Part shown: positions 1-64,000 of the stretch, in pieces
Layout: each line of letters begins with the position of its first letter
Numbering within the stretch: position 1 is the stretch's first letter
NCBI RefSeq assembly: GCF_024171995.1
Contig: NZ_JAMTCT010000008.1
Location: 124,001 to 188,000 of the forward strand
DNA length: 64,000 nucleotides
Source of the DNA: Promicromonospora umidemergens
Lineage (GTDB): Bacteria; Actinomycetota; Actinomycetes; Actinomycetales; Cellulomonadaceae
Reading direction: 5' to 3'
The notes under the pieces: model-generated
The model's database searches: none
What the model was told of the DNA's origin: nothing
What the model saw: the letters and a program-made list of their open reading frames with translations, nothing else
Position numbers and translations under genes: made by a program

Positions 1-207
1 ATCAAGCTGCGGTATCCGCAGGCTGCCGTCGTCCATGAGGCGGGCACGATCTGGTACCCCGTCCCTGGGATGTACGGCGGGTTCGTGTTCAAGGCGATTC
101 CGGACGGTGTGGAGGCGGAGAGCTGGGTCCGGGTCGTGGGCGGCTCCGGTCAGCGGCACGTCATCAGCCGCAACGGTTGTCACCTGGTGGAGGAGGGGTT
201 CGTGTGA
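1..207 (+). CDS. C-terminal part of an unrecognised protein (runs off the left edge)
   Basis: Frame 1 is open from the first base to a TGA at 205-207 and encodes 68 residues of a protein that begins outside the window. The visible part is a compact, beta-rich-looking stretch (IKLRYPQAAVVHEAGTIWYP near the start) with no motif I can assign. Codon use resembles the neighbours, so it is probably a real gene end. No function can be given. The decayed DUF6308 gene follows about 150 bases downstream, which suggests this is the edge of a rearranged region. Confidence 0.5.
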   Translation: MKLRYPQAAVVHEAGTIWYPVPGMYGGFVFKAIPDGVEAESWVRVVGGSGQRHVISRNGCHLVEEGFV

Positions 208-355
208 GCCTCTTGGTGTGGCTTCCGAAGTTCGCGAGATTCTGTTCGGACATGCGGACCGGAGCCCTCCACTGCCTCTATGGCAGGTGCGTCCAGCGCG
301 GTACGAGTACTCAGTGAAGTTCAGCCTGTGAACCGGTCGACGTCCGCTCTACCGT

Positions 356-939
356 GTGCTGATGACGGAAGATCCCCCCGGGCGTGCGATGCCGGCCATC
401 CTCGAGCCCGAGTTCGCGCCGCTGGCCGTTGCTCCTGCTCCGCGACTACTACGCCGGGACCAGGAGCAACGGCCAGCCCTGGTTCACCGGGGCCCGGCGC
501 TCCGCTCTGGGAGGCCTCCGACGCAGAGATCGGCCAGGTCTCTGCCGCTGCCGAGCTCTGGTGGTTGCTGCGCGGTGGAAGGGACGGAATCGGCAGGGTG
601 ACGGCGAGCAAGCTCATGGCCCGCAAACGCGCGGACCTGATCCCGATCTACGACCGCGTCATCGGATCGGCCCTGGGCCAAACCAGTGCTGAGGGCCACT
701 GGGAGGCGATGCGTCAGCTGATGCTGACCAGCGTCGGCGGAGTGCCGCTCCACCAGCGCCTCGGCACGATGGCGCTCGATGCCGGACTCGCCCCGCTCGT
801 CACCCCTCTGCGAGTCTTCGACGTGTTGGTCTGGTACGCCCACAACCCGGACAGTACGGTCAAGGCCAGGGCGGAGGGGTTCGCGGACGAACTCAGCGGA
901 TCGGGGGCGCTCTCGCAGATCTGGGACGCGCGTGTATGA
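356..939 (+). pseudogene. Broken DUF6308-family gene
   Basis: The C-terminal part, open in frame 1 to the stop at 937-939, carries the features I associate with DUF6308: DAEIGQVSAAAELWWLLRG, then VTASKLMARKRADLIPIYDR, then LRVFDVLVWYAHN. The expected N-terminal motif LLRDYYAGTRSNGQPWFTGA lies in a different frame (384 onward), and a plausible start peptide (MLMTEDPPGRAMPAILEPE from 356) lies in the third frame. Between TGAR and the frame-1 segment a block of roughly 50 residues normal for the family seems to be missing. A frame-1 reading from 280 gives 219 residues, but its first half is Pro/Gly/Arg-rich shadow sequence. The pattern fits at least two frame changes and one internal deletion. 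The function of DUF6308 is unknown to me. Confidence 0.6.
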
Positions 940-975
940 CCTGCGCGCCTCGTAGACGCTGTCGCTCGTCCCGCC

Positions 976-2064
976 CTACGCGAAGATCCGCTCGCGATGC
1001 CAGGCCAGATACTCGTTCGCGGGCGCTACCGTCGGCAGCGTGAGATCGATCCGCTGGCGCAGGCCGTCACCGGAGAAGTGGCGGGCGGTCGCCGGGTGCC
1101 GGTCCGCGGCGGAATGCAGACGCGGCGAGACACGGACCGTCAGATGGTCTGGCGCGGTGTCGAGCGTCATCAGGCCGGTGTCGAACGCGGCGTCGTGCGT
1201 GGGGCAGGCCGCGATCCCGTTGGCGACGTCAAGGCGTTCGCGGCGGTCGGAGTCGCGCCACGGCTTGATGTGCCCGGCCCGGAGCAGGCTTGGCCGTCGT
1301 CCGTCACCCAGGGTGAACCCACAGAATGCGCACGCGTCACCGTAGTTACGCAGCACCTCGCTCGCGAACGCGCTCTGCCCTACGCGGAGCATCTGCACCA
1401 GCGCTCGCTCGGTCGCGCTGTCGGTGTCGAGGTCTTCCAGCCGGCGTTGACCGATCTCCTGCTCGACGGCGGTCTCCAGGTCGAGCGCGTCGATCTCCTC
1501 CTGACCGAGCAGCACCATGAAGCCGCCGTGCTCGAGGCCCAGGAAGTCGGGTAGACGATCGGTGCCGATACCGACGTTCCGAGCCGCCGCGAGAATGATC
1601 CGGTAGGCGCTGGCGACGAGGTCGGGATCGGCGGCGAGGCGGCGGCCGAGGTCAATGTCGGTGGTGGCGCCGCGGTTCCGGCCGGGAACGCCGGACAGGT
1701 TCTCGACCTTGGACGCGACGCCGTTGGGCTTGCGTCGGAACAGACGTGCGAGCTCGGGTACCGGGAAGGGGAATGAGCGTCCTTCCCCGCCGCCGGCGCG
1801 GACATTCGCCACGACGCGCACCGCGCCCGCCAGGAGCGTCTCGACCGGCGTGTGGTTTACGCGGCCGCGATTTTCCGTGGGGTCCTGGCGCGAGACGATC
1901 TCCAGCCACTGGCGCTCGGCCTCCGCGACTGTGAGGTCGAGGTATTTGGGCAGGTTCACGGTTACCTGGTCTGCATTGTTGCGGGCGGCGGGGGCGTCAT
2001 CGACCCAGGCTAGGTTCTGCGAGCCGGCCGTGTCATCGCCCACCTCGCTCGCGCCTCCTACCAT
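976..2064 (-). CDS. HNH endonuclease, 362 residues
   Basis: The C-terminal domain (about residues 240-310) is a canonical HNH_2-type fold. Cys245 and Cys248 form a CAFC knuckle, RAGHIKPW carries the catalytic His265, Asn282 is in NGIAACPTH, and His290 follows. All expected catalytic positions are present, so an active DNA nuclease is likely. The N-terminal two thirds are not recognised and may provide specificity. The ATG at 2064 lies inside a perfect inverted repeat shared with the start of the divergent gene at 2093, only 28 bases away, and I see no Shine-Dalgarno site in that gap, so a leaderless message or a later start is possible. The setting suggests a restriction or defence role, but no methyltransferase partner is present. 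Confidence 0.75.
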   Translation of the reverse strand: MVGGASEVGDDTAGSQNLAWVDDAPAARNNADQVTVNLPKYLDLTVAEAERQWLEIVSRQDPTENRGRVNHTPVETLLAGAVRVVANVRAGGGEGRSFPFPVPELARLFRRKPNGVASKVENLSGVPGRNRGATTDIDLGRRLAADPDLVASAYRIILAAARNVGIGTDRLPDFLGLEHGGFMVLLGQEEIDALDLETAVEQEIGQRRLEDLDTDSATERALVQMLRVGQSAFASEVLRNYGDACAFCGFTLGDGRRPSLLRAGHIKPWRDSDRRERLDVANGIAACPTHDAAFDTGLMTLDTAPDHLTVRVSPRLHSAADRHPATARHFSGDGLRQRIDLTLPTVAPANEYLAWHRERIFA

Positions 2065-2096
2065 TGGATCGTTGCGTACTCGCTACGATCCAATGG
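2061..2096. promoter_or_regulatory. Perfect 12-bp inverted repeat covering both divergent starts
   Basis: CCATTGGATCGT at 2061-2072 is repeated inverted as ACGATCCAATGG at 2085-2096, with a 12-base spacer. The ATG of the HNH gene (2064-2062) and the ATG of the gene at 2093-2095 each lie in one arm. A TANNNT-like hexamer, TACGAT, sits at 2084-2089. A dimeric repressor binding here could control both genes together. The sequence symmetry is seen directly; the operator role is inferred. Confidence 0.55.
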
Positions 2097-3193
2097 GGCA
2101 CATTGTCGAGACGGGGGTCGGGTTGCGCGAGCAGGTCAGGATCTGGGGCAAGATCGACAGCTCGCACACGATGCAGGACCCGATCGAGCGACTGAAGGCC
2201 TCGAGCCAGTGGCGGCTCCGGCCCGGTACACAGGGCAACGGATCAGTCCGGTCAGCGTTGATGGACACCGACTTCCTGGACGTCGAGCGCGCCGCCGGTC
2301 TACGACGGCATCTCACCGACGTAGCGGTCGTGCGTGGGAGTGGCTCGGCACGGCCGCGCATCACGATCCGCAATGGATCCGCCCTCCATTTCGACCTCGT
2401 CGCCGGTATCGAGAGTCCATCAGCCGAGGTCACATCCGAGCACATCGAAGAGCTCATTCAGGGTTTCCGCGGCCAGGTTCTCGATCTGGGGCTTGAGCCT
2501 GTGGGTGCCGCAACTCGATATTCAGAGCCGGCCGTAGTCGCTACAGGCAGCGACTCCAAGGTCCGAGAGCTTGCCAGCTGTGGCGACACTCCCTGTCTCT
2601 ATCTGTACGACGGCGTCGTTCCGGTCCTGATCAGCCGCGACACCGGGTGTCCGGGCATCGACAACCCGATCGACGAGTTCTATCTGCACTCGGTCGCGTC
2701 CATGGGCGCCCAGGACGTCCTGACGAACGTCCGGGACACGGTGCCAAGTGCGGTCTCCGCACTGGCAGACCTCGGCTCTCTCGACCGTCGTGCGGACGAC
2801 CGGCTGACCTTCTCCGAAGCACTTGAGGGCACGCACCGTCTGCCTTCATTGCGGCGCGACCTGGTGCGGAACGAAGCCCGCAAGCGAATCCTCGTCGACT
2901 TTCGGCGCACGTCCCTGGGCGGAGCCGCGACGAGCCCAGGCCACGCCGGCCTGTACGCCTACCTGGACCGCCATTTCGACGATTACTACCTCGGGTCGTT
3001 GGAGACTGCGCTCGGTGCGATGCGCGAGGGTGTCGACGAGATCGGCGAGCACTCGACGACGATTCTCGAGCTCGCGAGTCTGTCGTACGACATCACGATT
3101 AAGGAAAAACTCAAGACGATGCAGTGGATGTCGCTAGGCCTTGCCATTGCTTCCTTAGCCGTCGCGGTTGCCGCGATCATGACAGCGCTGTGA
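2093..3193 (+). CDS. Unrecognised 366-residue protein with a C-terminal membrane anchor
   Basis: The frame is open further upstream, but the first reasonable start is the ATG at 2093, inside the divergent inverted repeat. Later ATG codons (for example the one starting MDTDFLDVERAAGL) are alternatives. The body has no motif I can name. The C-terminal end, about the last 20 residues (SLGLAIASLAVAVAAIMTAL), is a clear single transmembrane helix, preceded by a charged, probably coiled stretch, so the protein is likely tail-anchored with a cytoplasmic N-terminus. It is divergent from the HNH nuclease and ends 13 bases before the CinA-like gene, which suggests one operon of three genes up to 4701. 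Tail anchoring is common in defence effectors, but that role is only inferred here. Confidence 0.65.
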   Translation: MGHIVETGVGLREQVRIWGKIDSSHTMQDPIERLKASSQWRLRPGTQGNGSVRSALMDTDFLDVERAAGLRRHLTDVAVVRGSGSARPRITIRNGSALHFDLVAGIESPSAEVTSEHIEELIQGFRGQVLDLGLEPVGAATRYSEPAVVATGSDSKVRELASCGDTPCLYLYDGVVPVLISRDTGCPGIDNPIDEFYLHSVASMGAQDVLTNVRDTVPSAVSALADLGSLDRRADDRLTFSEALEGTHRLPSLRRDLVRNEARKRILVDFRRTSLGGAATSPGHAGLYAYLDRHFDDYYLGSLETALGAMREGVDEIGEHSTTILELASLSYDITIKEKLKTMQWMSLGLAIASLAVAVAAIMTAL

Positions 3194-3206
3194 GAGGACA
3201 GTACAC

Positions 3207-4043
3207 ATGAGGGTCGCTCTGCTGGTGGTAGGAGACGAGATCCTGGACGGGTCGACGACGGACAGCAACAGCGGGTGGGTGTGCCGGCAGATCTCTGGCC
3301 GCGGGGCGAGCGTCGTACGGACCGCGGTCGTCCCTGACGACCCCCGTGAGATCGGCCAAGGACTGGACTTCCTGCTGCAGGTGAAACCGCGCCTCCTCAT
3401 CACACTTGGTGGGCTTGGTCCGACACGGGACGACCTCACGGTAGGGGCAGTCGCCGACTATTTCGGTGTGCGGCTGGCCGAGCATCCCGACGGTGCCCGG
3501 ATCGTCAGCGAGCGGTACGCAGCGCTCGCGGAGGCGGGCCGGGTAAGGGACACGTCGAGTCCGGCAGCGCTTCAGGCACGGGCCAAGATGGCGCTCCTGC
3601 CGAAGGCCGCAGTCGCTCTTGACAATCAGGTCGGAGCGGCCCCGGGGGTGTGGTTCGACGTCAAGGAGCGCCTGTCGGTTCTCAATTTGCCGGGCGTGCC
3701 GTCCGAGCTGAAGTACATCTTCATCAATGAAGCCGGGGCGCACCTCCAACGTGTGCTGGGTACGGGGTACTTCCGGTCCGCGACGATCGTGACCTCAACG
3801 AACGACGAGTCGGAGTTGTCAGCCTCGCTTGCTGCGTTCGACGAGAAGCACGCTGACCCCGCCATCTATCTCAAGTCCCGGGCCAAGCGTTTCGGCAAGG
3901 ACGTTCGGATGCAGGCGACGATCTCAAGTCGGGGGAGCGACCTGGACGACGTTATCGGTCGGCTCGCAGCGGCTATTGAGGGCTTCCGGTCTGAACTGAC
4001 GAGCGCGTCCATCGAGGTGCAGTCGGTGACCTTCGATGAGTGA
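3207..4043 (+). CDS. CinA N-terminal (MoCF-type) domain protein
   Basis: The protein opens with the molybdopterin-binding-like domain of CinA: ALLVVGDEILDG at residues 4-15, TTDSNSGWV, and LITLGGLGPTRDDLT around residue 70. The later part (about residues 150-275) matches the middle region of CinA, including LPGVPSELKYIF. At 278 residues it lacks the C-terminal NMN deamidase domain of full CinA. In CinA this N-domain has ADP-ribose pyrophosphatase-type activity, so a nucleotide-processing role is plausible. The gene overlaps the next one by 8 bases (GATGAGTGA), implying translational coupling. That partner begins with a macro-domain-like stretch, also an ADP-ribose-type fold, which makes the pairing suggestive. 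Confidence 0.7.
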   Translation: MRVALLVVGDEILDGSTTDSNSGWVCRQISGRGASVVRTAVVPDDPREIGQGLDFLLQVKPRLLITLGGLGPTRDDLTVGAVADYFGVRLAEHPDGARIVSERYAALAEAGRVRDTSSPAALQARAKMALLPKAAVALDNQVGAAPGVWFDVKERLSVLNLPGVPSELKYIFINEAGAHLQRVLGTGYFRSATIVTSTNDESELSASLAAFDEKHADPAIYLKSRAKRFGKDVRMQATISSRGSDLDDVIGRLAAAIEGFRSELTSASIEVQSVTFDE

Positions 4044-4701
4044 TCCCGCGAGCGGACTTGTGGACACGCGGTCCCGAGCGAGACGTCGCGTCGAAGTGAT
4101 CCTGGGAGACCTCACTCTGGTCGAAGCGGACGCGATCGTCTGCCCGGCGAACAGCTACGGGACCATGGGTGGTGGCGTTGCGGCTGCGGGTTTGGCTTCT
4201 TCAGCTGATCCTCAAGATGAGCAGGCTGCGGCTGTGCGGGCGCTTGGCGTGCTGCTCACCGGGACCGAGGCGCTCCTGGTCGCCGCCGGGCTGGACGCCG
4301 AGGAACCCGTGACGTCCGCGTTCGCGGTCGTCGATCCTCGTCGGCGTGCGGACGCGCTTGCGCTCGTAGCCGCCGCTGGACTCCGGTTGCGGAGGGATGT
4401 GTTGGCCGTCGTGATGCGTGGCATCGAGGGGGGCCGCTCTGTGACTCAGCGGGTCGAGACTCTCTGGACCATGCCCGGGCATCTCGCCGGCGCGGGAAGC
4501 CTCACCACATCGCTCGTGCTGCTGGTGGCAGGCGCACGCGAGTCCGTGGTTTGCTCCACCTTCAACTTCCGGCGGTCTTCGGGCATGTGGACCGCGTTGC
4601 ACCACGCCGTCGCCAGAGCAGGCGTGTCGGTACGTGTCTACGTGGACGCGGTCGCGGTCGAGAGTGGACGAGGTCCGTCTGCCGCCGAACTAGCGAAGTA
4701 G
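4036..4701 (+). CDS. Short macro-domain-like N-terminus joined to a truncated PLD-like protein
   Basis: Residues about 18-50 (VEVILGDLTLVEADAIVCPA, then NSYGTMGGGVA) look like the start of a macro domain but stop after the glycine loop. From about residue 60 (ALGVLLTGTEALLVAAGL) the sequence resembles PLD-like proteins of the DrmC kind, including LWTMPGHLAGAG, VVCSTFNFRRSSGMWTALHH and VSVRVYVDA. The second half of a PLD domain, with the HxK catalytic motif, is missing: the frame stops at 4699-4701 soon after AAELAK, and the next genes are convergent. It looks like two gene fragments joined by deletion. It may still be expressed, because its start overlaps the upstream stop. Family names are from motif memory and not verified. 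Confidence 0.55.
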   Translation: MSDPASGLVDTRSRARRRVEVILGDLTLVEADAIVCPANSYGTMGGGVAAAGLASSADPQDEQAAAVRALGVLLTGTEALLVAAGLDAEEPVTSAFAVVDPRRRADALALVAAAGLRLRRDVLAVVMRGIEGGRSVTQRVETLWTMPGHLAGAGSLTTSLVLLVAGARESVVCSTFNFRRSSGMWTALHHAVARAGVSVRVYVDAVAVESGRGPSAAELAK

Positions 4702-4742
4702 GTGCACACGCATGTCGGTCATTCCACTTCGAGCAACACCCG

Positions 4743-4940
4743 TCATCGCGTTTTCTCGCGCCAGCGCCCTGCTGCCCTGCGCTGAACGTGAGCGACCTGT
4801 TCATCGGTCAGGTGCCAGCGCGCTTCACTGCCACGGCTGTCGAGTGTGTTGTACTCGGCCCGTAGCCAGGCCCGTACCGTCTTCGGCGACAACCCGAGCT
4901 TGCGGGCGAGATCGGCGGGCGTCACTACGTCGTCGCTCAT
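4743..4940 (-). CDS. Small helix-turn-helix DNA-binding protein, 65 residues
   Basis: The start is set at the ATG at 4940, where AGGCGAC lies just upstream; an open frame continues to 5084 but without a ribosome site. The protein is essentially one HTH: TPADLARKLGLSPKTVRAWL at residues 6-25, then RWHLTDEQVAHVQRRAAGRW, a MerR/excisionase-like arrangement. It lies 58 bases behind the 141-residue gene on the same strand, so the two probably form an operon with this as regulator. It converges on the truncated PLD-like gene. No partner site can be assigned, though the tandem repeat upstream of the operon is a candidate. Confidence 0.7.
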   Translation of the reverse strand: MSDDVVTPADLARKLGLSPKTVRAWLRAEYNTLDSRGSEARWHLTDEQVAHVQRRAAGRWREKTR

Positions 4941-4998
4941 GTCGCCTGATGCTATCCACCAACCGTTGCGGACCGCTGCTCGCGACCAGATAGCTGGA

Positions 4999-5424
4999 CT
5001 ATCGAGCCGCGCCGTCGCCGAGTGATTCCATGGCGTCCTCCAAAGCCGCCCGGACGTTTGCAAACCTCGTCTTGAGATCCTCAAGACGAGCTAGCGCGTC
5101 GTTGCCGTCGAGGATTGCACGAAGGTCGGCGACGCGGTCCTGGTCTGGGTCTTGGACCGCTCGAACGACCTTGTGGAGCAGGTTCGTGTCGGTCGCAGGC
5201 GTCAGCCAGACCTGCTGGGTCTGTCGCGGCTCGGCGTTGTAGTCCAGGATCCACTCCGGGAAGTAGGTCAGGTGCTCGTCCCGCAAGCGGGTCGCGATGT
5301 CGTTGAGCACGTTGGTGCCCAGCCGCTTGACTCCCAGCAGGTCCTTGAGGTCCTGCAGTTCGACGACGAGGACCTGCGCCTCAACGGTCTTGGCTTTGAG
5401 GTCTGCCCAGTTTCGGTAGCCCAC
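4999..5424 (-). CDS. Unrecognised 141-residue cytoplasmic protein
   Basis: The GTG start at 5424 is supported by a strong GAAGGAG site six bases upstream. The protein is acidic and helical-looking with no signal peptide or membrane segment. The middle contains YFPEWILDYNAEPRQTQQVW, and the C-terminal half (RLEDLKTRFANVRAALEDAM) could form a coiled coil. I do not recognise the family. It leads a probable two-gene operon with the HTH protein and has a tandem 19-base repeat directly upstream. A toxin/regulator or phage-derived pair are possible readings, but nothing in the sequence decides it. Confidence 0.65.
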   Translation of the reverse strand: MGYRNWADLKAKTVEAQVLVVELQDLKDLLGVKRLGTNVLNDIATRLRDEHLTYFPEWILDYNAEPRQTQQVWLTPATDTNLLHKVVRAVQDPDQDRVADLRAILDGNDALARLEDLKTRFANVRAALEDAMESLGDGAAR

Positions 5425-5436
5425 GCGCGCTCCTTC

Positions 5437-5474
5437 AGTTCGGGACTGCTTGCGCAGTTCGGGACGGCTTGCGC
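5437..5474. repeat. Tandem 19-base direct repeat upstream of the 4999-5424 gene
   Basis: AGTTCGGGACTGCTTGCGC at 5437-5455 is followed immediately by AGTTCGGGACGGCTTGCGC at 5456-5474, one mismatch in 19. The pair lies 12 bases upstream of the GTG start of the minus-strand gene, just before its ribosome site, so it could be a pair of operator half-sites or a replication-slippage duplication. Confidence 0.75.
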
Positions 5475-5586
5475 CATCCTACGACGTACTCGTTTCACCC
5501 CTGTGCGACGCCCGTCGCACCCTTGTTTGAAGACCTGTCATGTGGCAGGATAAGGGCTCAAATAAGCCTACGGCCGGGAGCCCGAC

Positions 5587-6423
5587 ATGACTGACTGGAT
5601 CTACCCCGCGAATCCTGGGACCGAGAGCTGGGGCTACAGAACAGCCGAGGGCGTCTCAATCCCGCCACGTGAGCTGTTCGCGGGGAAGCACCCGGACGTC
5701 CTGGGCCCGGGCAACCGTGTCCAGACCTGGTACTTGCCCCGGCTCCGGCGTGAGTTCCACGCCGGAGACGTCGTTTGGGTCCGGCAGAGCGAGACGGGTG
5801 GCCTGCTCGTCGGTGCTGGCGTAGTGCTGACCGAGCCGTGGCCCGGCGAGGACGGGGGCATCTACTTCGAGGTCGACTTCTGGAACCCTGAGAGTCGCGA
5901 CCTGGCGGCCGTCCCGTTCGACCTCGCCGTTGAGTCTGTACCTCAATCGGCCCGCACTGCGAAGGACAGCGAACGCGCGCAGGTGCTGGCACGCTTCCCG
6001 GACGGAGTTACCGTCGATGATGACACCCGAGCCCGCCTACGTCGTCGGCAAGACGTCGCAGGTCGCCAGGGTCTGACGGTGTTCCGCGAGAAACTCATCG
6101 ACGCCTACGGCGGCCGGTGCGCCATCACCGGCGATGATGTCATCGACGCGCTGCACGCGGCTTACATCGACCCGTACACCGAGACCGGCAGGGAACTCGT
6201 GGTGAACGGGCTCCTGCTGCGCGCCGATGTCCGCGACCTGTTCGACCAGGGCCGGATCTGGGTCGATGTCGACGGCAAGGTCCGTATGCACACCTCCCTG
6301 CGGTCCAGCGGCTACAAGCAGTACTCGGGCAAGAAGCTCCGCCTGCCCAAGGACGAGAACAAGCGGCCCGGGACCACCCGCCTTGCGCGGCATCGCAGGG
6401 TCATTGCCGGTCAGTCCGCCTGA
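5587..6423 (+). CDS. EVE-like/HNH protein with altered catalytic residues, 278 residues
   Basis: The N-terminal ~125 residues resemble a PUA/EVE-type fold (WIYPANPGTESWGYR at the start, GDVVWVRQSETGGLLVGAGV at about 60-80). EVE domains bind modified bases. Residues 166-270 follow the HNH_2 pattern FREKLIDAYGGRCAITG ... NGLLLRADVRDLFDQG. The usual AAHI motif reads AAYI (Tyr193) and the usual DIHxLFD reads DVRDLFD (Arg216), while Asn207 is kept. Both metal or catalytic histidines are therefore replaced, so cleavage activity is doubtful. The start ATG follows GGGAG. It stands 215 bases before the large helicase gene on the same strand, suggesting a shared defence role such as recognition of modified DNA. 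Confidence 0.7.
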   Translation: MTDWIYPANPGTESWGYRTAEGVSIPPRELFAGKHPDVLGPGNRVQTWYLPRLRREFHAGDVVWVRQSETGGLLVGAGVVLTEPWPGEDGGIYFEVDFWNPESRDLAAVPFDLAVESVPQSARTAKDSERAQVLARFPDGVTVDDDTRARLRRRQDVAGRQGLTVFREKLIDAYGGRCAITGDDVIDALHAAYIDPYTETGRELVVNGLLLRADVRDLFDQGRIWVDVDGKVRMHTSLRSSGYKQYSGKKLRLPKDENKRPGTTRLARHRRVIAGQSA

Positions 6424-6638
6424 CAGGCAGCGCATCCCGCGTGCAGGGCGCGACGGATGCCGGTGGCGCTGATCCCGTGGGTCTGCTCCTCCACGCGGGC
6501 GGGAGCCCGTCGAGATCCGTTTCACCCGGGTGAGTTGTTGCCATTTCACTCCGGAGTCTGGGTTGCGACCCTTCGCCGTTCTTATCCTTGGGTGCCGGGC
6601 ATTGTGGGGCTAGGTCTTGTTTTTCCAGGTCATGAGGG

Positions 6639-9600
6639 GTGTTGAGTTACGTGGGTGTCGACGGACCCAAGGCGTTGCACGAGGGCGTCGTCGGCCAGGC
6701 GTCCCGCCTGCTCGACTTCTTGTCCGCGGTGGCGCGGGAGGTAGGGCCGGAGCCGGTCCGTGACGTCAACCATCAGGAGTTCTTGGTTTGGCCGACCGAG
6801 GTCCCGACCCATCGCGCGGTGCGGCTCGGGCCGAGCGACACCCGGCCCTCGTGGCTCGAGGTGAGCCGCCTACCTGAACCCGAGTCAGTGACGATCCCCG
6901 ACGAGCTCAGCGGACTCATTGTTCAGAAGTCGATGCAGTCTCCTGACCAGGAGCCTGAGTTGTCGGCTGCCGGGGTCGAGGCGTTCGTCGACGAGAGGCT
7001 GCCGCTTCCTCTTGACGAGCTCCGCGGTGTCCAGCCCGACGCTATCGAGCAGACGGAGGACCCTGATCGCGCCGTCGACGATGAGCCTCGCGCGGTTTGG
7101 GAGGCGGAGCGAGCGGGACTTCGCGAAGAGATCCAGACGCACTTCACCCGGTGGAGGGAGACGACCTGGCAGGTGTGGGCCGACCGCACCCGGCCAGCGA
7201 TCGCTGCCCGGAAGCTGTACGGCCGGCTCTATGAGCTGCACCTGCGAGCAGAACGGGAGACGGCGACGTACGAGGTCGTCTGGGGCCACTGCGTGATGAG
7301 GTGTACCAGGGAGGGGAAGTCCATCGTCGCCCCGATGTTCGTCGCGCCGATGACGGTCGAGGTGAATCCCGATGACGCGTCGATCCGAGTTGCTCCTGAG
7401 AAGCCTGCGGAGCTCGAGCTCGACACCATCGAAGGTATCTGGTTCGACGGGCTCGAGGCCCTCTCCGCGCTCCGCACCCGGTTGACGAGCGAGCCTCCGG
7501 ACCTGTGGGACGCTGACCAGCGGCTTGCGGTGCGACGACAGATCGTAGCGCCGCTCGGCCTGGAGGCGAGGCTTGCGGAAGACGAGGGCCGTGGTGCCAG
7601 TGTGTCGGCACCTGTTCTTGACGACGGGTGGACGCTCTACCTGCGCAAGCGCCCGATGCGCCAGGAACGCTTCTATGACGAGCTCGCGGAGAAGCTTCGC
7701 GACGAGGAGTTCCTGCCTGAGGCGCTGGCTTCGGTCGTTGCGGACAAGGATGTTCTGGACTCTGCGCTTGCTTCGATCGGGCAGACCGTGGGAAGTGACG
7801 ACGGCACGGCCAACCGCCTCCTGATGCCGCTCCCGGCAAACGATGACCAGGAGCGAATCGCGCGGCAGCTGGCTCGTTCCCGCGGCGTTACGGTGCAGGG
7901 TCCCCCTGGGACAGGCAAGTCGCACACGATCGTCAATCTCGTCTCTCATCTGGTGGCGCAGGGCAAGCGGGTGCTGGTGACGGCACAGAACGACCAGGCA
8001 CTGACGGTGCTGCGCGACAAGATCCCTGCGGAGCTGCGGGACCTGTCGATCGCAGTCCTCGGCTCGACACCAGCCGCGATGGAGGAGCTGCGGAGCTCGG
8101 CACAGTCGATGCAGGACTCGATCTCGTCCCTCGACCTGGCGAAGGAGGAACGGCGTATCAAGGAGCTGGGCGGGAGGATCGACGAGCTCCGGGACAGCCT
8201 TCGCCGGACAGATCTCGACCTGGTTGAGGCCCTCCGCAGTGAGCAGCGGGAACTGGACCTGCCTGCAGGCCCGGCCCGTGCCAAGGAGGTCGCGGAATGG
8301 CTGGCCAAGGACCGGCACCTGGATGTCATCGGCGACGCAGTACCCGTGGGAAGCGAGTTTCCTGTGGGTGTCGATGAGATGACAGAGCTCCGCGAGTCGG
8401 TGCGGAGCATCACCGTGGAAGACGCGACGAGTGCACTGCTGGATCTGCCCGATGTGGACTGGCTACCGACTGCGGCTGACCTGGGCACGGGGTTCGACCG
8501 GCTCGACCGGCTCCGTGATGAGGTGACAGCCTTGGAGTCCGGGGGTCTCCAGGTGGAAGGAGTCGACGGGCTCGACCGGGACACATGCCGTGCCCTCGCC
8601 GACGAGGCTCTGGACTCGGCGCGCACGCTCGACGCGCTCAACGGTCACTGGGAGAACCAGCTCGCCGCTGAGATCCTCAGCAACGGCCCGGTGGCCGACT
8701 TCACGATCCAGCAGAACGCGACTGTTCTGGCCAAGCTGGGCGAGGGACGTTCGATACAGGTGCGCCTCGCCGGCCACGAGATCATCGTCCCCGATGGGGA
8801 CCCCGCCGTTCAGGTCGCGCTGCTGCAGACCTGGCGGGAGCGGCTCGATGCTGGCAAGAGGGGACTTCCACCATTCGGTGCCCGCGAGCTCAAGACACTC
8901 GCGGAAGCCACGCGATTCGACGGGTTCCCGGTCTCGTCCGTCGCTCAGGTCGATCTTGTCGCCTGGGCGATCCAGCTCCGGTCGGTCCTACGGGGGGTCC
9001 GCCTGCTCATGGTTCAGGCGTACCAGCCCTCAGGGATCCCGGTGCCTGACGACGGGCCAGGCTTCATCTTCGCAGCGCAGAAGCTGGCCGACCGCGTTGG
9101 CAAGGTGCACCGCTGGTGGTCCGAGACATACCCCGACCTCACGCGGCGCTTCCGGCCGCTGGTCACCTTCTCCGATCCCGCCCGAGACGCGGCCTCCCTG
9201 CGGCGTGCGGGCGAGCTGCTCGGCGGTGCGGCGGCACGTATCGAAGAGCGAGTCCTGAGCAGCGAGCTCGACAGACTCGGCGCACGGCTCAAGGGGTGCG
9301 TGGCGACGGAGCACGCCTCGCCCTTGTGGGCAGCACTCCTTTCCGCTCTCGAGCTGCACTCGGCGCAGAGCTGGAGCCAGGCGACAGAGGAGACCCGCCG
9401 GCTCGCGGCCGTCCGGGGCCGTGTGAACTACCGGGAACGGCTCGTGGAGAAGATCGCTGAGGCGGGTGCTCCGCGGTGGGTGCGCTTGGTCGTGGATTCC
9501 CGTGCTGATCACGACGTGACGGGCGACCTCGACGACCTGCCGCGGGCTTGGCAGCGTGCTGCGGCACGGACGTGGCTCACCCAGCTGCACGGCGAGAGCG

Positions 9601-11831
9601 ATGTTGCGGTCCTGATGGAGCGTACGCACGAGCAGTCCAAGGAACTGCAGCGGACCGTTGTCGACCTGGCGAGCCGTTCGGCGCGGGTTGGGCTCAAGAA
9701 GAACATCAAAGACCGCCAGCGTCGTGCTCTCGACATGTGGCTCACAGCCATCAAGCGCATCGGCAAGGGAACCGGAAAGAACGCGGTTCGGTACCAGGCG
9801 CAAGCACGCGAGGCGCTACCCGCGGCGATGGGCGCAGTACCCGTCTGGATCATGCCGATCTATCGGGTCCTGGAGAACTTCGATCCCCGTGTCTCGGACC
9901 TGTTCGACGTCGTCGTGGTCGATGAGTCATCGCAGTGCGACCTGCTCACGCTCGGAGTGCTTGCCCTGGGGGAGAAGTCCGTCGTCGTTGGTGACGACAA
10001 GCAGACGTCGCCACAGGCGGTCGGCATCAACACCGACCGGATTGCAGCGCTCCAGGAGCAGCACATCGGCGATCTTCCCGGTCGGCGCCTGCTGACCATG
10101 GATGAGTCCCTGTACTCGATCTCCGGCCGGGCCTTCCCGTCCACGATCCTGCTCCGTGAGCACTTCCGGTGTGTGCCCGAGATCATCGCTTTCTCCAACA
10201 CGTTCTATGACGGCAAGATCCTTCCGCTCCGAGAGGTGACACAGCCGCAGATCGGTCGCGCGCTCAACGCCGTGCACGTCCAGGACGGCGCCTCCGTCAA
10301 ACAGGGATCTCACCGCGTGAACGTGCGCGAGGCCCAGACGTTGGTGGACAAGGTCGCCGAGTGCGCGGCGAACCCCGCCTATGACGGGCTGACCTTCGGC
10401 GTGGTGACTCTTATGAGCGGCCCACAGGCGAAGATCATCGAGGACTTGCTGGTCAAACGGCTCGGCATCAGCGAGTACGAGAAGCGCCGACTTCGGGTCG
10501 GTAACCCGCCGGTCTTCCAGGGAGACGAGCGCAGCGTTGTCTTCATCTCCGTGGTTGCCGACGACAACTCTTTCGCTGCGACCCGGACGATGCACGCGCA
10601 GTGGGTCAACGTCGCGGCGTCGCGCGCCCAGGACCAGATCTGGCTCTTCCACACAGTGGACCCGAGCACTCTGAACGCCGCTGACTACCGTAGGCAGCTC
10701 ATCGAGCATGTCCGCGACCACGGTGACCGTCCGGAGGCAACCGACCTCTTCGCGCTGACCGACTCCAAGTTCGAGCGCGACGTCCTCAAGCAGATGCTCG
10801 ACCACAGTTACGACGTGACCCCACAACACAAGGTCGGTAGCTACCGGATCGACTTCGTCGTCAACGTCGCGCCAGGGGAACGGCTGGCCATCGAGTGTGA
10901 TGGCGACTCGTTCCACGGGCCCGACCAGTGGGATGCCGACGTGCGTCGACAGCGTGTGCTCGAACGCATCGGGTGGAGCTTCTGGCGTATCCGGGCCTCG
11001 AGGTACTACCTCGACCCCGTCGAGGCGATGGAGCCATTGTGGGAACGCCTGGAGCACATGCGGGCCCGCGCCGCTGAGGCAGAGAAGGTACGGGCTCGGC
11101 AGGCCGAGATCGAGGACGAACGCCGGCTCCGGCGGCTTCGTGTCGCGACGGTGCGACGTGAGCAAGCCGCTCCGACGAGTACCCCAGCAGCCTCGACGGA
11201 AGCAGCGGTCGCCGGCACGCTAGACCTGGACGAAACAGTTGCTCCGGAGTCGCGTACCCGGGTCCTGTCGGCCACCAGGCCATCGCGTGAGCCTGGGCAG
11301 CAACTCGTCCCCTCGCCTCGACGAGAGACTCCAGGCACGCTCGAGTGGTCCACGATGACTGACCCCTCCGCGATCCGAGCCTGGGCACGGGCACAAGGGT
11401 TCAGCATTTCGGACCGAGGCAGAATCTCCGCCGAGGTGACCGCGGCGTTCCAGAAGATGCAGCGTGCCCTTTCGGACGCCGTGGGCACTCCTGGCACGGT
11501 GCCATCGGCATCACCAGCGAGCGAGCAGTTGCGCGAGATCTCGGTAAGCGAGATCAGTTCCGACAGGCTGGCCGAGGTCTCCTTGTACGGCGACCAGTAC
11601 GTTCTTGACCACCTCGGGGACATCGTCTCGCGCCGTGACGGCCGCAGCCTGAGCGATGCCGTTGGTCCGCGTCAGGCCGCGCGGGTTCGTGACGCGATGC
11701 GGGCCGTCCGTCCGCACGGCGGCAGGTTCAAGGTCGGCCGCGATGGCGTGATGGTGACGGCGGTTGGGAACACGCCGACCTATGTCACCACCGTCACCGC
11801 GGACGAGTGGTTTCCGGGAACTATCGGCTGA
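6639..11831 (+). CDS. Giant SF1 helicase with Vsr/DUF559-like nuclease and Lsr2-like DNA-binding domain
   Basis: This 1730-residue protein begins with about 400 unassigned residues. The SF1 helicase follows: Walker A GPPGTGKS at 421-428, a coiled-coil-rich insert, Walker B VVVVDESSQ around Asp1095-Glu1096, GDDKQTSPQ from 1118, LREHFRCVPEIIAFSN, and the arginine motif WVNVAASRAQDQIW. Residues about 1378-1470 form a Vsr/DUF559-type nuclease (RIDFVVN with Asp1405, AIECDGDSFHG with Glu1419, Asp1421 and His1426). Residues about 1575-1612 (AIRAWARAQGFSISDRGRIS) match the Lsr2 C-terminal DNA-binding domain. An unassigned ~100-residue tail follows. It resembles single-protein helicase-Vsr defence systems such as Hhe. 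The GTG at 6639 is very close to the GAGGGG site; the GTG at 6651 is an alternative start. Confidence 0.8.
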   Translation: MLSYVGVDGPKALHEGVVGQASRLLDFLSAVAREVGPEPVRDVNHQEFLVWPTEVPTHRAVRLGPSDTRPSWLEVSRLPEPESVTIPDELSGLIVQKSMQSPDQEPELSAAGVEAFVDERLPLPLDELRGVQPDAIEQTEDPDRAVDDEPRAVWEAERAGLREEIQTHFTRWRETTWQVWADRTRPAIAARKLYGRLYELHLRAERETATYEVVWGHCVMRCTREGKSIVAPMFVAPMTVEVNPDDASIRVAPEKPAELELDTIEGIWFDGLEALSALRTRLTSEPPDLWDADQRLAVRRQIVAPLGLEARLAEDEGRGASVSAPVLDDGWTLYLRKRPMRQERFYDELAEKLRDEEFLPEALASVVADKDVLDSALASIGQTVGSDDGTANRLLMPLPANDDQERIARQLARSRGVTVQGPPGTGKSHTIVNLVSHLVAQGKRVLVTAQNDQALTVLRDKIPAELRDLSIAVLGSTPAAMEELRSSAQSMQDSISSLDLAKEERRIKELGGRIDELRDSLRRTDLDLVEALRSEQRELDLPAGPARAKEVAEWLAKDRHLDVIGDAVPVGSEFPVGVDEMTELRESVRSITVEDATSALLDLPDVDWLPTAADLGTGFDRLDRLRDEVTALESGGLQVEGVDGLDRDTCRALADEALDSARTLDALNGHWENQLAAEILSNGPVADFTIQQNATVLAKLGEGRSIQVRLAGHEIIVPDGDPAVQVALLQTWRERLDAGKRGLPPFGARELKTLAEATRFDGFPVSSVAQVDLVAWAIQLRSVLRGVRLLMVQAYQPSGIPVPDDGPGFIFAAQKLADRVGKVHRWWSETYPDLTRRFRPLVTFSDPARDAASLRRAGELLGGAAARIEERVLSSELDRLGARLKGCVATEHASPLWAALLSALELHSAQSWSQATEETRRLAAVRGRVNYRERLVEKIAEAGAPRWVRLVVDSRADHDVTGDLDDLPRAWQRAAARTWLTQLHGESDVAVLMERTHEQSKELQRTVVDLASRSARVGLKKNIKDRQRRALDMWLTAIKRIGKGTGKNAVRYQAQAREALPAAMGAVPVWIMPIYRVLENFDPRVSDLFDVVVVDESSQCDLLTLGVLALGEKSVVVGDDKQTSPQAVGINTDRIAALQEQHIGDLPGRRLLTMDESLYSISGRAFPSTILLREHFRCVPEIIAFSNTFYDGKILPLREVTQPQIGRALNAVHVQDGASVKQGSHRVNVREAQTLVDKVAECAANPAYDGLTFGVVTLMSGPQAKIIEDLLVKRLGISEYEKRRLRVGNPPVFQGDERSVVFISVVADDNSFAATRTMHAQWVNVAASRAQDQIWLFHTVDPSTLNAADYRRQLIEHVRDHGDRPEATDLFALTDSKFERDVLKQMLDHSYDVTPQHKVGSYRIDFVVNVAPGERLAIECDGDSFHGPDQWDADVRRQRVLERIGWSFWRIRASRYYLDPVEAMEPLWERLEHMRARAAEAEKVRARQAEIEDERRLRRLRVATVRREQAAPTSTPAASTEAAVAGTLDLDETVAPESRTRVLSATRPSREPGQQLVPSPRRETPGTLEWSTMTDPSAIRAWARAQGFSISDRGRISAEVTAAFQKMQRALSDAVGTPGTVPSASPASEQLREISVSEISSDRLAEVSLYGDQYVLDHLGDIVSRRDGRSLSDAVGPRQAARVRDAMRAVRPHGGRFKVGRDGVMVTAVGNTPTYVTTVTADEWFPGTIG

Positions 11832-11902
11832 ACAGTCGAGCGGGCGCCACCATCGAAGAACTGGTCGACGTGATGCTCCGTACCAGGTAGGTGACGAAAC
11901 TG

Positions 11903-12997
11903 TCAGGTTTGGGTCCGCCAGCGCCGTAGCAAGTCTTCCTCGACGTCGTGCCGCAGGCGTTCGAGGTCCAGAGAGCCATCGGGCGTCCGCAGACCGCCAC
12001 GGGCGAGCGTCTCGCAGACCCCGATCCACACAGTGCCGATGACGGTGATCACTGCAGGTTCGATGATGACGTCGGCGAAAGTCCCGGCACCCCCGCTGCT
12101 GGGCGCTTCGGACGCCTTTCGGGTAACGGACCAGGCGGTGCGTGCGAGGCGCACCACAGTGCCGGCCGCCTCCTGCGCTTCCCCGGACTCGACCCGATAG
12201 ATGGCGGCAACCTCCGAGATGAGCTTCTCAAGCAGTTCGTCAGAGTTCTTGGTGCTGAATGCCTCGCCCGCGGCCTTGAGCACGGCCATTCCGGCATTCC
12301 TGCGCCGAGCCCAGGACTGTCGGCCGACTGACTTGGCGACCGCCCGATCGATCGCGCTGCGTACTGCAGGAGCGGCGGCTTCGAGCATCGCTTCGTAGAG
12401 AGCGTCGAGGCCATGTGCAGACTCACCGGTCTCGACGTCGTCGACGGCCACAACGGCATGTGCTCGTCCGGCATGGACAGGCAGCTGGAGGGACTCAAGG
12501 TACGCCGCCATCTCGAAGGCAGACCTGGTGAGTCGGCCGTCGTGTCCCAGCGGAGCCCGGGTGAGTACCAGCAGCACGGGCAGGCCGAGCGCTGACACCT
12601 TGCGGATCAGGCCCTCTTCCGCGGGGTGGAGGCGCGCGTCGATGGCGTGAACGCAGTAGAGCGCCATGTGGATCTGCTCGTTCAGGTCTCCCGAGGTGTG
12701 GCTCTTGATGCGGTCCCGGAGGTCGTGGACCAGCTCGCTCGACCTCGTTCCGAGCTCGCTCCCCGGGGCGTCGTAGACGCCCAGCGGCTTGCCTGGAACA
12801 GCGTGGAGGGTGAGCCTCTCGGTGACCGGACGCCCGATGCCTGTTCGCGCGAGGTCCACGTCGAAGAGCGCATTGACCAGCGTCGACTTGCCTGCGCCGG
12901 TGCGGCCGAGCAGGAGGACGTTGAAGCGCTCGGCGCGCTGAGCTTCGGCGGTGTAGGCGGCGCCGCGATCGAGGGGCGAGTCATCGGTCGGCGGCAA
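11903..12997 (-). CDS. P-loop GTPase, second of a paralogous pair, 364 residues
   Basis: The GTPase domain fills the first ~170 residues: G1 GRTGAGKST at about 31-39, switch region RTGIGRPVTE, and G3 DAPG. The G4 position reads LVLTRAPLG instead of N/TKxD, so the guanine-specificity Asp is missing. The C-terminal part has one modest hydrophobic stretch (VITVIGTVWIGVCETLA) that aligns with the end of its upstream paralogue, which has a much longer membrane region. The start overlaps the end of that gene by 17 bases, so the two are translationally coupled and may act as a heteromer. The location between the helicase and Wadjet suggests a defence or membrane-remodelling role; the exact function is unknown. 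Confidence 0.75.
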   Translation of the reverse strand: MPPTDDSPLDRGAAYTAEAQRAERFNVLLLGRTGAGKSTLVNALFDVDLARTGIGRPVTERLTLHAVPGKPLGVYDAPGSELGTRSSELVHDLRDRIKSHTSGDLNEQIHMALYCVHAIDARLHPAEEGLIRKVSALGLPVLLVLTRAPLGHDGRLTRSAFEMAAYLESLQLPVHAGRAHAVVAVDDVETGESAHGLDALYEAMLEAAAPAVRSAIDRAVAKSVGRQSWARRRNAGMAVLKAAGEAFSTKNSDELLEKLISEVAAIYRVESGEAQEAAGTVVRLARTAWSVTRKASEAPSSGGAGTFADVIIEPAVITVIGTVWIGVCETLARGGLRTPDGSLDLERLRHDVEEDLLRRWRTQT

Positions 12998-14162
12998 CTG
13001 TGCCTCCGTCTCTTGTGTCGGGAACCGGTGTGCCGTCTTTCTGTGCCTTGCGGAACGCGTACCGAAATTCGTCCCGGAACAGCTTTCCGATCGCTTCGTC
13101 GTCGAGCTCGCCGTTGTCGGACCGGAACCGCCCCAGCGCCACCGCCTCGCAGACCGCGATCCAGGCCAGACCGACGGCTGAGACGAGCGCGAAGATGAGT
13201 GCGCCGTTCACCACGCCCGCTACCGCGCCGACGACCGGCAGTACCTTCAGGAGCGCGCCGATCGCAACGCGCCCGCTGGCTGCACCAAGGACGACACCGG
13301 CGACGCTGGCGACCACTCTGCGGCTGAAGCGAAGCTTGTAGTGTGCGGAGAGGCTCGCGATCATGCCGGTCAGTGCCGTAGACAGACCCGCGATATCGAC
13401 CAGCGGGACCGGGATGGCCACCAAGCCGGCCGATGCAGTGGCCGCAGCGGTGACGATGCCCAGTGCTGTGGGGCGGAGCCGGCGCAGGCGGGTCTTGACA
13501 CTCGAGGTGTCGTTGATCGTCCTGTCGAAGGCGGCTTGCCACTCGTCGCTCAGGTGGTCCCAGGTGACGTCATAGAGACGGTCCAGACCGTGCTTCTTCT
13601 GGCCCGTCTCCTCGTCCTGGAGCGCGTGCAGCGGTACGGCCTTTCCACCCGCTACCGGCAGGCCCACGTCGTCCAGGAACCCGACGAACTCTGCTGCTCG
13701 TGTGACCAGTCCACCGCTCAGAGACTGGCGTGCCTTGGTGACGACGAGTACCACCGGGAGGCGATCAGCGAGATGGCTGATGATCTCCTGCTCGCCCTCG
13801 GTGAGCCGTCCAGGTTCGGCGGGGACGCAGTACCAGCAGGCCTGGATCGTTCGTTCGCGTCGCTCCTTGAGTACGTCGTCGATCTCGCCGATCAGCTGGG
13901 CGACGGACCTACCGAGCTCGAGTCCCTTCGTGTCATAGATGCCGAGACCGGCCTCTGGGAACTCGTGGTATTCGACGTGCTCGGTGACTGGTTTGCCGGT
14001 GCCGGTCCTCGCGACGTCGACGCCGAACATCGCGTTGATGAGGGTGCTCTTGCCGGCACCGGTCTGGCCGAAGACGGCAATGTCCAGACGGGGTTGGGCG
14101 CGAGCGGCGCGTTCAAAGGCGTCGTCGAGGTTCTCGTCCTCTGGCGAAGCGGTCGCTGCCAT
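12981..14162 (-). CDS. P-loop GTPase with DUF697-like membrane tail, first of a pair, 393 residues
   Basis: The ATG at 14162 is chosen because CGGAG lies six bases upstream; an in-frame ATG at 14198 has no ribosome site. G1 is GQTGAGKST, followed by ARTGTGKPVTEH, G3 DTKG and a G4-like VVTKARQS in which the usual Asp of NKxD is absent. Residues about 240-350 are strongly hydrophobic (TALGIVTAAATASAGLVAIP, later GVVNGALIFALVSAVGLAWI) and resemble the DUF697/YcjF-type membrane region. This predicts a membrane-associated GTPase. The next gene is a shorter paralogue overlapping it by 17 bases. Bacterial dynamin-like and Era-like membrane GTPases are alternatives. Gene order after Wadjet places it inside the defence island. 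Confidence 0.75.
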   Translation of the reverse strand: MAATASPEDENLDDAFERAARAQPRLDIAVFGQTGAGKSTLINAMFGVDVARTGTGKPVTEHVEYHEFPEAGLGIYDTKGLELGRSVAQLIGEIDDVLKERRERTIQACWYCVPAEPGRLTEGEQEIISHLADRLPVVLVVTKARQSLSGGLVTRAAEFVGFLDDVGLPVAGGKAVPLHALQDEETGQKKHGLDRLYDVTWDHLSDEWQAAFDRTINDTSSVKTRLRRLRPTALGIVTAAATASAGLVAIPVPLVDIAGLSTALTGMIASLSAHYKLRFSRRVVASVAGVVLGAASGRVAIGALLKVLPVVGAVAGVVNGALIFALVSAVGLAWIAVCEAVALGRFRSDNGELDDEAIGKLFRDEFRYAFRKAQKDGTPVPDTRDGGTVAADR

Positions 14163-14405
14163 CGGAACTCCGATCTGGTTGGAGGGTCCAGGATGCATGA
14201 AGGAGGTGCCTCCGGAAGGCGGTGGGGCGCGAGCCCGGGGGTGATCTTGCTGCTCAAGAGCGTGCCACGAGCGTGCGCCACGGCCAGTCAGGGAGACGAT
14301 AACGCTGGTTCCCAGCGCTGCGGTTGCTCGGGCCGACTCCGCCCCAGCCCGCGAGCTTCACCTTCTGCTTCTACCTCGGCATGACTATCGTTTGGTAGGC
14401 ACAAT

Positions 14406-15629
14406 TCAGGGTGACGGGTCGATGCGACCAGGACCGCTTGCGGACAGGTCACCCCGGAGCACCTCCCAAACCGTCTCCTCCAACACCGCCACACCCCGCT
14501 CGACCATCGCCGGCGCAAGCTCGTCGTCCCACGGCGCGGGAGTCACTCGCCCAACAGGCGCACCGTGGTCGCCGACATGAGCTCGGTACTCCAGCGCGTC
14601 CATCCGCCACGGCAGCGCACCGGTCTCCGCCATGACATGCCCTGCGATGCGCACCCCCTCACCGTCGAGGTCCCCGTGGTAGCGCAGCTCGTTCCCTGCC
14701 TCAGCCAGGCCGTTCAGCAGCCGCATCCCCGCCGTGCTCGGCCAGCCCGACGTGCACACCATCGGCGGAACCAGCGGCCCAAAGGCCGTCACCGCGAGCC
14801 AGAGGACCGCCGGGTTCTCAACGATCCGCACGATCCCAGCTCGAGGGAGAGTCGGAGCCCCCTCCTGCAGATCGGCCAGGGTCAGGCTGACGGCCCGGCC
14901 GTCGGCGTGGCCAAGATGGCACATCCGATCAGCGGCAGCGTCCCCGACAGCGGCGAACCCCGCGACGAGCACCGTCGAGGACAGCACGTCGTCGGCCACA
15001 CCGACGGACTGCCACAGGGCGCGCCGTTCCGCGGCGCGCTGGGGCCGCCCGACCTCGCGTTCGATGGCGACCGCGCCGAGCACCAGCGTGGCCACCGGGG
15101 AACCGGGATCGAGCGCGTGGGTGTCGTTGAGTGTGCGCCCGGCCAGCACGGGCAGCGGCTCACCGGTGCTCGGCAGCGCGTCGAGCACGGTCAGCGCCCG
15201 TTCCAGGTTGGTCCGCTGCGTGTCGACCGACCCCCGCACCCCGCCGGCCTCGACGTCGCGGGCCCATCGGGCCAGATCCCGGGAGCGGACGACGGGGTGG
15301 CTACCCAGCCATTCCCACAGGGCGGTACGGGCGTCAGCCTCTTGCGCGCGGTCGGCGACCCGGTCGCCGATCGGTCCGTACCTGTGGATCAACGCTTCGC
15401 GCAGGGGTGCCCCGGACAGCCGCTCGACCGCGGCGGCCACGTCCTCGAGGCGCACCTTGGCTCCTGCGGACGGCAGGCTCGCCAGCCCCAGCAGGTCGGC
15501 TATCGCGTCCTGTTGTGCGCGGTCCAGCTGCCCGAGCCGTACCGACGTGACCGGCTTACCGGTGGAGAGCCGCCGGTGGCACTCCCGGAGCAGGCTGTCG
15601 AGCCCCGCGTCCCACCCGTCGGCCGTCAC
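14406..15629 (-). CDS. jetD: Wadjet JetD, TIGR02679/DUF2399-type Toprim nuclease
   Basis: JetD is the nuclease subunit of Wadjet, which cleaves closed circular DNA after loop extrusion by JetABC. The protein (407 residues) carries the Toprim features near its C-terminus: a Glu in IVRIVENPAVLW and the acidic motif YHGDLDGEGVRIAGHV, with TSGWPSTAGMRLLNGLAEAG between. The N-terminal half is a variable arm domain. The GTG start at 15629 overlaps the jetC stop as GTGA, which rules out the longer upstream reading. It is the last gene of a four-gene minus-strand operon. All signature residues I can judge are present, so the system should be functional. Confidence 0.88.
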   Translation of the reverse strand: MTADGWDAGLDSLLRECHRRLSTGKPVTSVRLGQLDRAQQDAIADLLGLASLPSAGAKVRLEDVAAAVERLSGAPLREALIHRYGPIGDRVADRAQEADARTALWEWLGSHPVVRSRDLARWARDVEAGGVRGSVDTQRTNLERALTVLDALPSTGEPLPVLAGRTLNDTHALDPGSPVATLVLGAVAIEREVGRPQRAAERRALWQSVGVADDVLSSTVLVAGFAAVGDAAADRMCHLGHADGRAVSLTLADLQEGAPTLPRAGIVRIVENPAVLWLAVTAFGPLVPPMVCTSGWPSTAGMRLLNGLAEAGNELRYHGDLDGEGVRIAGHVMAETGALPWRMDALEYRAHVGDHGAPVGRVTPAPWDDELAPAMVERGVAVLEETVWEVLRGDLSASGPGRIDPSP

Positions 15630-18600
15630 AGGGCCTGTTCCACCAGGTCGATGAGGTCGTCCGGCAGATCGTCGTCCTGGACCAGGCGACCGCCTCGCCA
15701 CACGAAACGAGTGGTGGTCACGGGGTCTCCGTCCGAGCCCGCGGCGAGAGCATGGATCGCGATCTCAGGAACCTCCGGGTAGCACGCCCACTCGTGGTCG
15801 GACGTGAGGACGAGGTCCAGGTCGAGGTCGCGCAGGAGGGCGAAGATCTGCCCGCGGTTGTTCTCGTCGATCCCGACGAAGACCTCGTCGAGCAGGATCA
15901 AACGGGGTGCGGTCGGCGTGGCCTCGTAGTGCGCGGCGAGTGCCGCGAAGAGGGGGAGGTGCAGCGCGATGGCTTTCTCGCCACCGGAGAGCACGCTGTG
16001 CGTGCGCTTGGTCAGCGTGCGCCAGCCCTCGATGTCCGGGCGGGAGAGCTGGACCTGGAACCGGTGCCACTGGGTGTAGTCGAAGACGGTCGCGAGCTGT
16101 TGCGCCCAGCTGCGTCCGGAGTCCTGCGCGTGCGCTGCGTCGATCCGGGCGCGGAAGAACGTGTGGAGGGCATCGTGCTCCACCTCGGTCAGGAGGGCAG
16201 GGTTGCGCAGGAGCAGTTCTCGAGCACTCCGCAGACCGGTGCCCGCATCGTCTCGGACGTCCCAGCTGAGGCGTACCCGGACGCCGGATGCTGTTCGCAC
16301 CGTGCCGAGACGGTCGTTCATCCGGCGTACCAGCGCGTCTGCGTCACGGATCGTCTGCGAGAGATGCCGCCGCGTGTCTCCGGTGAGGGCCTTCTCGAAC
16401 AGGGCGTGCTCGCTGTCGGTGATCTCGTGGTGGGCGCGTCGCTCCTCCTCCTCGACAAGGTGAAGGAGTTCCGCGATGCCGATCCGGCGGCCGGGCAGCA
16501 CTGCGACCGGGATGACGACGTCGCTCTCTTGGATGACGTCGAGGTGGGCCCGGCGGGCAAGCTTGTCGCCGATCTCGTGGGCCCGTTGGTGGAGCCGGCT
16601 CTGCGCGTGATGCAGCGTGTCGTTGGGGCGGGTGGTGGGCAGCGTGCGGTCGAGTCGGCGGGATTCTTCCAGCACGGCGGTCACCCCGGCGTCCACAGGC
16701 AGCGGCTCGGTGATACCTGTGTCGGTGGCGAGTGTCGTGCTCAGCGCGGCGACCAGGGCTCGGGAGACCTCGTCACGGTGCTCCAACGCGCTCTGGTGCT
16801 CTGACTCAGCCGTGACAGCGGCCTGCTCCAGGCGGGCGACAGCCTTGCCCGCGTTCCCCGCCTCGCTCGTGAGCCGCTTCACCTCGCGACCTTCGTCGTC
16901 GATCTGTCCGGTCAGCTCGTCAAGACGCGACACCACCTCGGCGTACGAGCCGCCGAGCCGTTCCTCGAGCGTGCGGAGCCGGACGGCGTCCTCGTGCGCC
17001 GTTCTCCCATCGCCCTCCGCGCGGTCCTGCTTGCTCGAGACGTCGTCCGCGGCAACCTCGGCGGCCTCCTGTGTGTCCAAGGACGTGTCACGCGCGGCCT
17101 CGGCGTCGCGCTCCGCCTGCACACGGTCCCGGTCCTGGACGCGCAGCAGGGCCAGGGTGGCAGTGATGGTCTCGAGCTGCTCGCGCTCGTTGGGCAGGGC
17201 GCGTTCCTGTGCCCCCCGGACGAGCGTCTCGTGGGCACGGGTCACGGCGTCCTGGGCCTCACGCACCGCCTCGGCAGCGACGCCGTCGGCCCGTTCACGC
17301 TCGGCCTGCAGCACGGAGGCCTCATCGATCGCCCGACGTGCGGCAGCAAGTGTGGTGGCGGAGGGAAGCCGCGTGGCCTCGGCATCGACGATCCGCAGCT
17401 GCTCCTCCAGTCGCTGCACGGTGTCGGCGTGCCCGGCTGCGCTCCTGGCGTGCTCGGTGATCTGCTCGTCGAGCTCTGCGAGGCGCACGAGTCGGTGTCG
17501 TTCGCGTGCGGCGGCGCCGATGAACTGTGCGGCGTCCTTCGACCAGGTGCCCCGTGCGACGCCGAGACGCCAGGCGCCGGCCGGGGAGACCCAGCTCGCT
17601 GCCGTGCCCTCCGATGCCTCGTCGCCGGTCTGGTGCAGCCCGACGGCGTCAAGGGCGCGCGTGACGGCGGTTGCGGACACTGCGACGCCGGCGGGGACGT
17701 CGGGTCGCAGTACCTGCGAGAGCCGCGGCCCGTCGACCGGTGCGGACGGGGCCAGCACCGTGTCGTGACCGGCGGGGACGAGGGAGCCGTCTGACGCCAG
17801 CCAGGCGTCGAGCAGGCCCGACGACTCCAGGGCGGCCTCGAGTCCGGCCTGGTCGTCGCCCGGCACGGAGTCCTGGAAGTCGACGACCTGCCACAGCCGA
17901 GCCCCCGGGCCGCGCCCGGGACGCTCCGAACGGAACCGAGACGGCGTGGGAGCCACCAGGGACTGGTCGGCGAGCGCCGCATGCTCCGCCGTGAGCCTGT
18001 CCCGCTCGCCTGCCTCAGCATCGTGCAGGCGTGCCTGCTCGTCGCGGTCCCTCTCCAGCTCGCGCCGGGTCTCGTACCTCGCCTGCTGGACGTGCTCGGT
18101 GACCCTGTCGGTATCGAGGGCGGCGAGCAGCGCCGGTTCATCGAGCTCCAGCACGGAGCAGGAACGTGCCCAGGCCATCACCTCCTCGACGTAGCGTTCC
18201 TCCTCCGCCGATGCCGCGGCCCGCGCGTCGTCCAGGTCGCTTGCCGCCTGTGCGAGCAGCTCCAGAGCGCGGGTGCGGGCAGCCTCGGCCGTGTCACGGT
18301 CCGCGCCGGCCTTCTCGAGCCGGTCCAGGAGGCGGAGCACTTCGCTGACATGGCCCTCGACGATCTTGATGCGCGCCGCGAGGTCGTCCGTACCGATCAG
18401 GTCTTCCATCCCGATCGCACGAGCGGTCTGTACCGCCACGCCGCGGGCTCGTTCGGCTGCACCGCTCTGGTCTGCGGCGGCGCGTACCGCCTCGGCTGCC
18501 TTGGTCGCCGCCCGCCCGGCCTGCGCCCGTGCCGTCTCCAGGTCGTGCCGTGAGCGGTCGGCGACCTTGACCGACTGCGCTGCCCTCTTGCGTAGGTCCT

Positions 18601-19609
18601 CGAGATTCCGGCCTTCCTGATAGGCGTCGGAGTCCTTGAGAGCCTGCTGCTCGGCGTGCCGGCCGGTGAGTCGGGTCTCGGCCTCCGCTCGGAGCTGAGT
18701 GAGTTCCGCCTCGCGCTCCTGGGCTTCGGTGAGCCGGTCGCCGCCCTGACGGAGCCGCCGCGAGGCCGTGTCCACCTCGGTAGCTGCGGCGGTGACGGCC
18801 TTGGCGCGCTCGCGCAGCAGCACTGCGCCGTACGTGCGCGTCGTGTCGAGCAACGTGTGTGCCGCACGGACCTCGACGGCCAGGTCAGCCAGCTCGGCTC
18901 GTCTCTGGTCGAGCCGTTCGAAGCCCTCCGCGAGCTCCTCGATGCGCGTCGCGTCGACAGGTGGCAGCGCGGAGGAGAGGAAGGTCGAGAGGTTCTCCGG
19001 GTCGAGCCGCTCGGACAGTTTGGGACGGCGCAGCTGCAGCAAGGCCTGCACGAGTGCGTCGTACCGGTCCGGTTCCATGCCAGGGAAGAGGGTGGTGCGT
19101 ACGTGTTCGCGATAGCCGTGGACGTCGTCCTCGTACACCTTTCCGCGACTGCTCACGGCCGTCTTGAGGTGGGCGACGGTCAGCGGCTCGCGATCAGGTT
19201 GCAGCTCGAGGTCGTACCCGACGCGGGCCTGCACCACGAAATAGGTGGTCCGCACCCTCGTGTCGGACTTGCTTGCCTGCAGCCGCGCGCCGATCGTCAC
19301 GTGCTGCTCGCCCAGGTCTGCCGGACGGCGTAGCTCCAGCCACACGTAGCCGACGCGGGTCGCGCCGACGGCTCCCTGTCCCATGAGGTTCCAGTGCATC
19401 GACCGCTCGCCCGACCCGAACGTCGACAGGCGTGACGGCCGCAGGTTGGCATCCAGCAGGAACGGGAGGAGCAGCTCGAGAGCCTTCGACTTGCCGCTGC
19501 CGTTCGGGCCGCGCAGGAGGAGCCGGCCGTCGGCGAACGTGAGTGTCTCGTCGTGGTAGCGCCACACGTTCAGCAGCCCTGCGCGGGTCGGTTGCCAGCG
19601 GTTCGTCAT
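15626..19609 (-). CDS. jetC: Wadjet JetC, SMC-like ATPase of the TIGR02680 family
   Basis: JetC is the SMC/MukB-like motor of Wadjet. In the 1327-residue protein, Walker A is RGPNGSGKSKA at residues 33-43, and a long alternating Glu/Arg/Ala coiled coil fills the middle (roughly 270-1000) with a hinge-like region near 580-740. The C-terminal head has the signature VLSGGEKA near residue 1205 and Walker B RLILLDEVFVGID near 1235, followed by LTSDHEW. Length and order fit the family. The ATG at 19609 overlaps the jetB stop (ATGA), and its own stop overlaps jetD (GTGA). The tight coupling suggests fixed subunit ratios. Confidence 0.92.
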   Translation of the reverse strand: MTNRWQPTRAGLLNVWRYHDETLTFADGRLLLRGPNGSGKSKALELLLPFLLDANLRPSRLSTFGSGERSMHWNLMGQGAVGATRVGYVWLELRRPADLGEQHVTIGARLQASKSDTRVRTTYFVVQARVGYDLELQPDREPLTVAHLKTAVSSRGKVYEDDVHGYREHVRTTLFPGMEPDRYDALVQALLQLRRPKLSERLDPENLSTFLSSALPPVDATRIEELAEGFERLDQRRAELADLAVEVRAAHTLLDTTRTYGAVLLRERAKAVTAAATEVDTASRRLRQGGDRLTEAQEREAELTQLRAEAETRLTGRHAEQQALKDSDAYQEGRNLEDLRKRAAQSVKVADRSRHDLETARAQAGRAATKAAEAVRAAADQSGAAERARGVAVQTARAIGMEDLIGTDDLAARIKIVEGHVSEVLRLLDRLEKAGADRDTAEAARTRALELLAQAASDLDDARAAASAEEERYVEEVMAWARSCSVLELDEPALLAALDTDRVTEHVQQARYETRRELERDRDEQARLHDAEAGERDRLTAEHAALADQSLVAPTPSRFRSERPGRGPGARLWQVVDFQDSVPGDDQAGLEAALESSGLLDAWLASDGSLVPAGHDTVLAPSAPVDGPRLSQVLRPDVPAGVAVSATAVTRALDAVGLHQTGDEASEGTAASWVSPAGAWRLGVARGTWSKDAAQFIGAAARERHRLVRLAELDEQITEHARSAAGHADTVQRLEEQLRIVDAEATRLPSATTLAAARRAIDEASVLQAERERADGVAAEAVREAQDAVTRAHETLVRGAQERALPNEREQLETITATLALLRVQDRDRVQAERDAEAARDTSLDTQEAAEVAADDVSSKQDRAEGDGRTAHEDAVRLRTLEERLGGSYAEVVSRLDELTGQIDDEGREVKRLTSEAGNAGKAVARLEQAAVTAESEHQSALEHRDEVSRALVAALSTTLATDTGITEPLPVDAGVTAVLEESRRLDRTLPTTRPNDTLHHAQSRLHQRAHEIGDKLARRAHLDVIQESDVVIPVAVLPGRRIGIAELLHLVEEEERRAHHEITDSEHALFEKALTGDTRRHLSQTIRDADALVRRMNDRLGTVRTASGVRVRLSWDVRDDAGTGLRSARELLLRNPALLTEVEHDALHTFFRARIDAAHAQDSGRSWAQQLATVFDYTQWHRFQVQLSRPDIEGWRTLTKRTHSVLSGGEKAIALHLPLFAALAAHYEATPTAPRLILLDEVFVGIDENNRGQIFALLRDLDLDLVLTSDHEWACYPEVPEIAIHALAAGSDGDPVTTTRFVWRGGRLVQDDDLPDDLIDLVEQAL

Positions 19610-20901
19610 GCGGGGCTCTCCTCAGGAACGTTGCGTGCTGGAGCTGCGGCGAAGGTTGCGTCGCGATACCGGTGAGCGGCAGGGCGGGCCGTCACCACGG
19701 CACCGTCGCGTGTGACGAGATGATGGCGCCCCAGCAGGCCGATCGCCTCTGCGAGGAGTCGATCCGGACCGTCGTCGTCCTGGTAGGTCCGCGCCCAGCC
19801 GCGGTTCGCGGCGAGCAGGTCGGCGATCGCGCTGCGGAGCAGGTCGATGTGGCTACTGCCTGCCGGGCTGCTCGTCAGCACTGTGACGAGGTGGAGCGCG
19901 GCGACCGAAGGGGCCCCGTCACCCGGGAACACCTCGTCGGTCGAGATCCGCTCGCGATCGACCAGCAGGTACCCCTCGGCCCGCGTCTCCAGCACGAAGC
20001 CAGCCGTCTCGGCGGCCTTGCGCAGCTGTTCGCGCCCGCTGATCGAGTCGAGGTAGTCCCGCTGGGCGGGGCTGAGCCGGTCCCTGTGCAGCGCGGGATC
20101 GTCGAACACTGCGCGGAGGGTCGAGTGCCGCAGCCACAGGTTGCGACGCGTCCGGGCAGCATCGTCCTCCGGGGGCGCGAGCGGCCCCGCGCCGGGCCGG
20201 GTCGCGTCGCGGTAGTCCTCGCCGTACGCGGGCTCGGCGAGCAGCGCGTCGACGGCGTCGTCGAGCCACTCGTCCTGGTCCAGGTTGACGGCGGTGGACG
20301 ACGCCCCGACGGGTGCAGCGAGCAGCGAGAACAGGCCGGCCTGCTCCACCTGGTAGAGCACAGCGGTGGTCGCGTCGTCGGTGAACGACTCGGCGCGGCC
20401 TTCAACGGCCCGGAGGATCCCCGCCTCCTCGAGCTGGAGCACGGCGTCGACGAAGGCTCGGCGGTGCCCGTGCCTCTTGGTGTCGAACGGCGGTAGCGCA
20501 GCGTCGGTGCTGCAGGAGTGCGCCGCAGCCTCCGCGAGCTCACCGAGCGTGACGACACGGCGAGACACGAGCTCGGCGCCGACGACGCACAGGAGGACGT
20601 ACCGGTGCCGGTCGAACGGGACACCGGAGCGGTGCTGTCTGGCGGGGCGGACGTCGTCGGGCACGAGATCGGGGGGTGCCACCTTGACGAGGCGCACGTG
20701 CCCGCTGCGTGGGTGCAGCCGCAGCTCCCAGCCGAGGTAGTTCTGGAACCAGGCGCTGACGGCGATCTGTCGGCGCCGCACGAGGTCGTAGTCGTCCGGC
20801 GAGCTGTCCCGGACGATCAGGGGAGTGCGGAGGAGAACCCGGATTGCCTTGCGGACCTCCTCCGTCTCGGTGACGACAAGCTGGTTCTGCAGGTTGCTCA
20901 C
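19606..20901 (-). CDS. jetB: Wadjet JetB, TIGR02678/DUF2398 type (MukE/kite-like)
   Basis: JetB is the small kite-type winged-helix subunit that bridges JetA and the JetC heads. The 431-residue protein matches the DUF2398 style: RKAIRVLLRTPLIVRDSSPD near the N-terminus, then AWFQNYLGWELRLHPRSGHV, RRRYV-like FDRHRYVLLCVVGAELVSRR, and the late ETRAEGYLLVDRERISTDEV. The GTG start at 20901 is preferred over an upstream ATG because it overlaps the jetA stop as GTGA, matching the other junctions in the operon. No membrane segment is present, so it is cytoplasmic. Confidence 0.88.
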   Translation of the reverse strand: MSNLQNQLVVTETEEVRKAIRVLLRTPLIVRDSSPDDYDLVRRRQIAVSAWFQNYLGWELRLHPRSGHVRLVKVAPPDLVPDDVRPARQHRSGVPFDRHRYVLLCVVGAELVSRRVVTLGELAEAAAHSCSTDAALPPFDTKRHGHRRAFVDAVLQLEEAGILRAVEGRAESFTDDATTAVLYQVEQAGLFSLLAAPVGASSTAVNLDQDEWLDDAVDALLAEPAYGEDYRDATRPGAGPLAPPEDDAARTRRNLWLRHSTLRAVFDDPALHRDRLSPAQRDYLDSISGREQLRKAAETAGFVLETRAEGYLLVDRERISTDEVFPGDGAPSVAALHLVTVLTSSPAGSSHIDLLRSAIADLLAANRGWARTYQDDDGPDRLLAEAIGLLGRHHLVTRDGAVVTARPAAHRYRDATFAAAPARNVPEESPA

Positions 20902-22472
20902 GAGACCGCCCCCACGGTGGCCGGCTGCGCCCGTGTGGAGGTGACCACGTCGAGGCGGATGGTGAAGTCGGGGCACTCCAGCTCGCCGAACGTGGTTCGC
21001 AGGACGGCTCGGGCGCCGCCCGGGGCCGGCGTCAGTGTGAGCGCCACGAGACCGTCGGACGAACGGACCGAGCGTGGGCCCGGCCCTGCGACGGCCACCG
21101 CCTTGCCGACCAGTGCGAGCAGGTGCCGGAACGCCACCGGGTCGAGTCGTGCGATCTGGGACAGGCGAGTCTCTCCGCCGGTTCCGAGTGCATCGAGCGC
21201 TGCGATGGCTTGCTCACGCTCGGCGCGCGCCTGCTCCGCGCGCTCCCGCCGCAGTGCGCTGACGTCACGGACCTTTCCGGTCCGCGAGAACACCGCGGTA
21301 CGGCCGGACTCCCGCAGTGTGCGCGACACTGGCACGGGTGGGGCCGCCTGCCAGGGCACGCCCGCCGAAACCGTCTCCGGGTCCACCCGGTCCAGGTGGG
21401 CATGACGTGCGGAGTGCAGTCCGAAGCCCACGCGCCACAGTCGGTGCAGGTCGGCGTCGGACGGCGCCGCCGCGAACCAGCGTGCGAGCGTCCGGAAGTC
21501 CGCCTCGATGCTCGACGGGCGCCGCCGGGCCGCCCAGAGGCGTTCGAGGACCTGCAGCAACGCCAGGATGGCCCGACGGCCGGCCGCGCCCAGCTCCTCC
21601 GCGCGCGGGCGGCTGCCGTCGAGGGGTGAGAACCAGGCATCGAGTCCGGCCCACCGCGCCCGCGCCTGCGCGAGCCACCGTTCCTCTCGGTCTGCGGTAC
21701 GCAGCTGCGGCGGCAGCTCTGCCCCCGCGAGGGCACGGGCGAGGACCGCGTCGACGCCCTGCGCGCGGACCCGGTCCAGCGACCGGACGATGCGGGCCGC
21801 CCGCTCGTCGAGGCGGGAGAGGTACTCCTGGAGGTAGGTCACCGTGGCCTGCTTGACGTCTGCGAACGTCTCCTCGTCGACCTCCTGTGCACGCAGGAGC
21901 CGTTGCAGGTCGGCGTTGAACCGCTTGACGTTGGCCGCGAGCGCTGTCAGGTGCCCCTCGAGCTCTTGGAGAGCCACGTAGACCTTGCGGTCGAGCGCGG
22001 CTTCGTCCGTTGCGCTCGTGCGAGCGGGCGGCGCGGAGGCAGCGAGATCCGCGAGCTGGTCGAGCCGGTCGGCGATGGCTTCCAGTACAGCCGTCTGCAG
22101 TGACCCTGTGGCCTGGAGCGCCGCGACGGCAGCGGCATGCCCGGCGAGGGCTGCCTCTCCGTGACGGGTGAGCGAGAACTGCAGATTGCGGCGCTCGTAC
22201 TCGCGCACCGTGCGATAGCGCTCGGTGTGGTTCTGGCCGGACTCCAGCAGATCCCAGGCCACGAGCTGGTCGAGCGCTGCGGTGAGCTCCGCGTCACCGA
22301 GCTCGTCACGCCATCCGACGTCGTCGAGGTGCCGGCGCACGTCGTCTGCTGTCAGGGAGGTGACCAGCCGATCGTTCGCATCGCCGAAGGCATACAGGAG
22401 CGCGGTGTAGAGGGCGTTGCGATCGGCGCCTGTGAACCGGAACAGCGTCTCTGGAAGGACGATGTGGCGCAT
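20898..22472 (-). CDS. jetA: Wadjet JetA, TIGR02677/DUF2397 type (MukF/kleisin-like)
   Basis: JetA is the kleisin-type subunit that closes the SMC ring. It has 524 residues. The start RHIVLPETLFRFTGADRNAL and the winged-helix region with LTADDVRRHLDDVGWRDEL are typical of the DUF2397 family. A helical middle and an arginine-rich C-terminal region (REERWLAQARARWAGLDAWF) follow. It is the first gene of the operon and starts with ATG at 22472. A short inverted repeat lies about 40 bases upstream and may be the control site. The operon order jetA-jetB-jetC-jetD is the standard one. Confidence 0.88.
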   Translation of the reverse strand: MRHIVLPETLFRFTGADRNALYTALLYAFGDANDRLVTSLTADDVRRHLDDVGWRDELGDAELTAALDQLVAWDLLESGQNHTERYRTVREYERRNLQFSLTRHGEAALAGHAAAVAALQATGSLQTAVLEAIADRLDQLADLAASAPPARTSATDEAALDRKVYVALQELEGHLTALAANVKRFNADLQRLLRAQEVDEETFADVKQATVTYLQEYLSRLDERAARIVRSLDRVRAQGVDAVLARALAGAELPPQLRTADREERWLAQARARWAGLDAWFSPLDGSRPRAEELGAAGRRAILALLQVLERLWAARRRPSSIEADFRTLARWFAAAPSDADLHRLWRVGFGLHSARHAHLDRVDPETVSAGVPWQAAPPVPVSRTLRESGRTAVFSRTGKVRDVSALRRERAEQARAEREQAIAALDALGTGGETRLSQIARLDPVAFRHLLALVGKAVAVAGPGPRSVRSSDGLVALTLTPAPGGARAVLRTTFGELECPDFTIRLDVVTSTRAQPATVGAVS

Positions 22473-22511
22473 GAGCCTCCCTGTGTTCGGGCAACGGTGG
22501 CTGACGTCGGA

Positions 22512-22530
22512 CCTGACCGGTTAGGTCAGG
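22512..22530. promoter_or_regulatory. Short inverted repeat upstream of the Wadjet operon
   Basis: CCTGACC at 22512-22518 and GGTCAGG at 22524-22530 form a perfect 7-bp inverted repeat with a 5-base spacer, about 40 bases upstream of the jetA start and 138 bases upstream of the divergent serine hydrolase. This is a reasonable operator position for either gene, but the regulator is unknown. Confidence 0.4.
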
Positions 22531-22667
22531 CAGCGCTTCGGACCCTATCCGGGGCCACCGACATCCAGGATCTCTACTGCGGTGCGGAACCTCAGAGCGG
22601 CCTCCCGCACCTCCCCGTACGGCTTTCCGCAGTCCTCTCCGAACCCGGGTTTTCTAGGTTGAGCAGC

Positions 22668-23783
22668 ATGCCGAGCCAGCCCAGATTCCGTCGCACCCGC
22701 CGCACTATCGCGGCCCTCCTCGTCACTGCCGTCGTCACCACCGCAGCGGTCACTCTCGCCCTGACGCTCGCACGCGCTCAGACCCTCCACGCTGTCACGG
22801 CCAGCACCGTGCCCTCGACGTCCGCCGCCCTCCTGACAGTCACCGGATCCGGTCCAGCCGACACCTGGACCTCCGGCTCCCCGACCCCCGCCGGTACGGA
22901 GCCGCCGTCGGGCAACGAGCACTTCCGCATCGGCAGCATCACCAAGACCTTCGTCGCCACGGCGATCCTGCAGCTCGTCGACGAGAACAGGATCGAGCTC
23001 GACGCCCCCATCGAGACCTACCTGCCAGGCACCGTTCCCAACGGCGCCAACATCACCATCCGCCAGATCCTCAACCACACCAGCGGCCTGTACGACTACA
23101 TGAAGGGGGAGGGCTGGTCCACCAACCGCTGGCGCGGCGACGCCCGCTTCATTACCTACTCGCCCGACCAGCTGCTGACCGAGGCCTTCCGGCACGAGCC
23201 GTACTTCGCGCCGGGCACGGACGTCCGCTACTCGAACACGAACTACATCGTGGCGGGCCAGCTCATCGAGGCGGTCACGGGTCGGCCGTACAGCAGCGCG
23301 ATCGAACACCGGATCCTGGCGCCCCTCGCGCTCATGGGCACGTCCTTCCCGGGCGACGACGCGAGCCTGCCGGAGCCTGCCGTCCACGCCACCGCCAGCC
23401 TCGACGGCGGCAAGGAAGTCGACGTCACTGAGCAGAACGTCTCCCTCGACTGGGCCGCCGGCGAGATGGTCTCGACGACCCGCGACCTGCAGACGTTCTT
23501 CGCCGCCCTCCTGGGCGGCAGCCTGATCAGCGAGGACTCACTGGTCCAGATGCGCACCACAGTCCCGATGGGCATGGGCTTCCACTACGGCCTCGGCCTG
23601 GAGCGCTTCGACCTGCCCTGCGGCGGCCAGCTCTGGGGACACGGTGGCCAGCTCCTCGGCTACGTCACCTACGCCTACCGCCGCGACGACGGCCGCAGCC
23701 TCACCCTGCTGCTCGCCTCCGGCAGGAGCGACGGATTCATTCCGTTCGCGGCTGCTACGGGTGCGGCGTATTGCCTGACGTGA
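22668..23783 (+). CDS. Secreted serine hydrolase, beta-lactamase/DD-peptidase family
   Basis: The ATG at 22668 gives a 371-residue protein with an N-terminal export signal: basic RFRRTRRT, then a hydrophobic stretch (IAALLVTAVVTTAAVTLALT). The mature part has the three motifs of the class C beta-lactamase/D-Ala-D-Ala carboxypeptidase fold: SITK with nucleophile Ser90 and Lys93, RYSNTNY as the Tyr-x-Asn motif, and HGGQLLGY as the third motif. It probably works outside the membrane on peptidoglycan or related peptides or esters. It is divergent from Wadjet and marks the return to ordinary chromosome. Substrate cannot be told from sequence. Confidence 0.85.
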   Translation: MPSQPRFRRTRRTIAALLVTAVVTTAAVTLALTLARAQTLHAVTASTVPSTSAALLTVTGSGPADTWTSGSPTPAGTEPPSGNEHFRIGSITKTFVATAILQLVDENRIELDAPIETYLPGTVPNGANITIRQILNHTSGLYDYMKGEGWSTNRWRGDARFITYSPDQLLTEAFRHEPYFAPGTDVRYSNTNYIVAGQLIEAVTGRPYSSAIEHRILAPLALMGTSFPGDDASLPEPAVHATASLDGGKEVDVTEQNVSLDWAAGEMVSTTRDLQTFFAALLGGSLISEDSLVQMRTTVPMGMGFHYGLGLERFDLPCGGQLWGHGGQLLGYVTYAYRRDDGRSLTLLLASGRSDGFIPFAAATGAAYCLT

Positions 23784-23921
23784 CGGCCGACCACCTCAGC
23801 CGTCCGGATCAGCCAGTACAGCGACCCCCGACCCCGCCCGCGTCAACCGGGTGGAGTGTGATTCCCGTGGCCAGGAGACCGTCGGGCTCGGCGGTCCGGG
23901 CTCTCGTCCGACCTTCTGACG

Positions 23922-24560
23922 TCACGACTCCAGGTACCGCAAGATCGCCAGCACCCGCCGGTTGTACCCGTTCTCGGCCAGCAACCCCAGCTTGTCGAAG
24001 ATCGCGTTCGAGTGCTTCTCCACCGCCGACGTCGACACGAACAACGCCGCAGCGATCCCCGCGTTGGTCCGCCCCTCGGCCATCAACGAGAGCACCTCCC
24101 GCTCCCGCTCCGTCAGCACCCCGAGCGCATGCGACGTGTCCCGAAACAGCTGCCGCACCACATCCGGATCCAGCACCAGCCCCCCGATGCGCACCCGCTC
24201 CAGCGCGTCGAGAAAGTCGTCCACCCCCATCACCCGGTCCTTGAGCAGGTACCCGACGGCGCGCGCGTCATCCCCGAGCAGCACCTGCGTGAACTCGCGC
24301 TCCACGTACTGCGACAGCACGAGGATGCCCACCTCCGGCCAGCGCTCCCGGATCCGCACCGCGGCCTGCACGCCCTCGTCGGTGTGGGTGGGCGGCATGC
24401 GCACGTCCAGCACGACGACGTCGGGCAGCTCCGCCGCCAACCGCGCCAACAAAGGCTCAGCGGAACCGTAGGCGGCGACGACGTCGTGCCCCTCGTCCGT
24501 CAGGAGGCTGCGGATGCCCTCGCGGAGCAGGGCGGAGTCCTCGGCCAGCATCACGCGCAC
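23922..24560 (-). CDS. NarL/LuxR-type response regulator
   Basis: The receiver domain begins VRVMLAEDSALLREG and contains the phospho-acceptor region PDVVVLDVRMPP, with the conserved Lys in GYLLKDRVMGVDDF. The C-terminal HTH is LTEREREVLSLMAEGRTNAG followed by VSTSAVEKHSNAIFDKLGL. Length is 212 residues from the GTG at 24560, which overlaps the upstream kinase stop by 10 bases; a GTG at 24554 would also work. The kinase just upstream is its evident partner. Target genes are not shown by the sequence, though the neighbouring hydrolase or DedA genes are candidates. Confidence 0.9.
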   Translation of the reverse strand: MRVMLAEDSALLREGIRSLLTDEGHDVVAAYGSAEPLLARLAAELPDVVVLDVRMPPTHTDEGVQAAVRIRERWPEVGILVLSQYVEREFTQVLLGDDARAVGYLLKDRVMGVDDFLDALERVRIGGLVLDPDVVRQLFRDTSHALGVLTEREREVLSLMAEGRTNAGIAAALFVSTSAVEKHSNAIFDKLGLLAENGYNRRVLAILRYLES

Positions 24561-25735
24561 GGGAGCGTCACCTCGATCCGGGTCGGCCCGCCGGCCGGGC
24601 TGTCCACGACCAGCGTGCCGCCCGCTGCGGCCACCCGCCCGGCCAGGCCGGCGAGCCCGTGCCCCGGCGCGAGCACAGCGCCGCCGACGCCGTCGTCGCT
24701 GATCACCACGTCCACGATGCCGCCCTCCGGAACCCCGCCAGCCGCACCGCCCCCACCACGAACCCCCACCGAAACACCAGCCGACCCAGCCCCCGAATGC
24801 TTCGCCACATTGGTCAGCGCCTCCGCCACCACGTAGTACACCGTCGTCTCCGCCCCGGCCGGCAGGCGCCCAGGGGAGTCCCACTCCAGCTCCGTCGGCA
24901 CGCCCGCCCGAGACACCAGCTCCGCCAGCACCGGCGCCAGCCCGTGCGTGTCCAGCGCCGTGGGCCGCACCCGCCACGCGACGTCCCGCAGGTCCGTCAC
25001 CAGCCGCTCCGCCTCGAGCCCCGCCTGCTCCAGCAACAAGGCCCCAGCAGACCCCGGAGCAGCTACCCGCCGCGCCCGGTTCACCAGCAGTCCGAGCGCC
25101 ACGGCCCGCTGCTGCACCCCGTCGTGCAGGTCCCGCTCGATCCGCCCCCGCTCAGCGTCCAGGGCCGCAAGCAGCTCAGCCCGGCTCACCGTCAGCGACT
25201 CCACCTCCGCCGCCAGCCGCTCGCTCCTGCTCGGCGCCAGCCACCGCGCGGCCGCCGACCGGTCCAGCAGCCCCACGCCGACCAGACCCATCAGGTTCAG
25301 GTACAGCAGCACCGCGCCGATCGGCACCAGCAGGAGCATGTCCGACGTCGTCAGCCCGTCACCCTGGAACGACGCGTCCACGGTGAGTCGCAGATCGAAC
25401 AGCCACGACGCCAGGCTCACCACCACCCCGAACAGCCCGTACCCCAGCAGCCCGAGCACCAGCGTGCCGACCAGGCCGACGCCCACCCGCGCCCCGAGAT
25501 ACCGGGCGGCCCGGGGAGAGGTGAGCGCAGCGCCGCCGTCCGCCCACCCGAGAAACCGCACCGTACGACGCCGGTGCCACCTGACCAGGGAACCCACCAA
25601 CCCGGGTGCCGTGCCCCGCCGCACCAGCGCCGCCACCGCACCCACCAGGTCCACCGGCCACGTGACAGCGCCGACGGACGCGCCCCACAGCATGCGGGCA
25701 GGGGTGCTGCGCCAGACGGCGGGGGAGGGGTCCAC
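24551..25735 (-). CDS. NarL-family sensor histidine kinase
   Basis: The 394-residue protein has four or so hydrophobic segments in its first half (for example VGLVGTLVLGLLGYGLFGVV and LLLVPIGAVLLYLNLMGLVG). The HisKA_3 motif is RIERDLHDGVQQRAVALG with the phospho-accepting His, and the ATPase region includes ALTNVAKHSGAG and DDGVGGAVLAPGHGLAGLAG. It senses through its membrane region, since no large extracellular loop is visible. The GTG at 25735 is the best early start; an ATG at 25693 is an alternative. It overlaps the response regulator, confirming a two-component operon. Confidence 0.88.
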   Translation of the reverse strand: MDPSPAVWRSTPARMLWGASVGAVTWPVDLVGAVAALVRRGTAPGLVGSLVRWHRRRTVRFLGWADGGAALTSPRAARYLGARVGVGLVGTLVLGLLGYGLFGVVVSLASWLFDLRLTVDASFQGDGLTTSDMLLLVPIGAVLLYLNLMGLVGVGLLDRSAAARWLAPSRSERLAAEVESLTVSRAELLAALDAERGRIERDLHDGVQQRAVALGLLVNRARRVAAPGSAGALLLEQAGLEAERLVTDLRDVAWRVRPTALDTHGLAPVLAELVSRAGVPTELEWDSPGRLPAGAETTVYYVVAEALTNVAKHSGAGSAGVSVGVRGGGGAAGGVPEGGIVDVVISDDGVGGAVLAPGHGLAGLAGRVAAAGGTLVVDSPAGGPTRIEVTLPCA

Positions 25736-25863
25736 CCCGCCAGGATAGGGACGACGTCGGTGGCGCGGACTGCGGAAAACCACACCCGACCTGCGGCCCG
25801 CCCCACCGCACCGGACGGATGGGCGCAGCTCGTCCGACGCCAAAGACGAATAGCGTAGGGCCC

Positions 25864-26517
25864 ATGACGACACACAGCTTCGCCTCGACCGTCGCCGAAT
25901 GGGCCATCGGGCTGATGGAGACCCTCGGCGCACCGGGCGCAGGCGTTGCGATCGCCCTCGAGAACCTCTTCCCGCCCCTGCCCAGCGAGGTGATCCTGCC
26001 GCTGGCCGGCTTCACCGCCGCGCAGGGCACCCTCGTGCTCTGGCACGTGCTCATCTGGACGACGGCGGGGTCCGTCGTCGGCGCGGTCCTCCTGTACGGG
26101 CTGGGAGCCTGGCTGGGCCGCGACCGCCTGCGCGCGATCGTGGACCGGATGCCGCTCGTGTCCCTGGAGGATGTCGACAAGGCGGAGAGCTGGTTCAACC
26201 GGCACGGCGACTGGGCGGTCCTCATCGGCCGGCTGATCCCGATCGTGCGCAGCCTCATCTCCATCCCCGCGGGCGTGGAGCGCATGTCGATCTGGCGCTT
26301 CCTCGCGTTCACGACGCTGGGTTCCGGCGTGTGGAACACCCTCCTGGTCGGCGCCGGCTACCAGCTGGGGGAGCAGTGGCACGTCGTGGAGCAGGGTGTC
26401 GGGGTCTTCCAGAAGGTCGTCATCGTGGTCGTCGGCCTGCTGGTCGTCTGGTGGGTCGTCAAGATGGTGCGGCGGCGCCAGGGCCAGGACACCCCCCGGC
26501 ACGTGCGGAAGCGCTGA
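25864..26517 (+). CDS. DedA-family membrane protein
   Basis: The protein (217 residues) has the DedA/SNARE-associated pattern: ALENLFPPLPSEVILPLAGF at about residues 30-50, a helix with AGSVVGAVLLYGLGAWLGRD, the GRLIPIVRSLISIPAGVERM motif, and FTTLGSGVWNTLLVGAGYQL. DedA proteins are thought to be membrane lipid transporters (scramblase-like), including undecaprenyl-phosphate recycling. The ATG at 25864 directly precedes a normal N-terminus. It is divergent from the two-component operon and 22 bases upstream of the second serine hydrolase, so the two probably form one transcript. Confidence 0.9.
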   Translation: MTTHSFASTVAEWAIGLMETLGAPGAGVAIALENLFPPLPSEVILPLAGFTAAQGTLVLWHVLIWTTAGSVVGAVLLYGLGAWLGRDRLRAIVDRMPLVSLEDVDKAESWFNRHGDWAVLIGRLIPIVRSLISIPAGVERMSIWRFLAFTTLGSGVWNTLLVGAGYQLGEQWHVVEQGVGVFQKVVIVVVGLLVVWWVVKMVRRRQGQDTPRHVRKR

Positions 26518-26539
26518 CCACCCGGTGCATGATGCTGCT

Positions 26540-27979
26540 GTGACCGACGACCGCACCGCCAAGACCCTCCGCTCCATCGCCCCCTACCTGGCCGACTGGG
26601 CCTCGTTCCAGGCCGCCTACCACGGCATGCCCGGCCTGCAGCTGGCCGTCGGCCGCCGCGGGGAGGTCTTCGTCGACCTGGCCTGGGGCAAGGCGAACCT
26701 CGAGACGGGGGAGGACCTCACCAGCGACCACCTGTTCCGCGTCGCGTCCCACTCCAAGACATTCACCGCCGTCATCGTGATGCGGCTCGTCGAGCACGGC
26801 AAGCTCCGCCTGGACGACGCCGTGGGCGAGCTCGTCCCAGAGCTCGACGGATCGGCCGCCGCAGGCATCACCGTCCGCGAGCTGCTCGGCCACCAGGCGG
26901 GCATCGTCCGCGACTCCTCCGACGGCGACTTCTGGCAGCACGAGCGGCCCTTCCTCGACCGCGCGCAGGTGCTGGAGTGCGTACGCACCGAGGGCGTCGT
27001 GTTCGAGCCCAACGAGCACTTCAAGTACACGAACATCGGCTACAGCCTGCTCGGCATCATCATCGAGGAGGTCACCGGCAAGACGTACGACGAGATGGCG
27101 CGCGCCGCCGTCGTCGGACCACTGGGACTGACCCGGACCGGCACCGAGCTGGACCCCGCCCGCGCCGCCGAGTACGCCGCCGGGCACACCGGCCGGATCA
27201 CGCACGGCGACGCGCGCCGCGTCGTCCCGCACGTCGACACCCGCGCCATGGCCGCAGCGACCGGCTGGTACTCCACCGCCCTCGAGATGGTCCGCTACGG
27301 AGCCACGCACGTGTTCGGCGACACCACGCTGCTCACCGACAAGAGCAAGCGCCTCCTCCAGCGCGAGGAGTCCCGCGTCGTGGTCCGGGGAGCGGAGCGC
27401 GGCCGGTACGGCGTCGGCATGGCGCTCGGCAAGATCGGCGACCGGGAGGTCGTCGGACACTCCGGCGGCTATCCCGGACACATCACGCGCACCTGGATCG
27501 ACCCCGCCGACGGCCTCGTCGTGTCCTCGCTGACCAACGCCGTCGACGGGATCGCCGACCAGATCGCCACCGGCGTCATCCACCTGATCAACCTGGCGCT
27601 CGCGGCGGCGGACGACGTCGCGGCGTCCGTCGCCGGCGGGACGGGCGAGCCGGTACCGCCCGTCCCGGCCGACGCCCCTGTCGGACGCTTCGCCAACCTC
27701 TGGGGCGTGGCCGACGTCGTGGACCTCGGCGGGATCCTGCACTCGATCAACCCGCGCTTCCCGCGGCCGGACGAGGTCGCGGTGCGCCTGGTCGCGGTCG
27801 ACGGCCGCCTGGTGCAGGAACCCGTGGCCGGGTTCACCACGGTCGGCGAGCCGGTCCAGGTGGAGCGGGACGCCGACGGCGCGGTCACCTCCGTCCGGGT
27901 CAACGCCCTGACGTCGTGGCCGATCGAGGAGTTCCGGGCGGCGGGCGGCAGCCCGACCGAGCCGCTGAGCCGCACGTAG
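26540..27979 (+). CDS. Cytoplasmic-type serine hydrolase of the beta-lactamase family
   Basis: The 479-residue protein has no signal peptide. SxxK is at Ser70-His-Ser-Lys73 (RVASHSKTF), the Tyr motif is FKYTNIGYS, and the third motif is GHSGGYPGH. The extra ~120 residues after the catalytic domain, ending in SWPIEEFRAAGG, form an additional domain seen in esterase/DD-peptidase relatives. Start is the GTG at 26540, soon after the DedA stop. A very strong hairpin terminator follows seven bases after the stop codon. Likely substrates are esters or peptides; it need not act on beta-lactams. Confidence 0.85.
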   Translation: MTDDRTAKTLRSIAPYLADWASFQAAYHGMPGLQLAVGRRGEVFVDLAWGKANLETGEDLTSDHLFRVASHSKTFTAVIVMRLVEHGKLRLDDAVGELVPELDGSAAAGITVRELLGHQAGIVRDSSDGDFWQHERPFLDRAQVLECVRTEGVVFEPNEHFKYTNIGYSLLGIIIEEVTGKTYDEMARAAVVGPLGLTRTGTELDPARAAEYAAGHTGRITHGDARRVVPHVDTRAMAAATGWYSTALEMVRYGATHVFGDTTLLTDKSKRLLQREESRVVVRGAERGRYGVGMALGKIGDREVVGHSGGYPGHITRTWIDPADGLVVSSLTNAVDGIADQIATGVIHLINLALAAADDVAASVAGGTGEPVPPVPADAPVGRFANLWGVADVVDLGGILHSINPRFPRPDEVAVRLVAVDGRLVQEPVAGFTTVGEPVQVERDADGAVTSVRVNALTSWPIEEFRAAGGSPTEPLSRT

Positions 27980-27986
27980 ACACAGC

Positions 27987-28042
27987 GTGAGCGGGCTGCG
28001 CCGCGGAGAGTAGACCAGCTCTCCGCGGCGCAGCCCGCTCAC
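27987..28042. terminator. Bidirectional terminator, perfect 24-bp stem
   Basis: A perfect inverted repeat has arms at 27987-28010 and 28019-28042 (each beginning or ending in GTGAGCGGGCTGCGCC or its complement) around an 8-base loop. It lies between the convergent hydrolase and the ABC permease. No U-tract follows, as is common in high-GC actinobacteria. Confidence 0.85.
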
Positions 28043-28079
28043 GTGACCTTCCCGGCGCCGCCTCAGCGACGGCCCACCG

Positions 28080-30689
28080 TCACTCCGCCCCGAGCGCCGC
28101 CACCGGCGAGGTGCGGGCCGCGGCCCGTGCCGGGAGCACCGACGCGAGGAGGCCGGCGATGAGGGCGACACCGAGGGTCAGTGCGAGCTCCGTCCACGGG
28201 ACGGCAAACTGCACGGTGCCCATCACGGACAGGGCGGTGGCCGACCCGGACCAGCCGAACCCGAGGCCGAGCACGATGCCGACGAGCGCACCGACGCCCG
28301 CGATGAGGACGCCCTCTACGGCGAGCATGCCGCGCAGCTGCTCCTTGCTCATGCCGATGGCCCGCAGGGTCGCGGACTCCTTGGTCCGCTCGATCACCGA
28401 GAGGGACAGCGTGTTGGTCACGCCGACCAGGGCGATCACCACGGCGACGGCGAGCAGCCCCACCATGATGCCGAGGACGACGTCCACGATCTGCCGGAAC
28501 GACGCGGCCTGCGCGGCCTGGCTCACGACCAGGGCGTCGATGTCGACCTGCGTGGCGATCTCCTGGACGTTTCCGAGCACCACCTCTGCGTCGTCGCCCG
28601 AGATGTGGCCCCAGATATCGGTCCCGGTATGGGTGTCGGTGACGCGGGCGAGGTCCTCGGGCGTGACGGTCTGGTCGAGCGCAGTGGAGCCCGTGATGAC
28701 GACCGTCAGGTCGACCGTGCCGCTCGGGCCCGAGACGGGGGTGCTGTCGCCTGCGCCGAGGGACAGCGAGTCCGCCGTGTCCTGGGACAGCAGGATCGAG
28801 CCCTCCGCGAGCTCTTCCGCCTGGTCCGGCACGTTCACCACGGCGACCAGCCCGTCGGGGTCGGCGGCCTTGAGCTGCATGTCCTCCGTGTCACCGATGG
28901 CGGCCGACGCGTGGGTGACGACCGCGGCGGCCGAGACGCCTGACGCCTCGGCGACGGCGTCGCGCATGTCCTCGACGTACTCGGGCACGGTGACGGACAC
29001 GCTCAGGTCGTACGGGAAGGCCTCGTCGAGCCTGTGTTCCGAGGTCGCACGGGCGCTCGCGGCGCCGGTGGACATCATGGTGACGAGGGTGACGCCGATG
29101 AGCAGTGCCGTGGAGGTCGCCGCCGTACGGCGCGGGTTGCGCAGCGTGTTGGCGACCGCGAGGCGTGGGGCCGGGCCGGAGCGGGTCACGAGGGCGCCCA
29201 GGCCGGCCGCGACGCGCGGCAGCCAGAGGACCGCGCTCAGCACGATGCCGAAGAACGTGAAGGCGACGCCGCCGACGGCCGCGACCATACCGACCTCCAG
29301 GGAACCGGCATTCCCGAGGGAGGCGCCGAGGCCGAGCAGCGCGATGCCGCCAAGAATGCAGAGGACCGAGATCACGAGGCGGGCGCGGCCGGTACGGGCA
29401 CCGAGCGTCGGGGCGTCGGACGGCCGCAGCGCGGCGAGCGGGGCGACGCGGGTCGCGGAGCGGGCCGGGGCGAGCGCGGCTAGGACCGTCATGACCGTGC
29501 CGACGGCGAGCGGCAGCACTATCGACTGCGGGGTCAGCGTGATCGTCTCCGGGATCGGCACACCGAGGTCGAAGTTGGGTGCCACCATCAGCGCGGCCTG
29601 GGTGAGCAGCGCGCCGATCAGGGTGCCCAGCGCGGAAGCGACGACGCCGAGGATCGCAGCCTCCAGCAGGACGCTGCGGTAGACCTGGTCGGCCCCCGCG
29701 CCGATGCAACGCAGGAGGGCGAGCGTCCTGGTCCGCTGGGCGATGAGCACCTGGAACGTGTTCGTGATGACCATGGCCGCGATCATCAGCGCGATGGCGG
29801 CGAACGCCATGACGAACACCAAGAAGATGATGTTGTCGCCACCGGTCAGTCCCGAGGTCCTCGTCGTCGCAGCCGCCTCGGTGGTCTCGACGGACGCCTG
29901 AGCACCGGTGCCGCCGACGGTGTCCTGGATCGCTGTGCTCAGTGCCGCAGGGACGCTGTCGTCGGCGAGCGGGCTGTCGAGCGCGACGAGCAGATCGGTG
30001 ACGTCCGACGGGTAGACCTCGGCGGCGTTCCAGGCGCTGAGCGTGGCGGACGGGATCGCGGCGGCCCCGCCGGAGGCCGTGTAGACGCCGTAGGGGTCGT
30101 CGGCGAGGCCGGTCACGGTCAGTGACTCGAAGACCTCCTCCGGCTCGCCGAGCTCGGCTGCCGGGTTCTCCGCCTCGCTCTCGGCCCAGCCCTCCGGGTA
30201 CAGGGTGCGGGAGATCCTCAGCTCGTCGCCGATTTCGGCCTCGAGCCGCTCGGCGGCCTGGGGTGTCAGCGCCACCTCGTCGGCGGCGGCCGGCCAGGCG
30301 CCGTCGCTCAGCTCGAGAGGTGAGAGCCGCGGGTCCGTCGGGACCGGGGCGAACAGCTGGTGGCCACCCTTGCCGCCGTTGCGCAGGGTGCCCGACCAGG
30401 TGATGAGAGGCTGGACGGTCCCGACGCCGTCGACGGCAGCGACCGCCTCGACGTCATCGGTGGAGAACGAGCTCTCCGACTCCTCGTCGGCGGACACGAT
30501 GACGTCGGAATCCGCGTAGCTCGCCGCCACGACGTCGCGGGCCGTCTCCTCGATGATGCCGCCGGCGAGCAGCGTCACGGTGACGAACACCGTGCTGATC
30601 AGGATGGCGATGCCTGCTGAGGCGAGGCGCCCGGTGCTGCGGCGCATCTGCCCGAGGGTGAAGCGCGCGGTGGGCATGGAGGTGGCCAT
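28080..30689 (-). CDS. ABC transporter permease, FtsX/MacB type, 869 residues
   Basis: The protein has an N-terminal helix (LASAGIAILISTVFVTVTLL), a large extracytoplasmic domain of about 250 residues, an FtsX bundle (FLVFVMAFAAIALMIAAMVI), then a second repeat with a second periplasmic domain and a final FtsX bundle (IVDVVLGIMVGLLAVAVVIA). This duplicated layout is typical of Gram-positive MacB-like mechanotransmission permeases that export peptides or antibiotics or sense envelope stress. It starts at the ATG at 30689, sharing one base with the stop of the ATPase gene (TGATG), so the two are coupled. Substrate unknown. Confidence 0.88.
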   Translation of the reverse strand: MATSMPTARFTLGQMRRSTGRLASAGIAILISTVFVTVTLLAGGIIEETARDVVAASYADSDVIVSADEESESSFSTDDVEAVAAVDGVGTVQPLITWSGTLRNGGKGGHQLFAPVPTDPRLSPLELSDGAWPAAADEVALTPQAAERLEAEIGDELRISRTLYPEGWAESEAENPAAELGEPEEVFESLTVTGLADDPYGVYTASGGAAAIPSATLSAWNAAEVYPSDVTDLLVALDSPLADDSVPAALSTAIQDTVGGTGAQASVETTEAAATTRTSGLTGGDNIIFLVFVMAFAAIALMIAAMVITNTFQVLIAQRTRTLALLRCIGAGADQVYRSVLLEAAILGVVASALGTLIGALLTQAALMVAPNFDLGVPIPETITLTPQSIVLPLAVGTVMTVLAALAPARSATRVAPLAALRPSDAPTLGARTGRARLVISVLCILGGIALLGLGASLGNAGSLEVGMVAAVGGVAFTFFGIVLSAVLWLPRVAAGLGALVTRSGPAPRLAVANTLRNPRRTAATSTALLIGVTLVTMMSTGAASARATSEHRLDEAFPYDLSVSVTVPEYVEDMRDAVAEASGVSAAAVVTHASAAIGDTEDMQLKAADPDGLVAVVNVPDQAEELAEGSILLSQDTADSLSLGAGDSTPVSGPSGTVDLTVVITGSTALDQTVTPEDLARVTDTHTGTDIWGHISGDDAEVVLGNVQEIATQVDIDALVVSQAAQAASFRQIVDVVLGIMVGLLAVAVVIALVGVTNTLSLSVIERTKESATLRAIGMSKEQLRGMLAVEGVLIAGVGALVGIVLGLGFGWSGSATALSVMGTVQFAVPWTELALTLGVALIAGLLASVLPARAAARTSPVAALGAE

Positions 30690-31525
30690 CAGGCACCGGC
30701 CCCGGTGGTCGTGCCGGTGGCGGGACCCGTGGCGACGGCGGGCTCGAGGGTGCGTAGGGCGTCGAGGCCGGCCATGGCGGACTCGGGGGTGGGGTCGCTG
30801 ATGTCGCCCGCGATGCGGCCGTCGGCGATCAGGACGGCACGGTCGGCGTACGCCGCGGCGGAGGGGTCGTGGGTGACCATGATGATCGTGCGACCCAGCT
30901 CGCGCACGGAGCGGCGCAGGAACGACAGGACCTCAGCCCCCGAACGCGAGTCCAGGTTCCCGGTCGGCTCGTCCGCGAACACCACATCAGGCTGCGCGAT
31001 CAGCGCACGCGCGATCGCCACACGCTGCTGCTGCCCACCAGAGAGCTCACCCGGACGGTGGGTGAGGCGGCTCTTGATTCCCAGGGTCTCGACCAGGGTG
31101 TCGAACCAGGCCTTGTCGACCGTGCCACCAGCAAGCTCGACCGGCAACGTGATGTTCTGCTCGGCCGTGAACATCGGCAACAGGTTGAACTGCTGGAACA
31201 CGAACCCGACCCGATCACGCCGCAACCGGGTCAACGCCTTGTCGTTCAACCCGGTGATCTCCGTGTCACCCAGGAACGCCTGACCGCTGGTCGCAGAATC
31301 CAGACCCGCCAACAGGTGCATCAGGGTCGACTTGCCCGAACCCGACGGACCCATGATGGCCGTGAACCGGCCCTGCTCGAAGTCGACATCGACCCCGTCC
31401 AAGGCCTGCACGGTGGCCTCACCCTTGCCATACGTCTTCGTCAGGCTCCGGGCCCGTACGGCGCGGGCGGCTCCGCCCGGCGCAGGGGCCGGCTGGTCCG
31501 CCGGGACGTACACGGTGGTGTCCAC
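30689..31525 (-). CDS. ABC transporter ATP-binding protein, LolD/MacB type
   Basis: GPSGSGKSTLMHLLAGLDSA is Walker A, with the Q-loop VFQQFNLLP, signature ELSGGQQQRVAIARAL, Walker B VVFADEPTGNLDSRSG and the switch HDPSAAAYAD. This is the MacB/LolD group, which works with FtsX-type permeases. GTG at 31525 is chosen because GAGGAG lies seven bases upstream; the frame stays open further upstream without support. A short N-terminal extension (VDTTVYVPADQPAPAPGGAA) precedes the domain, and the last ~30 residues are Ala/Thr/Gly-rich. Confidence 0.9.
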   Translation of the reverse strand: MDTTVYVPADQPAPAPGGAARAVRARSLTKTYGKGEATVQALDGVDVDFEQGRFTAIMGPSGSGKSTLMHLLAGLDSATSGQAFLGDTEITGLNDKALTRLRRDRVGFVFQQFNLLPMFTAEQNITLPVELAGGTVDKAWFDTLVETLGIKSRLTHRPGELSGGQQQRVAIARALIAQPDVVFADEPTGNLDSRSGAEVLSFLRRSVRELGRTIIMVTHDPSAAAYADRAVLIADGRIAGDISDPTPESAMAGLDALRTLEPAVATGPATGTTTGAGA

Positions 31526-31575
31526 GAAATTACTCCTCGAATCGATGACGGCTGAGAGCCGTTCAGGCTGGGTCC

Positions 31576-31608
31576 TGCTGGCCCGCCGCGGAGGGCGACG
31601 GGCCAGCA
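31576..31608 (-). promoter_or_regulatory. Hairpin in the leader of the ABC exporter operon
   Basis: TGCTGGCCCG at 31576-31585 pairs perfectly with CGGGCCAGCA at 31599-31608. It lies 51-83 bases upstream of the GTG start of the ATPase gene, so it would be in the 5' leader or promoter region. It could be an operator or a leader hairpin. The rest of the gap, 31609-31799, shows nothing I can name. Confidence 0.4.
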
Positions 31609-31799
31609 AGGACGAACCTACGGATTCGAGGGGGTCGGGGCGTCAGGCCTGAGCCTGATCATCTGCCGGACATGTCATACCCAGGTCGTACCGGTTTGAT
31701 CGGCAACGGTGCAGGTCACGACGCTGCTCTGCAGCGAGGAGGAGCGGGTGCACGACGAACGGAGCACAATTCTTCCGGACACCGCCGGGCCTGGGGGCG

Positions 31800-33101
31800 C
31801 TAGAGGACAACCTGGGGCGCTCGATCTCTCGCCGCCTCGGCCAACCTCTCGCCCAGCTCCGCGAGCGGCACGGAGACCTTCGCGCCCGACGCCGGGTCGG
31901 TCACGGCGAGTACGCCCGCCTCGACCTCGCGCGGCCCGAGCACGCCGAGCAGCGCGTCGCGCCGACGTCGGGCCAGGCGGATCCGGTTGCCCAGCGATCC
32001 GTCCCGTTCCACGCGGACGCGGACGCCGCGGGAGCGCAGGTCTGCGGCCAGCCGGTCGGCTGCATCACCCGGGGCGACTGCGTCGTCCGCGGCGTCCGGC
32101 GAACGGTCGGCTACCGGGAGCAGGCAGACCTGCACCGGCGCCAGCCAGAACGGCAGCCGCCCGCCGTGCCGCTCCAGGAGGAACGCGACCATCCGCTCCA
32201 TCGCCCCGACGGTGCCGCGGTGGATCATGACCACCCGCTCCCGTTCGCCGGACGCCGCGACGTAGGTCAGGTCGAACCGCTCCGGCTGGTTGAAGTCGAG
32301 CTGCACGGTCGCGAGGGTCTCCTCGTGGCCGCGCACGTCGAGTACCTGGACGTCGATCTTCGGCCCGTAGAACGCGGCCTCGCCCGGCACCGCGCGCCAG
32401 GGCACTCCGGCCGGAGCCGCACCGAGCACCGCGCCAAGCGCCGCGGCCAGCGCCTCCTCCGCCGAGGCCCACTGCTCGGGCGAACCCAGCCACCTGACCG
32501 AGTCGTCCCGGCCAGACAGCCGCAGGTAAAACACCTCGATCCCCAGGGTGTCGAGCACCTCGAGGACCGCGTCCAGGGCGATGCGGACCTCCGCCCCGAC
32601 CTGGTCGGGGCGGCAGAAGACGTGCGCGTCGTCCAGGTTGATCTGCCGCACGCGGCTCAGCCCCGACAGCACCCCGGACCGCTCCGCGCGGAACATCGGG
32701 GCGAGCTCCGAGTAGCGCACGGGCAGGTCGCGGTAGGACCGCGGCTCGGACGCGTAGATCTGCGCGTGGTGCGGGCAGTTGGCGGGGCGCAGCACGAGCG
32801 GGTCGGCGTCGCCGGGCTCCTCGTGCGGGTCGCCGAGGTACATGGGTGGGAACATGTCGTCCGCGAACTTGGCCCAGTGGCCCGACCGCTCGAACAGCGA
32901 GCGCTTGCCGAGCACCGGCGAGTACACGGGCTCGCACCCGGTGCGCAGCGCGACCTCACGTGCATACTGCTCGAGCTCGTACCGCACGGCCGCACCGGCG
33001 GGCAGCCACAGCGGCAGGCCGGGACCGACCAGCTGGCTCGAGCTGAAGATCCGCATGTCGCGGCCGAGCTCGCGGTGATCAAGGCTGGCGGTGACGTTCA
33101 T
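31800..33101 (-). CDS. Short threonyl-tRNA synthetase paralogue (catalytic and anticodon domains only)
   Basis: The protein (433 residues) starts at an ATG behind AAGGAG and opens directly with the class II core: PVYSPVLGKRSLFERSGHW, the zinc motif LVLRPANCPHHAQIY, motif 2 MFRAERSGVLSGLSRVRQIN, DDAHVFC, and motif 3 MIHRGTVGAMERM. A divergent anticodon-binding domain ends the protein. Full ThrRS is about 640-690 residues. The TGS and editing domains are absent here, so it should charge tRNA-Thr without cis editing of serine. It is controlled by a leader peptide with three Thr codons and an attenuator. Roles could be a starvation backup or resistance to a ThrRS inhibitor; a housekeeping thrS is expected elsewhere in the genome. 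Confidence 0.88.
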   Translation of the reverse strand: MNVTASLDHRELGRDMRIFSSSQLVGPGLPLWLPAGAAVRYELEQYAREVALRTGCEPVYSPVLGKRSLFERSGHWAKFADDMFPPMYLGDPHEEPGDADPLVLRPANCPHHAQIYASEPRSYRDLPVRYSELAPMFRAERSGVLSGLSRVRQINLDDAHVFCRPDQVGAEVRIALDAVLEVLDTLGIEVFYLRLSGRDDSVRWLGSPEQWASAEEALAAALGAVLGAAPAGVPWRAVPGEAAFYGPKIDVQVLDVRGHEETLATVQLDFNQPERFDLTYVAASGERERVVMIHRGTVGAMERMVAFLLERHGGRLPFWLAPVQVCLLPVADRSPDAADDAVAPGDAADRLAADLRSRGVRVRVERDGSLGNRIRLARRRRDALLGVLGPREVEAGVLAVTDPASGAKVSVPLAELGERLAEAARDRAPQVVL

Positions 33102-33155
33102 GGTGGTGCTCCTTCGATGAGGGAGCTGCCCCGGTCCGCCGTCGTGCACGACAAA

Positions 33156-33180
33156 GGCCCCGGGAGCATGCTCCGGGGCC
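33156..33180 (-). terminator. Attenuator terminator in the ThrRS leader
   Basis: On the minus strand GGCCCCGGAGCATGCTCC is followed by CGGGGCC and then TTTGT, an intrinsic-terminator-like hairpin with one bulge. It lies 21 bases after the leader-peptide stop and 54 bases before the synthetase start, the position expected for a transcription attenuator. Confidence 0.8.
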
Positions 33181-33201
33181 TGGTTGCTGCGAGATGCAGG
33201 G

Positions 33202-33252
33202 TCAGCGCGCGCCGGAGGGAACCGGCGTCGTCGTGCGTGCGCTGAGGTGCAT
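33202..33252 (-). CDS. ThrRS attenuation leader peptide MHLSARTTTPVPSGAR
   Basis: This 16-residue open frame contains three consecutive ACG Thr codons followed by Pro, then stops before the attenuator hairpin. A TANNNT-type -10 hexamer, TACGGT, lies at 33265-33260, seven bases before the ATG, so the message may be leaderless. A small alternative hairpin, CGCCGG with CCGGCG, overlaps the codons after the Thr run. Ribosome stalling at the Thr codons when charged tRNA-Thr is scarce would favour antitermination and raise synthetase expression. The layout is read directly; regulation is inferred by analogy with classical attenuation. Confidence 0.8.
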   Translation of the reverse strand: MHLSARTTTPVPSGAR

Positions 33253-33268
33253 ACGCACAACCGTAATG

Positions 33269-34159
33269 TCAGAGGGTGGACGCGTCCAGCGCGTTGCAGT
33301 CCTGGATGGTGCCGCCGTTGTAGCCGGTCGAGAACCACTTGACGCGCTGCTCGCTGGAGCCGTGCGAGAACGCCTCGGGGTTCACGTCGCCGCCGGACCG
33401 GCGCTGGATGTTGTCGTCGCCCACGGCAGCGGCGGCGGACAGTGCCTGGTTGAGCTCGTCCTCGGTGATGGGTTCGAGGAACGTGACGCCGGTGTCCGGG
33501 TCCTCGGTGGTCGCGGCGTTGCCTGCCCACATCCCGGCGAGGCAGTCGGCCATGAGCTCGATGCGCACGGAGTCGGACTCCGGACCAGTGCCCGACCGGT
33601 CGGCCTGCTCGAACAGCCCGAGCTGGTTCTCGATGTGGTGCCCGAACTCGTGCGCCGTCACGTACATCTCCGCCAGCGGCCCGCCCTCCGCGCCGAACTG
33701 GCTGGACAGCTGGTCGTAGAACGCGAGGTCTTCGTACACGGTCGTGTCGGCCGGGCAGTAGAACGGTCCGGTGGCCGACGTCGCCGACCCGCAGCCGGTG
33801 TCGACCGCCTCGGTGAAGCTGACTACCTCGGGCATCGCGTACTCGACCCCGCCCTGCTCGGGGAGGGTCGCGGCCCAGTACACGTCCAGCGAGTCCACAA
33901 CCCCGCTGAGCCGGCACTCCGCGTCGGCGTTGGCCTGCTCCGCGGTGCACTCGCCGACATAGCCCTGCTCGCCGGTGCTCCCGGCGTCGGCGCTGGTCCC
34001 GCCGAGGATGTCGGTCGGGCTGTTGCCGGTCACCAGCATGTACACCAGCGCGACGATGATCGCCACGCCGCCTCCGCCGCCCGCGACGACCGCGCCACGG
34101 CGTCCGCCGCCCTTGCGGACCCGGCCGCCCTCGAACTGCCCACCCTCGCTGAACGTCAC
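33269..34159 (-). CDS. YpfJ-type neutral zinc metallopeptidase, membrane-anchored
   Basis: A glycine-rich basic N-terminus is followed by one transmembrane helix (GVAIIVALVYMLVTG at about 31-45), then an extracytoplasmic domain. HEFGHH supplies the zinc ligands within YVTAHEFGHHIENQLGLF, and a downstream Glu in the RIELMADCLAGMWAGN segment fits the third ligand. Cys residues in GECTAEQANADAECRL and DTGCGSATSATGPFYC may form disulfides. Length (296) is normal for the family. The start is the GTG at 34159. It stands alone; the ThrRS leader promoter begins at its stop codon. The physiological substrate is unknown. Confidence 0.88.
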   Translation of the reverse strand: MTFSEGGQFEGGRVRKGGGRRGAVVAGGGGGVAIIVALVYMLVTGNSPTDILGGTSADAGSTGEQGYVGECTAEQANADAECRLSGVVDSLDVYWAATLPEQGGVEYAMPEVVSFTEAVDTGCGSATSATGPFYCPADTTVYEDLAFYDQLSSQFGAEGGPLAEMYVTAHEFGHHIENQLGLFEQADRSGTGPESDSVRIELMADCLAGMWAGNAATTEDPDTGVTFLEPITEDELNQALSAAAAVGDDNIQRRSGGDVNPEAFSHGSSEQRVKWFSTGYNGGTIQDCNALDASTL

Positions 34160-34209
34160 GCGGCAACGCTACCTCGATGAAGGTGTCCGTACCCGGGGGG
34201 CGGCGGCGC

Positions 34210-34911
34210 TCAGCCGGCCCAGGTACGCCGGTCGCGGGCCGCGAGGTGCACGATCTCCAGCTCGCGGTCGGTGAGCATCGGTTGCCGGCTCTCGAGCCAC
34301 GGCACCAGCTCGCCCGCTGTGAGCACCTCGACGCCGTCGCACGGGCCCTCGACTCGGGGCTGGTCCGACCGCACGAAGACGATCAGCGCCTGCACGGTCA
34401 CCGGCACCCGCGTCGCCCGGCCCAGGATCTCCTGGGTGCGGCGCGCGGCGTTCCGGGCGGCGTCGGCGGTGACGTCCTGGACGGGCCGGTACACGGTCTC
34501 GATGATGAAGACGCCGGCGGGCCCGATCACGAGCTGGTCGAGCTCCAGGGCGCCGCCGCGCTGTGCCGAGCCCGGCGAGCGAAGGTGTCCAGAGCTCGAC
34601 GAAGGGACCTGGATCGACTGGATGACGCGCCAGACAGGTCGGTGGGCCACGAGCTCCCAGAGCTCGCCGGCGACGGTCCGCACGCCGGTGATCCGGCGGC
34701 TCAGCGCGCGGTGCTTCGGGTCGTACCGGCTGCGCAGCCGCCCGCGCACCAGGGAGCCGAGGTGCTGCCGCCGGTATGCGCGGCGGCGGGCGATCAGGTG
34801 CTTCGCCGGCCGGTTGCTGGTCAGGTCGTCCCCCCGGGCCAGGCGGCCGGTGCGGAGGTTCGGCAGTGCGTCGGCGACGGTGACAGGAACGCTCGGGGAG
34901 TCGGTGCCCAT
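34210..34911 (-). CDS. NERD-domain protein with degenerate catalytic motif, 233 residues
   Basis: The start ATG at 34911 is chosen over an upstream one that begins in a proline/arginine-rich shadow. The middle contains GGALELDQLVIGPAGVFIIE, the NERD core in which the usual form is IDHVVVGPGGVFLIETK. Here the His is Gln and the Lys after ET is Val (ETVYRPVQ), so nuclease activity is doubtful. The N-terminal 90 residues are basic (RRRAYRRQHLGSLVRGRLRS), and the end carries VLTAGELVPWLESRQPMLTD, usual for actinobacterial NERD proteins. The family is nuclease-related by fold; the actual role is not known. Confidence 0.7.
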   Translation of the reverse strand: MGTDSPSVPVTVADALPNLRTGRLARGDDLTSNRPAKHLIARRRAYRRQHLGSLVRGRLRSRYDPKHRALSRRITGVRTVAGELWELVAHRPVWRVIQSIQVPSSSSGHLRSPGSAQRGGALELDQLVIGPAGVFIIETVYRPVQDVTADAARNAARRTQEILGRATRVPVTVQALIVFVRSDQPRVEGPCDGVEVLTAGELVPWLESRQPMLTDRELEIVHLAARDRRTWAG

Positions 34912-34992
34912 GAGTGGACGGTACGTCCGAGATGGTGGATCCGCGCGTTCTGGGGGTGAAGTGTGGATACGCGGACGGGCCCCGACCACACC

Positions 34993-36195
34993 TCAGTCCT
35001 GCGTCGCCGGGAACCCCTGGCGCGCCACCAGCACCACCAGCAGCGCCGCCACGACGATCACCGCCCCGGTGTACGGCACCGCGGCGAACCCGGCGCCGTC
35101 GAGCACGAGCGCCCCGAGGGCCGCGCCGCCGCCGATGCCGATGTTGGCGGTGGAGTTGACCAGCGCGCCGACGACGTCGGGCGAGGCCCCGCGCGTCCGG
35201 ATGGCCGCCGCCTGGAAGACGGCGGCGACCGCGCCGAAGCCGATGCTCCACACCGCGGCCGCGGCGAGCGTGCCCGCCGTGCCGGGGAACGCGAGCCCGA
35301 GCGCCAGGATCCCGCCGGCGACGACGACCAGGGTGATGACGGTGGTCTGCCGGGGGCGCACGTCGAGCCGGGCGGCAGCGAAGCCCGCGCCGATGAGGCC
35401 GAGGGCACCGATCAGCAGCAGCGCGGGGCCGAGCGCCGCCGTCGCGAGCCCGGTGGCCAGGAGCAGCACCGACACGTAGGTGTAGACGGTGTAGTGGCCG
35501 AGGTATGCGAGCGCGTTCGCCGTCGTGACCTTTGCCAGCGCGGTGCGGCGGGCGCCGCGGGCGGCGTCGTCCGGGGGAGCGCCGCCACCCGGGACCGATG
35601 GCAGCACCAGCGCGGTGAGCACCCCGGCGAGAGTGCAGGCCACGGCCAGGACCAGGAACGCGGCACGCCAGCCGACGGCGGTGCCGAGCGCCGTCGTCAG
35701 CGGCACGCCGAGCACGAACCCCGCCGACGCGCCAAGGGTGACCAGCCCCAGCGCGCGGCCCGCCAGGTGCGCGCGCACCAGGCGCGACGCGTACCCGATG
35801 CTCACGGAGAAGAAGACCGCGTGGGACGCGCCGCCCAGCGTCCTGGCCACCGCGACGAGCGCGAACGTGGGAGCGACCGCGACTATCACGTTGCTCAGGA
35901 CGTAGACCCCGAGGGCGGTGAGCAGCAACGTCTTGCGGGGCAGCTTGCGCGTGGCCGTCGTCAGGGGCACGGCGAGCACAGCGACCATGAACGCGTAGGC
36001 GGTGACCAGCAGTCCCGCGACGCCCTCTGAGACGTCGAGGTCGTCGCTGATCAGGGGAAGCAGACCCACCGGGACCAGCTCGGTGGTGATGGCGACGAAC
36101 GTGGCGAGCGCCAGGGCGAACAACCCGCCGCCGGCCTCCCGAACGTCCCCGGGCTGCCAGGTCGGACGCACGCGCGGTGTGGCCATGGGCTCCAT
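34993..36195 (-). CDS. MFS transporter, DHA1/sugar-efflux type (copy 1)
   Basis: About 400 residues with twelve predicted helices. Signature elements are TTELVPVGLLPLISDDL in helix 1, YVLSNVIVAVAPTF, the loop GGASHAVFFSVSIGYASRLV, and LGASAGFVLGVPLTTALG. This resembles AraJ/SotB-like drug or sugar efflux proteins. ATG at 36195 or 36186 can serve as start; a much longer reading to 36894 is a shadow. The next gene upstream is a close paralogue (about four residues in five identical by eye), so this is a tandem duplication. Substrate unknown. Confidence 0.85.
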   Translation of the reverse strand: MEPMATPRVRPTWQPGDVREAGGGLFALALATFVAITTELVPVGLLPLISDDLDVSEGVAGLLVTAYAFMVAVLAVPLTTATRKLPRKTLLLTALGVYVLSNVIVAVAPTFALVAVARTLGGASHAVFFSVSIGYASRLVRAHLAGRALGLVTLGASAGFVLGVPLTTALGTAVGWRAAFLVLAVACTLAGVLTALVLPSVPGGGAPPDDAARGARRTALAKVTTANALAYLGHYTVYTYVSVLLLATGLATAALGPALLLIGALGLIGAGFAAARLDVRPRQTTVITLVVVAGGILALGLAFPGTAGTLAAAAVWSIGFGAVAAVFQAAAIRTRGASPDVVGALVNSTANIGIGGGAALGALVLDGAGFAAVPYTGAVIVVAALLVVLVARQGFPATQD

Positions 36196-36242
36196 CCCAG
36201 ACCGGACGAGCCTGGCTCGCAAGGTGATAGTCCGAGAGTGTC

Positions 36243-37445
36243 CTACGTCGCGACCGGCGCCGCCGGGAAGGCCCGGCGGGCGAGCAGCACCACGACCAGC
36301 GCCGCGACGACGAGCACCACCCCGGCGTACGGCACGGCTGCGGTCCCTGCGCCGTCGAGCACCAGTGCCCCCAGGGCCGCGCCGCCGCCGATCCCGATGT
36401 TGGCGGTGGAGTTGACCAGTGCCCCGACGACGTCGGGCGAGGCGCCGTGCGTACGGATGGCGGCCGTCTGGAAGACGGCGGCGACCGCGCCGAAACCGAT
36501 GCTCCACATCGCGGCGGCGGCGACCGTGCCGACCGTGCCGGGGAAGGCGAGACCGACCGCCAGGATACCGCCCGCGACGACGGCGAGAGTGATCACGGTG
36601 GTCTGCCGGGGCCGGACGTCGAGCCGGGCGGCGGCGAACGCGGCACCGATGAGGCGGAGCGCCCCGATGAGCAGCAGAGCGGGCCCGAGGGCAGCCGTCG
36701 CGATCCCTGCGGCCAGGAGCAGCACCGATATATACGTGTAGACCGAGTAGTGGCCGAGGTAGGCCAGCGCGTTCGCCGAGGCGACGGTCGCCAGCGCGGT
36801 GCGGCGGACGCCACGGGCGCCGTCGGCCGGGGGAGCTCCGCCGCCCGGGACGGACGGCAGCAGTGCAGCGGTCAGCACGCAGGCGAGCGCGCACACCCCG
36901 GTCAGGACGAGGAAGGTCGTGCGCCAGCCGACCGCCGCCCCGAGCGCCGTGGACAGCGGCACGCCGAGCGCGAACCCGGTCGACGCCCCCAGCGTGACGA
37001 GCCCCAGCGCGCGCCCGGCGAGGTGCGGACGCACCAGGCGGGCGGCATACCCGATGGTGACCGAGGCGAAGACGGCGTGCGAGGCGCCGCCCAGCGCCCG
37101 TGCCCCGGCGACGACGGCGAACGTGGGCGCGAGCGCGACGATCACGTTGCTCACGGTGTAGACGGCCAGGGCGCCGACCAGCAGCGCCTTGCGTGGCAGC
37201 CGACGGGTCGCCACGGTCAGGGGCAGCGCCAGCGCGGCGACCATGAACGCGTACGCCGTGACCAGCAGCCCGGTGAGCGGCTCCGAGACGGCCAGGCCGT
37301 CGCTGATCAGAGGGAGGAGGCCGACGGGGGCCAGCTCGGTGGTGACGGCGACGAACGTCGCGAGGCTCAGTGCCAGCAGCCCGCCGGCGGCGCCGCGTAC
37401 GTCGCCGGGCTGCCAGGACGTGGGCTCGCGCTCCGCTGCGGACAT
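36243..37445 (-). CDS. MFS transporter, DHA1/sugar-efflux type (copy 2)
   Basis: 400 residues, colinear with the neighbouring copy across all helices: TTELAPVGLLPLISDGL, YTVSNVIVALAPTFAVVA, GGASHAVFASVTIGYAARLV and LGASTGFALGVPLSTALG. Differences cluster in helices and in the central loop, consistent with an older duplication under selection. It lies 47 bases upstream of copy 1 on the same strand, so the two are probably cotranscribed and may differ in substrate. A strong hairpin separates it from the GH43 gene upstream. Confidence 0.85.
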   Translation of the reverse strand: MSAAEREPTSWQPGDVRGAAGGLLALSLATFVAVTTELAPVGLLPLISDGLAVSEPLTGLLVTAYAFMVAALALPLTVATRRLPRKALLVGALAVYTVSNVIVALAPTFAVVAGARALGGASHAVFASVTIGYAARLVRPHLAGRALGLVTLGASTGFALGVPLSTALGAAVGWRTTFLVLTGVCALACVLTAALLPSVPGGGAPPADGARGVRRTALATVASANALAYLGHYSVYTYISVLLLAAGIATAALGPALLLIGALRLIGAAFAAARLDVRPRQTTVITLAVVAGGILAVGLAFPGTVGTVAAAAMWSIGFGAVAAVFQTAAIRTHGASPDVVGALVNSTANIGIGGGAALGALVLDGAGTAAVPYAGVVLVVAALVVVLLARRAFPAAPVAT

Positions 37446-37470
37446 CGCCCTATGGTGACAGCGTCGGTGC

Positions 37471-37537
37471 TTGGTCGTGGGCGTGATCGTTGCGACTTCC
37501 TGTCCGGTTCAGCAGCAACGATCGCGCCCACGACCAA
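37471..37537. terminator. Long hairpin terminator after the GH43 gene
   Basis: Arms at 37471-37493 (TTGGTCGTGGGCGTGATCGT...) and 37515-37537 pair over 23 bases with one mismatch around a 21-base loop. It lies immediately after the GH43 stop and before the MFS start on the minus strand. Its arm resembles the terminator at 45955-45987. Confidence 0.8.
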
Positions 37538-37540
37538 TCG

Positions 37541-39907
37541 TCAGCTCAGGGCGCGGAGGCGGAATCGCTCGAACGTTGCGGTTACCGGCGGGGTGGCGCC
37601 GCCGCCCGCGTAGATGCCGACCTCCGGGTCCGTGCCCGCAGGGAGCGTCCAGGTGGCGCCGAAGCGCCAGCTCTCGCCGTCGCGCGAGGACGCCGCCCGG
37701 TACTCGTGCTCACCGGTGTCCGGGTCCGTGGTGTGGAACAGGCGCAGGTGCATGGTGTCGGCGACCGGCCCGGAGACGTGGCCGCCGAACCAGGTGCGGC
37801 CGTCGGCCGTGAGCTCCTTGCCGAACTCGACCTGGCGGGTCTGCCAGATCGATACCGGCGCGAGCCGCAGGAAGTCGTCGTCGCCCGCGTGCACCAGCAG
37901 GCCCGCCTGCTGGTAGTTGCGCACCGTGTCCTGGCCCAGCGGCAGGTGCACGGTGGCCTCCAGCACGTAGTCGCCGTCCGGCGCGTCGCGCAGCAGCGCC
38001 GGTGCGTCGTTGGTGGCTCCCACCAGGTCGTGCCCGGTCAGGGGCCACTCCAGCGCGCCGTCGTTGATCTCGACGTCGGCCGGGTCGTGCAGCCACCGCC
38101 ACCCCGCGTCCAGCTCGCCGTCGAACTCCTCGGCGAACGTGACGTCGCCGGCCTGCGGCTCGGCGACGCGCTCGGTCACCGGGTCGTGCGCCGCCACGAC
38201 GGTCAGGTTGTCGAGCTGCGCCTCACCGCCGTCGGCCGCCAGACGGACGGGTGCCCGCCGGGGCAGGTCGCGGCGCGGCTCGAACCGCACCTCGGCGTCC
38301 ACGTCGCCCAGGCCGCTCGAGGACAGCCGCGCGTCGACCACGCCGTCGCGCGCCTCGACGGTCAGCACGTGCCACGAGGTGAGGTCCACGTTCGCCGGCA
38401 CGTCCGCCCGCCGCTCCTGACGTCCCTGCCCGACGACGAGCTCGCGCGCCTGAGCGTCCAGCCGCACCGACACCTCGGACCGGCCGGACTGGCTGGACTG
38501 GCCGGACCGGCCGGACTGGCCGCCGACGGCGACCGTGAGCGACCCGTCGGCGTCGGGCAGCCGCACGTCCGCCTCGACCCGTACGTCCCGCGGGGCCGGC
38601 GCCGTCCGCGCCACCGCGGCACCCCGCCGGTCCGGGACCAGCCGCGCGACCGCGCCCGCGTCGCCCGACTCGTCGGTACCCCTGGCGAGCGTGCCCGCCA
38701 CCCGCCGCAGCCCGCGCCCCGACCCCGGGTCGCCGCTCACGATGCCCAGCCCGCTCGCGGCCACCGGCCCCGGCTGCGGACCCTCGCTCGGACCCGCGCC
38801 CGCGTTGACCACCGGCCACCCGTCGATCCAGTCCATCCGGTCGATCAGCGTGGGCCGCCGGTTCACGCCGCCCGGCTCGTCCAGCCACGCCTCGTCCTTG
38901 TCGATCGCGTGGTACAGCATCCAGTCCTGGCCGGAGACGTCGGTGAGCACCGCGTGGTGCCCCACACCGATCCACCGGTTGCCGTTCTGCGCCACGACCT
39001 GCGTGCCGCCCACCCGGGACTCGTTCAGGCTCACGCCCTCGTGATCGGTGAACGGGCCCAGCGGCGACCGCGACCGCCCCGTGTACACGCTGTACCCCGT
39101 CACCGGGCCGGCGCAGCAGTTGGCCGACGACCCCATCAGGTAGTACCAGCCGTCCCGCTTGACCACGAACGCGCCCTCGTACCGGTCGGCGACCGTCACC
39201 CGCGTGGGCTCGCCCACCGCCCGGGTCCCCGTCTCGTCCAGCTCCGTGACCCAGATCCCGCCGTTGAAGCCGCCGAAGTAGAGGTAGCGCGAACCGTCGT
39301 CGTCCGCGAACAGCGCCGGGTCGATCGTGTTCAGGTACGAGTCGCCGCCCGCGGGGCGCGGGTCCAGGACCGGCCCGCCGGAGTCGGCCCACGGCCCCGT
39401 CGGCGTCGGCGCCGTCGCCACACCGATCGTGTAGTCCCACGGATCGGGGTTCGCCGCCGTGTCCGTCACCGTGTAGTACATGACGTACTGGCCGTCCACG
39501 TAGCGGATGTCCGGCGCCCAGAAGTACGAGGCGCTCGCGGCCCAGGCCGGCCGGTTCTCCTCGTCGAAGATCGTGTCCACGTACTCCCACGTCTCCAGGT
39601 CCCGGGACCTCGCCACGTGCATGTTGCCGAAGGGCCCGCCCGACACCAGCGGGTCGCTCGTCGCGTACAGGTACCACCAGCCGTCCTTGCCGCGGATGAT
39701 CGCGGGATCGGCATAGGTGTCGGCGAACGGTTCGGTGATCGGGTTGGTGAAGGTGGTGCCGGACGGGCTCTCGTTGCTTGACGGGCTGCCGTTGCTTGCC
39801 GGCGGTGGCGCGGCCGCTGCTTGTGCGGCACCACCGCCGTCGGGCAGGGTGCTGGCGCCCAGGGCCAGCGCGAGCGAGGCGAGGACGGCGACGAACCGGA
39901 TCTGCAT
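37541..39907 (-). CDS. Secreted GH43 glycosidase, arabinanase/arabinofuranosidase-like, 788 residues
   Basis: ATG at 39907 gives a signal peptide (MQIRFVAVLASLALALGAST, then Ala-rich) and a Ser/Asn-rich linker. The five-bladed propeller of GH43 follows: base Asp in DTYADPAIIRGKDGWWYLYA, the second Asp in TIDPALFADDDG, and the acid Glu in DRYEGAFVVKRDGWYYL. After about residue 420 come a Gly/Arg/Ser-rich segment and a C-terminal concanavalin-like domain of DUF1349 type (FAEEFDGELDAGWRWLHDPA). It should act outside the cell on arabinan or arabinoxylan side chains. A palindromic operator lies upstream and a strong terminator downstream, so it is a single-gene unit. Confidence 0.88.
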   Translation of the reverse strand: MQIRFVAVLASLALALGASTLPDGGGAAQAAAAPPPASNGSPSSNESPSGTTFTNPITEPFADTYADPAIIRGKDGWWYLYATSDPLVSGGPFGNMHVARSRDLETWEYVDTIFDEENRPAWAASASYFWAPDIRYVDGQYVMYYTVTDTAANPDPWDYTIGVATAPTPTGPWADSGGPVLDPRPAGGDSYLNTIDPALFADDDGSRYLYFGGFNGGIWVTELDETGTRAVGEPTRVTVADRYEGAFVVKRDGWYYLMGSSANCCAGPVTGYSVYTGRSRSPLGPFTDHEGVSLNESRVGGTQVVAQNGNRWIGVGHHAVLTDVSGQDWMLYHAIDKDEAWLDEPGGVNRRPTLIDRMDWIDGWPVVNAGAGPSEGPQPGPVAASGLGIVSGDPGSGRGLRRVAGTLARGTDESGDAGAVARLVPDRRGAAVARTAPAPRDVRVEADVRLPDADGSLTVAVGGQSGRSGQSSQSGRSEVSVRLDAQARELVVGQGRQERRADVPANVDLTSWHVLTVEARDGVVDARLSSSGLGDVDAEVRFEPRRDLPRRAPVRLAADGGEAQLDNLTVVAAHDPVTERVAEPQAGDVTFAEEFDGELDAGWRWLHDPADVEINDGALEWPLTGHDLVGATNDAPALLRDAPDGDYVLEATVHLPLGQDTVRNYQQAGLLVHAGDDDFLRLAPVSIWQTRQVEFGKELTADGRTWFGGHVSGPVADTMHLRLFHTTDPDTGEHEYRAASSRDGESWRFGATWTLPAGTDPEVGIYAGGGATPPVTATFERFRLRALS
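38478..38521. repeat. Short CGGACTGGC-type tandem repeats inside the GH43 gene
   Basis: Imperfect 9-base units (CCGGACTGG / CTGGACTGG / CCGGACCGG) recur four to five times. They encode an irregular Gly-Gln/Arg-Ser run on the minus strand inside the C-terminal accessory region, probably a flexible surface loop prone to length change. Confidence 0.6.
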
Positions 39908-39979
39908 GGGTTTCTCATCCCTTCGGGCGACGGGGAACGTCCTCGATGACGTGGCCCGGCGCACCTTGACGACGAAGTA

Positions 39980-40003
39980 GCCTGGTACAACGTAGTACCA
40001 GGC
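39980..40003. promoter_or_regulatory. Palindromic operator upstream of GH43
   Basis: GCCTGGTAC at 39980-39988 and GTACCAGGC at 39995-40003 form a perfect 9-bp inverted repeat with a 6-base spacer, 73 bases upstream of the GH43 start. The size fits a LacI- or GntR-type sugar repressor. The remainder of the 39908-40166 gap also holds the divergent ABC-F promoter region, where I see nothing else distinctive. Confidence 0.6.
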
Positions 40004-40166
40004 GAAAAGGTACCGTCGCGAGACCAACCGCGTCCAGACCCGTGCGTCTTCGGCAGCGTGAGGCATCGCACCGTAATCCCTGGACGATGGGCACTAGACT
40101 GGACCGGCCCCCGCCGCTGTGGGTCGAACGATCGAACACCACCCCCCAACTGTGAGGACCATCTGC

Positions 40167-41765
40167 GTGATCACTGCCCATGGCGTCGAGCTGCGCGTCG
40201 GCGCACGCCTGCTGCTGAGCGAGGCCAACTTCCGGGTCGCCTCGGGCGACCGGATCGGTCTCGTGGGCCGTAACGGTGCCGGCAAGACCACGCTGACCAA
40301 GACGCTCGCGGGCGAGACCCAGCCGTCGAGCGGGCAGATCGTGCGCGGTACCGACATCGGCTACCTGCCGCAGGACCCGCGGACGGGCGACCTCGAGGTC
40401 CTTGCGATGGACCGCGTGCTGTCCGCGCGCGGCCTGGACAAGGTCATCGCGAAGATGCGCCAGGCCGAGGGCGAGATGGCGTCGCTGGACACGGCCACGC
40501 AGAACGCGGCGATGGAGCGCTACCCCAAGCTGGAGGCGCGGTTCCTCGCCGCCGGCGGGTACTCCGCCGAGTCCGAGGCGCAGATCATCACGGCGAACCT
40601 CGGCCTGGACGAGCGCGTCCTGGCGCAGCCGCTCGGCACGCTCTCCGGCGGCCAGCGTCGCCGGATCGAGCTGGCGCGCATCCTGTTCAGCGGCGTCGAG
40701 ACACTGCTGCTCGACGAGCCGACGAACCACCTCGACGCCGACTCCATCGTCTGGCTGCGCGACTACCTGCGGGCGTACAGCGGCGGGTTCATCGTGATCA
40801 GCCACAACACCGACCTGCTGCGCGCCACCGTGAACAAGGTGTTCCACCTCGACGCCAACCGGGGTGAGCTCGACCAGTACAACCTCGGCTGGGACGGCTA
40901 CCTGGAGCAGCGCGAGACGGACGAGCGGCGTCGTCGGCGGGAGCGGAGCAACGCCGAGAAGAAGGCGGGCACGCTGCTCGCCCAGGCCGAGAAGATGCGC
41001 GCCAAGGCGACCAAGGCGACGGCCGCGCAGAACATGATCAAGCGCGCCGAGAAGATGATGTCCGGCCTGGAGGCCGAGCGCGTCTCCGACCGCGTGGCCA
41101 ACCTGCGCTTCCCGACGCCGGCGCCCTGCGGGCGCACACCGCTCACCGCAAACGGCCTGTCGAAGGCGTACGGGTCCCAGGAGGTGTTCGCCGGGGTGGA
41201 CCTGGCGATCGACCGCGGGTCCCGCGTCGTCATCCTCGGTTTCAACGGTGCGGGCAAGACGACGCTGCTGCGGATCCTCGCCGGCGTCGAGGCGCCCGAC
41301 ACCGGCGAGGTGGTGCCAGGGCACGGGCTCAAGCTCGGCTACTACGCCCAGGAGCACGACACGCTCGACATGAACGTGACGGTCGTGGAGAACCTGCGCC
41401 ACGCCGCGCCCGACCTCACCGACACGCAGGTGCGGTCCGTGCTGGGCTCGTTCCTGTTCAGCGGGGACGACGCCTACAAGCCGACGAACGTGCTGTCCGG
41501 CGGCGAGAAGACGCGGCTGGCGCTGGCGACCATCGTCGTGTCCGGTGCGAACGTGCTGCTGCTCGACGAGCCCACCAACAACCTCGACCCCGCGTCCCGC
41601 GCCGAGATCCTCGGAGCGCTCAAGACGTACGAGGGCGCGGTGGTCATGGTGACCCACGACGACGGCGCGGTCGAGGCCCTCGAGCCCGAGCGCGTGCTGC
41701 TCCTGCCCGACGGCGACGAGGACCTCTGGAACGACAGCTACCAGGAGCTGGTCTCGCTAGCCTGA
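40167..41765 (+). CDS. ABC-F family ATPase, 532 residues
   Basis: Two nucleotide-binding domains lie in one chain without membrane segments. The first has GLVGRNGAGKTTLTKTLAGE, LSGGQRRRIELARILF and LLLDEPTNHLDADSI. The second has ILGFNGAGKTTLLRILAG, LSGGEKTRLALATIVV and LLLDEPTNNLDPASR. The linker (ETDERRRRRERSNAEKKAGT) is the charged coiled arm that reaches the ribosomal E/P site in this family. Such proteins regulate or rescue translation and some give antibiotic resistance. The GTG at 40167 follows a GAGGACC site. Which ABC-F subgroup it belongs to is not clear from sequence. Confidence 0.9.
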   Translation: MITAHGVELRVGARLLLSEANFRVASGDRIGLVGRNGAGKTTLTKTLAGETQPSSGQIVRGTDIGYLPQDPRTGDLEVLAMDRVLSARGLDKVIAKMRQAEGEMASLDTATQNAAMERYPKLEARFLAAGGYSAESEAQIITANLGLDERVLAQPLGTLSGGQRRRIELARILFSGVETLLLDEPTNHLDADSIVWLRDYLRAYSGGFIVISHNTDLLRATVNKVFHLDANRGELDQYNLGWDGYLEQRETDERRRRRERSNAEKKAGTLLAQAEKMRAKATKATAAQNMIKRAEKMMSGLEAERVSDRVANLRFPTPAPCGRTPLTANGLSKAYGSQEVFAGVDLAIDRGSRVVILGFNGAGKTTLLRILAGVEAPDTGEVVPGHGLKLGYYAQEHDTLDMNVTVVENLRHAAPDLTDTQVRSVLGSFLFSGDDAYKPTNVLSGGEKTRLALATIVVSGANVLLLDEPTNNLDPASRAEILGALKTYEGAVVMVTHDDGAVEALEPERVLLLPDGDEDLWNDSYQELVSLA

Positions 41766-41844
41766 GCCAGAGGAGCGGAACCGCCGGCTCAGGCGATACA
41801 GACAGAGCCTGACCCTCTTCTGGTTGCTCACGACCAAGAAGGTC
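41760..41844. terminator. Two hairpins between ABC-F and SURF1
   Basis: GCCTGAGCC at 41760-41768, overlapping the ABC-F stop, pairs perfectly with GGCTCAGGC at 41786-41794. A second imperfect hairpin at about 41809-41844 (TGACC...GGTCA) lies beside the SURF1 stop. The genes converge, so each hairpin probably ends one transcript. Confidence 0.7.
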
Positions 41845-42814
41845 AGTGGAGCTGGGCCTCGATGAGCGCGTCTTCCTCGTCCTCCGCCGTCCGACGGCGC
41901 TCGCGGGCCGGCTTGCGCGCCCGCACACCGTCGGCGTCGGCCAGGTCCTCCGACGCCAGCAAGAGGTCGCCCGCCGACACGCTCTCGCCGCGCAGCGCCC
42001 CGCGCTCCCTGCGCCACAGCAGGACGTACCCGCCGATCGCGCCGATCGCGAAGATGCCCCACTGGAACGCGTACGACAGGTGCGAGCCGGGGTCGGTGTC
42101 GGGCTTGGGCAGGGTGGCGAGCCCGACGTCGGGCGCCGGGACCTCCGTGCGCAGCGCGGCGTACGCGCCGACGGTGCGACCGTCGGCCCAGGCGGCGCCG
42201 TCGGGCCCCGCCGCGAGCACCTGCGCGGTCGAGATCGCCTGCACCTGCCCTGGCTGCGCGCCACGGTCAGACGGTGGCTCGTCCGCGCGCAGGGCCGCCA
42301 CGACGGTCACGCTGCCCGACGGCGGCGCGGGGATCGCGTCCGGCCCTGTCGCGTCCCGCCCGAGCGGGACCGTGCCACGGTTGACGACGATCACGACGTC
42401 CTGACCGTTGACCTGGGTCTCGAACGGAACCAGCACGTGGTACCCGTTGCGCCCGGCGACGGGCCGGTTGCGCAGCACGACCGTCGCGTCGGTGACGTAG
42501 TTCCCCTCTAGCTCCACCGGACGCCAGACCTCCGACTCCGGCAGCGCGGCGCCCGGCCCGGCGAGGATCTCACCCGGCGGCACCACGGGTGCCGACCAGT
42601 TGGCCTGGATGAGGTCGATCTCGGCGTTGCGCGACTCGGACCGGTTCCACTGCCAGCGTCCCGCCACCAGGCACAGGGCGGCGAGTACCACGGCGGCCAC
42701 CGCGAGGATGACCCACTGGCGGGTGGTGCGGGGCCCGCGGGCGTCGTCGGGCAAGGGGCCCGAGCCGGAGGCACCGTCCGTCATGACGCCGCCGCTCACC
42801 GTGCCGCCGCTCAC
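41843..42814 (-). CDS. SURF1 family protein (cytochrome oxidase assembly)
   Basis: The protein has an N-terminal helix (WVILAVAAVVLAALCLVAGR) followed by WQWNR, the conserved SURF1 start, an extracytoplasmic domain with PVAGRNGYHVLVPF and VNRGTVPLG, and a C-terminal helix (YAFQWGIFAIGAIGGYVLLW). This two-helix layout is diagnostic. It helps assemble the haem a-copper oxidase. The charged C-terminal tail is cytoplasmic. The GTG at 42814 overlaps the upstream stop as GTGA, so I keep it; an ATG at 42784 is possible. Confidence 0.9.
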   Translation of the reverse strand: MSGGTVSGGVMTDGASGSGPLPDDARGPRTTRQWVILAVAAVVLAALCLVAGRWQWNRSESRNAEIDLIQANWSAPVVPPGEILAGPGAALPESEVWRPVELEGNYVTDATVVLRNRPVAGRNGYHVLVPFETQVNGQDVVIVVNRGTVPLGRDATGPDAIPAPPSGSVTVVAALRADEPPSDRGAQPGQVQAISTAQVLAAGPDGAAWADGRTVGAYAALRTEVPAPDVGLATLPKPDTDPGSHLSYAFQWGIFAIGAIGGYVLLWRRERGALRGESVSAGDLLLASEDLADADGVRARKPARERRRTAEDEEDALIEAQLH

Positions 42815-43062
42815 GACACCCGGTCCAGCTCCGCCACGGCCACCGTCTGCTTCCAGAACGACCGCGACGCCAGGAAGTGTTCGAGGTGCTCACGGTGCTC
42901 GTCGCACGCGAGCCACACCTTGCGGCGCTCGGGCGTGTGCAGCTTCGGGTTGTTCCACAGCAGGCCCCACGACGCCTGGGCGCGGCAGCCCTTGGCGCTG
43001 CAGACGAGCTCGCCGTCGGGCACAGGGTCGGGTGCGGGGCCGGAGAGGCCGAGGAGGTCCAT
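42811..43062 (-). CDS. Small zinc-ribbon-like protein, 83 residues
   Basis: The protein contains a CSAKGC knuckle near residue 21 and a WLACDEHREHLEHFL segment near residue 50, so two Cys pairs or Cys/His ligands are available for one zinc. It is commonly found next to SURF1 in actinobacteria, but its role is not known to me. The gene overlaps SURF1 by four bases and lies 11 bases behind the DUF3099 gene, so all three form one operon. Older automatic names for this small family are not supported by its length. Confidence 0.75.
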   Translation of the reverse strand: MDLLGLSGPAPDPVPDGELVCSAKGCRAQASWGLLWNNPKLHTPERRKVWLACDEHREHLEHFLASRSFWKQTVAVAELDRVS

Positions 43063-43073
43063 CAGGAGTTCTC

Positions 43074-43442
43074 TCAGTCGTCCACGTGGTCGATGACGCG
43101 GCCGGCACCTGGAGCGCTCGGGGCGCTCGAGGTACGCGGGGCGTCCGGCACGTCGGGGGAGGCGTCTGGCAGCTCGGTGAGCGCGGGGGCGGCGGGCGGC
43201 GTCACGGGCGACGTGTCGTGCGTGACGTGGTCACGGCCGGAGTTGGCGATGAGCACCGCCGAGTACGGCAGCACCACGGCGGCGGCCACGAGGGCCCACC
43301 GGACCCAGCCGTCCACCATCACCGCGCCGATGATGCACACCACGCGGATGGACATCTGGATGAGATAGCTCCGCGTTCGGCGCGACTGGTCCACGGCCAG
43401 CGGCTCAGGGGCCGAGGTGATGGACGGGACCGGCTCGCTCAT
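43074..43442 (-). CDS. DUF3099 family membrane protein, 122 residues
   Basis: The start QSRRTRSYLIQMSIRVVCII leads into a pair of helices (IRVVCIIGAVMVDGWV and ALVAAAVVLPYSAVLIANSG), the DUF3099 layout. A disordered Pro/Ser/Asp-rich tail of ~50 residues follows. The function is unknown; it is conserved in actinobacteria near fabG/SURF1 blocks. It is divergent from fabG with a 251-base gap that must hold both promoters. Confidence 0.8.
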   Translation of the reverse strand: MSEPVPSITSAPEPLAVDQSRRTRSYLIQMSIRVVCIIGAVMVDGWVRWALVAAAVVLPYSAVLIANSGRDHVTHDTSPVTPPAAPALTELPDASPDVPDAPRTSSAPSAPGAGRVIDHVDD

Positions 43443-43693
43443 CCTGTCAGTCTACGTCCGCGGCGAACCGGGCGGGTACGCCCTCCGGCGTCCGTCTACA
43501 CAGGTGCGCCACGGGGGGTTGTTGTAGAAAACCGACAAGGACCGGTGAATCCCTGTGGCCCGGCGCGCGCGGCGCACGGCCGACGCGCGGGGTAGCGTCG
43601 CAGCGGACCCGGATCGACCCAGGTACCGGCCGCCGCCCCCAGCCTCGCGCGGCCTCCATGCGAGCTTGCGCATTCCAGCATCGAGGAGTTCAG

Positions 43694-44440
43694 GTGACCA
43701 CTATGCCCGCCACTCAGAGCATTTCCGCAGGTCCCACCGGCCGAGTAGTCGTCGTGACGGGTGCCGCCCGCGGCATCGGCCGCGCCATCGCGGAGCGCTT
43801 CGTGGCGGACGGCGACCGTGTCGCCACGATCTACCGCGGCGGCGACCTGCCCAAGGGCGTCGAGGCCTATGTGGCCGACGTCACCGACTCGGCGGCCGTC
43901 GACGCGGCGTTCGCCGCCATCGAGAAGGACATGGGCCCCGTCGAGGTGCTCGTGGCCAACGCCGGCGTGACCAAGGACCAGCTCCTCATGCGCATGAGCG
44001 ACGAGGAGTTCGAGTCGGTCCTCGACGTGAACCTCACCGGGACGTTCCGCTGCGTCCGCCGCGCGTCCAAGGGCATGATCCGGGCACGGAAGGGCCGCAT
44101 CGTGCTGATCGGCTCGATCGTCGGCCTGTCTGGCGGCCCCGGCCAGGTCAACTACTCCTCCTCGAAGGCCGCCCTGGTGGGCATGGCTCGCTCCATCACC
44201 CGTGAGCTCGGCACGCGTGGCATCACGGCCAACGTCGTCGCGCCCGGATACGTCGAGACGGACATGACCGCCGCGCTGTCCGAGGACGTGCGCAAGGGCT
44301 ACCTCAAGACGATCCCGGCCGGGCGCTTCGCCTCGACGGACGAGATCGCGGCCGTGGTCTCCTTTGTCGCGTCCGACGCGGCGGGCTACGTCTCCGGCGC
44401 GGTCATCCCGGTCGACGGTGGCCTCGGGATGGGGCACTGA
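43694..44440 (+). CDS. fabG: 3-oxoacyl-ACP reductase
   Basis: SDR fold with cofactor motif VVVTGAARGIGRAIAERF, the VANAGVT motif, catalytic Ser in VLIGSIVG, and Tyr/Lys in NYSSSKAAL. The C-terminal end SGAVIPVDGGLGMGH is typical. Start is the GTG at 43694, six bases after GAGGAG; an ATG three codons later is possible. It reduces 3-oxoacyl-ACP with NADPH in FAS-II. The fabI gene follows 160 bases downstream, the same pairing as mabA-inhA of mycobacteria. Confidence 0.93.
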   Translation: MTTMPATQSISAGPTGRVVVVTGAARGIGRAIAERFVADGDRVATIYRGGDLPKGVEAYVADVTDSAAVDAAFAAIEKDMGPVEVLVANAGVTKDQLLMRMSDEEFESVLDVNLTGTFRCVRRASKGMIRARKGRIVLIGSIVGLSGGPGQVNYSSSKAALVGMARSITRELGTRGITANVVAPGYVETDMTAALSEDVRKGYLKTIPAGRFASTDEIAAVVSFVASDAAGYVSGAVIPVDGGLGMGH

Positions 44441-44600
44441 GCCGTACTCTGGCGCCGCTACCTGCGGTTTTGCCCGAATATATCCACCATTCTGGACATC
44501 AAGTACGGCGGGGAGTTTCGTTCCACGCCGCAATCCGCATTACGCTCGCACCCAGCGCAGGGGTCGCCTCGGCACGCCTGCGCCTGATCGGAAGGACAAC

Positions 44601-45371
44601 ATGGGTCTCCTCGAAGGTAAGAAGCTGCTCGTCACGGGCGTGCTGACGGACTCGTCGATCGCATTCCACGCCGCCCGGCTCGCTCAGGAGGAGGGCGCGG
44701 AGGTCGTGCTCTCGTCCTTCGGGCGGCAGATGAAGCTCACGCAGGCCTTCGCGAAGCGGCTGCCGGCCGAGGCTCCGGTGGTCGAGCTGGACGCGACCAG
44801 CCAGGAGAACCTCGACGCTCTGGCCGACGCGGTGCGCGCGGAGGGCTTCGACCGGCTCGACGGCGTCGTGCACTCGATCGGGTTCGCGCCGCAGTCCGTC
44901 ATGGGCGGCAACTTCCTCACGGGCACCTGGGAGGACGTCGCCACCGCGCTGCACGTCTCCACGTTCTCGTACAAGTCGATCGCCGTGGCTGCGAGGGAGC
45001 TGATGACCGACGGCGGTGCCGTCGTCGGCCTGACGTTCGACGCGCAGTTCGCCTGGCCCGTGTACGACTGGATGGGCGTGGCCAAGGCCGGTCTGGAGTC
45101 CGCGAACCGCTACCTGGCGCGCGACCTCGGGCCTGAAGGAATCCGCTGCAACCTCGTCTCGGCAGGGCCGATCCGGACCACCGCCGCCAAGTCCATCCCG
45201 GGCTTCGCGACGATGGAGGACGCCTGGCCGACCCGAGCCCCGCTCGGTTGGGACCAGACGACCGCGGAGCCGGCGGCGCGTGCCGTGTGCGCGCTCCTGT
45301 CGGACTGGTTCCCGGCGACCACCGGTGAGATCGTGCACGTCGACGGCGGCGTGCACGCCATGGGTCAATAG
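44601..45371 (+). CDS. fabI: Enoyl-ACP reductase, InhA/FabI type
   Basis: The N-terminus GLLEGKKLLVTGVLTDSSIA is the InhA/FabI NADH-binding motif. Catalytic residues appear in WPVYDWMGVAKAGLESANRY (Tyr and Lys). The substrate loop sequence AKSIPGFATMEDAWPTRAPL and the end HVDGGVHAMGQ match InhA. The ATG at 44601 is preceded by GGAAGG. It catalyses the last step of fatty-acid elongation and is the triclosan/isoniazid-class target in relatives. The gap of 160 bases after fabG is AT-richer than its surroundings and may hold a separate promoter. Confidence 0.93.
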   Translation: MGLLEGKKLLVTGVLTDSSIAFHAARLAQEEGAEVVLSSFGRQMKLTQAFAKRLPAEAPVVELDATSQENLDALADAVRAEGFDRLDGVVHSIGFAPQSVMGGNFLTGTWEDVATALHVSTFSYKSIAVAARELMTDGGAVVGLTFDAQFAWPVYDWMGVAKAGLESANRYLARDLGPEGIRCNLVSAGPIRTTAAKSIPGFATMEDAWPTRAPLGWDQTTAEPAARAVCALLSDWFPATTGEIVHVDGGVHAMGQ

Positions 45372-45402
45372 ACCCGGCTCAATAGATGGGCAGGAGGCTT
45401 TG

Positions 45403-45942
45403 ATGGGCAGAGCGTCGGGCACGGAGCCCACCACTTCGCCGGGACGGCGTCTGGTGTTGCTCCGGCACGCGAAGGCGGAGCCGCCGTCGGAACTTCCCGA
45501 CGAGCAGCGGCCGCTCGCACTGCGTGGCCGGGACCAGGCGGTGAAGGTCGGTGCGGCGTTGGTCGCGTCCGGCCTCCTGCCCGACGCCGTCCTCGTCTCC
45601 GGGGCGGTGCGTTCCCGGCAGACGTGGGACCTTGCGCGCAAGCACCTGGGGGATCCGCCGGTGGCGTTCACCGACGACCTCCTGGGAGCGATGCCGCGCG
45701 GCGTCCTCGCGCTCGTGCGCGAGCTCGACCCAGCCGCGCGGACCGTGCTGGTGATCGGTCATGAGCCCGCGATGGCGGGCACGGCCGAGCTGCTGGCCGG
45801 TCCCGGGTCGGAGGACGGTGCTCTCGCGCAGGTCCGCGTCGGCGTCCCGACGGGCACCTACTCGGTGCTGCACTCCGACCTGGACTGGTCGGAGTGGGAC
45901 CGCAAGGCGGCCCGCCTCACGGAGGTAGCCCGCCCCGCCTGA
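45403..45942 (+). CDS. SixA-type phosphohistidine phosphatase
   Basis: Histidine-phosphatase fold with the catalytic RHA motif in LVLLRHAKAEPPSELPDE near residue 20, the RTWDLARKHLG segment after SGAVRSRQ, and the second catalytic His in VLVIGHEPAMAGTAELL. Length 179 suits SixA-like enzymes. Start ATG at 45403 follows GGAGG. It lies 31 bases behind fabI and is probably cotranscribed. In E. coli SixA dephosphorylates histidine phosphocarriers; the actinobacterial substrate is unknown. A hairpin follows 12 bases after the stop. Confidence 0.88.
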   Translation: MGRASGTEPTTSPGRRLVLLRHAKAEPPSELPDEQRPLALRGRDQAVKVGAALVASGLLPDAVLVSGAVRSRQTWDLARKHLGDPPVAFTDDLLGAMPRGVLALVRELDPAARTVLVIGHEPAMAGTAELLAGPGSEDGALAQVRVGVPTGTYSVLHSDLDWSEWDRKAARLTEVARPA

Positions 45943-45954
45943 CGGGACGTCTCC

Positions 45955-45987
45955 TGGTTGTGGGCGCGATCATCGTGCCCACAACCA
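45955..45987. terminator. Bidirectional terminator between sixA-like gene and serB
   Basis: TGGTTGTGGGC at 45955-45965 and GCCCACAACCA at 45977-45987 form a perfect 11-bp stem with an 11-base loop. It lies between convergent genes. The arm is similar to that of the hairpin at 37471. Confidence 0.8.
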
Positions 45988-45999
45988 AGCCGCCAGGTG

Positions 46000-46620
46000 C
46001 TAGAGGAGGGTGAGGACGGCGTCCAGGCGGCCCTCGATCGAGTACGGGGCCTGCTCGCGCACCACGGGCTTGGCGTTGAACGCCACGCCGACGCCGGCGA
46101 TCTCGATCATGCCGAGGTCGTTCGCGCCGTCGCCCACCGCGACGGTGTGCTCCAGCGGGATGTCCAGGGCAGCTGCCCACTCGCGCAGGGTCGCGGCCTT
46201 GGCCGCGCGGTCGATGACGGGGCCGACGGTGCGGCCGGTCAGCACGCCGTCCGCGACCTCCAGGCGGTTGGCACGCAGCAGCTCGATCCCGAGCTCCTGG
46301 GCGACCGGCTCGACGATCTCCGCGAAACCGCCCGACACCAGCCCGAACGCCCAGCCGCGAGCCTGGCACCCGGCCACCAGCTCGCGGGCGCCCGGCGTCA
46401 GCTCGACGGCGGCGCGCACCTTGTCGAGGGCTGCGACCGGTACGCCGGCCAGGGTCGCGACGCGCTCGCGGAGCGACGCGGCGAAGTCCAGCTCGCCGCG
46501 CATCGCCCGCTCGGTCACGGCCGCGACCTCGTCGCGGGTACCGGCATGCTCCGCGATGAGCTCGATGACCTCCTGCTGGAAGAAGGTCGAGTCCACGTCG
46601 GTCACGATGAGTCGCTTCAC
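46000..46620 (-). CDS. serB: Phosphoserine phosphatase
   Basis: HAD-family enzyme with the nucleophile motif VTDVDSTFFQQEVIELIAEH, motif II in LVSGGFAEIVEPVA, the Lys in RAAKAATLREWAA, and the acidic motif VAVGDGANDLGMIEIAGVGV. It makes serine from phosphoserine. The GTG at 46620 gives 206 residues. A longer frame to 46692 would start inside the hairpin described next and is rejected. The ribosome site is weak. No ACT domain is present, so this is the short form. Confidence 0.9.
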   Translation of the reverse strand: MKRLIVTDVDSTFFQQEVIELIAEHAGTRDEVAAVTERAMRGELDFAASLRERVATLAGVPVAALDKVRAAVELTPGARELVAGCQARGWAFGLVSGGFAEIVEPVAQELGIELLRANRLEVADGVLTGRTVGPVIDRAAKAATLREWAAALDIPLEHTVAVGDGANDLGMIEIAGVGVAFNAKPVVREQAPYSIEGRLDAVLTLL

Positions 46621-46661
46621 GGGGACCAGTGTGCCGGACTCCTGCCCCCATCGTTCTCGAA

Positions 46662-46709
46662 ACCTAGGTTGCTTCGCTTTGCGGCCGTTCAAAGCGAAGC
46701 AACCTAGGT
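46662..46709. terminator. Perfect 20-bp stem hairpin after glgC
   Basis: ACCTAGGTTGCTTCGCTTTG at 46662-46681 is repeated inverted at 46690-46709 around an 8-base loop; the outer TCGA pairs extend it with one mismatch. It lies 67 bases after the glgC stop and 41 bases upstream of serB on the same strand, so a transcription terminator for glgC is likely. CCTAGG occurs in both arms. Confidence 0.75.
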
Positions 46710-46776
46710 CTCGAAGGAAAGGAAGCTATGACGGGCCGGCTCCACCAGGGCAGAACGGTGGGGGCGGTTAGAACCG

Positions 46777-48018
46777 CTAGTCGACTATCGTGCCCTTCGG
46801 GACCACTACCAGGCCGCTCTCCGTGACCGTGAAGCCCCGCGCCCGGTCCTCGTCGTGGTCGACGCCGATGCGGGCCCGCTCGTTGATCACCACGTTCTTG
46901 TCGACGATCGCCCGGTGCACGTGCGCGTACCGGTGCACCTGGACGTCGTCCATCAGCACGGAGCCGGAGACGTTCGACCAGGAGTGCAGGTGCACGCCAG
47001 GGGAGAGCACCGACCCTCCGGCCTGCGCGCCCGAGATGAGCACCCCCGGCGAGACGATCGACTCGACCGCGTGCCCCATCCGCCCGGGACCGGCGTGCAC
47101 GAACTTCGCCGGGGGCAGCCCCGTGTAGCCCGTGTACAGGGGCCAGTCGTAGTTGTAGAGGTTGAAGATGGGGTGCACCGCGATGAGGTCCGTGTGCGCG
47201 TCGTAGTACGAGTCGATGGTCCCGACGTCGCGCCAGTAGCCCCGGTCGCGGTCGGTGGAGCCGGGCACGTCGTTGCGGATGAAGTCGTAGACGCCTGCCT
47301 CACCCTGCGCGACGAACGCGGGGATGATGTCGCCGCCCATGTCGTGCCGGGAGTCGGGGTTCGCTGCGTCCTTGGTGACGGCCTCGACCAGCGCGTCGGC
47401 GTCGAACACGTAGTTGCCCATCGAGGCGAGGATCTCGCCGGGGGAGTCGGGCAGGCCGGTGGGGTCGGTCGGCTTCTCCAGGAACTCGCGGATCTTCGTC
47501 GGGTCGTCCGGGTCGACGTCGATGACGCCGAACTGGTCGGCCATCCCGATCGGCTGCCGGATCGCGGCGACCGATGCCCGCGCCCCCGACTCGATGTGCG
47601 CGTCCACCATCTGGGAGAAGTCCATGCGGTAGACGTGGTCGGCACCGACCACGACCACGATGTCGGGGCGCTCGTCGTCGATGATGTTGAGGCACTGGTA
47701 GATCGCGTCGGCGCTGCCGAGATACCAGTGCTTGCCCACGCGCTGCTGCGCGGGGACGGGCGCAACGAAGTTGCCCAGCAGGGGCGACATGCGCCACGTC
47801 TTGGAGATGTGCCGGTCAAGGGAGTGAGACTTGTACTGCGTCAGCACGACGACGTGCAGGTACCGCGAGTTGACGATGTTGGAGAGGGCGAAGTCCACCA
47901 GACGGTAGATGCCGCCGAAGGGCACTGCGGGCTTGGCGCGGGCGGCGGTGAGCGGCATCAGCCGCTTTCCCTCGCCGCCGGCGAGGACGATCGCAAGGAC
48001 GCGGGGGGCGGAAGCCAT
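46777..48018 (-). CDS. glgC: Glucose-1-phosphate adenylyltransferase
   Basis: The 413-residue protein starts [20 protein letters not shown], the pyrophosphorylase loop, followed by [37 protein letters not shown], and [10 protein letters not shown]. The C-terminal left-handed beta-helix has [19 protein letters not shown] and ends [12 protein letters not shown]. It makes ADP-glucose for glycogen. It is divergent from glgA with a 75-base gap, so one regulatory region probably serves both. Confidence 0.95.
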
Positions 48019-48093
48019 ACGGGTGACATTAAGCCCTTTTGGGCTGGTCCGTCAGGTGGCGCGCTGAGACTTCGCGCACGCTAGGTTGGCCAT

Positions 48094-49416
48094 GTGCCCG
48101 ACGTCGCTGCCGCCCCCGGCTTTGCCCCCCGTTCCGTTCCTGCCCCAGGGCCTGCTCCGGGCTCCGCCCACAAGCCCAGCGGCACCCTCCGCGTCGACCT
48201 CCTGACCCGCGAGTTCCCGCCCCACGTCTACGGCGGCGCGGGCGTCCACGTGGCCGAGCTGGCCGGAGTGCTTGCGCAGCACGCGGACGTGCGGGTGCGC
48301 TGCTTCGACGGCCCGCGCGACGCGGCGACGGAGGCCTCGGGCGTCACGGGCTACGTGACGCCTGCCGCCCTGTCCGGCGCCAACCCGGCGCTGGCCACCC
48401 TGGGCACGGACCTCGTCATGGCCGACGACGTCGCGGGCGCCGACCTGCTCCACTCGCACACCTGGTACGCCAACATGGCAGGCCACCTGGGCGGTCTCCT
48501 GCACGGGGTGCCGCACGTCGTCACCGCGCACTCCCTGGAGCCCCTGCGCCCCTGGAAGGCCGAGCAGCTCGGCGGCGGCTACGCGCTCTCGTCGTGGGCC
48601 GAGCGCACCGCCTACCTGGGCGCCGCAGGGGTCATCGCGGTCTCCGCGGGCATGCGGGCCGACATCCTGCGCGTCTACCCCGAGCTCGACCCGGAGCGGG
48701 TGCACGTGGTGCACAACGGCATCGACCTGGCGGGCTGGCGGCGCCCTGCCGCGGGCGACGACGCGGCGCAGGACGCCGCCGCGGCGACCGTGCGCCGGTA
48801 CGGGATCGACCCGGACCGCCCGGCGGTCGTGTTCGTCGGCCGGATCACCCGGCAGAAGGGCCTGCCGTACCTGCTGCGCGCCGCCGCCGAGCTGCCGCCC
48901 GAGGTGCAGCTCGTCCTGTGCGCGGGCGTTCCGGACACGCCAGAGATCATGGCCGAGGTGGTCGCCCTCACCGAGCGCCTGCGCGAGTCGCGCACCGGCG
49001 TCGTCTGGATCGAGGAGATGCTCCCGCGGCCCGACCTCGTGGCGGTCCTGTCGGCCTGCACCGTCTTCGTCTGCCCGAGCGTCTACGAGCCGCTCGGCAT
49101 CGTGAACCTCGAGGCCATGGCCGTCGGCCTGCCCGTGGTCGGCACGGCCACCGGCGGCATCCCCGAGGTGGTCGACGACGGCGTCACCGGCCTGCTGGTC
49201 CCCATCGAGCAGGCCGACGACGGGACGGGCACCCCGCTGGACCCCGACCGGTTCGTCGCCGACCTGGCGGCCGCGCTGACCCGCGTCGCGACCGACCCGG
49301 AGGGCGCAGCGGTGATGGGCGCAGCGGGCCGCCGTCGGGCCGAGGACCACTTCGCCTGGGCGGCGATCGGTGACCGCACGATGGAGGTCTACGAGCAGGT
49401 GCTCGCGCAGGCCTGA
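48094..49416 (+). CDS. glgA: Actinobacterial glycogen synthase (GT4 type)
   Basis: Two Rossmann domains: DLLTREFPPHVYGGAGVHVA near residue 37 and SHTWYANMAGHL, then FVGRITRQKGLPYLLRAAAE and the retaining GT-B motif CPSVYEPLGIVNLEAMAVGL near residue 330. This is the actinobacterial ADP-glucose/UDP-glucose transferase group. The first ~30 residues are Ala/Pro-rich and may not be translated in full; GTG at 48094 is the earliest sensible start. It extends alpha-1,4-glucan or makes maltose-1-phosphate, which the sequence alone does not settle. Confidence 0.9.
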   Translation: MPDVAAAPGFAPRSVPAPGPAPGSAHKPSGTLRVDLLTREFPPHVYGGAGVHVAELAGVLAQHADVRVRCFDGPRDAATEASGVTGYVTPAALSGANPALATLGTDLVMADDVAGADLLHSHTWYANMAGHLGGLLHGVPHVVTAHSLEPLRPWKAEQLGGGYALSSWAERTAYLGAAGVIAVSAGMRADILRVYPELDPERVHVVHNGIDLAGWRRPAAGDDAAQDAAAATVRRYGIDPDRPAVVFVGRITRQKGLPYLLRAAAELPPEVQLVLCAGVPDTPEIMAEVVALTERLRESRTGVVWIEEMLPRPDLVAVLSACTVFVCPSVYEPLGIVNLEAMAVGLPVVGTATGGIPEVVDDGVTGLLVPIEQADDGTGTPLDPDRFVADLAAALTRVATDPEGAAVMGAAGRRRAEDHFAWAAIGDRTMEVYEQVLAQA

Positions 49417-49472
49417 GACGTCGGTACTTTCGTCGGTACCGGCCTGCCCCGCCAGCGGGCGAGGCTTCCCGC

Positions 49473-50285
49473 ATGATCCAGATCGAGCACCTGACCAAGA
49501 GATACGGCACCACCACGGCGCTGCACGACGTGACCTGCGAGGTGGCGACCGGGACCGTCACGGGCCTGCTGGGGCCCAACGGCGCGGGCAAGTCGACGCT
49601 GATGCGCGTGGTCCTTGGCCTGGACCACGCGACGTCGGGCACGGCGCTCGTGGCAGGCCGCCGGTACGCGACGCTGCGCCGCCCGCTGCACGTCGTCGGC
49701 GCGCACCTGGGCGGACGCGCCGTGCATCCGCAGCGCTCCGCCCGGCAGCACCTGCTGGCTCTCGCACGGAGCAACCGGATCCCCGCCGCGCGTGTCGAGG
49801 AGGTGCTCGACCTCACCGGGCTGCGCGGTGTGGCGCGGCGGCGGGCGGGCGGCTTCTCGCTGGGCATGGGCCAGCGCCTGGGGCTGGCCGCCGCGCTGCT
49901 CGGCGACCCGGGCACGGTCCTCCTCGACGAGCCGGTGAACGGCCTGGACACCGACGGCGTGCGGTGGATCCGCCGCCTGCTGCGCCGCCTGGCCGACGAC
50001 GGGCGCACCGTGCTGATCTCCAGCCATCTCCTGTCCGAGGTGCAGCTCGTGGCCGACCGCGTGCTGGTGCTCGGCAAGGGCCGGCTGCTGGCGGACCTGC
50101 CCACGGCGGACCTCGCGGCGCGGGCCACGCCGGAGCACCTGGCGGAGGGGATGTCGGCGCTCGAGTCCGGGTACCTGAGCCTCGTCGAGGACTCCGCCGA
50201 GTACGTGGCCGGCGCCGGGCGCCCGGCGTCCGGTGCCACCGTGCAGTCCGGTGCCACCATGCAGGAGGTGCGGCATGGCCGCTGA
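49473..50285 (+). CDS. ABC transporter ATP-binding protein, drug/bacteriocin exporter type
   Basis: Walker A is GLLGPNGAGKSTLMRVVLGL, the signature reads FSLGMGQRLGLAAALLGDPG, Walker B is TVLLDEPVNGLDTDGVRWIR, and the switch is ISSHLLSEVQLVADRVLVLG. This is the BcrA/CcmA group. A Ser/Thr-rich end overlaps the permease start by 11 bases. It heads a four-gene cluster with a permease and a two-component system, the arrangement of antimicrobial-peptide sensing and export modules. Confidence 0.88.
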   Translation: MIQIEHLTKRYGTTTALHDVTCEVATGTVTGLLGPNGAGKSTLMRVVLGLDHATSGTALVAGRRYATLRRPLHVVGAHLGGRAVHPQRSARQHLLALARSNRIPAARVEEVLDLTGLRGVARRRAGGFSLGMGQRLGLAAALLGDPGTVLLDEPVNGLDTDGVRWIRRLLRRLADDGRTVLISSHLLSEVQLVADRVLVLGKGRLLADLPTADLAARATPEHLAEGMSALESGYLSLVEDSAEYVAGAGRPASGATVQSGATMQEVRHGR

Positions 50286-51025
50286 GCCGCTCCGCGAGCT
50301 GTCCGCCGTCGTCCGCGCCGAGTGGGGCAAGGCGTGGTCGGTCCCCGCCGCCGTGCTCTGGCTGGGGATCGCTGTCGTGATCGCCCTCGTCACGGCCATG
50401 ACGCTCGCCAACGACGTGGTCCACGCCGTCTCGACGGGTGAGCTCCCGCCAGGCACCCGGACGCCGGTGTCGGAGGTCCTCGGCCCCGTGGTGAGCTTCG
50501 CCCAGATCGCGGTGGCCGGGTTCGCGCTGCACCTGGTGACGCCCGAGTACGCGGCCGGATCCATCGGGCCGGTGTTCCTGGCCACGCCGCGCCGGTGGAT
50601 GGTCGTCGCGGCCAAGACGGCAGTGGCCGGCGCCGTCGCAGCGACGCTCGGTGCGGTCCTTGGTCCCGTGTCCGCCCTGCTGGCCGACGCGGTGCTGGGC
50701 GGCCACGCGGGCACCCCCGTCCCGATGGTCCACGCCTCGGCCGGAGCAGCCGGGGGGTGTGTTCGCTGCCGCCGCGCTGGTCGCCGTGGGGCTGGGCTTC
50801 CTGTGCCGCAGCGCGGTGGGTGCCCTGTCGGCCGCGTTCGTCCTGCTCGTCGTCACGCTCGCGGCACCGGACACCGCCGGCCGGTGGCTGCCCGGCCCGG
50901 CCGGGGCGGCGTTCGTCTCCGGCACCGCGGACCTCTCCCGGCCGCTCGCGCTCGCGGTGCTGGCCGCCTGGTGCGCGGCGATCCTCGGCCTGGCCGTGTG
51001 GACGGTGACCCGCCGGGATGCCTAG
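50275..51025 (+). pseudogene. ABC permease interrupted by a frameshift at a G6 run
   Basis: From the ATG at 50275 the frame reads a normal BcrB-like permease (SVPAAVLWLGIAVVIALVTA, then SFAQIAVAGFALHLVTPEYA and AKTAVAGAVAATLGAVLGP) up to AGAAGG at about 50757. It then turns into an arginine-rich non-protein. The second half is intact in the next frame: VFAAAALVAVGLGFLCRSAV, then AAFVLLVVTLAAP and a final helix to TVTRRDA with the stop at 51023-51025. Removing one G from the G6 run at 50752-50757 restores a single ~250-residue protein. It is either a real mutation, slippage-based phase variation or a sequencing error. The downstream kinase ATG overlaps the restored stop. Confidence 0.75.
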
Positions 51026-52223
51026 CCTCTGGCCGATGAGAACGCACCCGGTGCTGCGCTGGGCCGTCCCGGCCTTCCTGGTGGTCCAGGCCGGGGTGCT
51101 GGGGCTCGCCTGGTGGGCGGGCTCCGGGCTGCTGCTCGCCCTGGCGGAGCTGGCGGCGCTCACCGGGTTCGCCTGCCTGGTGCTCCTTGCGCAGTACCTG
51201 CTGCTGCGCGGCCGGTACACCCGCGAGAGGGAGGCGACACGCCGGGCCGTCGAACGGCGTCGGGTCGCCGACGAGGTGCACGACCTCGTGGGCCACGAGC
51301 TCAGCCTCATCGCCATGCAGGCGGGCCTGCTCGAGCTACGGGCCGACGCCGCGGACGCGAAGCTCGCCGGGCAGTTGCGGGCGCAGGCCGAGCACGCCGT
51401 GGCGAGCCTGCACGAGACCGTCGCCCTGCTGCACGGGACGGCACCCGACGAGCCGGTGACCGACGACGTCGAAGACCTCGTGGCCAGGGCCCGGCAGGCC
51501 GGCGCGCGGGTCACGCTGCACGGGGACGTCGACCGGGTCGCGGTCCCCACCCGCCTCGCCGTGCACACGGTGGTCCGTGAAGGACTCACCAACGCCGCGC
51601 GGCACGCGCCGGGCAGCCCGGTCGCCGTCGTGCTGTCGACGTCGGCGGGCACGCACGGCGACGTCGTCGAGGCCCGCGTGGCGACCTCGGACGCGCCGGC
51701 CCCGACGGCGGGTGCGGGCCGGGCCGGCCACGGGCTCGACGCGCTGCGCCGCCGCGTGACGGCGCTCGGCGGACACCTGGACGCCCGCCACCACGACGGC
51801 ACGCACGTCCTCACCGCCCGCATCCTCGCCCAGCCCTCTGGCGACCCGCTCAGGAGCGCCGAACCCGTCGAGCTGGCCGGCGCACGTCCCCTGCGCGCCC
51901 TCGTCCGCCAGACGGCGGTGCCCGTCGTGGTGGCGTGCGCCGTCGTCCTCGGGTTCTGGACCTGGGCGTCGCACGACACGACGGCGGAACCCGAGGTCCT
52001 CGCGCGGTTCGCCGTCGGTCTGCCCACCGCCGAGCTGGACGCCCTCGTGCCCCAGCGGCAGGCACCCGTCCGCCTCGCGCGGTCGCCCGAGCCGCCTCCC
52101 GGCTCGACCTGCCGCGCCTGGACCGACGGGAACTTTCCCCTCGCCGCCGCGACCGTCGAGGTCTGCGCCGACGACCACGCGGTCACCCGCGTCACCGACC
52201 TCGCCGGGGAGCCGCTGTGGTGA
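51018..52223 (+). CDS. Sensor histidine kinase with a C-terminal membrane helix and outer domain
   Basis: Two N-terminal helices (AVPAFLVVQAGVLGLAWWAG and LLALAELAALTGFACLVLLA) precede the HisKA_3 motif DEVHDLVGHELSLIAMQ (His88). The ATPase domain has EGLTNAARHAPGSP and the short glycine box GRAGHGLDALRRRV. Unusually, after the kinase core a further helix (AVPVVVACAVVLGFWTWASH, about 299-320) is followed by ~80 residues with two Cys (365 and 383), which would lie outside the membrane. The 401-residue protein overlaps the permease by 8 bases. It is probably the sensor for the adjacent ABC exporter. Confidence 0.85.
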   Translation: MPSLWPMRTHPVLRWAVPAFLVVQAGVLGLAWWAGSGLLLALAELAALTGFACLVLLAQYLLLRGRYTREREATRRAVERRRVADEVHDLVGHELSLIAMQAGLLELRADAADAKLAGQLRAQAEHAVASLHETVALLHGTAPDEPVTDDVEDLVARARQAGARVTLHGDVDRVAVPTRLAVHTVVREGLTNAARHAPGSPVAVVLSTSAGTHGDVVEARVATSDAPAPTAGAGRAGHGLDALRRRVTALGGHLDARHHDGTHVLTARILAQPSGDPLRSAEPVELAGARPLRALVRQTAVPVVVACAVVLGFWTWASHDTTAEPEVLARFAVGLPTAELDALVPQRQAPVRLARSPEPPPGSTCRAWTDGNFPLAAATVEVCADDHAVTRVTDLAGEPLW

Positions 52224-52885
52224 GGGTCCGCGTCCTCGTCGTCGACGACGACCCCCGCGTGCGTGACGTGCTCACGGGAACCTTCGCCACCGACCCGGAC
52301 ATCGACGTCGTCGCGCAGGCCGCCGACGGGCGGGAGGCGCTCGCGGTGGCCCGGTCCCGGCTGCTCGACGTCGTCGTGCTGGACGTCCGGATGCCCGTGC
52401 TCGACGGGCTCGGCACGCTGGAGGTGATCCGCCGGGAGCAGATCCCGGTCCGCGTCGTCGTGCTGACCAGCTTCGGCGAGAGCGAGTACGTGCGCCGCGC
52501 GATCGCGCTCGGGGCGGACGGGTTCCTGCTCAAGTCGGGCGACCCGCACGACCTGCTGCGGGCCGTGCGGGGCACGGCGGCGGGGGAGACGTGGCTGTCG
52601 CCCGCCGTCGCCCACCAGGTCGCGCGCGACCTGCGCCGCGGCCACGCCGGGCAGGCCGACGCCGAGCTCGCCGCCGGCCGGCTCGCGGCCCTCACCGCCA
52701 GGGAGCGTGACGTGGCGGACCTGCTCGCCCAGGGCCGCACGAACGCGGAGATCGCCGCGGACCTGCACCTCAGCGAGAGCACCGTGAAGGCGTACGTCAG
52801 CTCCGCGATGGACCGGCTCGGGGTGCGCAACCGCGTTGAGCTCGCCTGGCAGGTCTGGTCGGCCCGGGGAGGGCCCGTGGGCTGA
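52220..52885 (+). CDS. NarL/LuxR-type response regulator
   Basis: Receiver domain VRVRVLVVDDDPRVRDVLTG with phospho-Asp in VVVLDVRMPVLDG and Lys in GFLLKSGDPHDLL, then the LuxR HTH LTARERDVADLLAQGRTNAE plus LSESTVKAYVSSAMDRLGV. The GTG at 52220 overlaps the kinase stop as GTGA. It has 221 residues and is the cognate partner of the upstream kinase. A nested hairpin terminator begins six bases after the stop. Confidence 0.92.
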   Translation: MRVRVLVVDDDPRVRDVLTGTFATDPDIDVVAQAADGREALAVARSRLLDVVVLDVRMPVLDGLGTLEVIRREQIPVRVVVLTSFGESEYVRRAIALGADGFLLKSGDPHDLLRAVRGTAAGETWLSPAVAHQVARDLRRGHAGQADAELAAGRLAALTARERDVADLLAQGRTNAEIAADLHLSESTVKAYVSSAMDRLGVRNRVELAWQVWSARGGPVG

Positions 52886-52890
52886 CCGCG

Positions 52891-52951
52891 GTTCAGCAGG
52901 CTCGGGAGAGTCGTAACCCCCGGGGTTATGGTCGCCTCGAACCTGCTGAAC
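52891..52951. terminator. Nested bidirectional terminator
   Basis: GTTCAGCAGG at 52891-52900 pairs with CCTGCTGAAC at 52942-52951. Inside it TAACCCC at 52914-52920 pairs with GGGGTTA at 52922-52928 around one base. It lies between the convergent response regulator and the P-loop gene. Confidence 0.7.
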
Positions 52952-52987
52952 GACAGTCAGTCCGGCGCCGGCCGGCGGCCGGCGGCT

Positions 52988-53515
52988 TCAGAGAGAGGGG
53001 AGAGCTGCCAGGAGCGTCTCGCGCTCCGCGCCGGTGCGGAGCCGGTGGTACGCCAGGTGCGCGTATGCCGGGTCGGACCCGACGGCGGTGTATCGCCGCC
53101 GGTTGCTCGCGTAGGTGGTCCACGCCCAGCGGATCACGGAGTCGCGCGCGAAGAGCGCATCCCACGGCTCGCGGTTCCCGTTCCACAGCTCCACCCGGCT
53201 CGCCGTCCGGCGGACCGTCCTGGTCACGACGCGGCGCATGACGGTCGCGCGCGACGGGTCCACGAAGACGAACGTGTCGGCGCGCTCGCGGATCCGGTCG
53301 GCGGCGCCCGCGCCCGAGTAGCTTCCGTCGATCACCCAGGCGTCCTGGCCGACGGCGGACTCGACGTCGGCCAGGAAGTCCGCGCGCGGTGTCCAGCCCG
53401 GGCCCCAGTAGAGCGCGTCGAGCTCGGTGTGCGGCAGACCGTGCCGCAGCGCGAGCTCGCGGGCGAGCGTCGTCTTCCCGGACCCGGACGTCCCGACCAC
53501 CCAGACCCGCCGCAC
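52988..53515 (-). CDS. P-loop kinase-like protein (topology-modulation/FlaR type), 175 residues
   Basis: Walker A VVGTSGSGKTTLARELALRH lies at the N-terminus, then a short linker with LPHTELDALYWGPGWTPRAD and the YSGAGAADRIRERADTFVFV segment. This matches the adenylate-kinase-like proteins annotated as DNA topology modulation or FlaR; the true substrate is unknown. Start is the GTG at 53515, three bases after the stop of the preceding gene, so the two are one operon. There is no membrane segment. Confidence 0.82.
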   Translation of the reverse strand: MRRVWVVGTSGSGKTTLARELALRHGLPHTELDALYWGPGWTPRADFLADVESAVGQDAWVIDGSYSGAGAADRIRERADTFVFVDPSRATVMRRVVTRTVRRTASRVELWNGNREPWDALFARDSVIRWAWTTYASNRRRYTAVGSDPAYAHLAYHRLRTGAERETLLAALPSL

Positions 53516-53518
53516 GGG

Positions 53519-54280
53519 TCAGCGGACCTCGCCGTAGGTCGCCGCGCTCATCGCGTGGCGGGCCGTGCGGTCGACCTCACGCAGCGCCGTGGACCGCTGG
53601 TCGACCTGGAAGACGTTCACCGCGCCGCCGTCGTCCACCGTGCCGAGCGCCACGATCGCCCGCAGGCGGCCCGCGAGGGCCAGCACGCGGGCGCGCCGCC
53701 CGTCCAGGTGCGGCACCGGCCACGACGACGTGCTGGCGGACCGGATCCGCTCGATGGCGTCGGCTGCGTCGTCGCGCCAGCGGGCGACGTCGAGCTGGTC
53801 CAGGGCGTCCGTCGCGGTCATCAGGCTGGTGCGGAGCTCGCGCTCGGCGTCGGCGACCGAGCCGATCGCCGCGTGCACGAGCGTGGTCCACTGGGGAACC
53901 TCCAGCACGCGCCACGTCACCATGTGCCCCGGCTCGATGTGGCTGCCGAACGCCTGGACGCGGGGGACCGCCGCCCAGCTTCCCGCCGGCGTCGTGATCA
54001 CCACGCACTCCCCGGCGTCGGTGGCCTCGAGGTTGGCCACCGCGGGGACGCCCGCCGCGTCGCCGGGCGCGGGCAGCAGCGCGCACACCTCCCGTGGCCC
54101 GGTGGTCCAGGCGGTGAAGAGCGTGTCGAGGTCGGTGCCGTCGGCAAAGCCGGGCAGCCCCTCGACCGTGTGCGGCTCGTCGTCGCCCACCACGGACTTC
54201 ACGGCATCGGAGGTGTCGCCGACGCCCTGCAGCCACAGGGCGAGCAGCACGCTCCGGGGGAGCTCCTGATCGGTGTCCAC
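53519..54280 (-). CDS. Unrecognised 253-residue actinobacterial protein
   Basis: The GTG at 54280 is the best start; frame extensions further upstream run over the divergent ABC gene. The protein is soluble-looking: LPRSVLLALWLQGVGDTSDA near the N-terminus, then VCALLPAPGDAAGVPAVANL and a helical C-terminal half (ERELRTSLMTATDALDQLDV). I do not recognise a family or catalytic motif. It is divergent from the ABC ATPase with a gap of 43 bases and leads into the P-loop gene. Function cannot be given. Confidence 0.7.
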   Translation of the reverse strand: MDTDQELPRSVLLALWLQGVGDTSDAVKSVVGDDEPHTVEGLPGFADGTDLDTLFTAWTTGPREVCALLPAPGDAAGVPAVANLEATDAGECVVITTPAGSWAAVPRVQAFGSHIEPGHMVTWRVLEVPQWTTLVHAAIGSVADAERELRTSLMTATDALDQLDVARWRDDAADAIERIRSASTSSWPVPHLDGRRARVLALAGRLRAIVALGTVDDGGAVNVFQVDQRSTALREVDRTARHAMSAATYGEVR

Positions 54281-54323
54281 CGCAGAACTGTAAATGACTC
54301 CTCCTCGGGTAAGGTCGTGGCCC

Positions 54324-55109
54324 ATGAGCTCGGTTCTCCACCTTGCGGGCGTCACCGTCCGTCGCGGCACCTCGACCATCCTCGATTCCGTCGACTGGCA
54401 GGTGAACGAGGGAGAACGGTGGATCGTGCTCGGCCCGAACGGTGCGGGCAAGACAACTCTCCTCCAGATTGTCGCAGCGCGCTTGCATCCGACGTCGGGC
54501 GAGGCCACGATCCTCGACTCGACCCTCGGCAAGGTCGATGTCTTCGAGCTGCGCCCGCGGATCGGCATCTCGAGCGCGGCGCTCGCCGAGCGGCTGCCGA
54601 CGGCGGAAAAGGTGCGCGACGTCGTGCTGACCGCCGCCTACGGCGTGACCGGCCGCTGGCACGAGACCTACGACGAGCTCGACGAGCAGCGTGCCAAGGA
54701 CCTGCTGGCGGTGTTCGACGTCGACCACCTCGCCGACCGCACCTACGGCACCCTCTCCGAGGGCGAGCGCAAGCGCGTGCAGATCGCCCGCGCCCTCATG
54801 ACCGACCCGGAGCTGCTGCTGCTCGACGAGCCCGGCGCCGGGCTCGACCTGGGCGGTCGTGAGGAGCTGGTCGGCGCGCTGTCCGAGCTCGCGCACGACC
54901 CTGCCTCGCCGGTCCTTGTGCACGTGACGCACCACGTCGAGGAGATCCCGCCGGGCTTCACTCACGTGCTGCTCATGAAGAAGGCAGGCATCCAGGCCGC
55001 CGGACCGATCGAGGAGGTCCTCACAGCGGACAACCTGTCGGAGGCGTTCGGGCTGCCGCTGATCGTGGCGCACGGCGGCGGGCGCTGGCTCGCGCGTGCG
55101 GCTCGCTGA
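54324..55109 (+). CDS. Soluble ABC ATPase (ModF/YlmA-like), 261 residues
   Basis: A single ABC domain: VLGPNGAGKTTLLQIVAARL, Q-loop region RIGISSAALAERLPTAEKVR, signature TLSEGERKRVQIARALMTDP (SEGER variant), Walker B LLLLDEPGAGLDLGGREELV, and HVTHHVEEIPPGFTHVLLM. The late HHVEEIP motif is typical of the YlmA/ModF-like group that has no obvious permease partner. No permease is adjacent here. It could energise a permease encoded elsewhere or act as a soluble ATPase. Confidence 0.85.
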   Translation: MSSVLHLAGVTVRRGTSTILDSVDWQVNEGERWIVLGPNGAGKTTLLQIVAARLHPTSGEATILDSTLGKVDVFELRPRIGISSAALAERLPTAEKVRDVVLTAAYGVTGRWHETYDELDEQRAKDLLAVFDVDHLADRTYGTLSEGERKRVQIARALMTDPELLLLDEPGAGLDLGGREELVGALSELAHDPASPVLVHVTHHVEEIPPGFTHVLLMKKAGIQAAGPIEEVLTADNLSEAFGLPLIVAHGGGRWLARAAR

Positions 55110-55344
55110 CGCGCTGTCGTATCGCGTGAGCTGAAGGCGCGCGGGCTCTTCCGCCGTCGAAATAATCAGCACATTTGAGAAATCCCGTTGAAACACCGGT
55201 TTTTGCTACCGCTGTGTCAGTGGACCTTGGTAAAGTCCGGGCAAAGGTCCGAGGTGGCGGTAGATTCACCGCGAGGGCCCGCCGGCGGAGAGGTTCCGTC
55301 GGCGACCGGTCGCCAACCGGAGTGGACGCTCGGAGGGAGCACCC

Positions 55345-55773
55345 ATGGACTGGTTGTGGTGGGTAGGAGCCGCGCTGGTATTCGCGCTGATCGAACTCCT
55401 GTCGCTGGATTTCGTCTTCATCATGTTCGCGGGCGGCGCGCTGGCCGCAGGGGCGGCGAACGCGGCCGGCCTGCCGCTGTGGGCGCAGGCCATCGTCTTC
55501 GTGGTGGCCTCGGTGGTGCTGCTCGTGACGCTGCGGCCCACGCTGATCCGCCACCTGCGCAACAACACGCCGAAGGCGCCCACCAACACGGAGGCGAACG
55601 TGGGGCGCACGGCGTCGGTGGTCCAGGAGGTCAGCACCGCCTCAGGACTGATCAAGCTCAGCGGCGAGGTGTGGAGCGCGAGGGCCGTACCCGGCTCGCC
55701 TCTGCTGGCCGCCGGCACTAGCGTTCGTGTGGTCCAGATCGACGGCGCCACCGCCGTCGTCGAGCCGGCGTAG
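55345..55773 (+). CDS. NfeD-like membrane protein, 142 residues
   Basis: Two to three helices (WWVGAALVFALIELLSLDFV, FIMFAGGALAAGAANAAGLP, and AIVFVVASVVLLVTLR) are followed by a soluble OB-fold domain with GRTASVVQEVSTASGLIKLS and GTSVRVVQIDGATAVVEPA. This is the short NfeD form. It lies upstream of an SPFH gene, the usual partner, separated by 116 bases. The pair probably organises membrane microdomains. The gap 55110-55344 before it holds an AT-richer stretch that is the likely promoter. Confidence 0.9.
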   Translation: MDWLWWVGAALVFALIELLSLDFVFIMFAGGALAAGAANAAGLPLWAQAIVFVVASVVLLVTLRPTLIRHLRNNTPKAPTNTEANVGRTASVVQEVSTASGLIKLSGEVWSARAVPGSPLLAAGTSVRVVQIDGATAVVEPA

Positions 55774-55889
55774 CAGCCTGGTTCCTGGACGTCCCCCTTC
55801 AGCAGTACCAGCGTGAAGCAGTACCCAGACAGTCCAGTCAGAAGCTTGAATCGTCCGTGCGGGCCAAGGCGCCCGCGTAAGGAGACGTC

Positions 55890-57044
55890 GTGGAGTCATT
55901 CGGGCAAGTCCTGCTCTATCTGATCATTGCCCTGGTCGTGATCGTCGGTATCGTCGCGGTGATCCGTGCCGTGCGGATCGTTCCGCAGTCGGTGGCGCTC
56001 GTGGTCGAGCGCCTGGGTCGGTACTCGAAGACGCTCGACCCGGGCCTGCACGTGCTGGTGCCGTTCGTCGACCGTGTCCGCGCCGGCGTGGACCTGCGCG
56101 AGCAGGTCGTGTCGTTCCCGCCCCAGCCGGTGATCACCAGTGACAACCTGGTGGTCGAGATCGACACCGTCATCTACTTCCAGGTGACGGACGCCAAGTC
56201 CGCTGTCTACGAGATCGCGAACTACATCACGGCGATCGAGCAGCTCACGGTCACCACGCTGCGTAACGTCATCGGTTCGATGGACCTGGAGCAGACGCTC
56301 ACCAGCCGTGACCAGATCAACGGCCAACTCCGTGGCGTCCTCGACGAGGCGACCGGGCGCTGGGGTATCCGCGTCAACCGCGTCGAGCTCAAGTCGATCG
56401 AGCCGCCGCCCTCCATCCAGGGCGCGATGGAGCAGCAGATGCGCGCCGAGCGGGACCGCCGTGCCGCGATCCTCACCGCCGAGGGCATCAAGCAGTCGGC
56501 GATCCTGACCGCCGAGGGCGAGAAGCAGTCGGCGATCCTCACGGCCGAGGGTGACGCGCAGTCGCAGATCCTGCGGGCCGAGGGTGAGTCGCGCGCGATC
56601 ATCCAGGTCTTCGAGGCCATCCACCGCGGCGACCCCGACCCGAAGCTGCTCGCGTACCAGTACCTGCAGATGCTCCCGCAGCTCGCCAAGGGCGACTCCA
56701 ACACGACCTGGGTCATCCCCACCGAGTTCACCGCCGCGCTGGGCAGCATCGCCAAGGGCTTCGGCGGCACGCCGGGCACGCCGGGCATCCCGGACCCCTC
56801 CGCCGGCGACGGCCCGTCCGGCAGCGGCCCCCGGCCGGCGACGTCGGTGCTCGACAAGCCGCTGCTGCAGGACCCGAGCGAGGCGCTCGCCGAGGCGCAG
56901 CGCCAGGCCGAGGCCGCCGTGGCCGACGCGACCAGCGCGGGCACCCGGTCGGGCGAGCCCTTCGACCCGCGGACCGAGCGCGGGCAGATGCCCGGCGGCT
57001 CCACGCCGCCCCCGCCGGCGCCCCCGGCGCCGCCGGTCGCCTGA
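55890..57044 (+). CDS. SPFH/band 7 protein (stomatin, QmcA-like), 384 residues
   Basis: An N-terminal membrane helix (LLYLIIALVVIVGIVAVIRA) precedes the band 7 domain: RIVPQSVALVVERLGRYSKT, PGLHVLVPFVDRVRAGVDLR, and LRNVIGSMDLEQTLTSRDQI. The helical part has four near-identical 12-residue units built on AILTAEG-x-KQS, then a Gly/Pro/Ala-rich tail of about 100 residues. GTG at 55890 follows AAGGAGA. It oligomerises in the membrane and works with NfeD, scaffolding proteases or membrane domains. A clear terminator follows. Confidence 0.92.
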   Translation: MESFGQVLLYLIIALVVIVGIVAVIRAVRIVPQSVALVVERLGRYSKTLDPGLHVLVPFVDRVRAGVDLREQVVSFPPQPVITSDNLVVEIDTVIYFQVTDAKSAVYEIANYITAIEQLTVTTLRNVIGSMDLEQTLTSRDQINGQLRGVLDEATGRWGIRVNRVELKSIEPPPSIQGAMEQQMRAERDRRAAILTAEGIKQSAILTAEGEKQSAILTAEGDAQSQILRAEGESRAIIQVFEAIHRGDPDPKLLAYQYLQMLPQLAKGDSNTTWVIPTEFTAALGSIAKGFGGTPGTPGIPDPSAGDGPSGSGPRPATSVLDKPLLQDPSEALAEAQRQAEAAVADATSAGTRSGEPFDPRTERGQMPGGSTPPPPAPPAPPVA

Positions 57045-57064
57045 CCGTAGCGTCAGTAGCTCTC

Positions 57065-57100
57065 GGAAGCCCCTCGGTGTTCGCGCCGGGGGGCTTCCGG
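57065..57100 (+). terminator. Terminator after the SPFH gene
   Basis: CGGAAGCCCC at 57065-57074 pairs perfectly with GGGGCTTCCG at 57091-57100, 21 bases after the stop codon. Confidence 0.8.
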
Positions 57101-57171
57101 TGTGTCCGGAGAGGCCCGCCCGGGCCCTCCCGCCGGCACGACGAGATTCGCTCAGCGAAAAATCAGTTGCG

Positions 57172-57187
57172 GAGTGAGCGCTCACTC
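57172..57187. promoter_or_regulatory. Palindromic TetR-type operator
   Basis: GAGTGAGCGCTCACTC is a perfect 16-bp palindrome, 17 bases upstream of the TetR start. Autoregulation of the TetR gene and the cotranscribed ABC exporter is likely. Confidence 0.75.
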
Positions 57188-57203
57188 ATTTACTGTCGAC
57201 GGC

Positions 57204-58070
57204 ATGGACAACGAACGGCGCCGAGCCTCGCCGATGACCCCGGACGAACGGCGAGCCGCCATCGCGGCGGCGGTCATGCCCCTGGTCGCAGAGCGCGGCG
57301 TCGACGTCACCAGTCGTGAGCTCGCCGAGGCCGCCGGGGTCGCCGAGGGCACCCTGTTCCGCGCGTTCGGCGACAAGACGGCGCTCGTCGGCGCGGTCGC
57401 CGTGGAGGGCCTGTCTCGCGCGGGGCGCCCCGAGGAGACGCTCGCCGAGCTCACCGGGATCGACCCGACGCTGCCGCTGGAACGGCGCCTGGAGCTCGTG
57501 ATCGAGCTGGGCCGCCACCGGACGGCCGAGGTGATGCGGTGGATGTCCGTGCTGCGCCGCATGGCGCCGCCGGGCGGGCCACCGGGCGGGCCACCGGGCC
57601 CGCCTGTGGTGCCGGGGGCCTCGCCGGGTCCGCCGATGGTGTGCGACGGACCGCCGGGCGCGGTGGTCGTGCCCGGTCCGCCGCCGGGCGGGCACGGCGC
57701 GGCCACCGACCAGCACGAGCGCCTGCACAGCTATCGCAGGATGTTCCTGGACCAGCGCGCCCGCCAGCACGAGGCCACGGTCGAGGGCATCACCTCCGTC
57801 CTGACGCCTGACCTCCACCGACTCCGGGTCCCGGTCGAGGTGGCGATCTCGCTGATCGAGTCGGCGATCGCTGGTGCGCACGCGCGGATCGATCACCTGC
57901 AGCCCGAGGTGCCCGCCGACGTCCTGGCCGACGCCCTCGTGAACGGCCTCGCCGGTCCTGGGAAAATACCTAGCCCCGCCGGCCCGGACCCTGCAACCTC
58001 CAGTAGCGCCGCACCGGGCGCCCCGGCCTCTGGTTCTCCAGCCCCCAGCCCCGAAGGGAACTCTCTTTAA
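57204..58070 (+). CDS. TetR-family repressor with a proline/glycine-rich insert
   Basis: The N-terminal HTH is IAAAVMPLVAERGVDVTSRE plus LAEAAGVAEGTLFRAFGDKT at about residues 20-60. The effector domain is interrupted at about 121-165 by a Pro/Gly-rich stretch (APPGGPPGGPPGPPVVPGAS and more) that most TetR proteins lack, before helices resume with HERLHSYRRMFLDQRARQHE. Start ATG at 57204 follows the palindromic operator. The stop overlaps the ABC start (TAATG), so the exporter is under its control. A drug or lipid ligand is likely. Confidence 0.85.
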   Translation: MDNERRRASPMTPDERRAAIAAAVMPLVAERGVDVTSRELAEAAGVAEGTLFRAFGDKTALVGAVAVEGLSRAGRPEETLAELTGIDPTLPLERRLELVIELGRHRTAEVMRWMSVLRRMAPPGGPPGGPPGPPVVPGASPGPPMVCDGPPGAVVVPGPPPGGHGAATDQHERLHSYRRMFLDQRARQHEATVEGITSVLTPDLHRLRVPVEVAISLIESAIAGAHARIDHLQPEVPADVLADALVNGLAGPGKIPSPAGPDPATSSSAAPGAPASGSPAPSPEGNSL

Positions 58071-59827
58071 TGCTTGTCACGCTTGCCCGGAAATATCTGG
58101 GTCCCTACCGCTGGGCGGTGGTAGCGGTGCTCGTCCTGCAGCTGGTGCAGACGCTCGGGGCGCTGTATCTGCCCAGCCTGAACGCGGACATCATCGACGA
58201 CGGCGTGGTGGTCGGCGACATCGGCCGCATCTGGAGCACCGGCGGCTGGATGCTCGTCGTCTCGCTCGGCCAGGTCGTCGCCTCCGTCGTCGCTGTCTAC
58301 TTCGGTGCCCAGGTCGCCACGGCCTTTGGCCGGGACCTGCGGCGCGACCTGTTCCGGACCGTCCAGACCTACTCGGCGCGGGAGATGGCGCAGTTCGGCG
58401 CGCCCACGCTGATCACGCGCGGCACCAACGACGTGCAGCAGGTCCAGATGACCGTGCTCATGACGTTCACGATCATGGTGATGGCGCCGATCATGCTGGT
58501 CGGCGGCGTGATCCTCGCGCTGTCGGAGGACGTGACGATGTCCGGCCTCCTGCTGGTCATCGTGCCGGTGCTCGGCGTCACGGCGGGCCTCATCGTGTGG
58601 CGGATGGTGCCGCACTTCCGCCGTATGCAGAAGCGCATCGACGCGATCAACGCCGTCCTGCGCGAGCAGATCACCGGCCTGCGCGTGGTCCGCGCGTTCG
58701 TCCGTGAGCAGCGGGAGAAGGAGCGGTTCGGCACGGTGAACGAGGAGCTGTTCGACACCTCGCTGCGTGCGGGTCAGCTCATGGCGCTCACGTTCCCCGT
58801 GGTCATGCTGATCATGAACATGTCGTCGGTCGCGGTGCTGTGGTTCGGCGCGCGCGAGATCGAGGCGGGCGGCCTGCAGATCGGCTCCCTGACGGCGTTC
58901 CTGAGCTACCTCATGTACATCCTCATGGCGGTGATGATGTCGACGATGATCTTCATGATGATCCCGCGCGCCGCGGTCGCGGCGGAGCGCATCGGGGAGG
59001 TCCTGGAGACCGAGTCCTCCGTCGTCGACCCGGTGGCTCCGGTGGCGCTGCTCCCGGCCGACGACGCCGGCGGGCAGGCTCCGCGCGGGCGTGTCACCTT
59101 CGAGGACGTCGAGTTCCGCTACCCAGGCGCCGAGGCGCCGGTGCTGCACGAGCTGACGTTCGCAGCGGAGCCCGGCCAGATCACGGCGATCATCGGCTCG
59201 ACGGGCTCCGGCAAGTCGACGCTGCTCAACCTGGTGCCGCGGCTCTTCGACGCGACGGGCGGCTCGGTGCGGATCGACGGCATCGACGTGCGCGACGTCC
59301 TGCAGCGTGACCTCGGCTCGGTGATGGGGCTGGTGCCGCAGAAGGCCTTCCTGTTCACCGGGACCGTCGCGGACAACCTCCGGTACGGCAAGCCCGACGC
59401 CTCCGAGGAGGAGATGTGGGCGGCGCTCGAGGTGGCGCAGGCGCGTGACTTCGTCGAGGCGCTGCCGGACGGCCTGGAGTCGATGGTCGCGCAGGGCGGC
59501 GCCACGTTCTCGGGCGGGCAGCGGCAGCGGCTCGCCATCGCTCGGGCAGTGATCCGCGAGCCACGGATCTACCTGTTCGACGACAGCTTCTCGGCCCTCG
59601 ACTACGCCACCGACGCGCGCCTGCGCGCTGCCCTCCGGCCACGGACCCGCGAGGCGACGGTGATCGTCGTCGCGCAGCGGGTGGCGACCATCCGCGACGC
59701 CGAGCAGATCCTGGTGCTCGACCACGGCCGCATCGTCGGCCGTGGCACGCACACGGAGCTGCTGGCCGACAACCCGACGTACCAGGAGATCGTGACGTCC
59801 CAGATGAGCCTTGAGGAGGCCGCATGA
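58070..59827 (+). CDS. ABC exporter half-transporter A (degenerate-site subunit), 585 residues
   Basis: Six helices (for example WAVVAVLVLQLVQTLGALYL and LMTFTIMVMAPIMLVGGVIL) precede the ATPase with IIGSTGSGKSTLLNLVPRLF, the normal signature FSGGQRQRLAIARAV, and Walker B IYLFDDSFSALDYATDAR. The catalytic Glu after Walker B is Asp here, the sign of the degenerate site in heterodimeric exporters such as TM287/288 and BmrCD. The partner gene overlaps it by four bases. It probably exports drugs or lipids under TetR control. Confidence 0.92.
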   Translation: MLVTLARKYLGPYRWAVVAVLVLQLVQTLGALYLPSLNADIIDDGVVVGDIGRIWSTGGWMLVVSLGQVVASVVAVYFGAQVATAFGRDLRRDLFRTVQTYSAREMAQFGAPTLITRGTNDVQQVQMTVLMTFTIMVMAPIMLVGGVILALSEDVTMSGLLLVIVPVLGVTAGLIVWRMVPHFRRMQKRIDAINAVLREQITGLRVVRAFVREQREKERFGTVNEELFDTSLRAGQLMALTFPVVMLIMNMSSVAVLWFGAREIEAGGLQIGSLTAFLSYLMYILMAVMMSTMIFMMIPRAAVAAERIGEVLETESSVVDPVAPVALLPADDAGGQAPRGRVTFEDVEFRYPGAEAPVLHELTFAAEPGQITAIIGSTGSGKSTLLNLVPRLFDATGGSVRIDGIDVRDVLQRDLGSVMGLVPQKAFLFTGTVADNLRYGKPDASEEEMWAALEVAQARDFVEALPDGLESMVAQGGATFSGGQRQRLAIARAVIREPRIYLFDDSFSALDYATDARLRAALRPRTREATVIVVAQRVATIRDAEQILVLDHGRIVGRGTHTELLADNPTYQEIVTSQMSLEEAA

Positions 59828-61878
59828 GTGCGCAGGACAAGCCTCAGGGCGCGACGTCGGGAGCGACGGGCGGTGCGGCGCCGTCGGGTACGGCGGGTCC
59901 GGCCACCGCGCCCGCGGCCCCGCCGCCCGGACGTGGCCCCGGCGGTGGCGGGCCGATGGGCAGCATGGGCATGCCCGTGCAGAAGCCGATGGACTTCAAG
60001 GGTTCGCTGCGCCGGTTCGCCGGCTCGCTGCGCCCCGAGCGGCTGAACGTCGTGGTCCTGATGGTGCTGGGTATCGGCTCGGTGGCACTCACCGTGCTCG
60101 GGCCCAAGCTGCTCGGTGACGCGACGAACGTGATCTTCGCCGGCTTCGTGGGCGCCCAGCTGCCCGACGGTGTGACCACCGAGCAGGCGATCGACGGGCT
60201 GCGCGCCGAGGGTCAGGACCAGCAGGCGGACCTGATCTCCGGCATGCCGGGGCTGGTGCCCGGCCAGGGCATCGACTTCACGCTGCTGGCGCAGACCCTC
60301 GGCTGGGTGGTGGCGGCGTACCTCGGGGCGTTCCTGTTCGGCTGGCTGCAGGCGCGGATCACCACCGGCGTCGTGCAGCGGACCATGCGGAACCTGCGCG
60401 ACGAGGTCGAGTCGAAGCTGCACCGGATCCCGCTGTCCTACGTGGACGCCAAGCAGCGCGGGGAGATCCTGTCGCGGGTCACCAACGACATCGACAACGT
60501 GGCCCAGACGACCACCCAGACCCTCGCTCAGCTCGTGACGGCAGTGCTCACGGTGGTGGGTGTGCTCGGCATGATGTTCTGGATCTCGCCGCTCCTCGCG
60601 CTCGTGGCGCTCGTGACCGTGCCGCTGTCCGTGATCGTGACGATGCAGATCGCCAAGCGCAGCCAGCCGCAGTTCGTGGAGCAGTGGGCGGCCACCGGAC
60701 GGCTCAACGCGCACATCGAGGAGTCGTTCACCGGCCACGCCCTCGTGAAGGTCTACGGGCACCAGGAGGCGACCGCCGAGGTGTTCGCCAAGGAGAACGC
60801 CGGGCTGTACTCGTCGAGCTTCAAGGCGCAGTTCATCTCGGGCACCATCCAGCCCGCCATGGGGTTCCTCGGAAACCTGAACTACGTGCTCGTTGCGGTG
60901 ATCGGCGGGCTCCGCGTGGCGTCCGGCACGTTGTCGCTGGGTGACGTGCAGGCGTTCATCCAGTACTCGCGCCAGTTCACGCAACCGCTCACCCAGGTCG
61001 CCTCGATGATGAACCTGCTGCAGTCCGGCGTGGCCTCCGCCGAGCGGGTGTTCGACCTCCTTGACGCGCCGGAGCAGTCCGCTGACCCGGCCGAGTCGCA
61101 GAAGGTCGAGCCGGTGCGCGGGCGGGTCGCGTTCGAGGACGTCAGGTTCTCGTACACGCCCGACCAGCAGCTCATCACCGGGCTGAACCTGGTCGCGGAG
61201 CCGGGGCAGACCATCGCCGTCGTCGGTCCGACGGGTGCCGGCAAGACGACGCTGGTCAACCTCCTCATGCGGTTCTACGAGGTCGACGGTGGGCGCATCA
61301 CGCTCGACGGCGTCGACACGCGCGACATGTCGCGTGACGACCTGCGCTCGTCGGTCGGGATGGTGCTGCAGGACACCTGGCTCTTCAAGGGCACCATCGA
61401 GGAGAACCTGCGGTACGGGGTGTCCGACGGCGATTCGGTGGACGAGGAGGAGTTCCTCGCCGCCACCCGGGCCACCCACGTGGACCCGTTCGTGCGGACC
61501 CTGCCGGACGGCTACGACACCGTCGTGGACGAGGAGGGCTCCAGCGTCAGCGCGGGGGAGAAGCAGCTGCTCACGCTCGCGCGGGCGTTCCTCGCCGACC
61601 CGGCGATCCTGGTGCTCGACGAGGCGACGTCGTCCGTGGACACCCGCACCGAGGTGCTGGTGCAGGAGGCCATGAACCGGCTGCGCAAGGACCGGACGTC
61701 GTTCGTCATCGCGCACCGCCTGTCCACCATCCGCGACGCCGACGTGATCCTCGTGATGGAGCACGGCGACATCGTGGAGCAGGGCTCGCACGACGAGCTG
61801 CTCGCGGCCGACGGCGCGTACGCGCGGCTCTACGCGAGCCAGTTCGCGGCCCCGGTCGTGGAGGAGCCTGCGACGTAG
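59824..61878 (+). CDS. ABC exporter half-transporter B (catalytic Walker B subunit), 684 residues
   Basis: A disordered Ala/Gly/Pro N-terminal tail of ~50 residues precedes six helices (VVVLMVLGIGSVALTVLGPK) with an extracellular loop of about 60 residues between helices 1 and 2 (LPDGVTTEQAIDGLRAEGQD). The ATPase has VVGPTGAGKTTLVNLLMRFY, the signature VSAGEKQLLTLARAF and Walker B ILVLDEATSSVDTRTE with the Glu kept. The signature SAGEK is non-canonical, which matches the complementary degenerate composite site. It forms a heterodimer with the previous protein. The ATGA overlap couples them. Confidence 0.92.
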   Translation: MSAQDKPQGATSGATGGAAPSGTAGPATAPAAPPPGRGPGGGGPMGSMGMPVQKPMDFKGSLRRFAGSLRPERLNVVVLMVLGIGSVALTVLGPKLLGDATNVIFAGFVGAQLPDGVTTEQAIDGLRAEGQDQQADLISGMPGLVPGQGIDFTLLAQTLGWVVAAYLGAFLFGWLQARITTGVVQRTMRNLRDEVESKLHRIPLSYVDAKQRGEILSRVTNDIDNVAQTTTQTLAQLVTAVLTVVGVLGMMFWISPLLALVALVTVPLSVIVTMQIAKRSQPQFVEQWAATGRLNAHIEESFTGHALVKVYGHQEATAEVFAKENAGLYSSSFKAQFISGTIQPAMGFLGNLNYVLVAVIGGLRVASGTLSLGDVQAFIQYSRQFTQPLTQVASMMNLLQSGVASAERVFDLLDAPEQSADPAESQKVEPVRGRVAFEDVRFSYTPDQQLITGLNLVAEPGQTIAVVGPTGAGKTTLVNLLMRFYEVDGGRITLDGVDTRDMSRDDLRSSVGMVLQDTWLFKGTIEENLRYGVSDGDSVDEEEFLAATRATHVDPFVRTLPDGYDTVVDEEGSSVSAGEKQLLTLARAFLADPAILVLDEATSSVDTRTEVLVQEAMNRLRKDRTSFVIAHRLSTIRDADVILVMEHGDIVEQGSHDELLAADGAYARLYASQFAAPVVEEPAT

Positions 61879-61892
61879 GTCCGCCGACCGGG

Positions 61893-61953
61893 AGACGACC
61901 ATGCAGCTGCTGCTACGACGCACGAGATCGTGGCAGCAGCTGCATGGTCGTCT
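61893..61953 (+). terminator. Strong terminator after the ABC exporter
   Basis: AGACGACCATGCAGCTGCTG and one further base at 61893-61913 pair perfectly with 61933-61953. The loop holds a smaller CACGA/TCGTG hairpin. TTTT follows directly, a classic rho-independent terminator. Confidence 0.88.
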
Positions 61954-61972
61954 TTTCGTTGACCGTCGAAGA

Positions 61973-62007
61973 CATATCGTGTTTCGATAGTATCGACAAA
62001 CGATATG
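61973..62007. promoter_or_regulatory. Nested palindrome upstream of the DUF2975/XRE pair
   Basis: TCGATAGTATCGA (6-bp arms around one base) is flanked by CATATCGT at 61973-61980 and ACGATATG at 62000-62007, so the whole 35-base element is symmetric. It is AT-rich for this genome and ends 24 bases before the DUF2975 start. Likely the promoter and operator for the pair, perhaps bound by the XRE protein. Confidence 0.6.
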
Positions 62008-62030
62008 CCGATGACGACGGGGTGACGACG

Positions 62031-62615
62031 ATGGCCAAGTGGATCGACGACCAGCGACAGAACATCGAGGTGATGGCGCTCGCGGGTGGCCTCGCGGTGC
62101 TCGCCGGGCTCGTGGTGCTCGTCCGCGACCTGGTGCGGATCCTGCCCAACCGCGACGTCCCGGTCCCGGTCGAGCTCGCGAAGGTGCCGCACGACCTCCT
62201 GCTGGACGGCACCACCACGGCTCAGGCGACCGAGGCGGTGATCCGGGTCTCCGACCTCAACCCGGTGCCGTATGCGGTGGTGCTGGCCGCCGCCCTGCTG
62301 CCGACGATCACGCTGATGCTGGTCGCCGTCTGCTTCACCGTGCTCGGCAGGTCGTTCCGGAGCGGCGACTTCTTCGCACGGCGGAGCGTGCGGACGATGA
62401 ACGTCACGGCGCTCACCCTCGTGCTGGGTTCCGTGGCGATCCCGACGCTGCAGGGGCTGGCGGCGGACAGCGCCCTGGCCACCGTCGACATCGAGTTCGG
62501 CCCGACGCTGGAGATCGACTGGGTCCTGTTCATGGCGGGCTTGCTCCTCGGCACCGTCTGGCACGCGTTCCAGCGCGGTGCCCGCCTGCAGCAGGACACG
62601 GAGGGCCTCGTCTGA
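62031..62615 (+). CDS. DUF2975 family membrane protein, 194 residues
   Basis: Four helices are visible: VMALAGGLAVLAGLVVLVRD, YAVVLAAALLPTITLMLVAV, NVTALTLVLGSVAIPTLQGL and LFMAGLLLGTVWHAFQ. The loop GRSFRSGDFFARRSVRTMN is the family signature between helices 2 and 3. Start ATG at 62031 sits six bases after GGGGTGA; a GTG at 62022 is less likely. It shares one base with the XRE gene (TGATG). DUF2975 proteins are usually paired with a YozG-like regulator; the function is unknown, possibly membrane-stress signalling. Confidence 0.85.
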   Translation: MAKWIDDQRQNIEVMALAGGLAVLAGLVVLVRDLVRILPNRDVPVPVELAKVPHDLLLDGTTTAQATEAVIRVSDLNPVPYAVVLAAALLPTITLMLVAVCFTVLGRSFRSGDFFARRSVRTMNVTALTLVLGSVAIPTLQGLAADSALATVDIEFGPTLEIDWVLFMAGLLLGTVWHAFQRGARLQQDTEGLV

Positions 62616-62842
62616 TGCCGACGGAGGACCACGGCCGCGTGCACTGCCGCCTCGACGAGCTGCTGGCGGAGCGCGGCATGACGCTGGCCAGGCTCGCCGA
62701 GCTGGTCGGCGTCACGGTGGTGAACCTGTCGGTGCTCAAGAACGACCGAGCCAAGGCCGTGCGCTTCTCCACGCTCACGGCGATCTGCGACGTGCTGCGG
62801 TGCGAGGTGGGTGACCTTCTGGTGGTCACCCCACGACCGTGA
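62615..62842 (+). CDS. XRE/YozG-type small transcription regulator, 75 residues
   Basis: Almost entirely one Cro/C1 HTH: LDELLAERGMTLARLAELVG, VTVVNLSVLKNDRAKAVRFS, TLTAICDVLRCEVGDLLVV. The start ATG overlaps the DUF2975 stop. It is the usual partner of DUF2975 and probably controls the operon through the symmetric element at 61973-62007. No sensor domain is present, so the membrane partner may convey the signal. Confidence 0.9.
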   Translation: MPTEDHGRVHCRLDELLAERGMTLARLAELVGVTVVNLSVLKNDRAKAVRFSTLTAICDVLRCEVGDLLVVTPRP

Positions 62843-62864
62843 GCCGCGCGGCTAGGGTCTGCGC

Positions 62865-64000
62865 GTGACCTCTCTCTTCACCGCGCCCACCGAAGGACGC
62901 CCGCCCGACCCGAGCCTCGCGCACCGGCGCGCCGATGCCACGGTGACCCTGCGCGGACCGGACGGGGCGCCGCTGGCCGACCGGGAGGTCGTCGTGCGGC
63001 AGACGCGGCACGCGTTCCTGTTCGGCTGCATCGGGTTCGACCTGGTGGACCTCGCGAACGGCGCCTCGCAGGACCCGGAGTACGACGACCGCCTCGCCGA
63101 CGCCTGGTTCGACGTCTTCAACCAGACCACCCTGCCGTTCTACTGGGGCACGTTCGAGCCGGAGCGCGGGGCGCCGCAGACGGAGCGCCTGCTCGCCGCG
63201 GCGCGCTGGTTCGCCGAGCGCGGCACCGTGGTCAAGGGGCACCCGCTGGTGTGGCACACGGTGCAGCCGGGCTGGCTCCGCGGGCTGCCCGACGCCGAGG
63301 TCGAGCGGCTGCAGCGCGAGCGCATCCGGCGCGACGTCGCGGCGTTCCGGGGCGTGGTCGACACGTGGGACGCCATCAACGAGGTGGTGATCATGCCCGT
63401 GTTCACCGCGGAGGAGAACGCGATCACGCCGCTGGCGCGCCGCAAGGGGCGCGTCGAGATGATCCGGATGGCGTTCGAGGAGGCCCGCGCCGAGAACCCG
63501 GGCGCGACGCTGCTGCTCAACGACTTCGACCTGTCCACCGCCTACGAGTGCCTCATCGAGGCGGTGCTGGAGGCCGGGATCCGGATCGACCGGCTCGGCC
63601 TGCAGAGCCACATGCACCAGGGCTACATCGGGGAGGAGAAGACCCTCGCGATCCTCGACCGGTTCTCGCGGTACGGCATCCCGATCCACTTCACGGAGAC
63701 GACGCTGATGTCGGGCGACGTGATGCCCGCGCACATCCAGGACCTCAACGACTGGCAGGTCGAGTCGTGGCCGTCCACGCCGGAGGGCGAGGCGCGCCAG
63801 GCCGACGAGGTCGAGCGGCACTACCGGACGCTGCTGTCCCACCCGAGCGTGGAGGCCATGACCTACTGGGGCCTGTCGGACCGCGGGATGTGGCTGGGCG
63901 CGCCCGGCGGCCTGCTGCGGGCGGACGGTTCGCGCAAGCCCGCGTTCGACCGGCTGCGGGAGCTGGTCAAGGGCGAGTGGTGGCTGCCGCCCACGACGCT
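62865..64000 (+). CDS. GH10 endo-xylanase-like protein, incomplete at the right edge
   Basis: The frame is open from the GTG at 62865 to the window end (378 codons). After an N-terminal beta-sandwich-like stretch (HRRADATVTLRGPDGAPLAD), GH10 motifs appear: FNQTTLPFYWGTFEPERG, KGHPLVWHTVQPGWL, the acid/base Glu173 in TWDAINEVV, LLLNDFDLSTAYE, LGLQSHMHQGY, and the nucleophile Glu278 in IHFTETTLMSGD. No signal peptide is visible, so it is probably cytoplasmic and acts on imported xylo-oligosaccharides. It lies 22 bases after the XRE gene, but the start has no clear ribosome site. Confidence 0.88.
   Translation, partial: MTSLFTAPTEGRPPDPSLAHRRADATVTLRGPDGAPLADREVVVRQTRHAFLFGCIGFDLVDLANGASQDPEYDDRLADAWFDVFNQTTLPFYWGTFEPERGAPQTERLLAAARWFAERGTVVKGHPLVWHTVQPGWLRGLPDAEVERLQRERIRRDVAAFRGVVDTWDAINEVVIMPVFTAEENAITPLARRKGRVEMIRMAFEEARAENPGATLLLNDFDLSTAYECLIEAVLEAGIRIDRLGLQSHMHQGYIGEEKTLAILDRFSRYGIPIHFTETTLMSGDVMPAHIQDLNDWQVESWPSTPEGEARQADEVERHYRTLLSHPSVEAMTYWGLSDRGMWLGAPGGLLRADGSRKPAFDRLRELVKGEWWLPPTT

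Follow-up and report, generated by a model that had tools for sequence, protein, structure and literature searches.

The locus described here raises the question of why an enzyme apparently made to open and cut DNA should carry, behind its nuclease, the domain with which a xenogeneic silencer reads DNA. The window, meaning the whole stretch of 64,000 nucleotides of Promicromonospora umidemergens that was analysed, holds a long gene (Table 1) whose product matches AAA_11, AAA_12, MTES_1575, DUF559 and Lsr2_DNA-bd, all above their Pfam cut-offs. These matches bear out the original prediction, made from the letters alone, of SF1 helicase motifs, a DUF559/Vsr-like nuclease with four named residues, and an Lsr2 C-terminal domain: both helicase halves are present, the nuclease scored 102.8 bits against a cut-off of 38.2 in the Pfam search with the whole protein and was matched by DUF559 as well at residues 1393-1464 (5.9e-5), and the Lsr2 domain scored 51.2 bits against a cut-off of 26.9. 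The predicted list of domains was incomplete, however, since a conserved domain near the C-terminus was overlooked.

Conservation among relatives supports the same layout. The Walker A and B motifs, D1405, E1419, D1421, H1426 and the RGR motif at residues 1593-1595 were invariant in all five proteins of an alignment (A2) of the window protein with those of M. sorbitolivorans, G. sediminis, Microbacterium sp. G2-8 and genome G084, and the four long relatives in this alignment are 53-58% identical to the window protein. These are five of the six proteins of what is called below the window clade; the sixth (L020/G085), which is cut by a contig end, is absent from A2 and was included in a second alignment (A1), in both tree analyses and in the calculation of module identities. 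When averaged over the 15 or 10 protein pairs that the six proteins provide, pair identity was 0.49 for the Lsr2 part and 0.46 for the C-terminal domain, and 0.22 and 0.18 for the linkers. Conserved modules between unconserved linkers are the pattern of selection acting on the modules and not that of a chance run. When named genomes were searched, 19 pattern stretches and 4 relatives were obtained; the Lsr2 tail was present in two Microbacterium relatives and one Gulosibacter relative, and a Streptomyces relative, 37% identical in its best piece, was without it. Neither HEPN nor DUF4011 was found in the N-terminal region (Pfam up to E 0.5, at which filters drop most matches above 0.1), and no domain exceeded a Pfam cut-off in the helicase insert. 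These two regions, which might hold trigger-sensing sites, thus have no assigned domain, and this speaks against the explanation that we favour below.

Table 1. Features of the helicase-nuclease gene and of the nearby Wadjet system, in window positions
Feature	Positions	Strand	Remarks
Whole gene, 1730 aa	6639..11831	+	single open frame, GTG start; helicase, MTES_1575 nuclease, Lsr2, C-terminal domain
N-terminal region, residues 1-400	6639..7838	+	no Pfam domain; mean pair identity 0.48 (10 pairs)
Helicase half A, AAA_11, residues 401-525	7839..8213	+	Pfam 2.6e-17
Walker A GPPGTGKS, residues 421-428	7899-7922	+	invariant in five aligned proteins
Long insert splitting the helicase halves, residues 526-1060	8214..9818	+	identity 0.50 (10 pairs)
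Walker B DE, residues 1095-1096	9921..9926	+	invariant in five aligned proteins
Helicase half B, AAA_12, residues 1167-1336	10137..10646	+	Pfam 8.7e-11
MTES_1575 (Vsr/DUF559-like) nuclease, residues 1378-1471	10770..11051	+	PF18741 1e-29; D1405, E1419, D1421, H1426 invariant; structure model and Foldseek
Linker, residues 1480-1570	11076..11348	+	unconserved, identity 0.22 (15 pairs)
Lsr2 DNA-binding domain, residues 1574-1606	11358..11456	+	PF23359 7.5e-14; RGR at 11415-11423
Conserved C-terminal domain, residues about 1645-1727	11571..11819	+	alignment A1, 5 proteins; no known relative
JetD2	14406-15701		Wadjet type II
JetC2	15626-19609		Wadjet type II
JetB2	19606-20976		Wadjet type II
JetA2	20898-22472		Wadjet type II

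Support from predicted folds for these domain calls is modest, and the case is therefore carried by the sequence profiles. An AlphaFold model of residues 1361-1730 made from four sequences had a mean pLDDT of 60 and a pTM of 0.36, and a single-sequence model was poor (pLDDT 48). In the four-sequence model, the nuclease core was predicted as alpha-beta-beta-beta-alpha-beta, with means over 10-residue blocks of 59-87 (mostly 74-87), the Lsr2 part as a helix-loop-helix (block means 62-74), and the C-terminal domain as an alpha-beta fold of low to medium confidence (36-67), while the first 30 residues of the linker continued the nuclease as a helix and the remainder fell below a pLDDT of 50. A Foldseek search against the PDB returned no row with E <0.001. 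Its best plausible row was the catalytic domain of I-Bth0305I (3r3p, target TM 0.73, E 0.013), a homing endonuclease that we take to be a Vsr-like nuclease; the two rows above it were mitochondrial ribosome chains with an rmsd >20.

The Lsr2 part was recognised by several routes. A profile HMM derived from 30 strong PF23359 matches within the class, in frames of 118-321 aa and none of them from this family, found the tail of the window protein at 1.2e-15, and three Lsr2 chains of the PDB matched residues 1576-1605 weakly by sequence (0.034-0.038). All seven carriers found retain the RGR minor-groove motif; the corresponding stretch reads VREWAKANGYTVSDRGRI in the 128-aa Lsr2 of the same genome and IRAWARAQGFSISDRGRI in the window protein. 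The Q/RGR motif of H-NS and Lsr2 has been described as entering the AT-rich minor groove, with RGR suited to genomes of low AT content (PMC4466236), and from the shared motif we infer that the domain of the window protein would also prefer AT-rich DNA. The protein differs from a full Lsr2 silencer in that its Lsr2 part is joined to an enzyme and in that PF11774, presumably the N-terminal oligomerisation part of Lsr2, is absent (Pfam up to E 0.5); in the genome, PF11774 matched in one place only, the 128-aa Lsr2. PF23359 itself is common (at least 199 of 246 genomes in a census of the class), and an open frame of great length is by itself no sign of a fusion. Among the eight longest frames of the matches listed, the domain was found by a motif search in six, of which five were ordinary Lsr2 behind read-through upstream frames and one was a shorter Lsr2-type protein; none of these six was an enzyme fusion, and in the other two the search found no motif.

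The Lsr2 tail is rare within the family of helicase-nucleases. When the tails of the window gene and 69 other strong matches of the order (the best 72 rows minus G664:C4 and G585:C8) were scanned with the HMM, Lsr2 was found in three of the 70, namely in the window, G084 and G599, and it was also present in five entries that had been chosen as relatives: L009, L010, L011, L014 (= G084) and L015 (= G085). The separation was clear, as Lsr2 tails scored 1.6e-9 or better and the next tail 0.19; the tail of L110 ends at a contig edge, and that of L108, only 5 aa, was outside the scan. The remaining 67 tails, one of which is cut by a contig end, have no Lsr2, which indicates that the core activity does not depend on the Lsr2 tail and counts against the explanation favoured below. 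Elsewhere in the family, this slot contains DUF3320 (L023, 1.1e-6), a DUF4357-like piece (L133, 2.4e-6, below the cut-off), or other helical-looking tails or short ends.

In addition, the tail was gained at least two times, once in the window clade of six rows and once in G599. The G599 protein (1552 aa) has its Lsr2 part at residues 1515-1547 (1.6e-8, above the cut-off). In a tree of the helicase and nuclease from which the tails were left out (29 rows, without L022, a near copy of L021), this protein grouped with members of its own taxonomic family that have no tail, well away from the window clade; two changes were required, and the starred branches force two. A single group of the seven carriers was rejected with 29 rows (p-AU 5.4e-38) and again with a mixture model after the removal of seven long or divergent rows (22 rows, p-AU 7.0e-8), values to be read in the light of quick tree searches, of long-branch and composition warnings, and of a group that was named after the tails had been seen. 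Gain was judged against many losses by parsimony.

The domain behind the Lsr2 part in the window protein has its own distribution. It matched no Pfam family below 0.25 (Ribosomal_L10 at 0.25) and no PDB sequence better than 0.097, and among 394 genomes of the class it was found in three, the window's own and two small genomes of 1.2 and 1.5 Mb, in which it forms the end of proteins of 282 and 309 aa. One of these small proteins matches a Swt1-like HEPN weakly (0.0023, below the Pfam cut-off) and the other has no Pfam match; both loci contain genes that, judged by their sequence and not by a profile, look like C5 DNA methyltransferase genes. The domain is not a constant companion of the Lsr2 part, as it is absent from L011, which ends with Lsr2, and from the G599 protein.

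Comparison with known systems places the protein among the large helicase-nucleases. The original prediction had attached the Hhe label, a name that we take to stand for HEPN-helicase-endonuclease, and had proposed looking for Hhe-like matches with PADLOC. Such a match was obtained (1.6e-28), and the two share a helicase and a Vsr-type nuclease in one chain, with the helicase-nuclease end of the window protein matching positions 1355-1789 of the 1911 of Hhe, but Hhe ranked below PDC-S37 (1.9e-56) and MkoC (7.2e-35) and no HEPN was found in the window protein (Pfam up to E 0.5). We therefore rejected membership in Hhe, PDC-S37 being the better match. In the best stretch, residues 920-1519 of the window protein align with positions 776-1379 of the 1550 of PDC-S37, a candidate single-gene system, and this stretch ends before the Lsr2 part; PDC-S37 was also the best PADLOC match of the G599 protein (1.3e-56). 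MTES_1575 has been described as carrying HEPN, transglutaminase, an SF-I helicase, a Vsr nuclease and two winged helices that overlap DUF3320 (PMC3710099, Anantharaman et al. 2013). The window protein resembles these giant helicase-nucleases in the order of SF-I helicase, Vsr-type nuclease (PF18741) and tail, and it has the SF1 halves split by a long insert and the nuclease behind them with intact catalytic residues, as is typical of the MTES_1575/PDC-S37 family. In contrast to them, it lacks HEPN, transglutaminase and winged helices/DUF3320 (Pfam up to E 0.5), and its tail is occupied by Lsr2 and the new domain.

The genomic surroundings of the gene agree with the defence role that had been proposed for it. 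Downstream lie two GTPase genes (11903-14198, minus strand) with dynamin-type and weak LeoA/LeoBC matches, and a complete Wadjet type II system starts 2.6 kb downstream. Upstream are two HNH_2 genes, a gene matching DrmC at 1.1e-53 and a MoCF-domain gene, presumably CinA-like. The first 14.2 kb of the window have a GC content of 66.2%, compared with 71-72% beyond; no tRNA was found in the window and no Rfam match in its positions 1-30000. In G084, the gene for a type IIG/DrmMI-like enzyme precedes it by 100 bp and that for a GmrSD enzyme follows after 10 bp; DrmD is encoded upstream of these and a DruE-like helicase beyond them. In L011, the gene comes 84 bp after one for a type ISP enzyme, and the stretch in G599 also contains a type IV restriction enzyme and PDC-S01. 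Some neighbourhoods do not fit this pattern: the one neighbour tested in G085 was a UvrD-type helicase with weak GajB-type matches, and PADLOC models matched none of the neighbours tested in L009 (two), L010 (two) and L011 (one). The nearby Wadjet system, together with the restriction genes (DISARM-type, type ISP, GmrSD or type IV) next to three of the relatives, gives good support to a defence setting. The gene is accessory: one genome among 13 from its genus has it, and three among 121 from its family (its own, G084 and G085) have it with the complete tail.

We also considered whether the protein as a whole had come from a mobile element or a virus and rejected this, because the matches among phages, plasmids and IMG/VR were partial or unrelated. 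When IMG/VR was scanned with pattern seeds, the full alignment gave 38 pattern matches and the C-terminal domain 9, none of them a relative, and four phage records matched a helicase or helicase-nuclease piece only. The protein body was matched by 412 plasmid records, none covering 80% of the query, and the 30 plasmid matches listed all end by residue 1474. When the tail was used alone, 15 plasmid records were found, each covering no more than 28% of the 175-residue query, and 14 of these were annotated as Lsr2-type.

Taken as a whole, these results incline us, by a modest degree, to regard the protein as a single-gene anti-DNA enzyme of the MTES_1575/PDC-S37 type, probably directed against phages and mobile elements, which the Lsr2 tail would tether to AT-biased DNA. 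In this mechanism, the SF1 ATPase would move along or open DNA and the Vsr-like nuclease joined to it would cut, while the Lsr2 domain, held behind the nuclease on a variable linker, would insert its RGR loop into the minor groove where double-stranded DNA is rich in A/T. The tail could thereby tether or load the enzyme on DNA richer in AT than a host of roughly 70% GC or, alternatively, on phage DNA with Lsr2-type sites. We infer that invader DNA would be degraded by the enzyme and that the tail would do the aiming. Steering by the Lsr2 part to AT-rich incoming DNA, the central proposal of the original prediction, is plausible because RGR is kept in every carrier found and because the tail was gained at least twice.

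The same tail could, however, be a generic tether that keeps double-stranded DNA near the nuclease, as DUF3320 or winged-helix tails may do in sister proteins, with the choice of foreign DNA made elsewhere, in the N-terminal region or the insert, at DNA ends, or through the state of modification. We consider this rather unlikely, although it gains from the unrelated tails or short ends that fill the same slot in other members and from the distribution of A/T runs, whose counts differ little between the host and three actinophages drawn from a list of Lsr2 matches. Runs of at least 6 occurred at 0.07-0.31 per kb in host pieces and at 0.33, 0.53 and 0.00 per kb in the phages (30-kb pieces), and 20-bp windows of at least 70% AT made up 0.000-0.069% of the host and 0.040, 0.223 and 0.000% of the phages. 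Since A/T runs are rare in both, AT content alone separates self from phage weakly; it would be a weak discriminator that serves best against low-GC elements. A generic tether, on the other hand, would not need an AT-reading RGR kept throughout the carriers, nor would it need the same Lsr2 domain to be recruited repeatedly.

Targeting might also depend on Lsr2 itself and not on bare AT content, if the tail brought the enzyme to the gathering places of Lsr2. In phage replication zones, it would then share the sites of host or phage Lsr2 and cut there, and these sites would mark the target. During infection by phage Fionnbharth, whose genome is 67.4% GC with two low-GC regions, host Lsr2 was described to leave the chromosome for the phage replication zones (PMC10066036), and 470 of 50,697 phage records matched an Lsr2 consensus at E 0.05 or better. 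The chances of this alternative are nevertheless small, because the window protein has the DNA-binding domain only, and the absence of PF11774 makes a direct joining of Lsr2 filaments unlikely; moreover, in the part of the same report that deals with phage BPs, Lsr2 did not relocate upon infection (PMC10066036). That Lsr2 stays in place with BPs, and that A/T runs are little commoner in phages, also speak against the steering mechanism that we favour.

It is similarly improbable that the protein is no defence enzyme at all and is instead a helicase-nuclease of DNA repair or of replication forks, situated in an island by chance. Vsr is a repair nuclease, and at E 1e-8 PF18741 (MTES_1575) was found in 163 of the 198 genomes from the order, which suggests that some branches of the family may be housekeeping. 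The branch considered here, by contrast, is accessory by the counts given above, and the window gene and three relatives are located beside restriction or defence genes. A regulatory role, in which the tail would hold the enzyme at AT-rich spots of the host or at its own promoter and keep it silent as xenogeneic silencers do, is very improbable, for although Lsr2 proteins silence horizontally acquired genes (PMC7074111, PMC4466236), the first 14.2 kb of the window have no A/T run of 8 and 0.07 runs of 6 per kb, and the 215 bp upstream of the gene are 64.7% GC.

If the steering mechanism holds, xenogeneic silencing would be linked with DNA-destroying defence in high-GC bacteria, and the cell's mark of foreign DNA, its relative AT content, would serve destruction instead of silencing. 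This bears on how foreign DNA is distinguished from the cell's own by nuclease defences besides restriction-modification and CRISPR, and an AT-reading silencer domain that was gained repeatedly by helicase-nucleases offers a concrete, removable module of 33 residues. More tentatively, and with less confidence than in the mechanism itself, we suggest that actinobacterial helicase-nucleases may possess an exchangeable aiming slot, filled at least twice by the DNA-reading domain of a xenogeneic silencer, so that relative AT content would then mark DNA for destruction and not for silencing, and that the extra C-terminal domain, common to small proteins beside apparent DNA methyltransferase genes, could be a further sensing or coupling part.

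A full-text search of openly available papers in PMC gave, among the matches listed, no report of Lsr2 fused to a helicase-nuclease. The nearest published case within that scope comes from cluster J mycobacteriophages, where a Ku protein, which acts on DNA ends, likewise bears an Lsr2 DNA-binding domain with RGR as its C-terminal tail (PMC8612146). This fusion differs in that the partner is Ku rather than a helicase-nuclease and in that it is phage-borne, and that paper did not investigate the contribution of the Lsr2 part. Joining of this domain to enzymes may extend further, since the PADLOC MTase_II model PDLC03328 matched the Lsr2 part of both carriers tested near the C-terminal end of the model, so that an Lsr2-type tail is probably also present in some annotated methyltransferases.

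The features in the window that flank the gene for the helicase-nuclease with the Lsr2 DNA-binding domain, and those at related loci, are collected in the table. Upstream lies a gene matching DrmC of DISARM; no other Drm match was obtained with PADLOC among 17 further proteins scanned from the same window region. Both HNH_2 genes, also upstream, matched restriction-type HNH models of PADLOC. Downstream, a complete Wadjet system lies beyond two adjoining GTPase genes, whose matches to LeoA/LeoBC were weak (PADLOC) and which may be a membrane-acting defence pair.

Features of the window, the P. umidemergens genome and related loci
Feature	Location	Strand	Match
HNH_2 endonuclease	window 976-2064	-	Pfam
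MoCF-domain gene, directly ahead of DrmC-matching gene	window 3207-4043	+	Pfam
DISARM DrmC-matching gene, 221 aa	window 4036-4701	+	PADLOC 1.1e-53
HNH_2 endonuclease	window 5587-6423	+	Pfam
Dynamin/MMR_HSR1-type GTPase	window 11903-12997	-	Pfam, PADLOC
Dynamin/MMR_HSR1-type GTPase	window 12981-14198	-	Pfam, PADLOC
Wadjet type II (JetD2, JetC2, JetB2, JetA2)	window 14406-22472	-	PADLOC
Tyrosine integrase, 523 aa, internal Lsr2 DNA-binding domain	L025:6361-7932, P. umidemergens C40	+	2.6e-8
Protein of 212 aa, N-terminal Lsr2 domain	L024:6151-6789, P. umidemergens C13	+	1.7e-10
Small protein ending in new C-terminal domain	L029:1486-2334	-	
Small protein ending in new C-terminal domain	L030:802-1731	+	
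Dense island	L158:8887 to L159:12974, G084 C2		PADLOC
Sister helicase-nuclease	L133:284-5641, G546	-	
Second large gene, 1226 aa, near Microbacterium sp. G2-8 relative	L011:17614-21294	+	MkoC 1.7e-48

Elsewhere in the P. umidemergens genome, the Lsr2 domain of the tyrosine integrase precedes the catalytic domain, and the region around the 212-aa protein, as read by eye, holds an integrase-like gene. The new C-terminal domain of the helicase-nuclease also terminates two small proteins from tiny actinobacterial genomes, one of which gave a weak Swt1-HEPN match; both loci hold genes that, by sequence, are read as putative C5 DNA methyltransferases.

Among the relatives, the Lsr2 helicase-nuclease of genome G084 lies in an island together with PDC-S01, SoFic, DrmD, type IIG/DrmMI, GmrSD and a DruE-like helicase, which looks like a mixed DISARM/Druantia-type array. 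The sister protein in genome G546 ends in a DUF4357-like piece (below the cut-off) in place of Lsr2 or of DUF3320, a domain that occupies the same post-nuclease slot in another family member.
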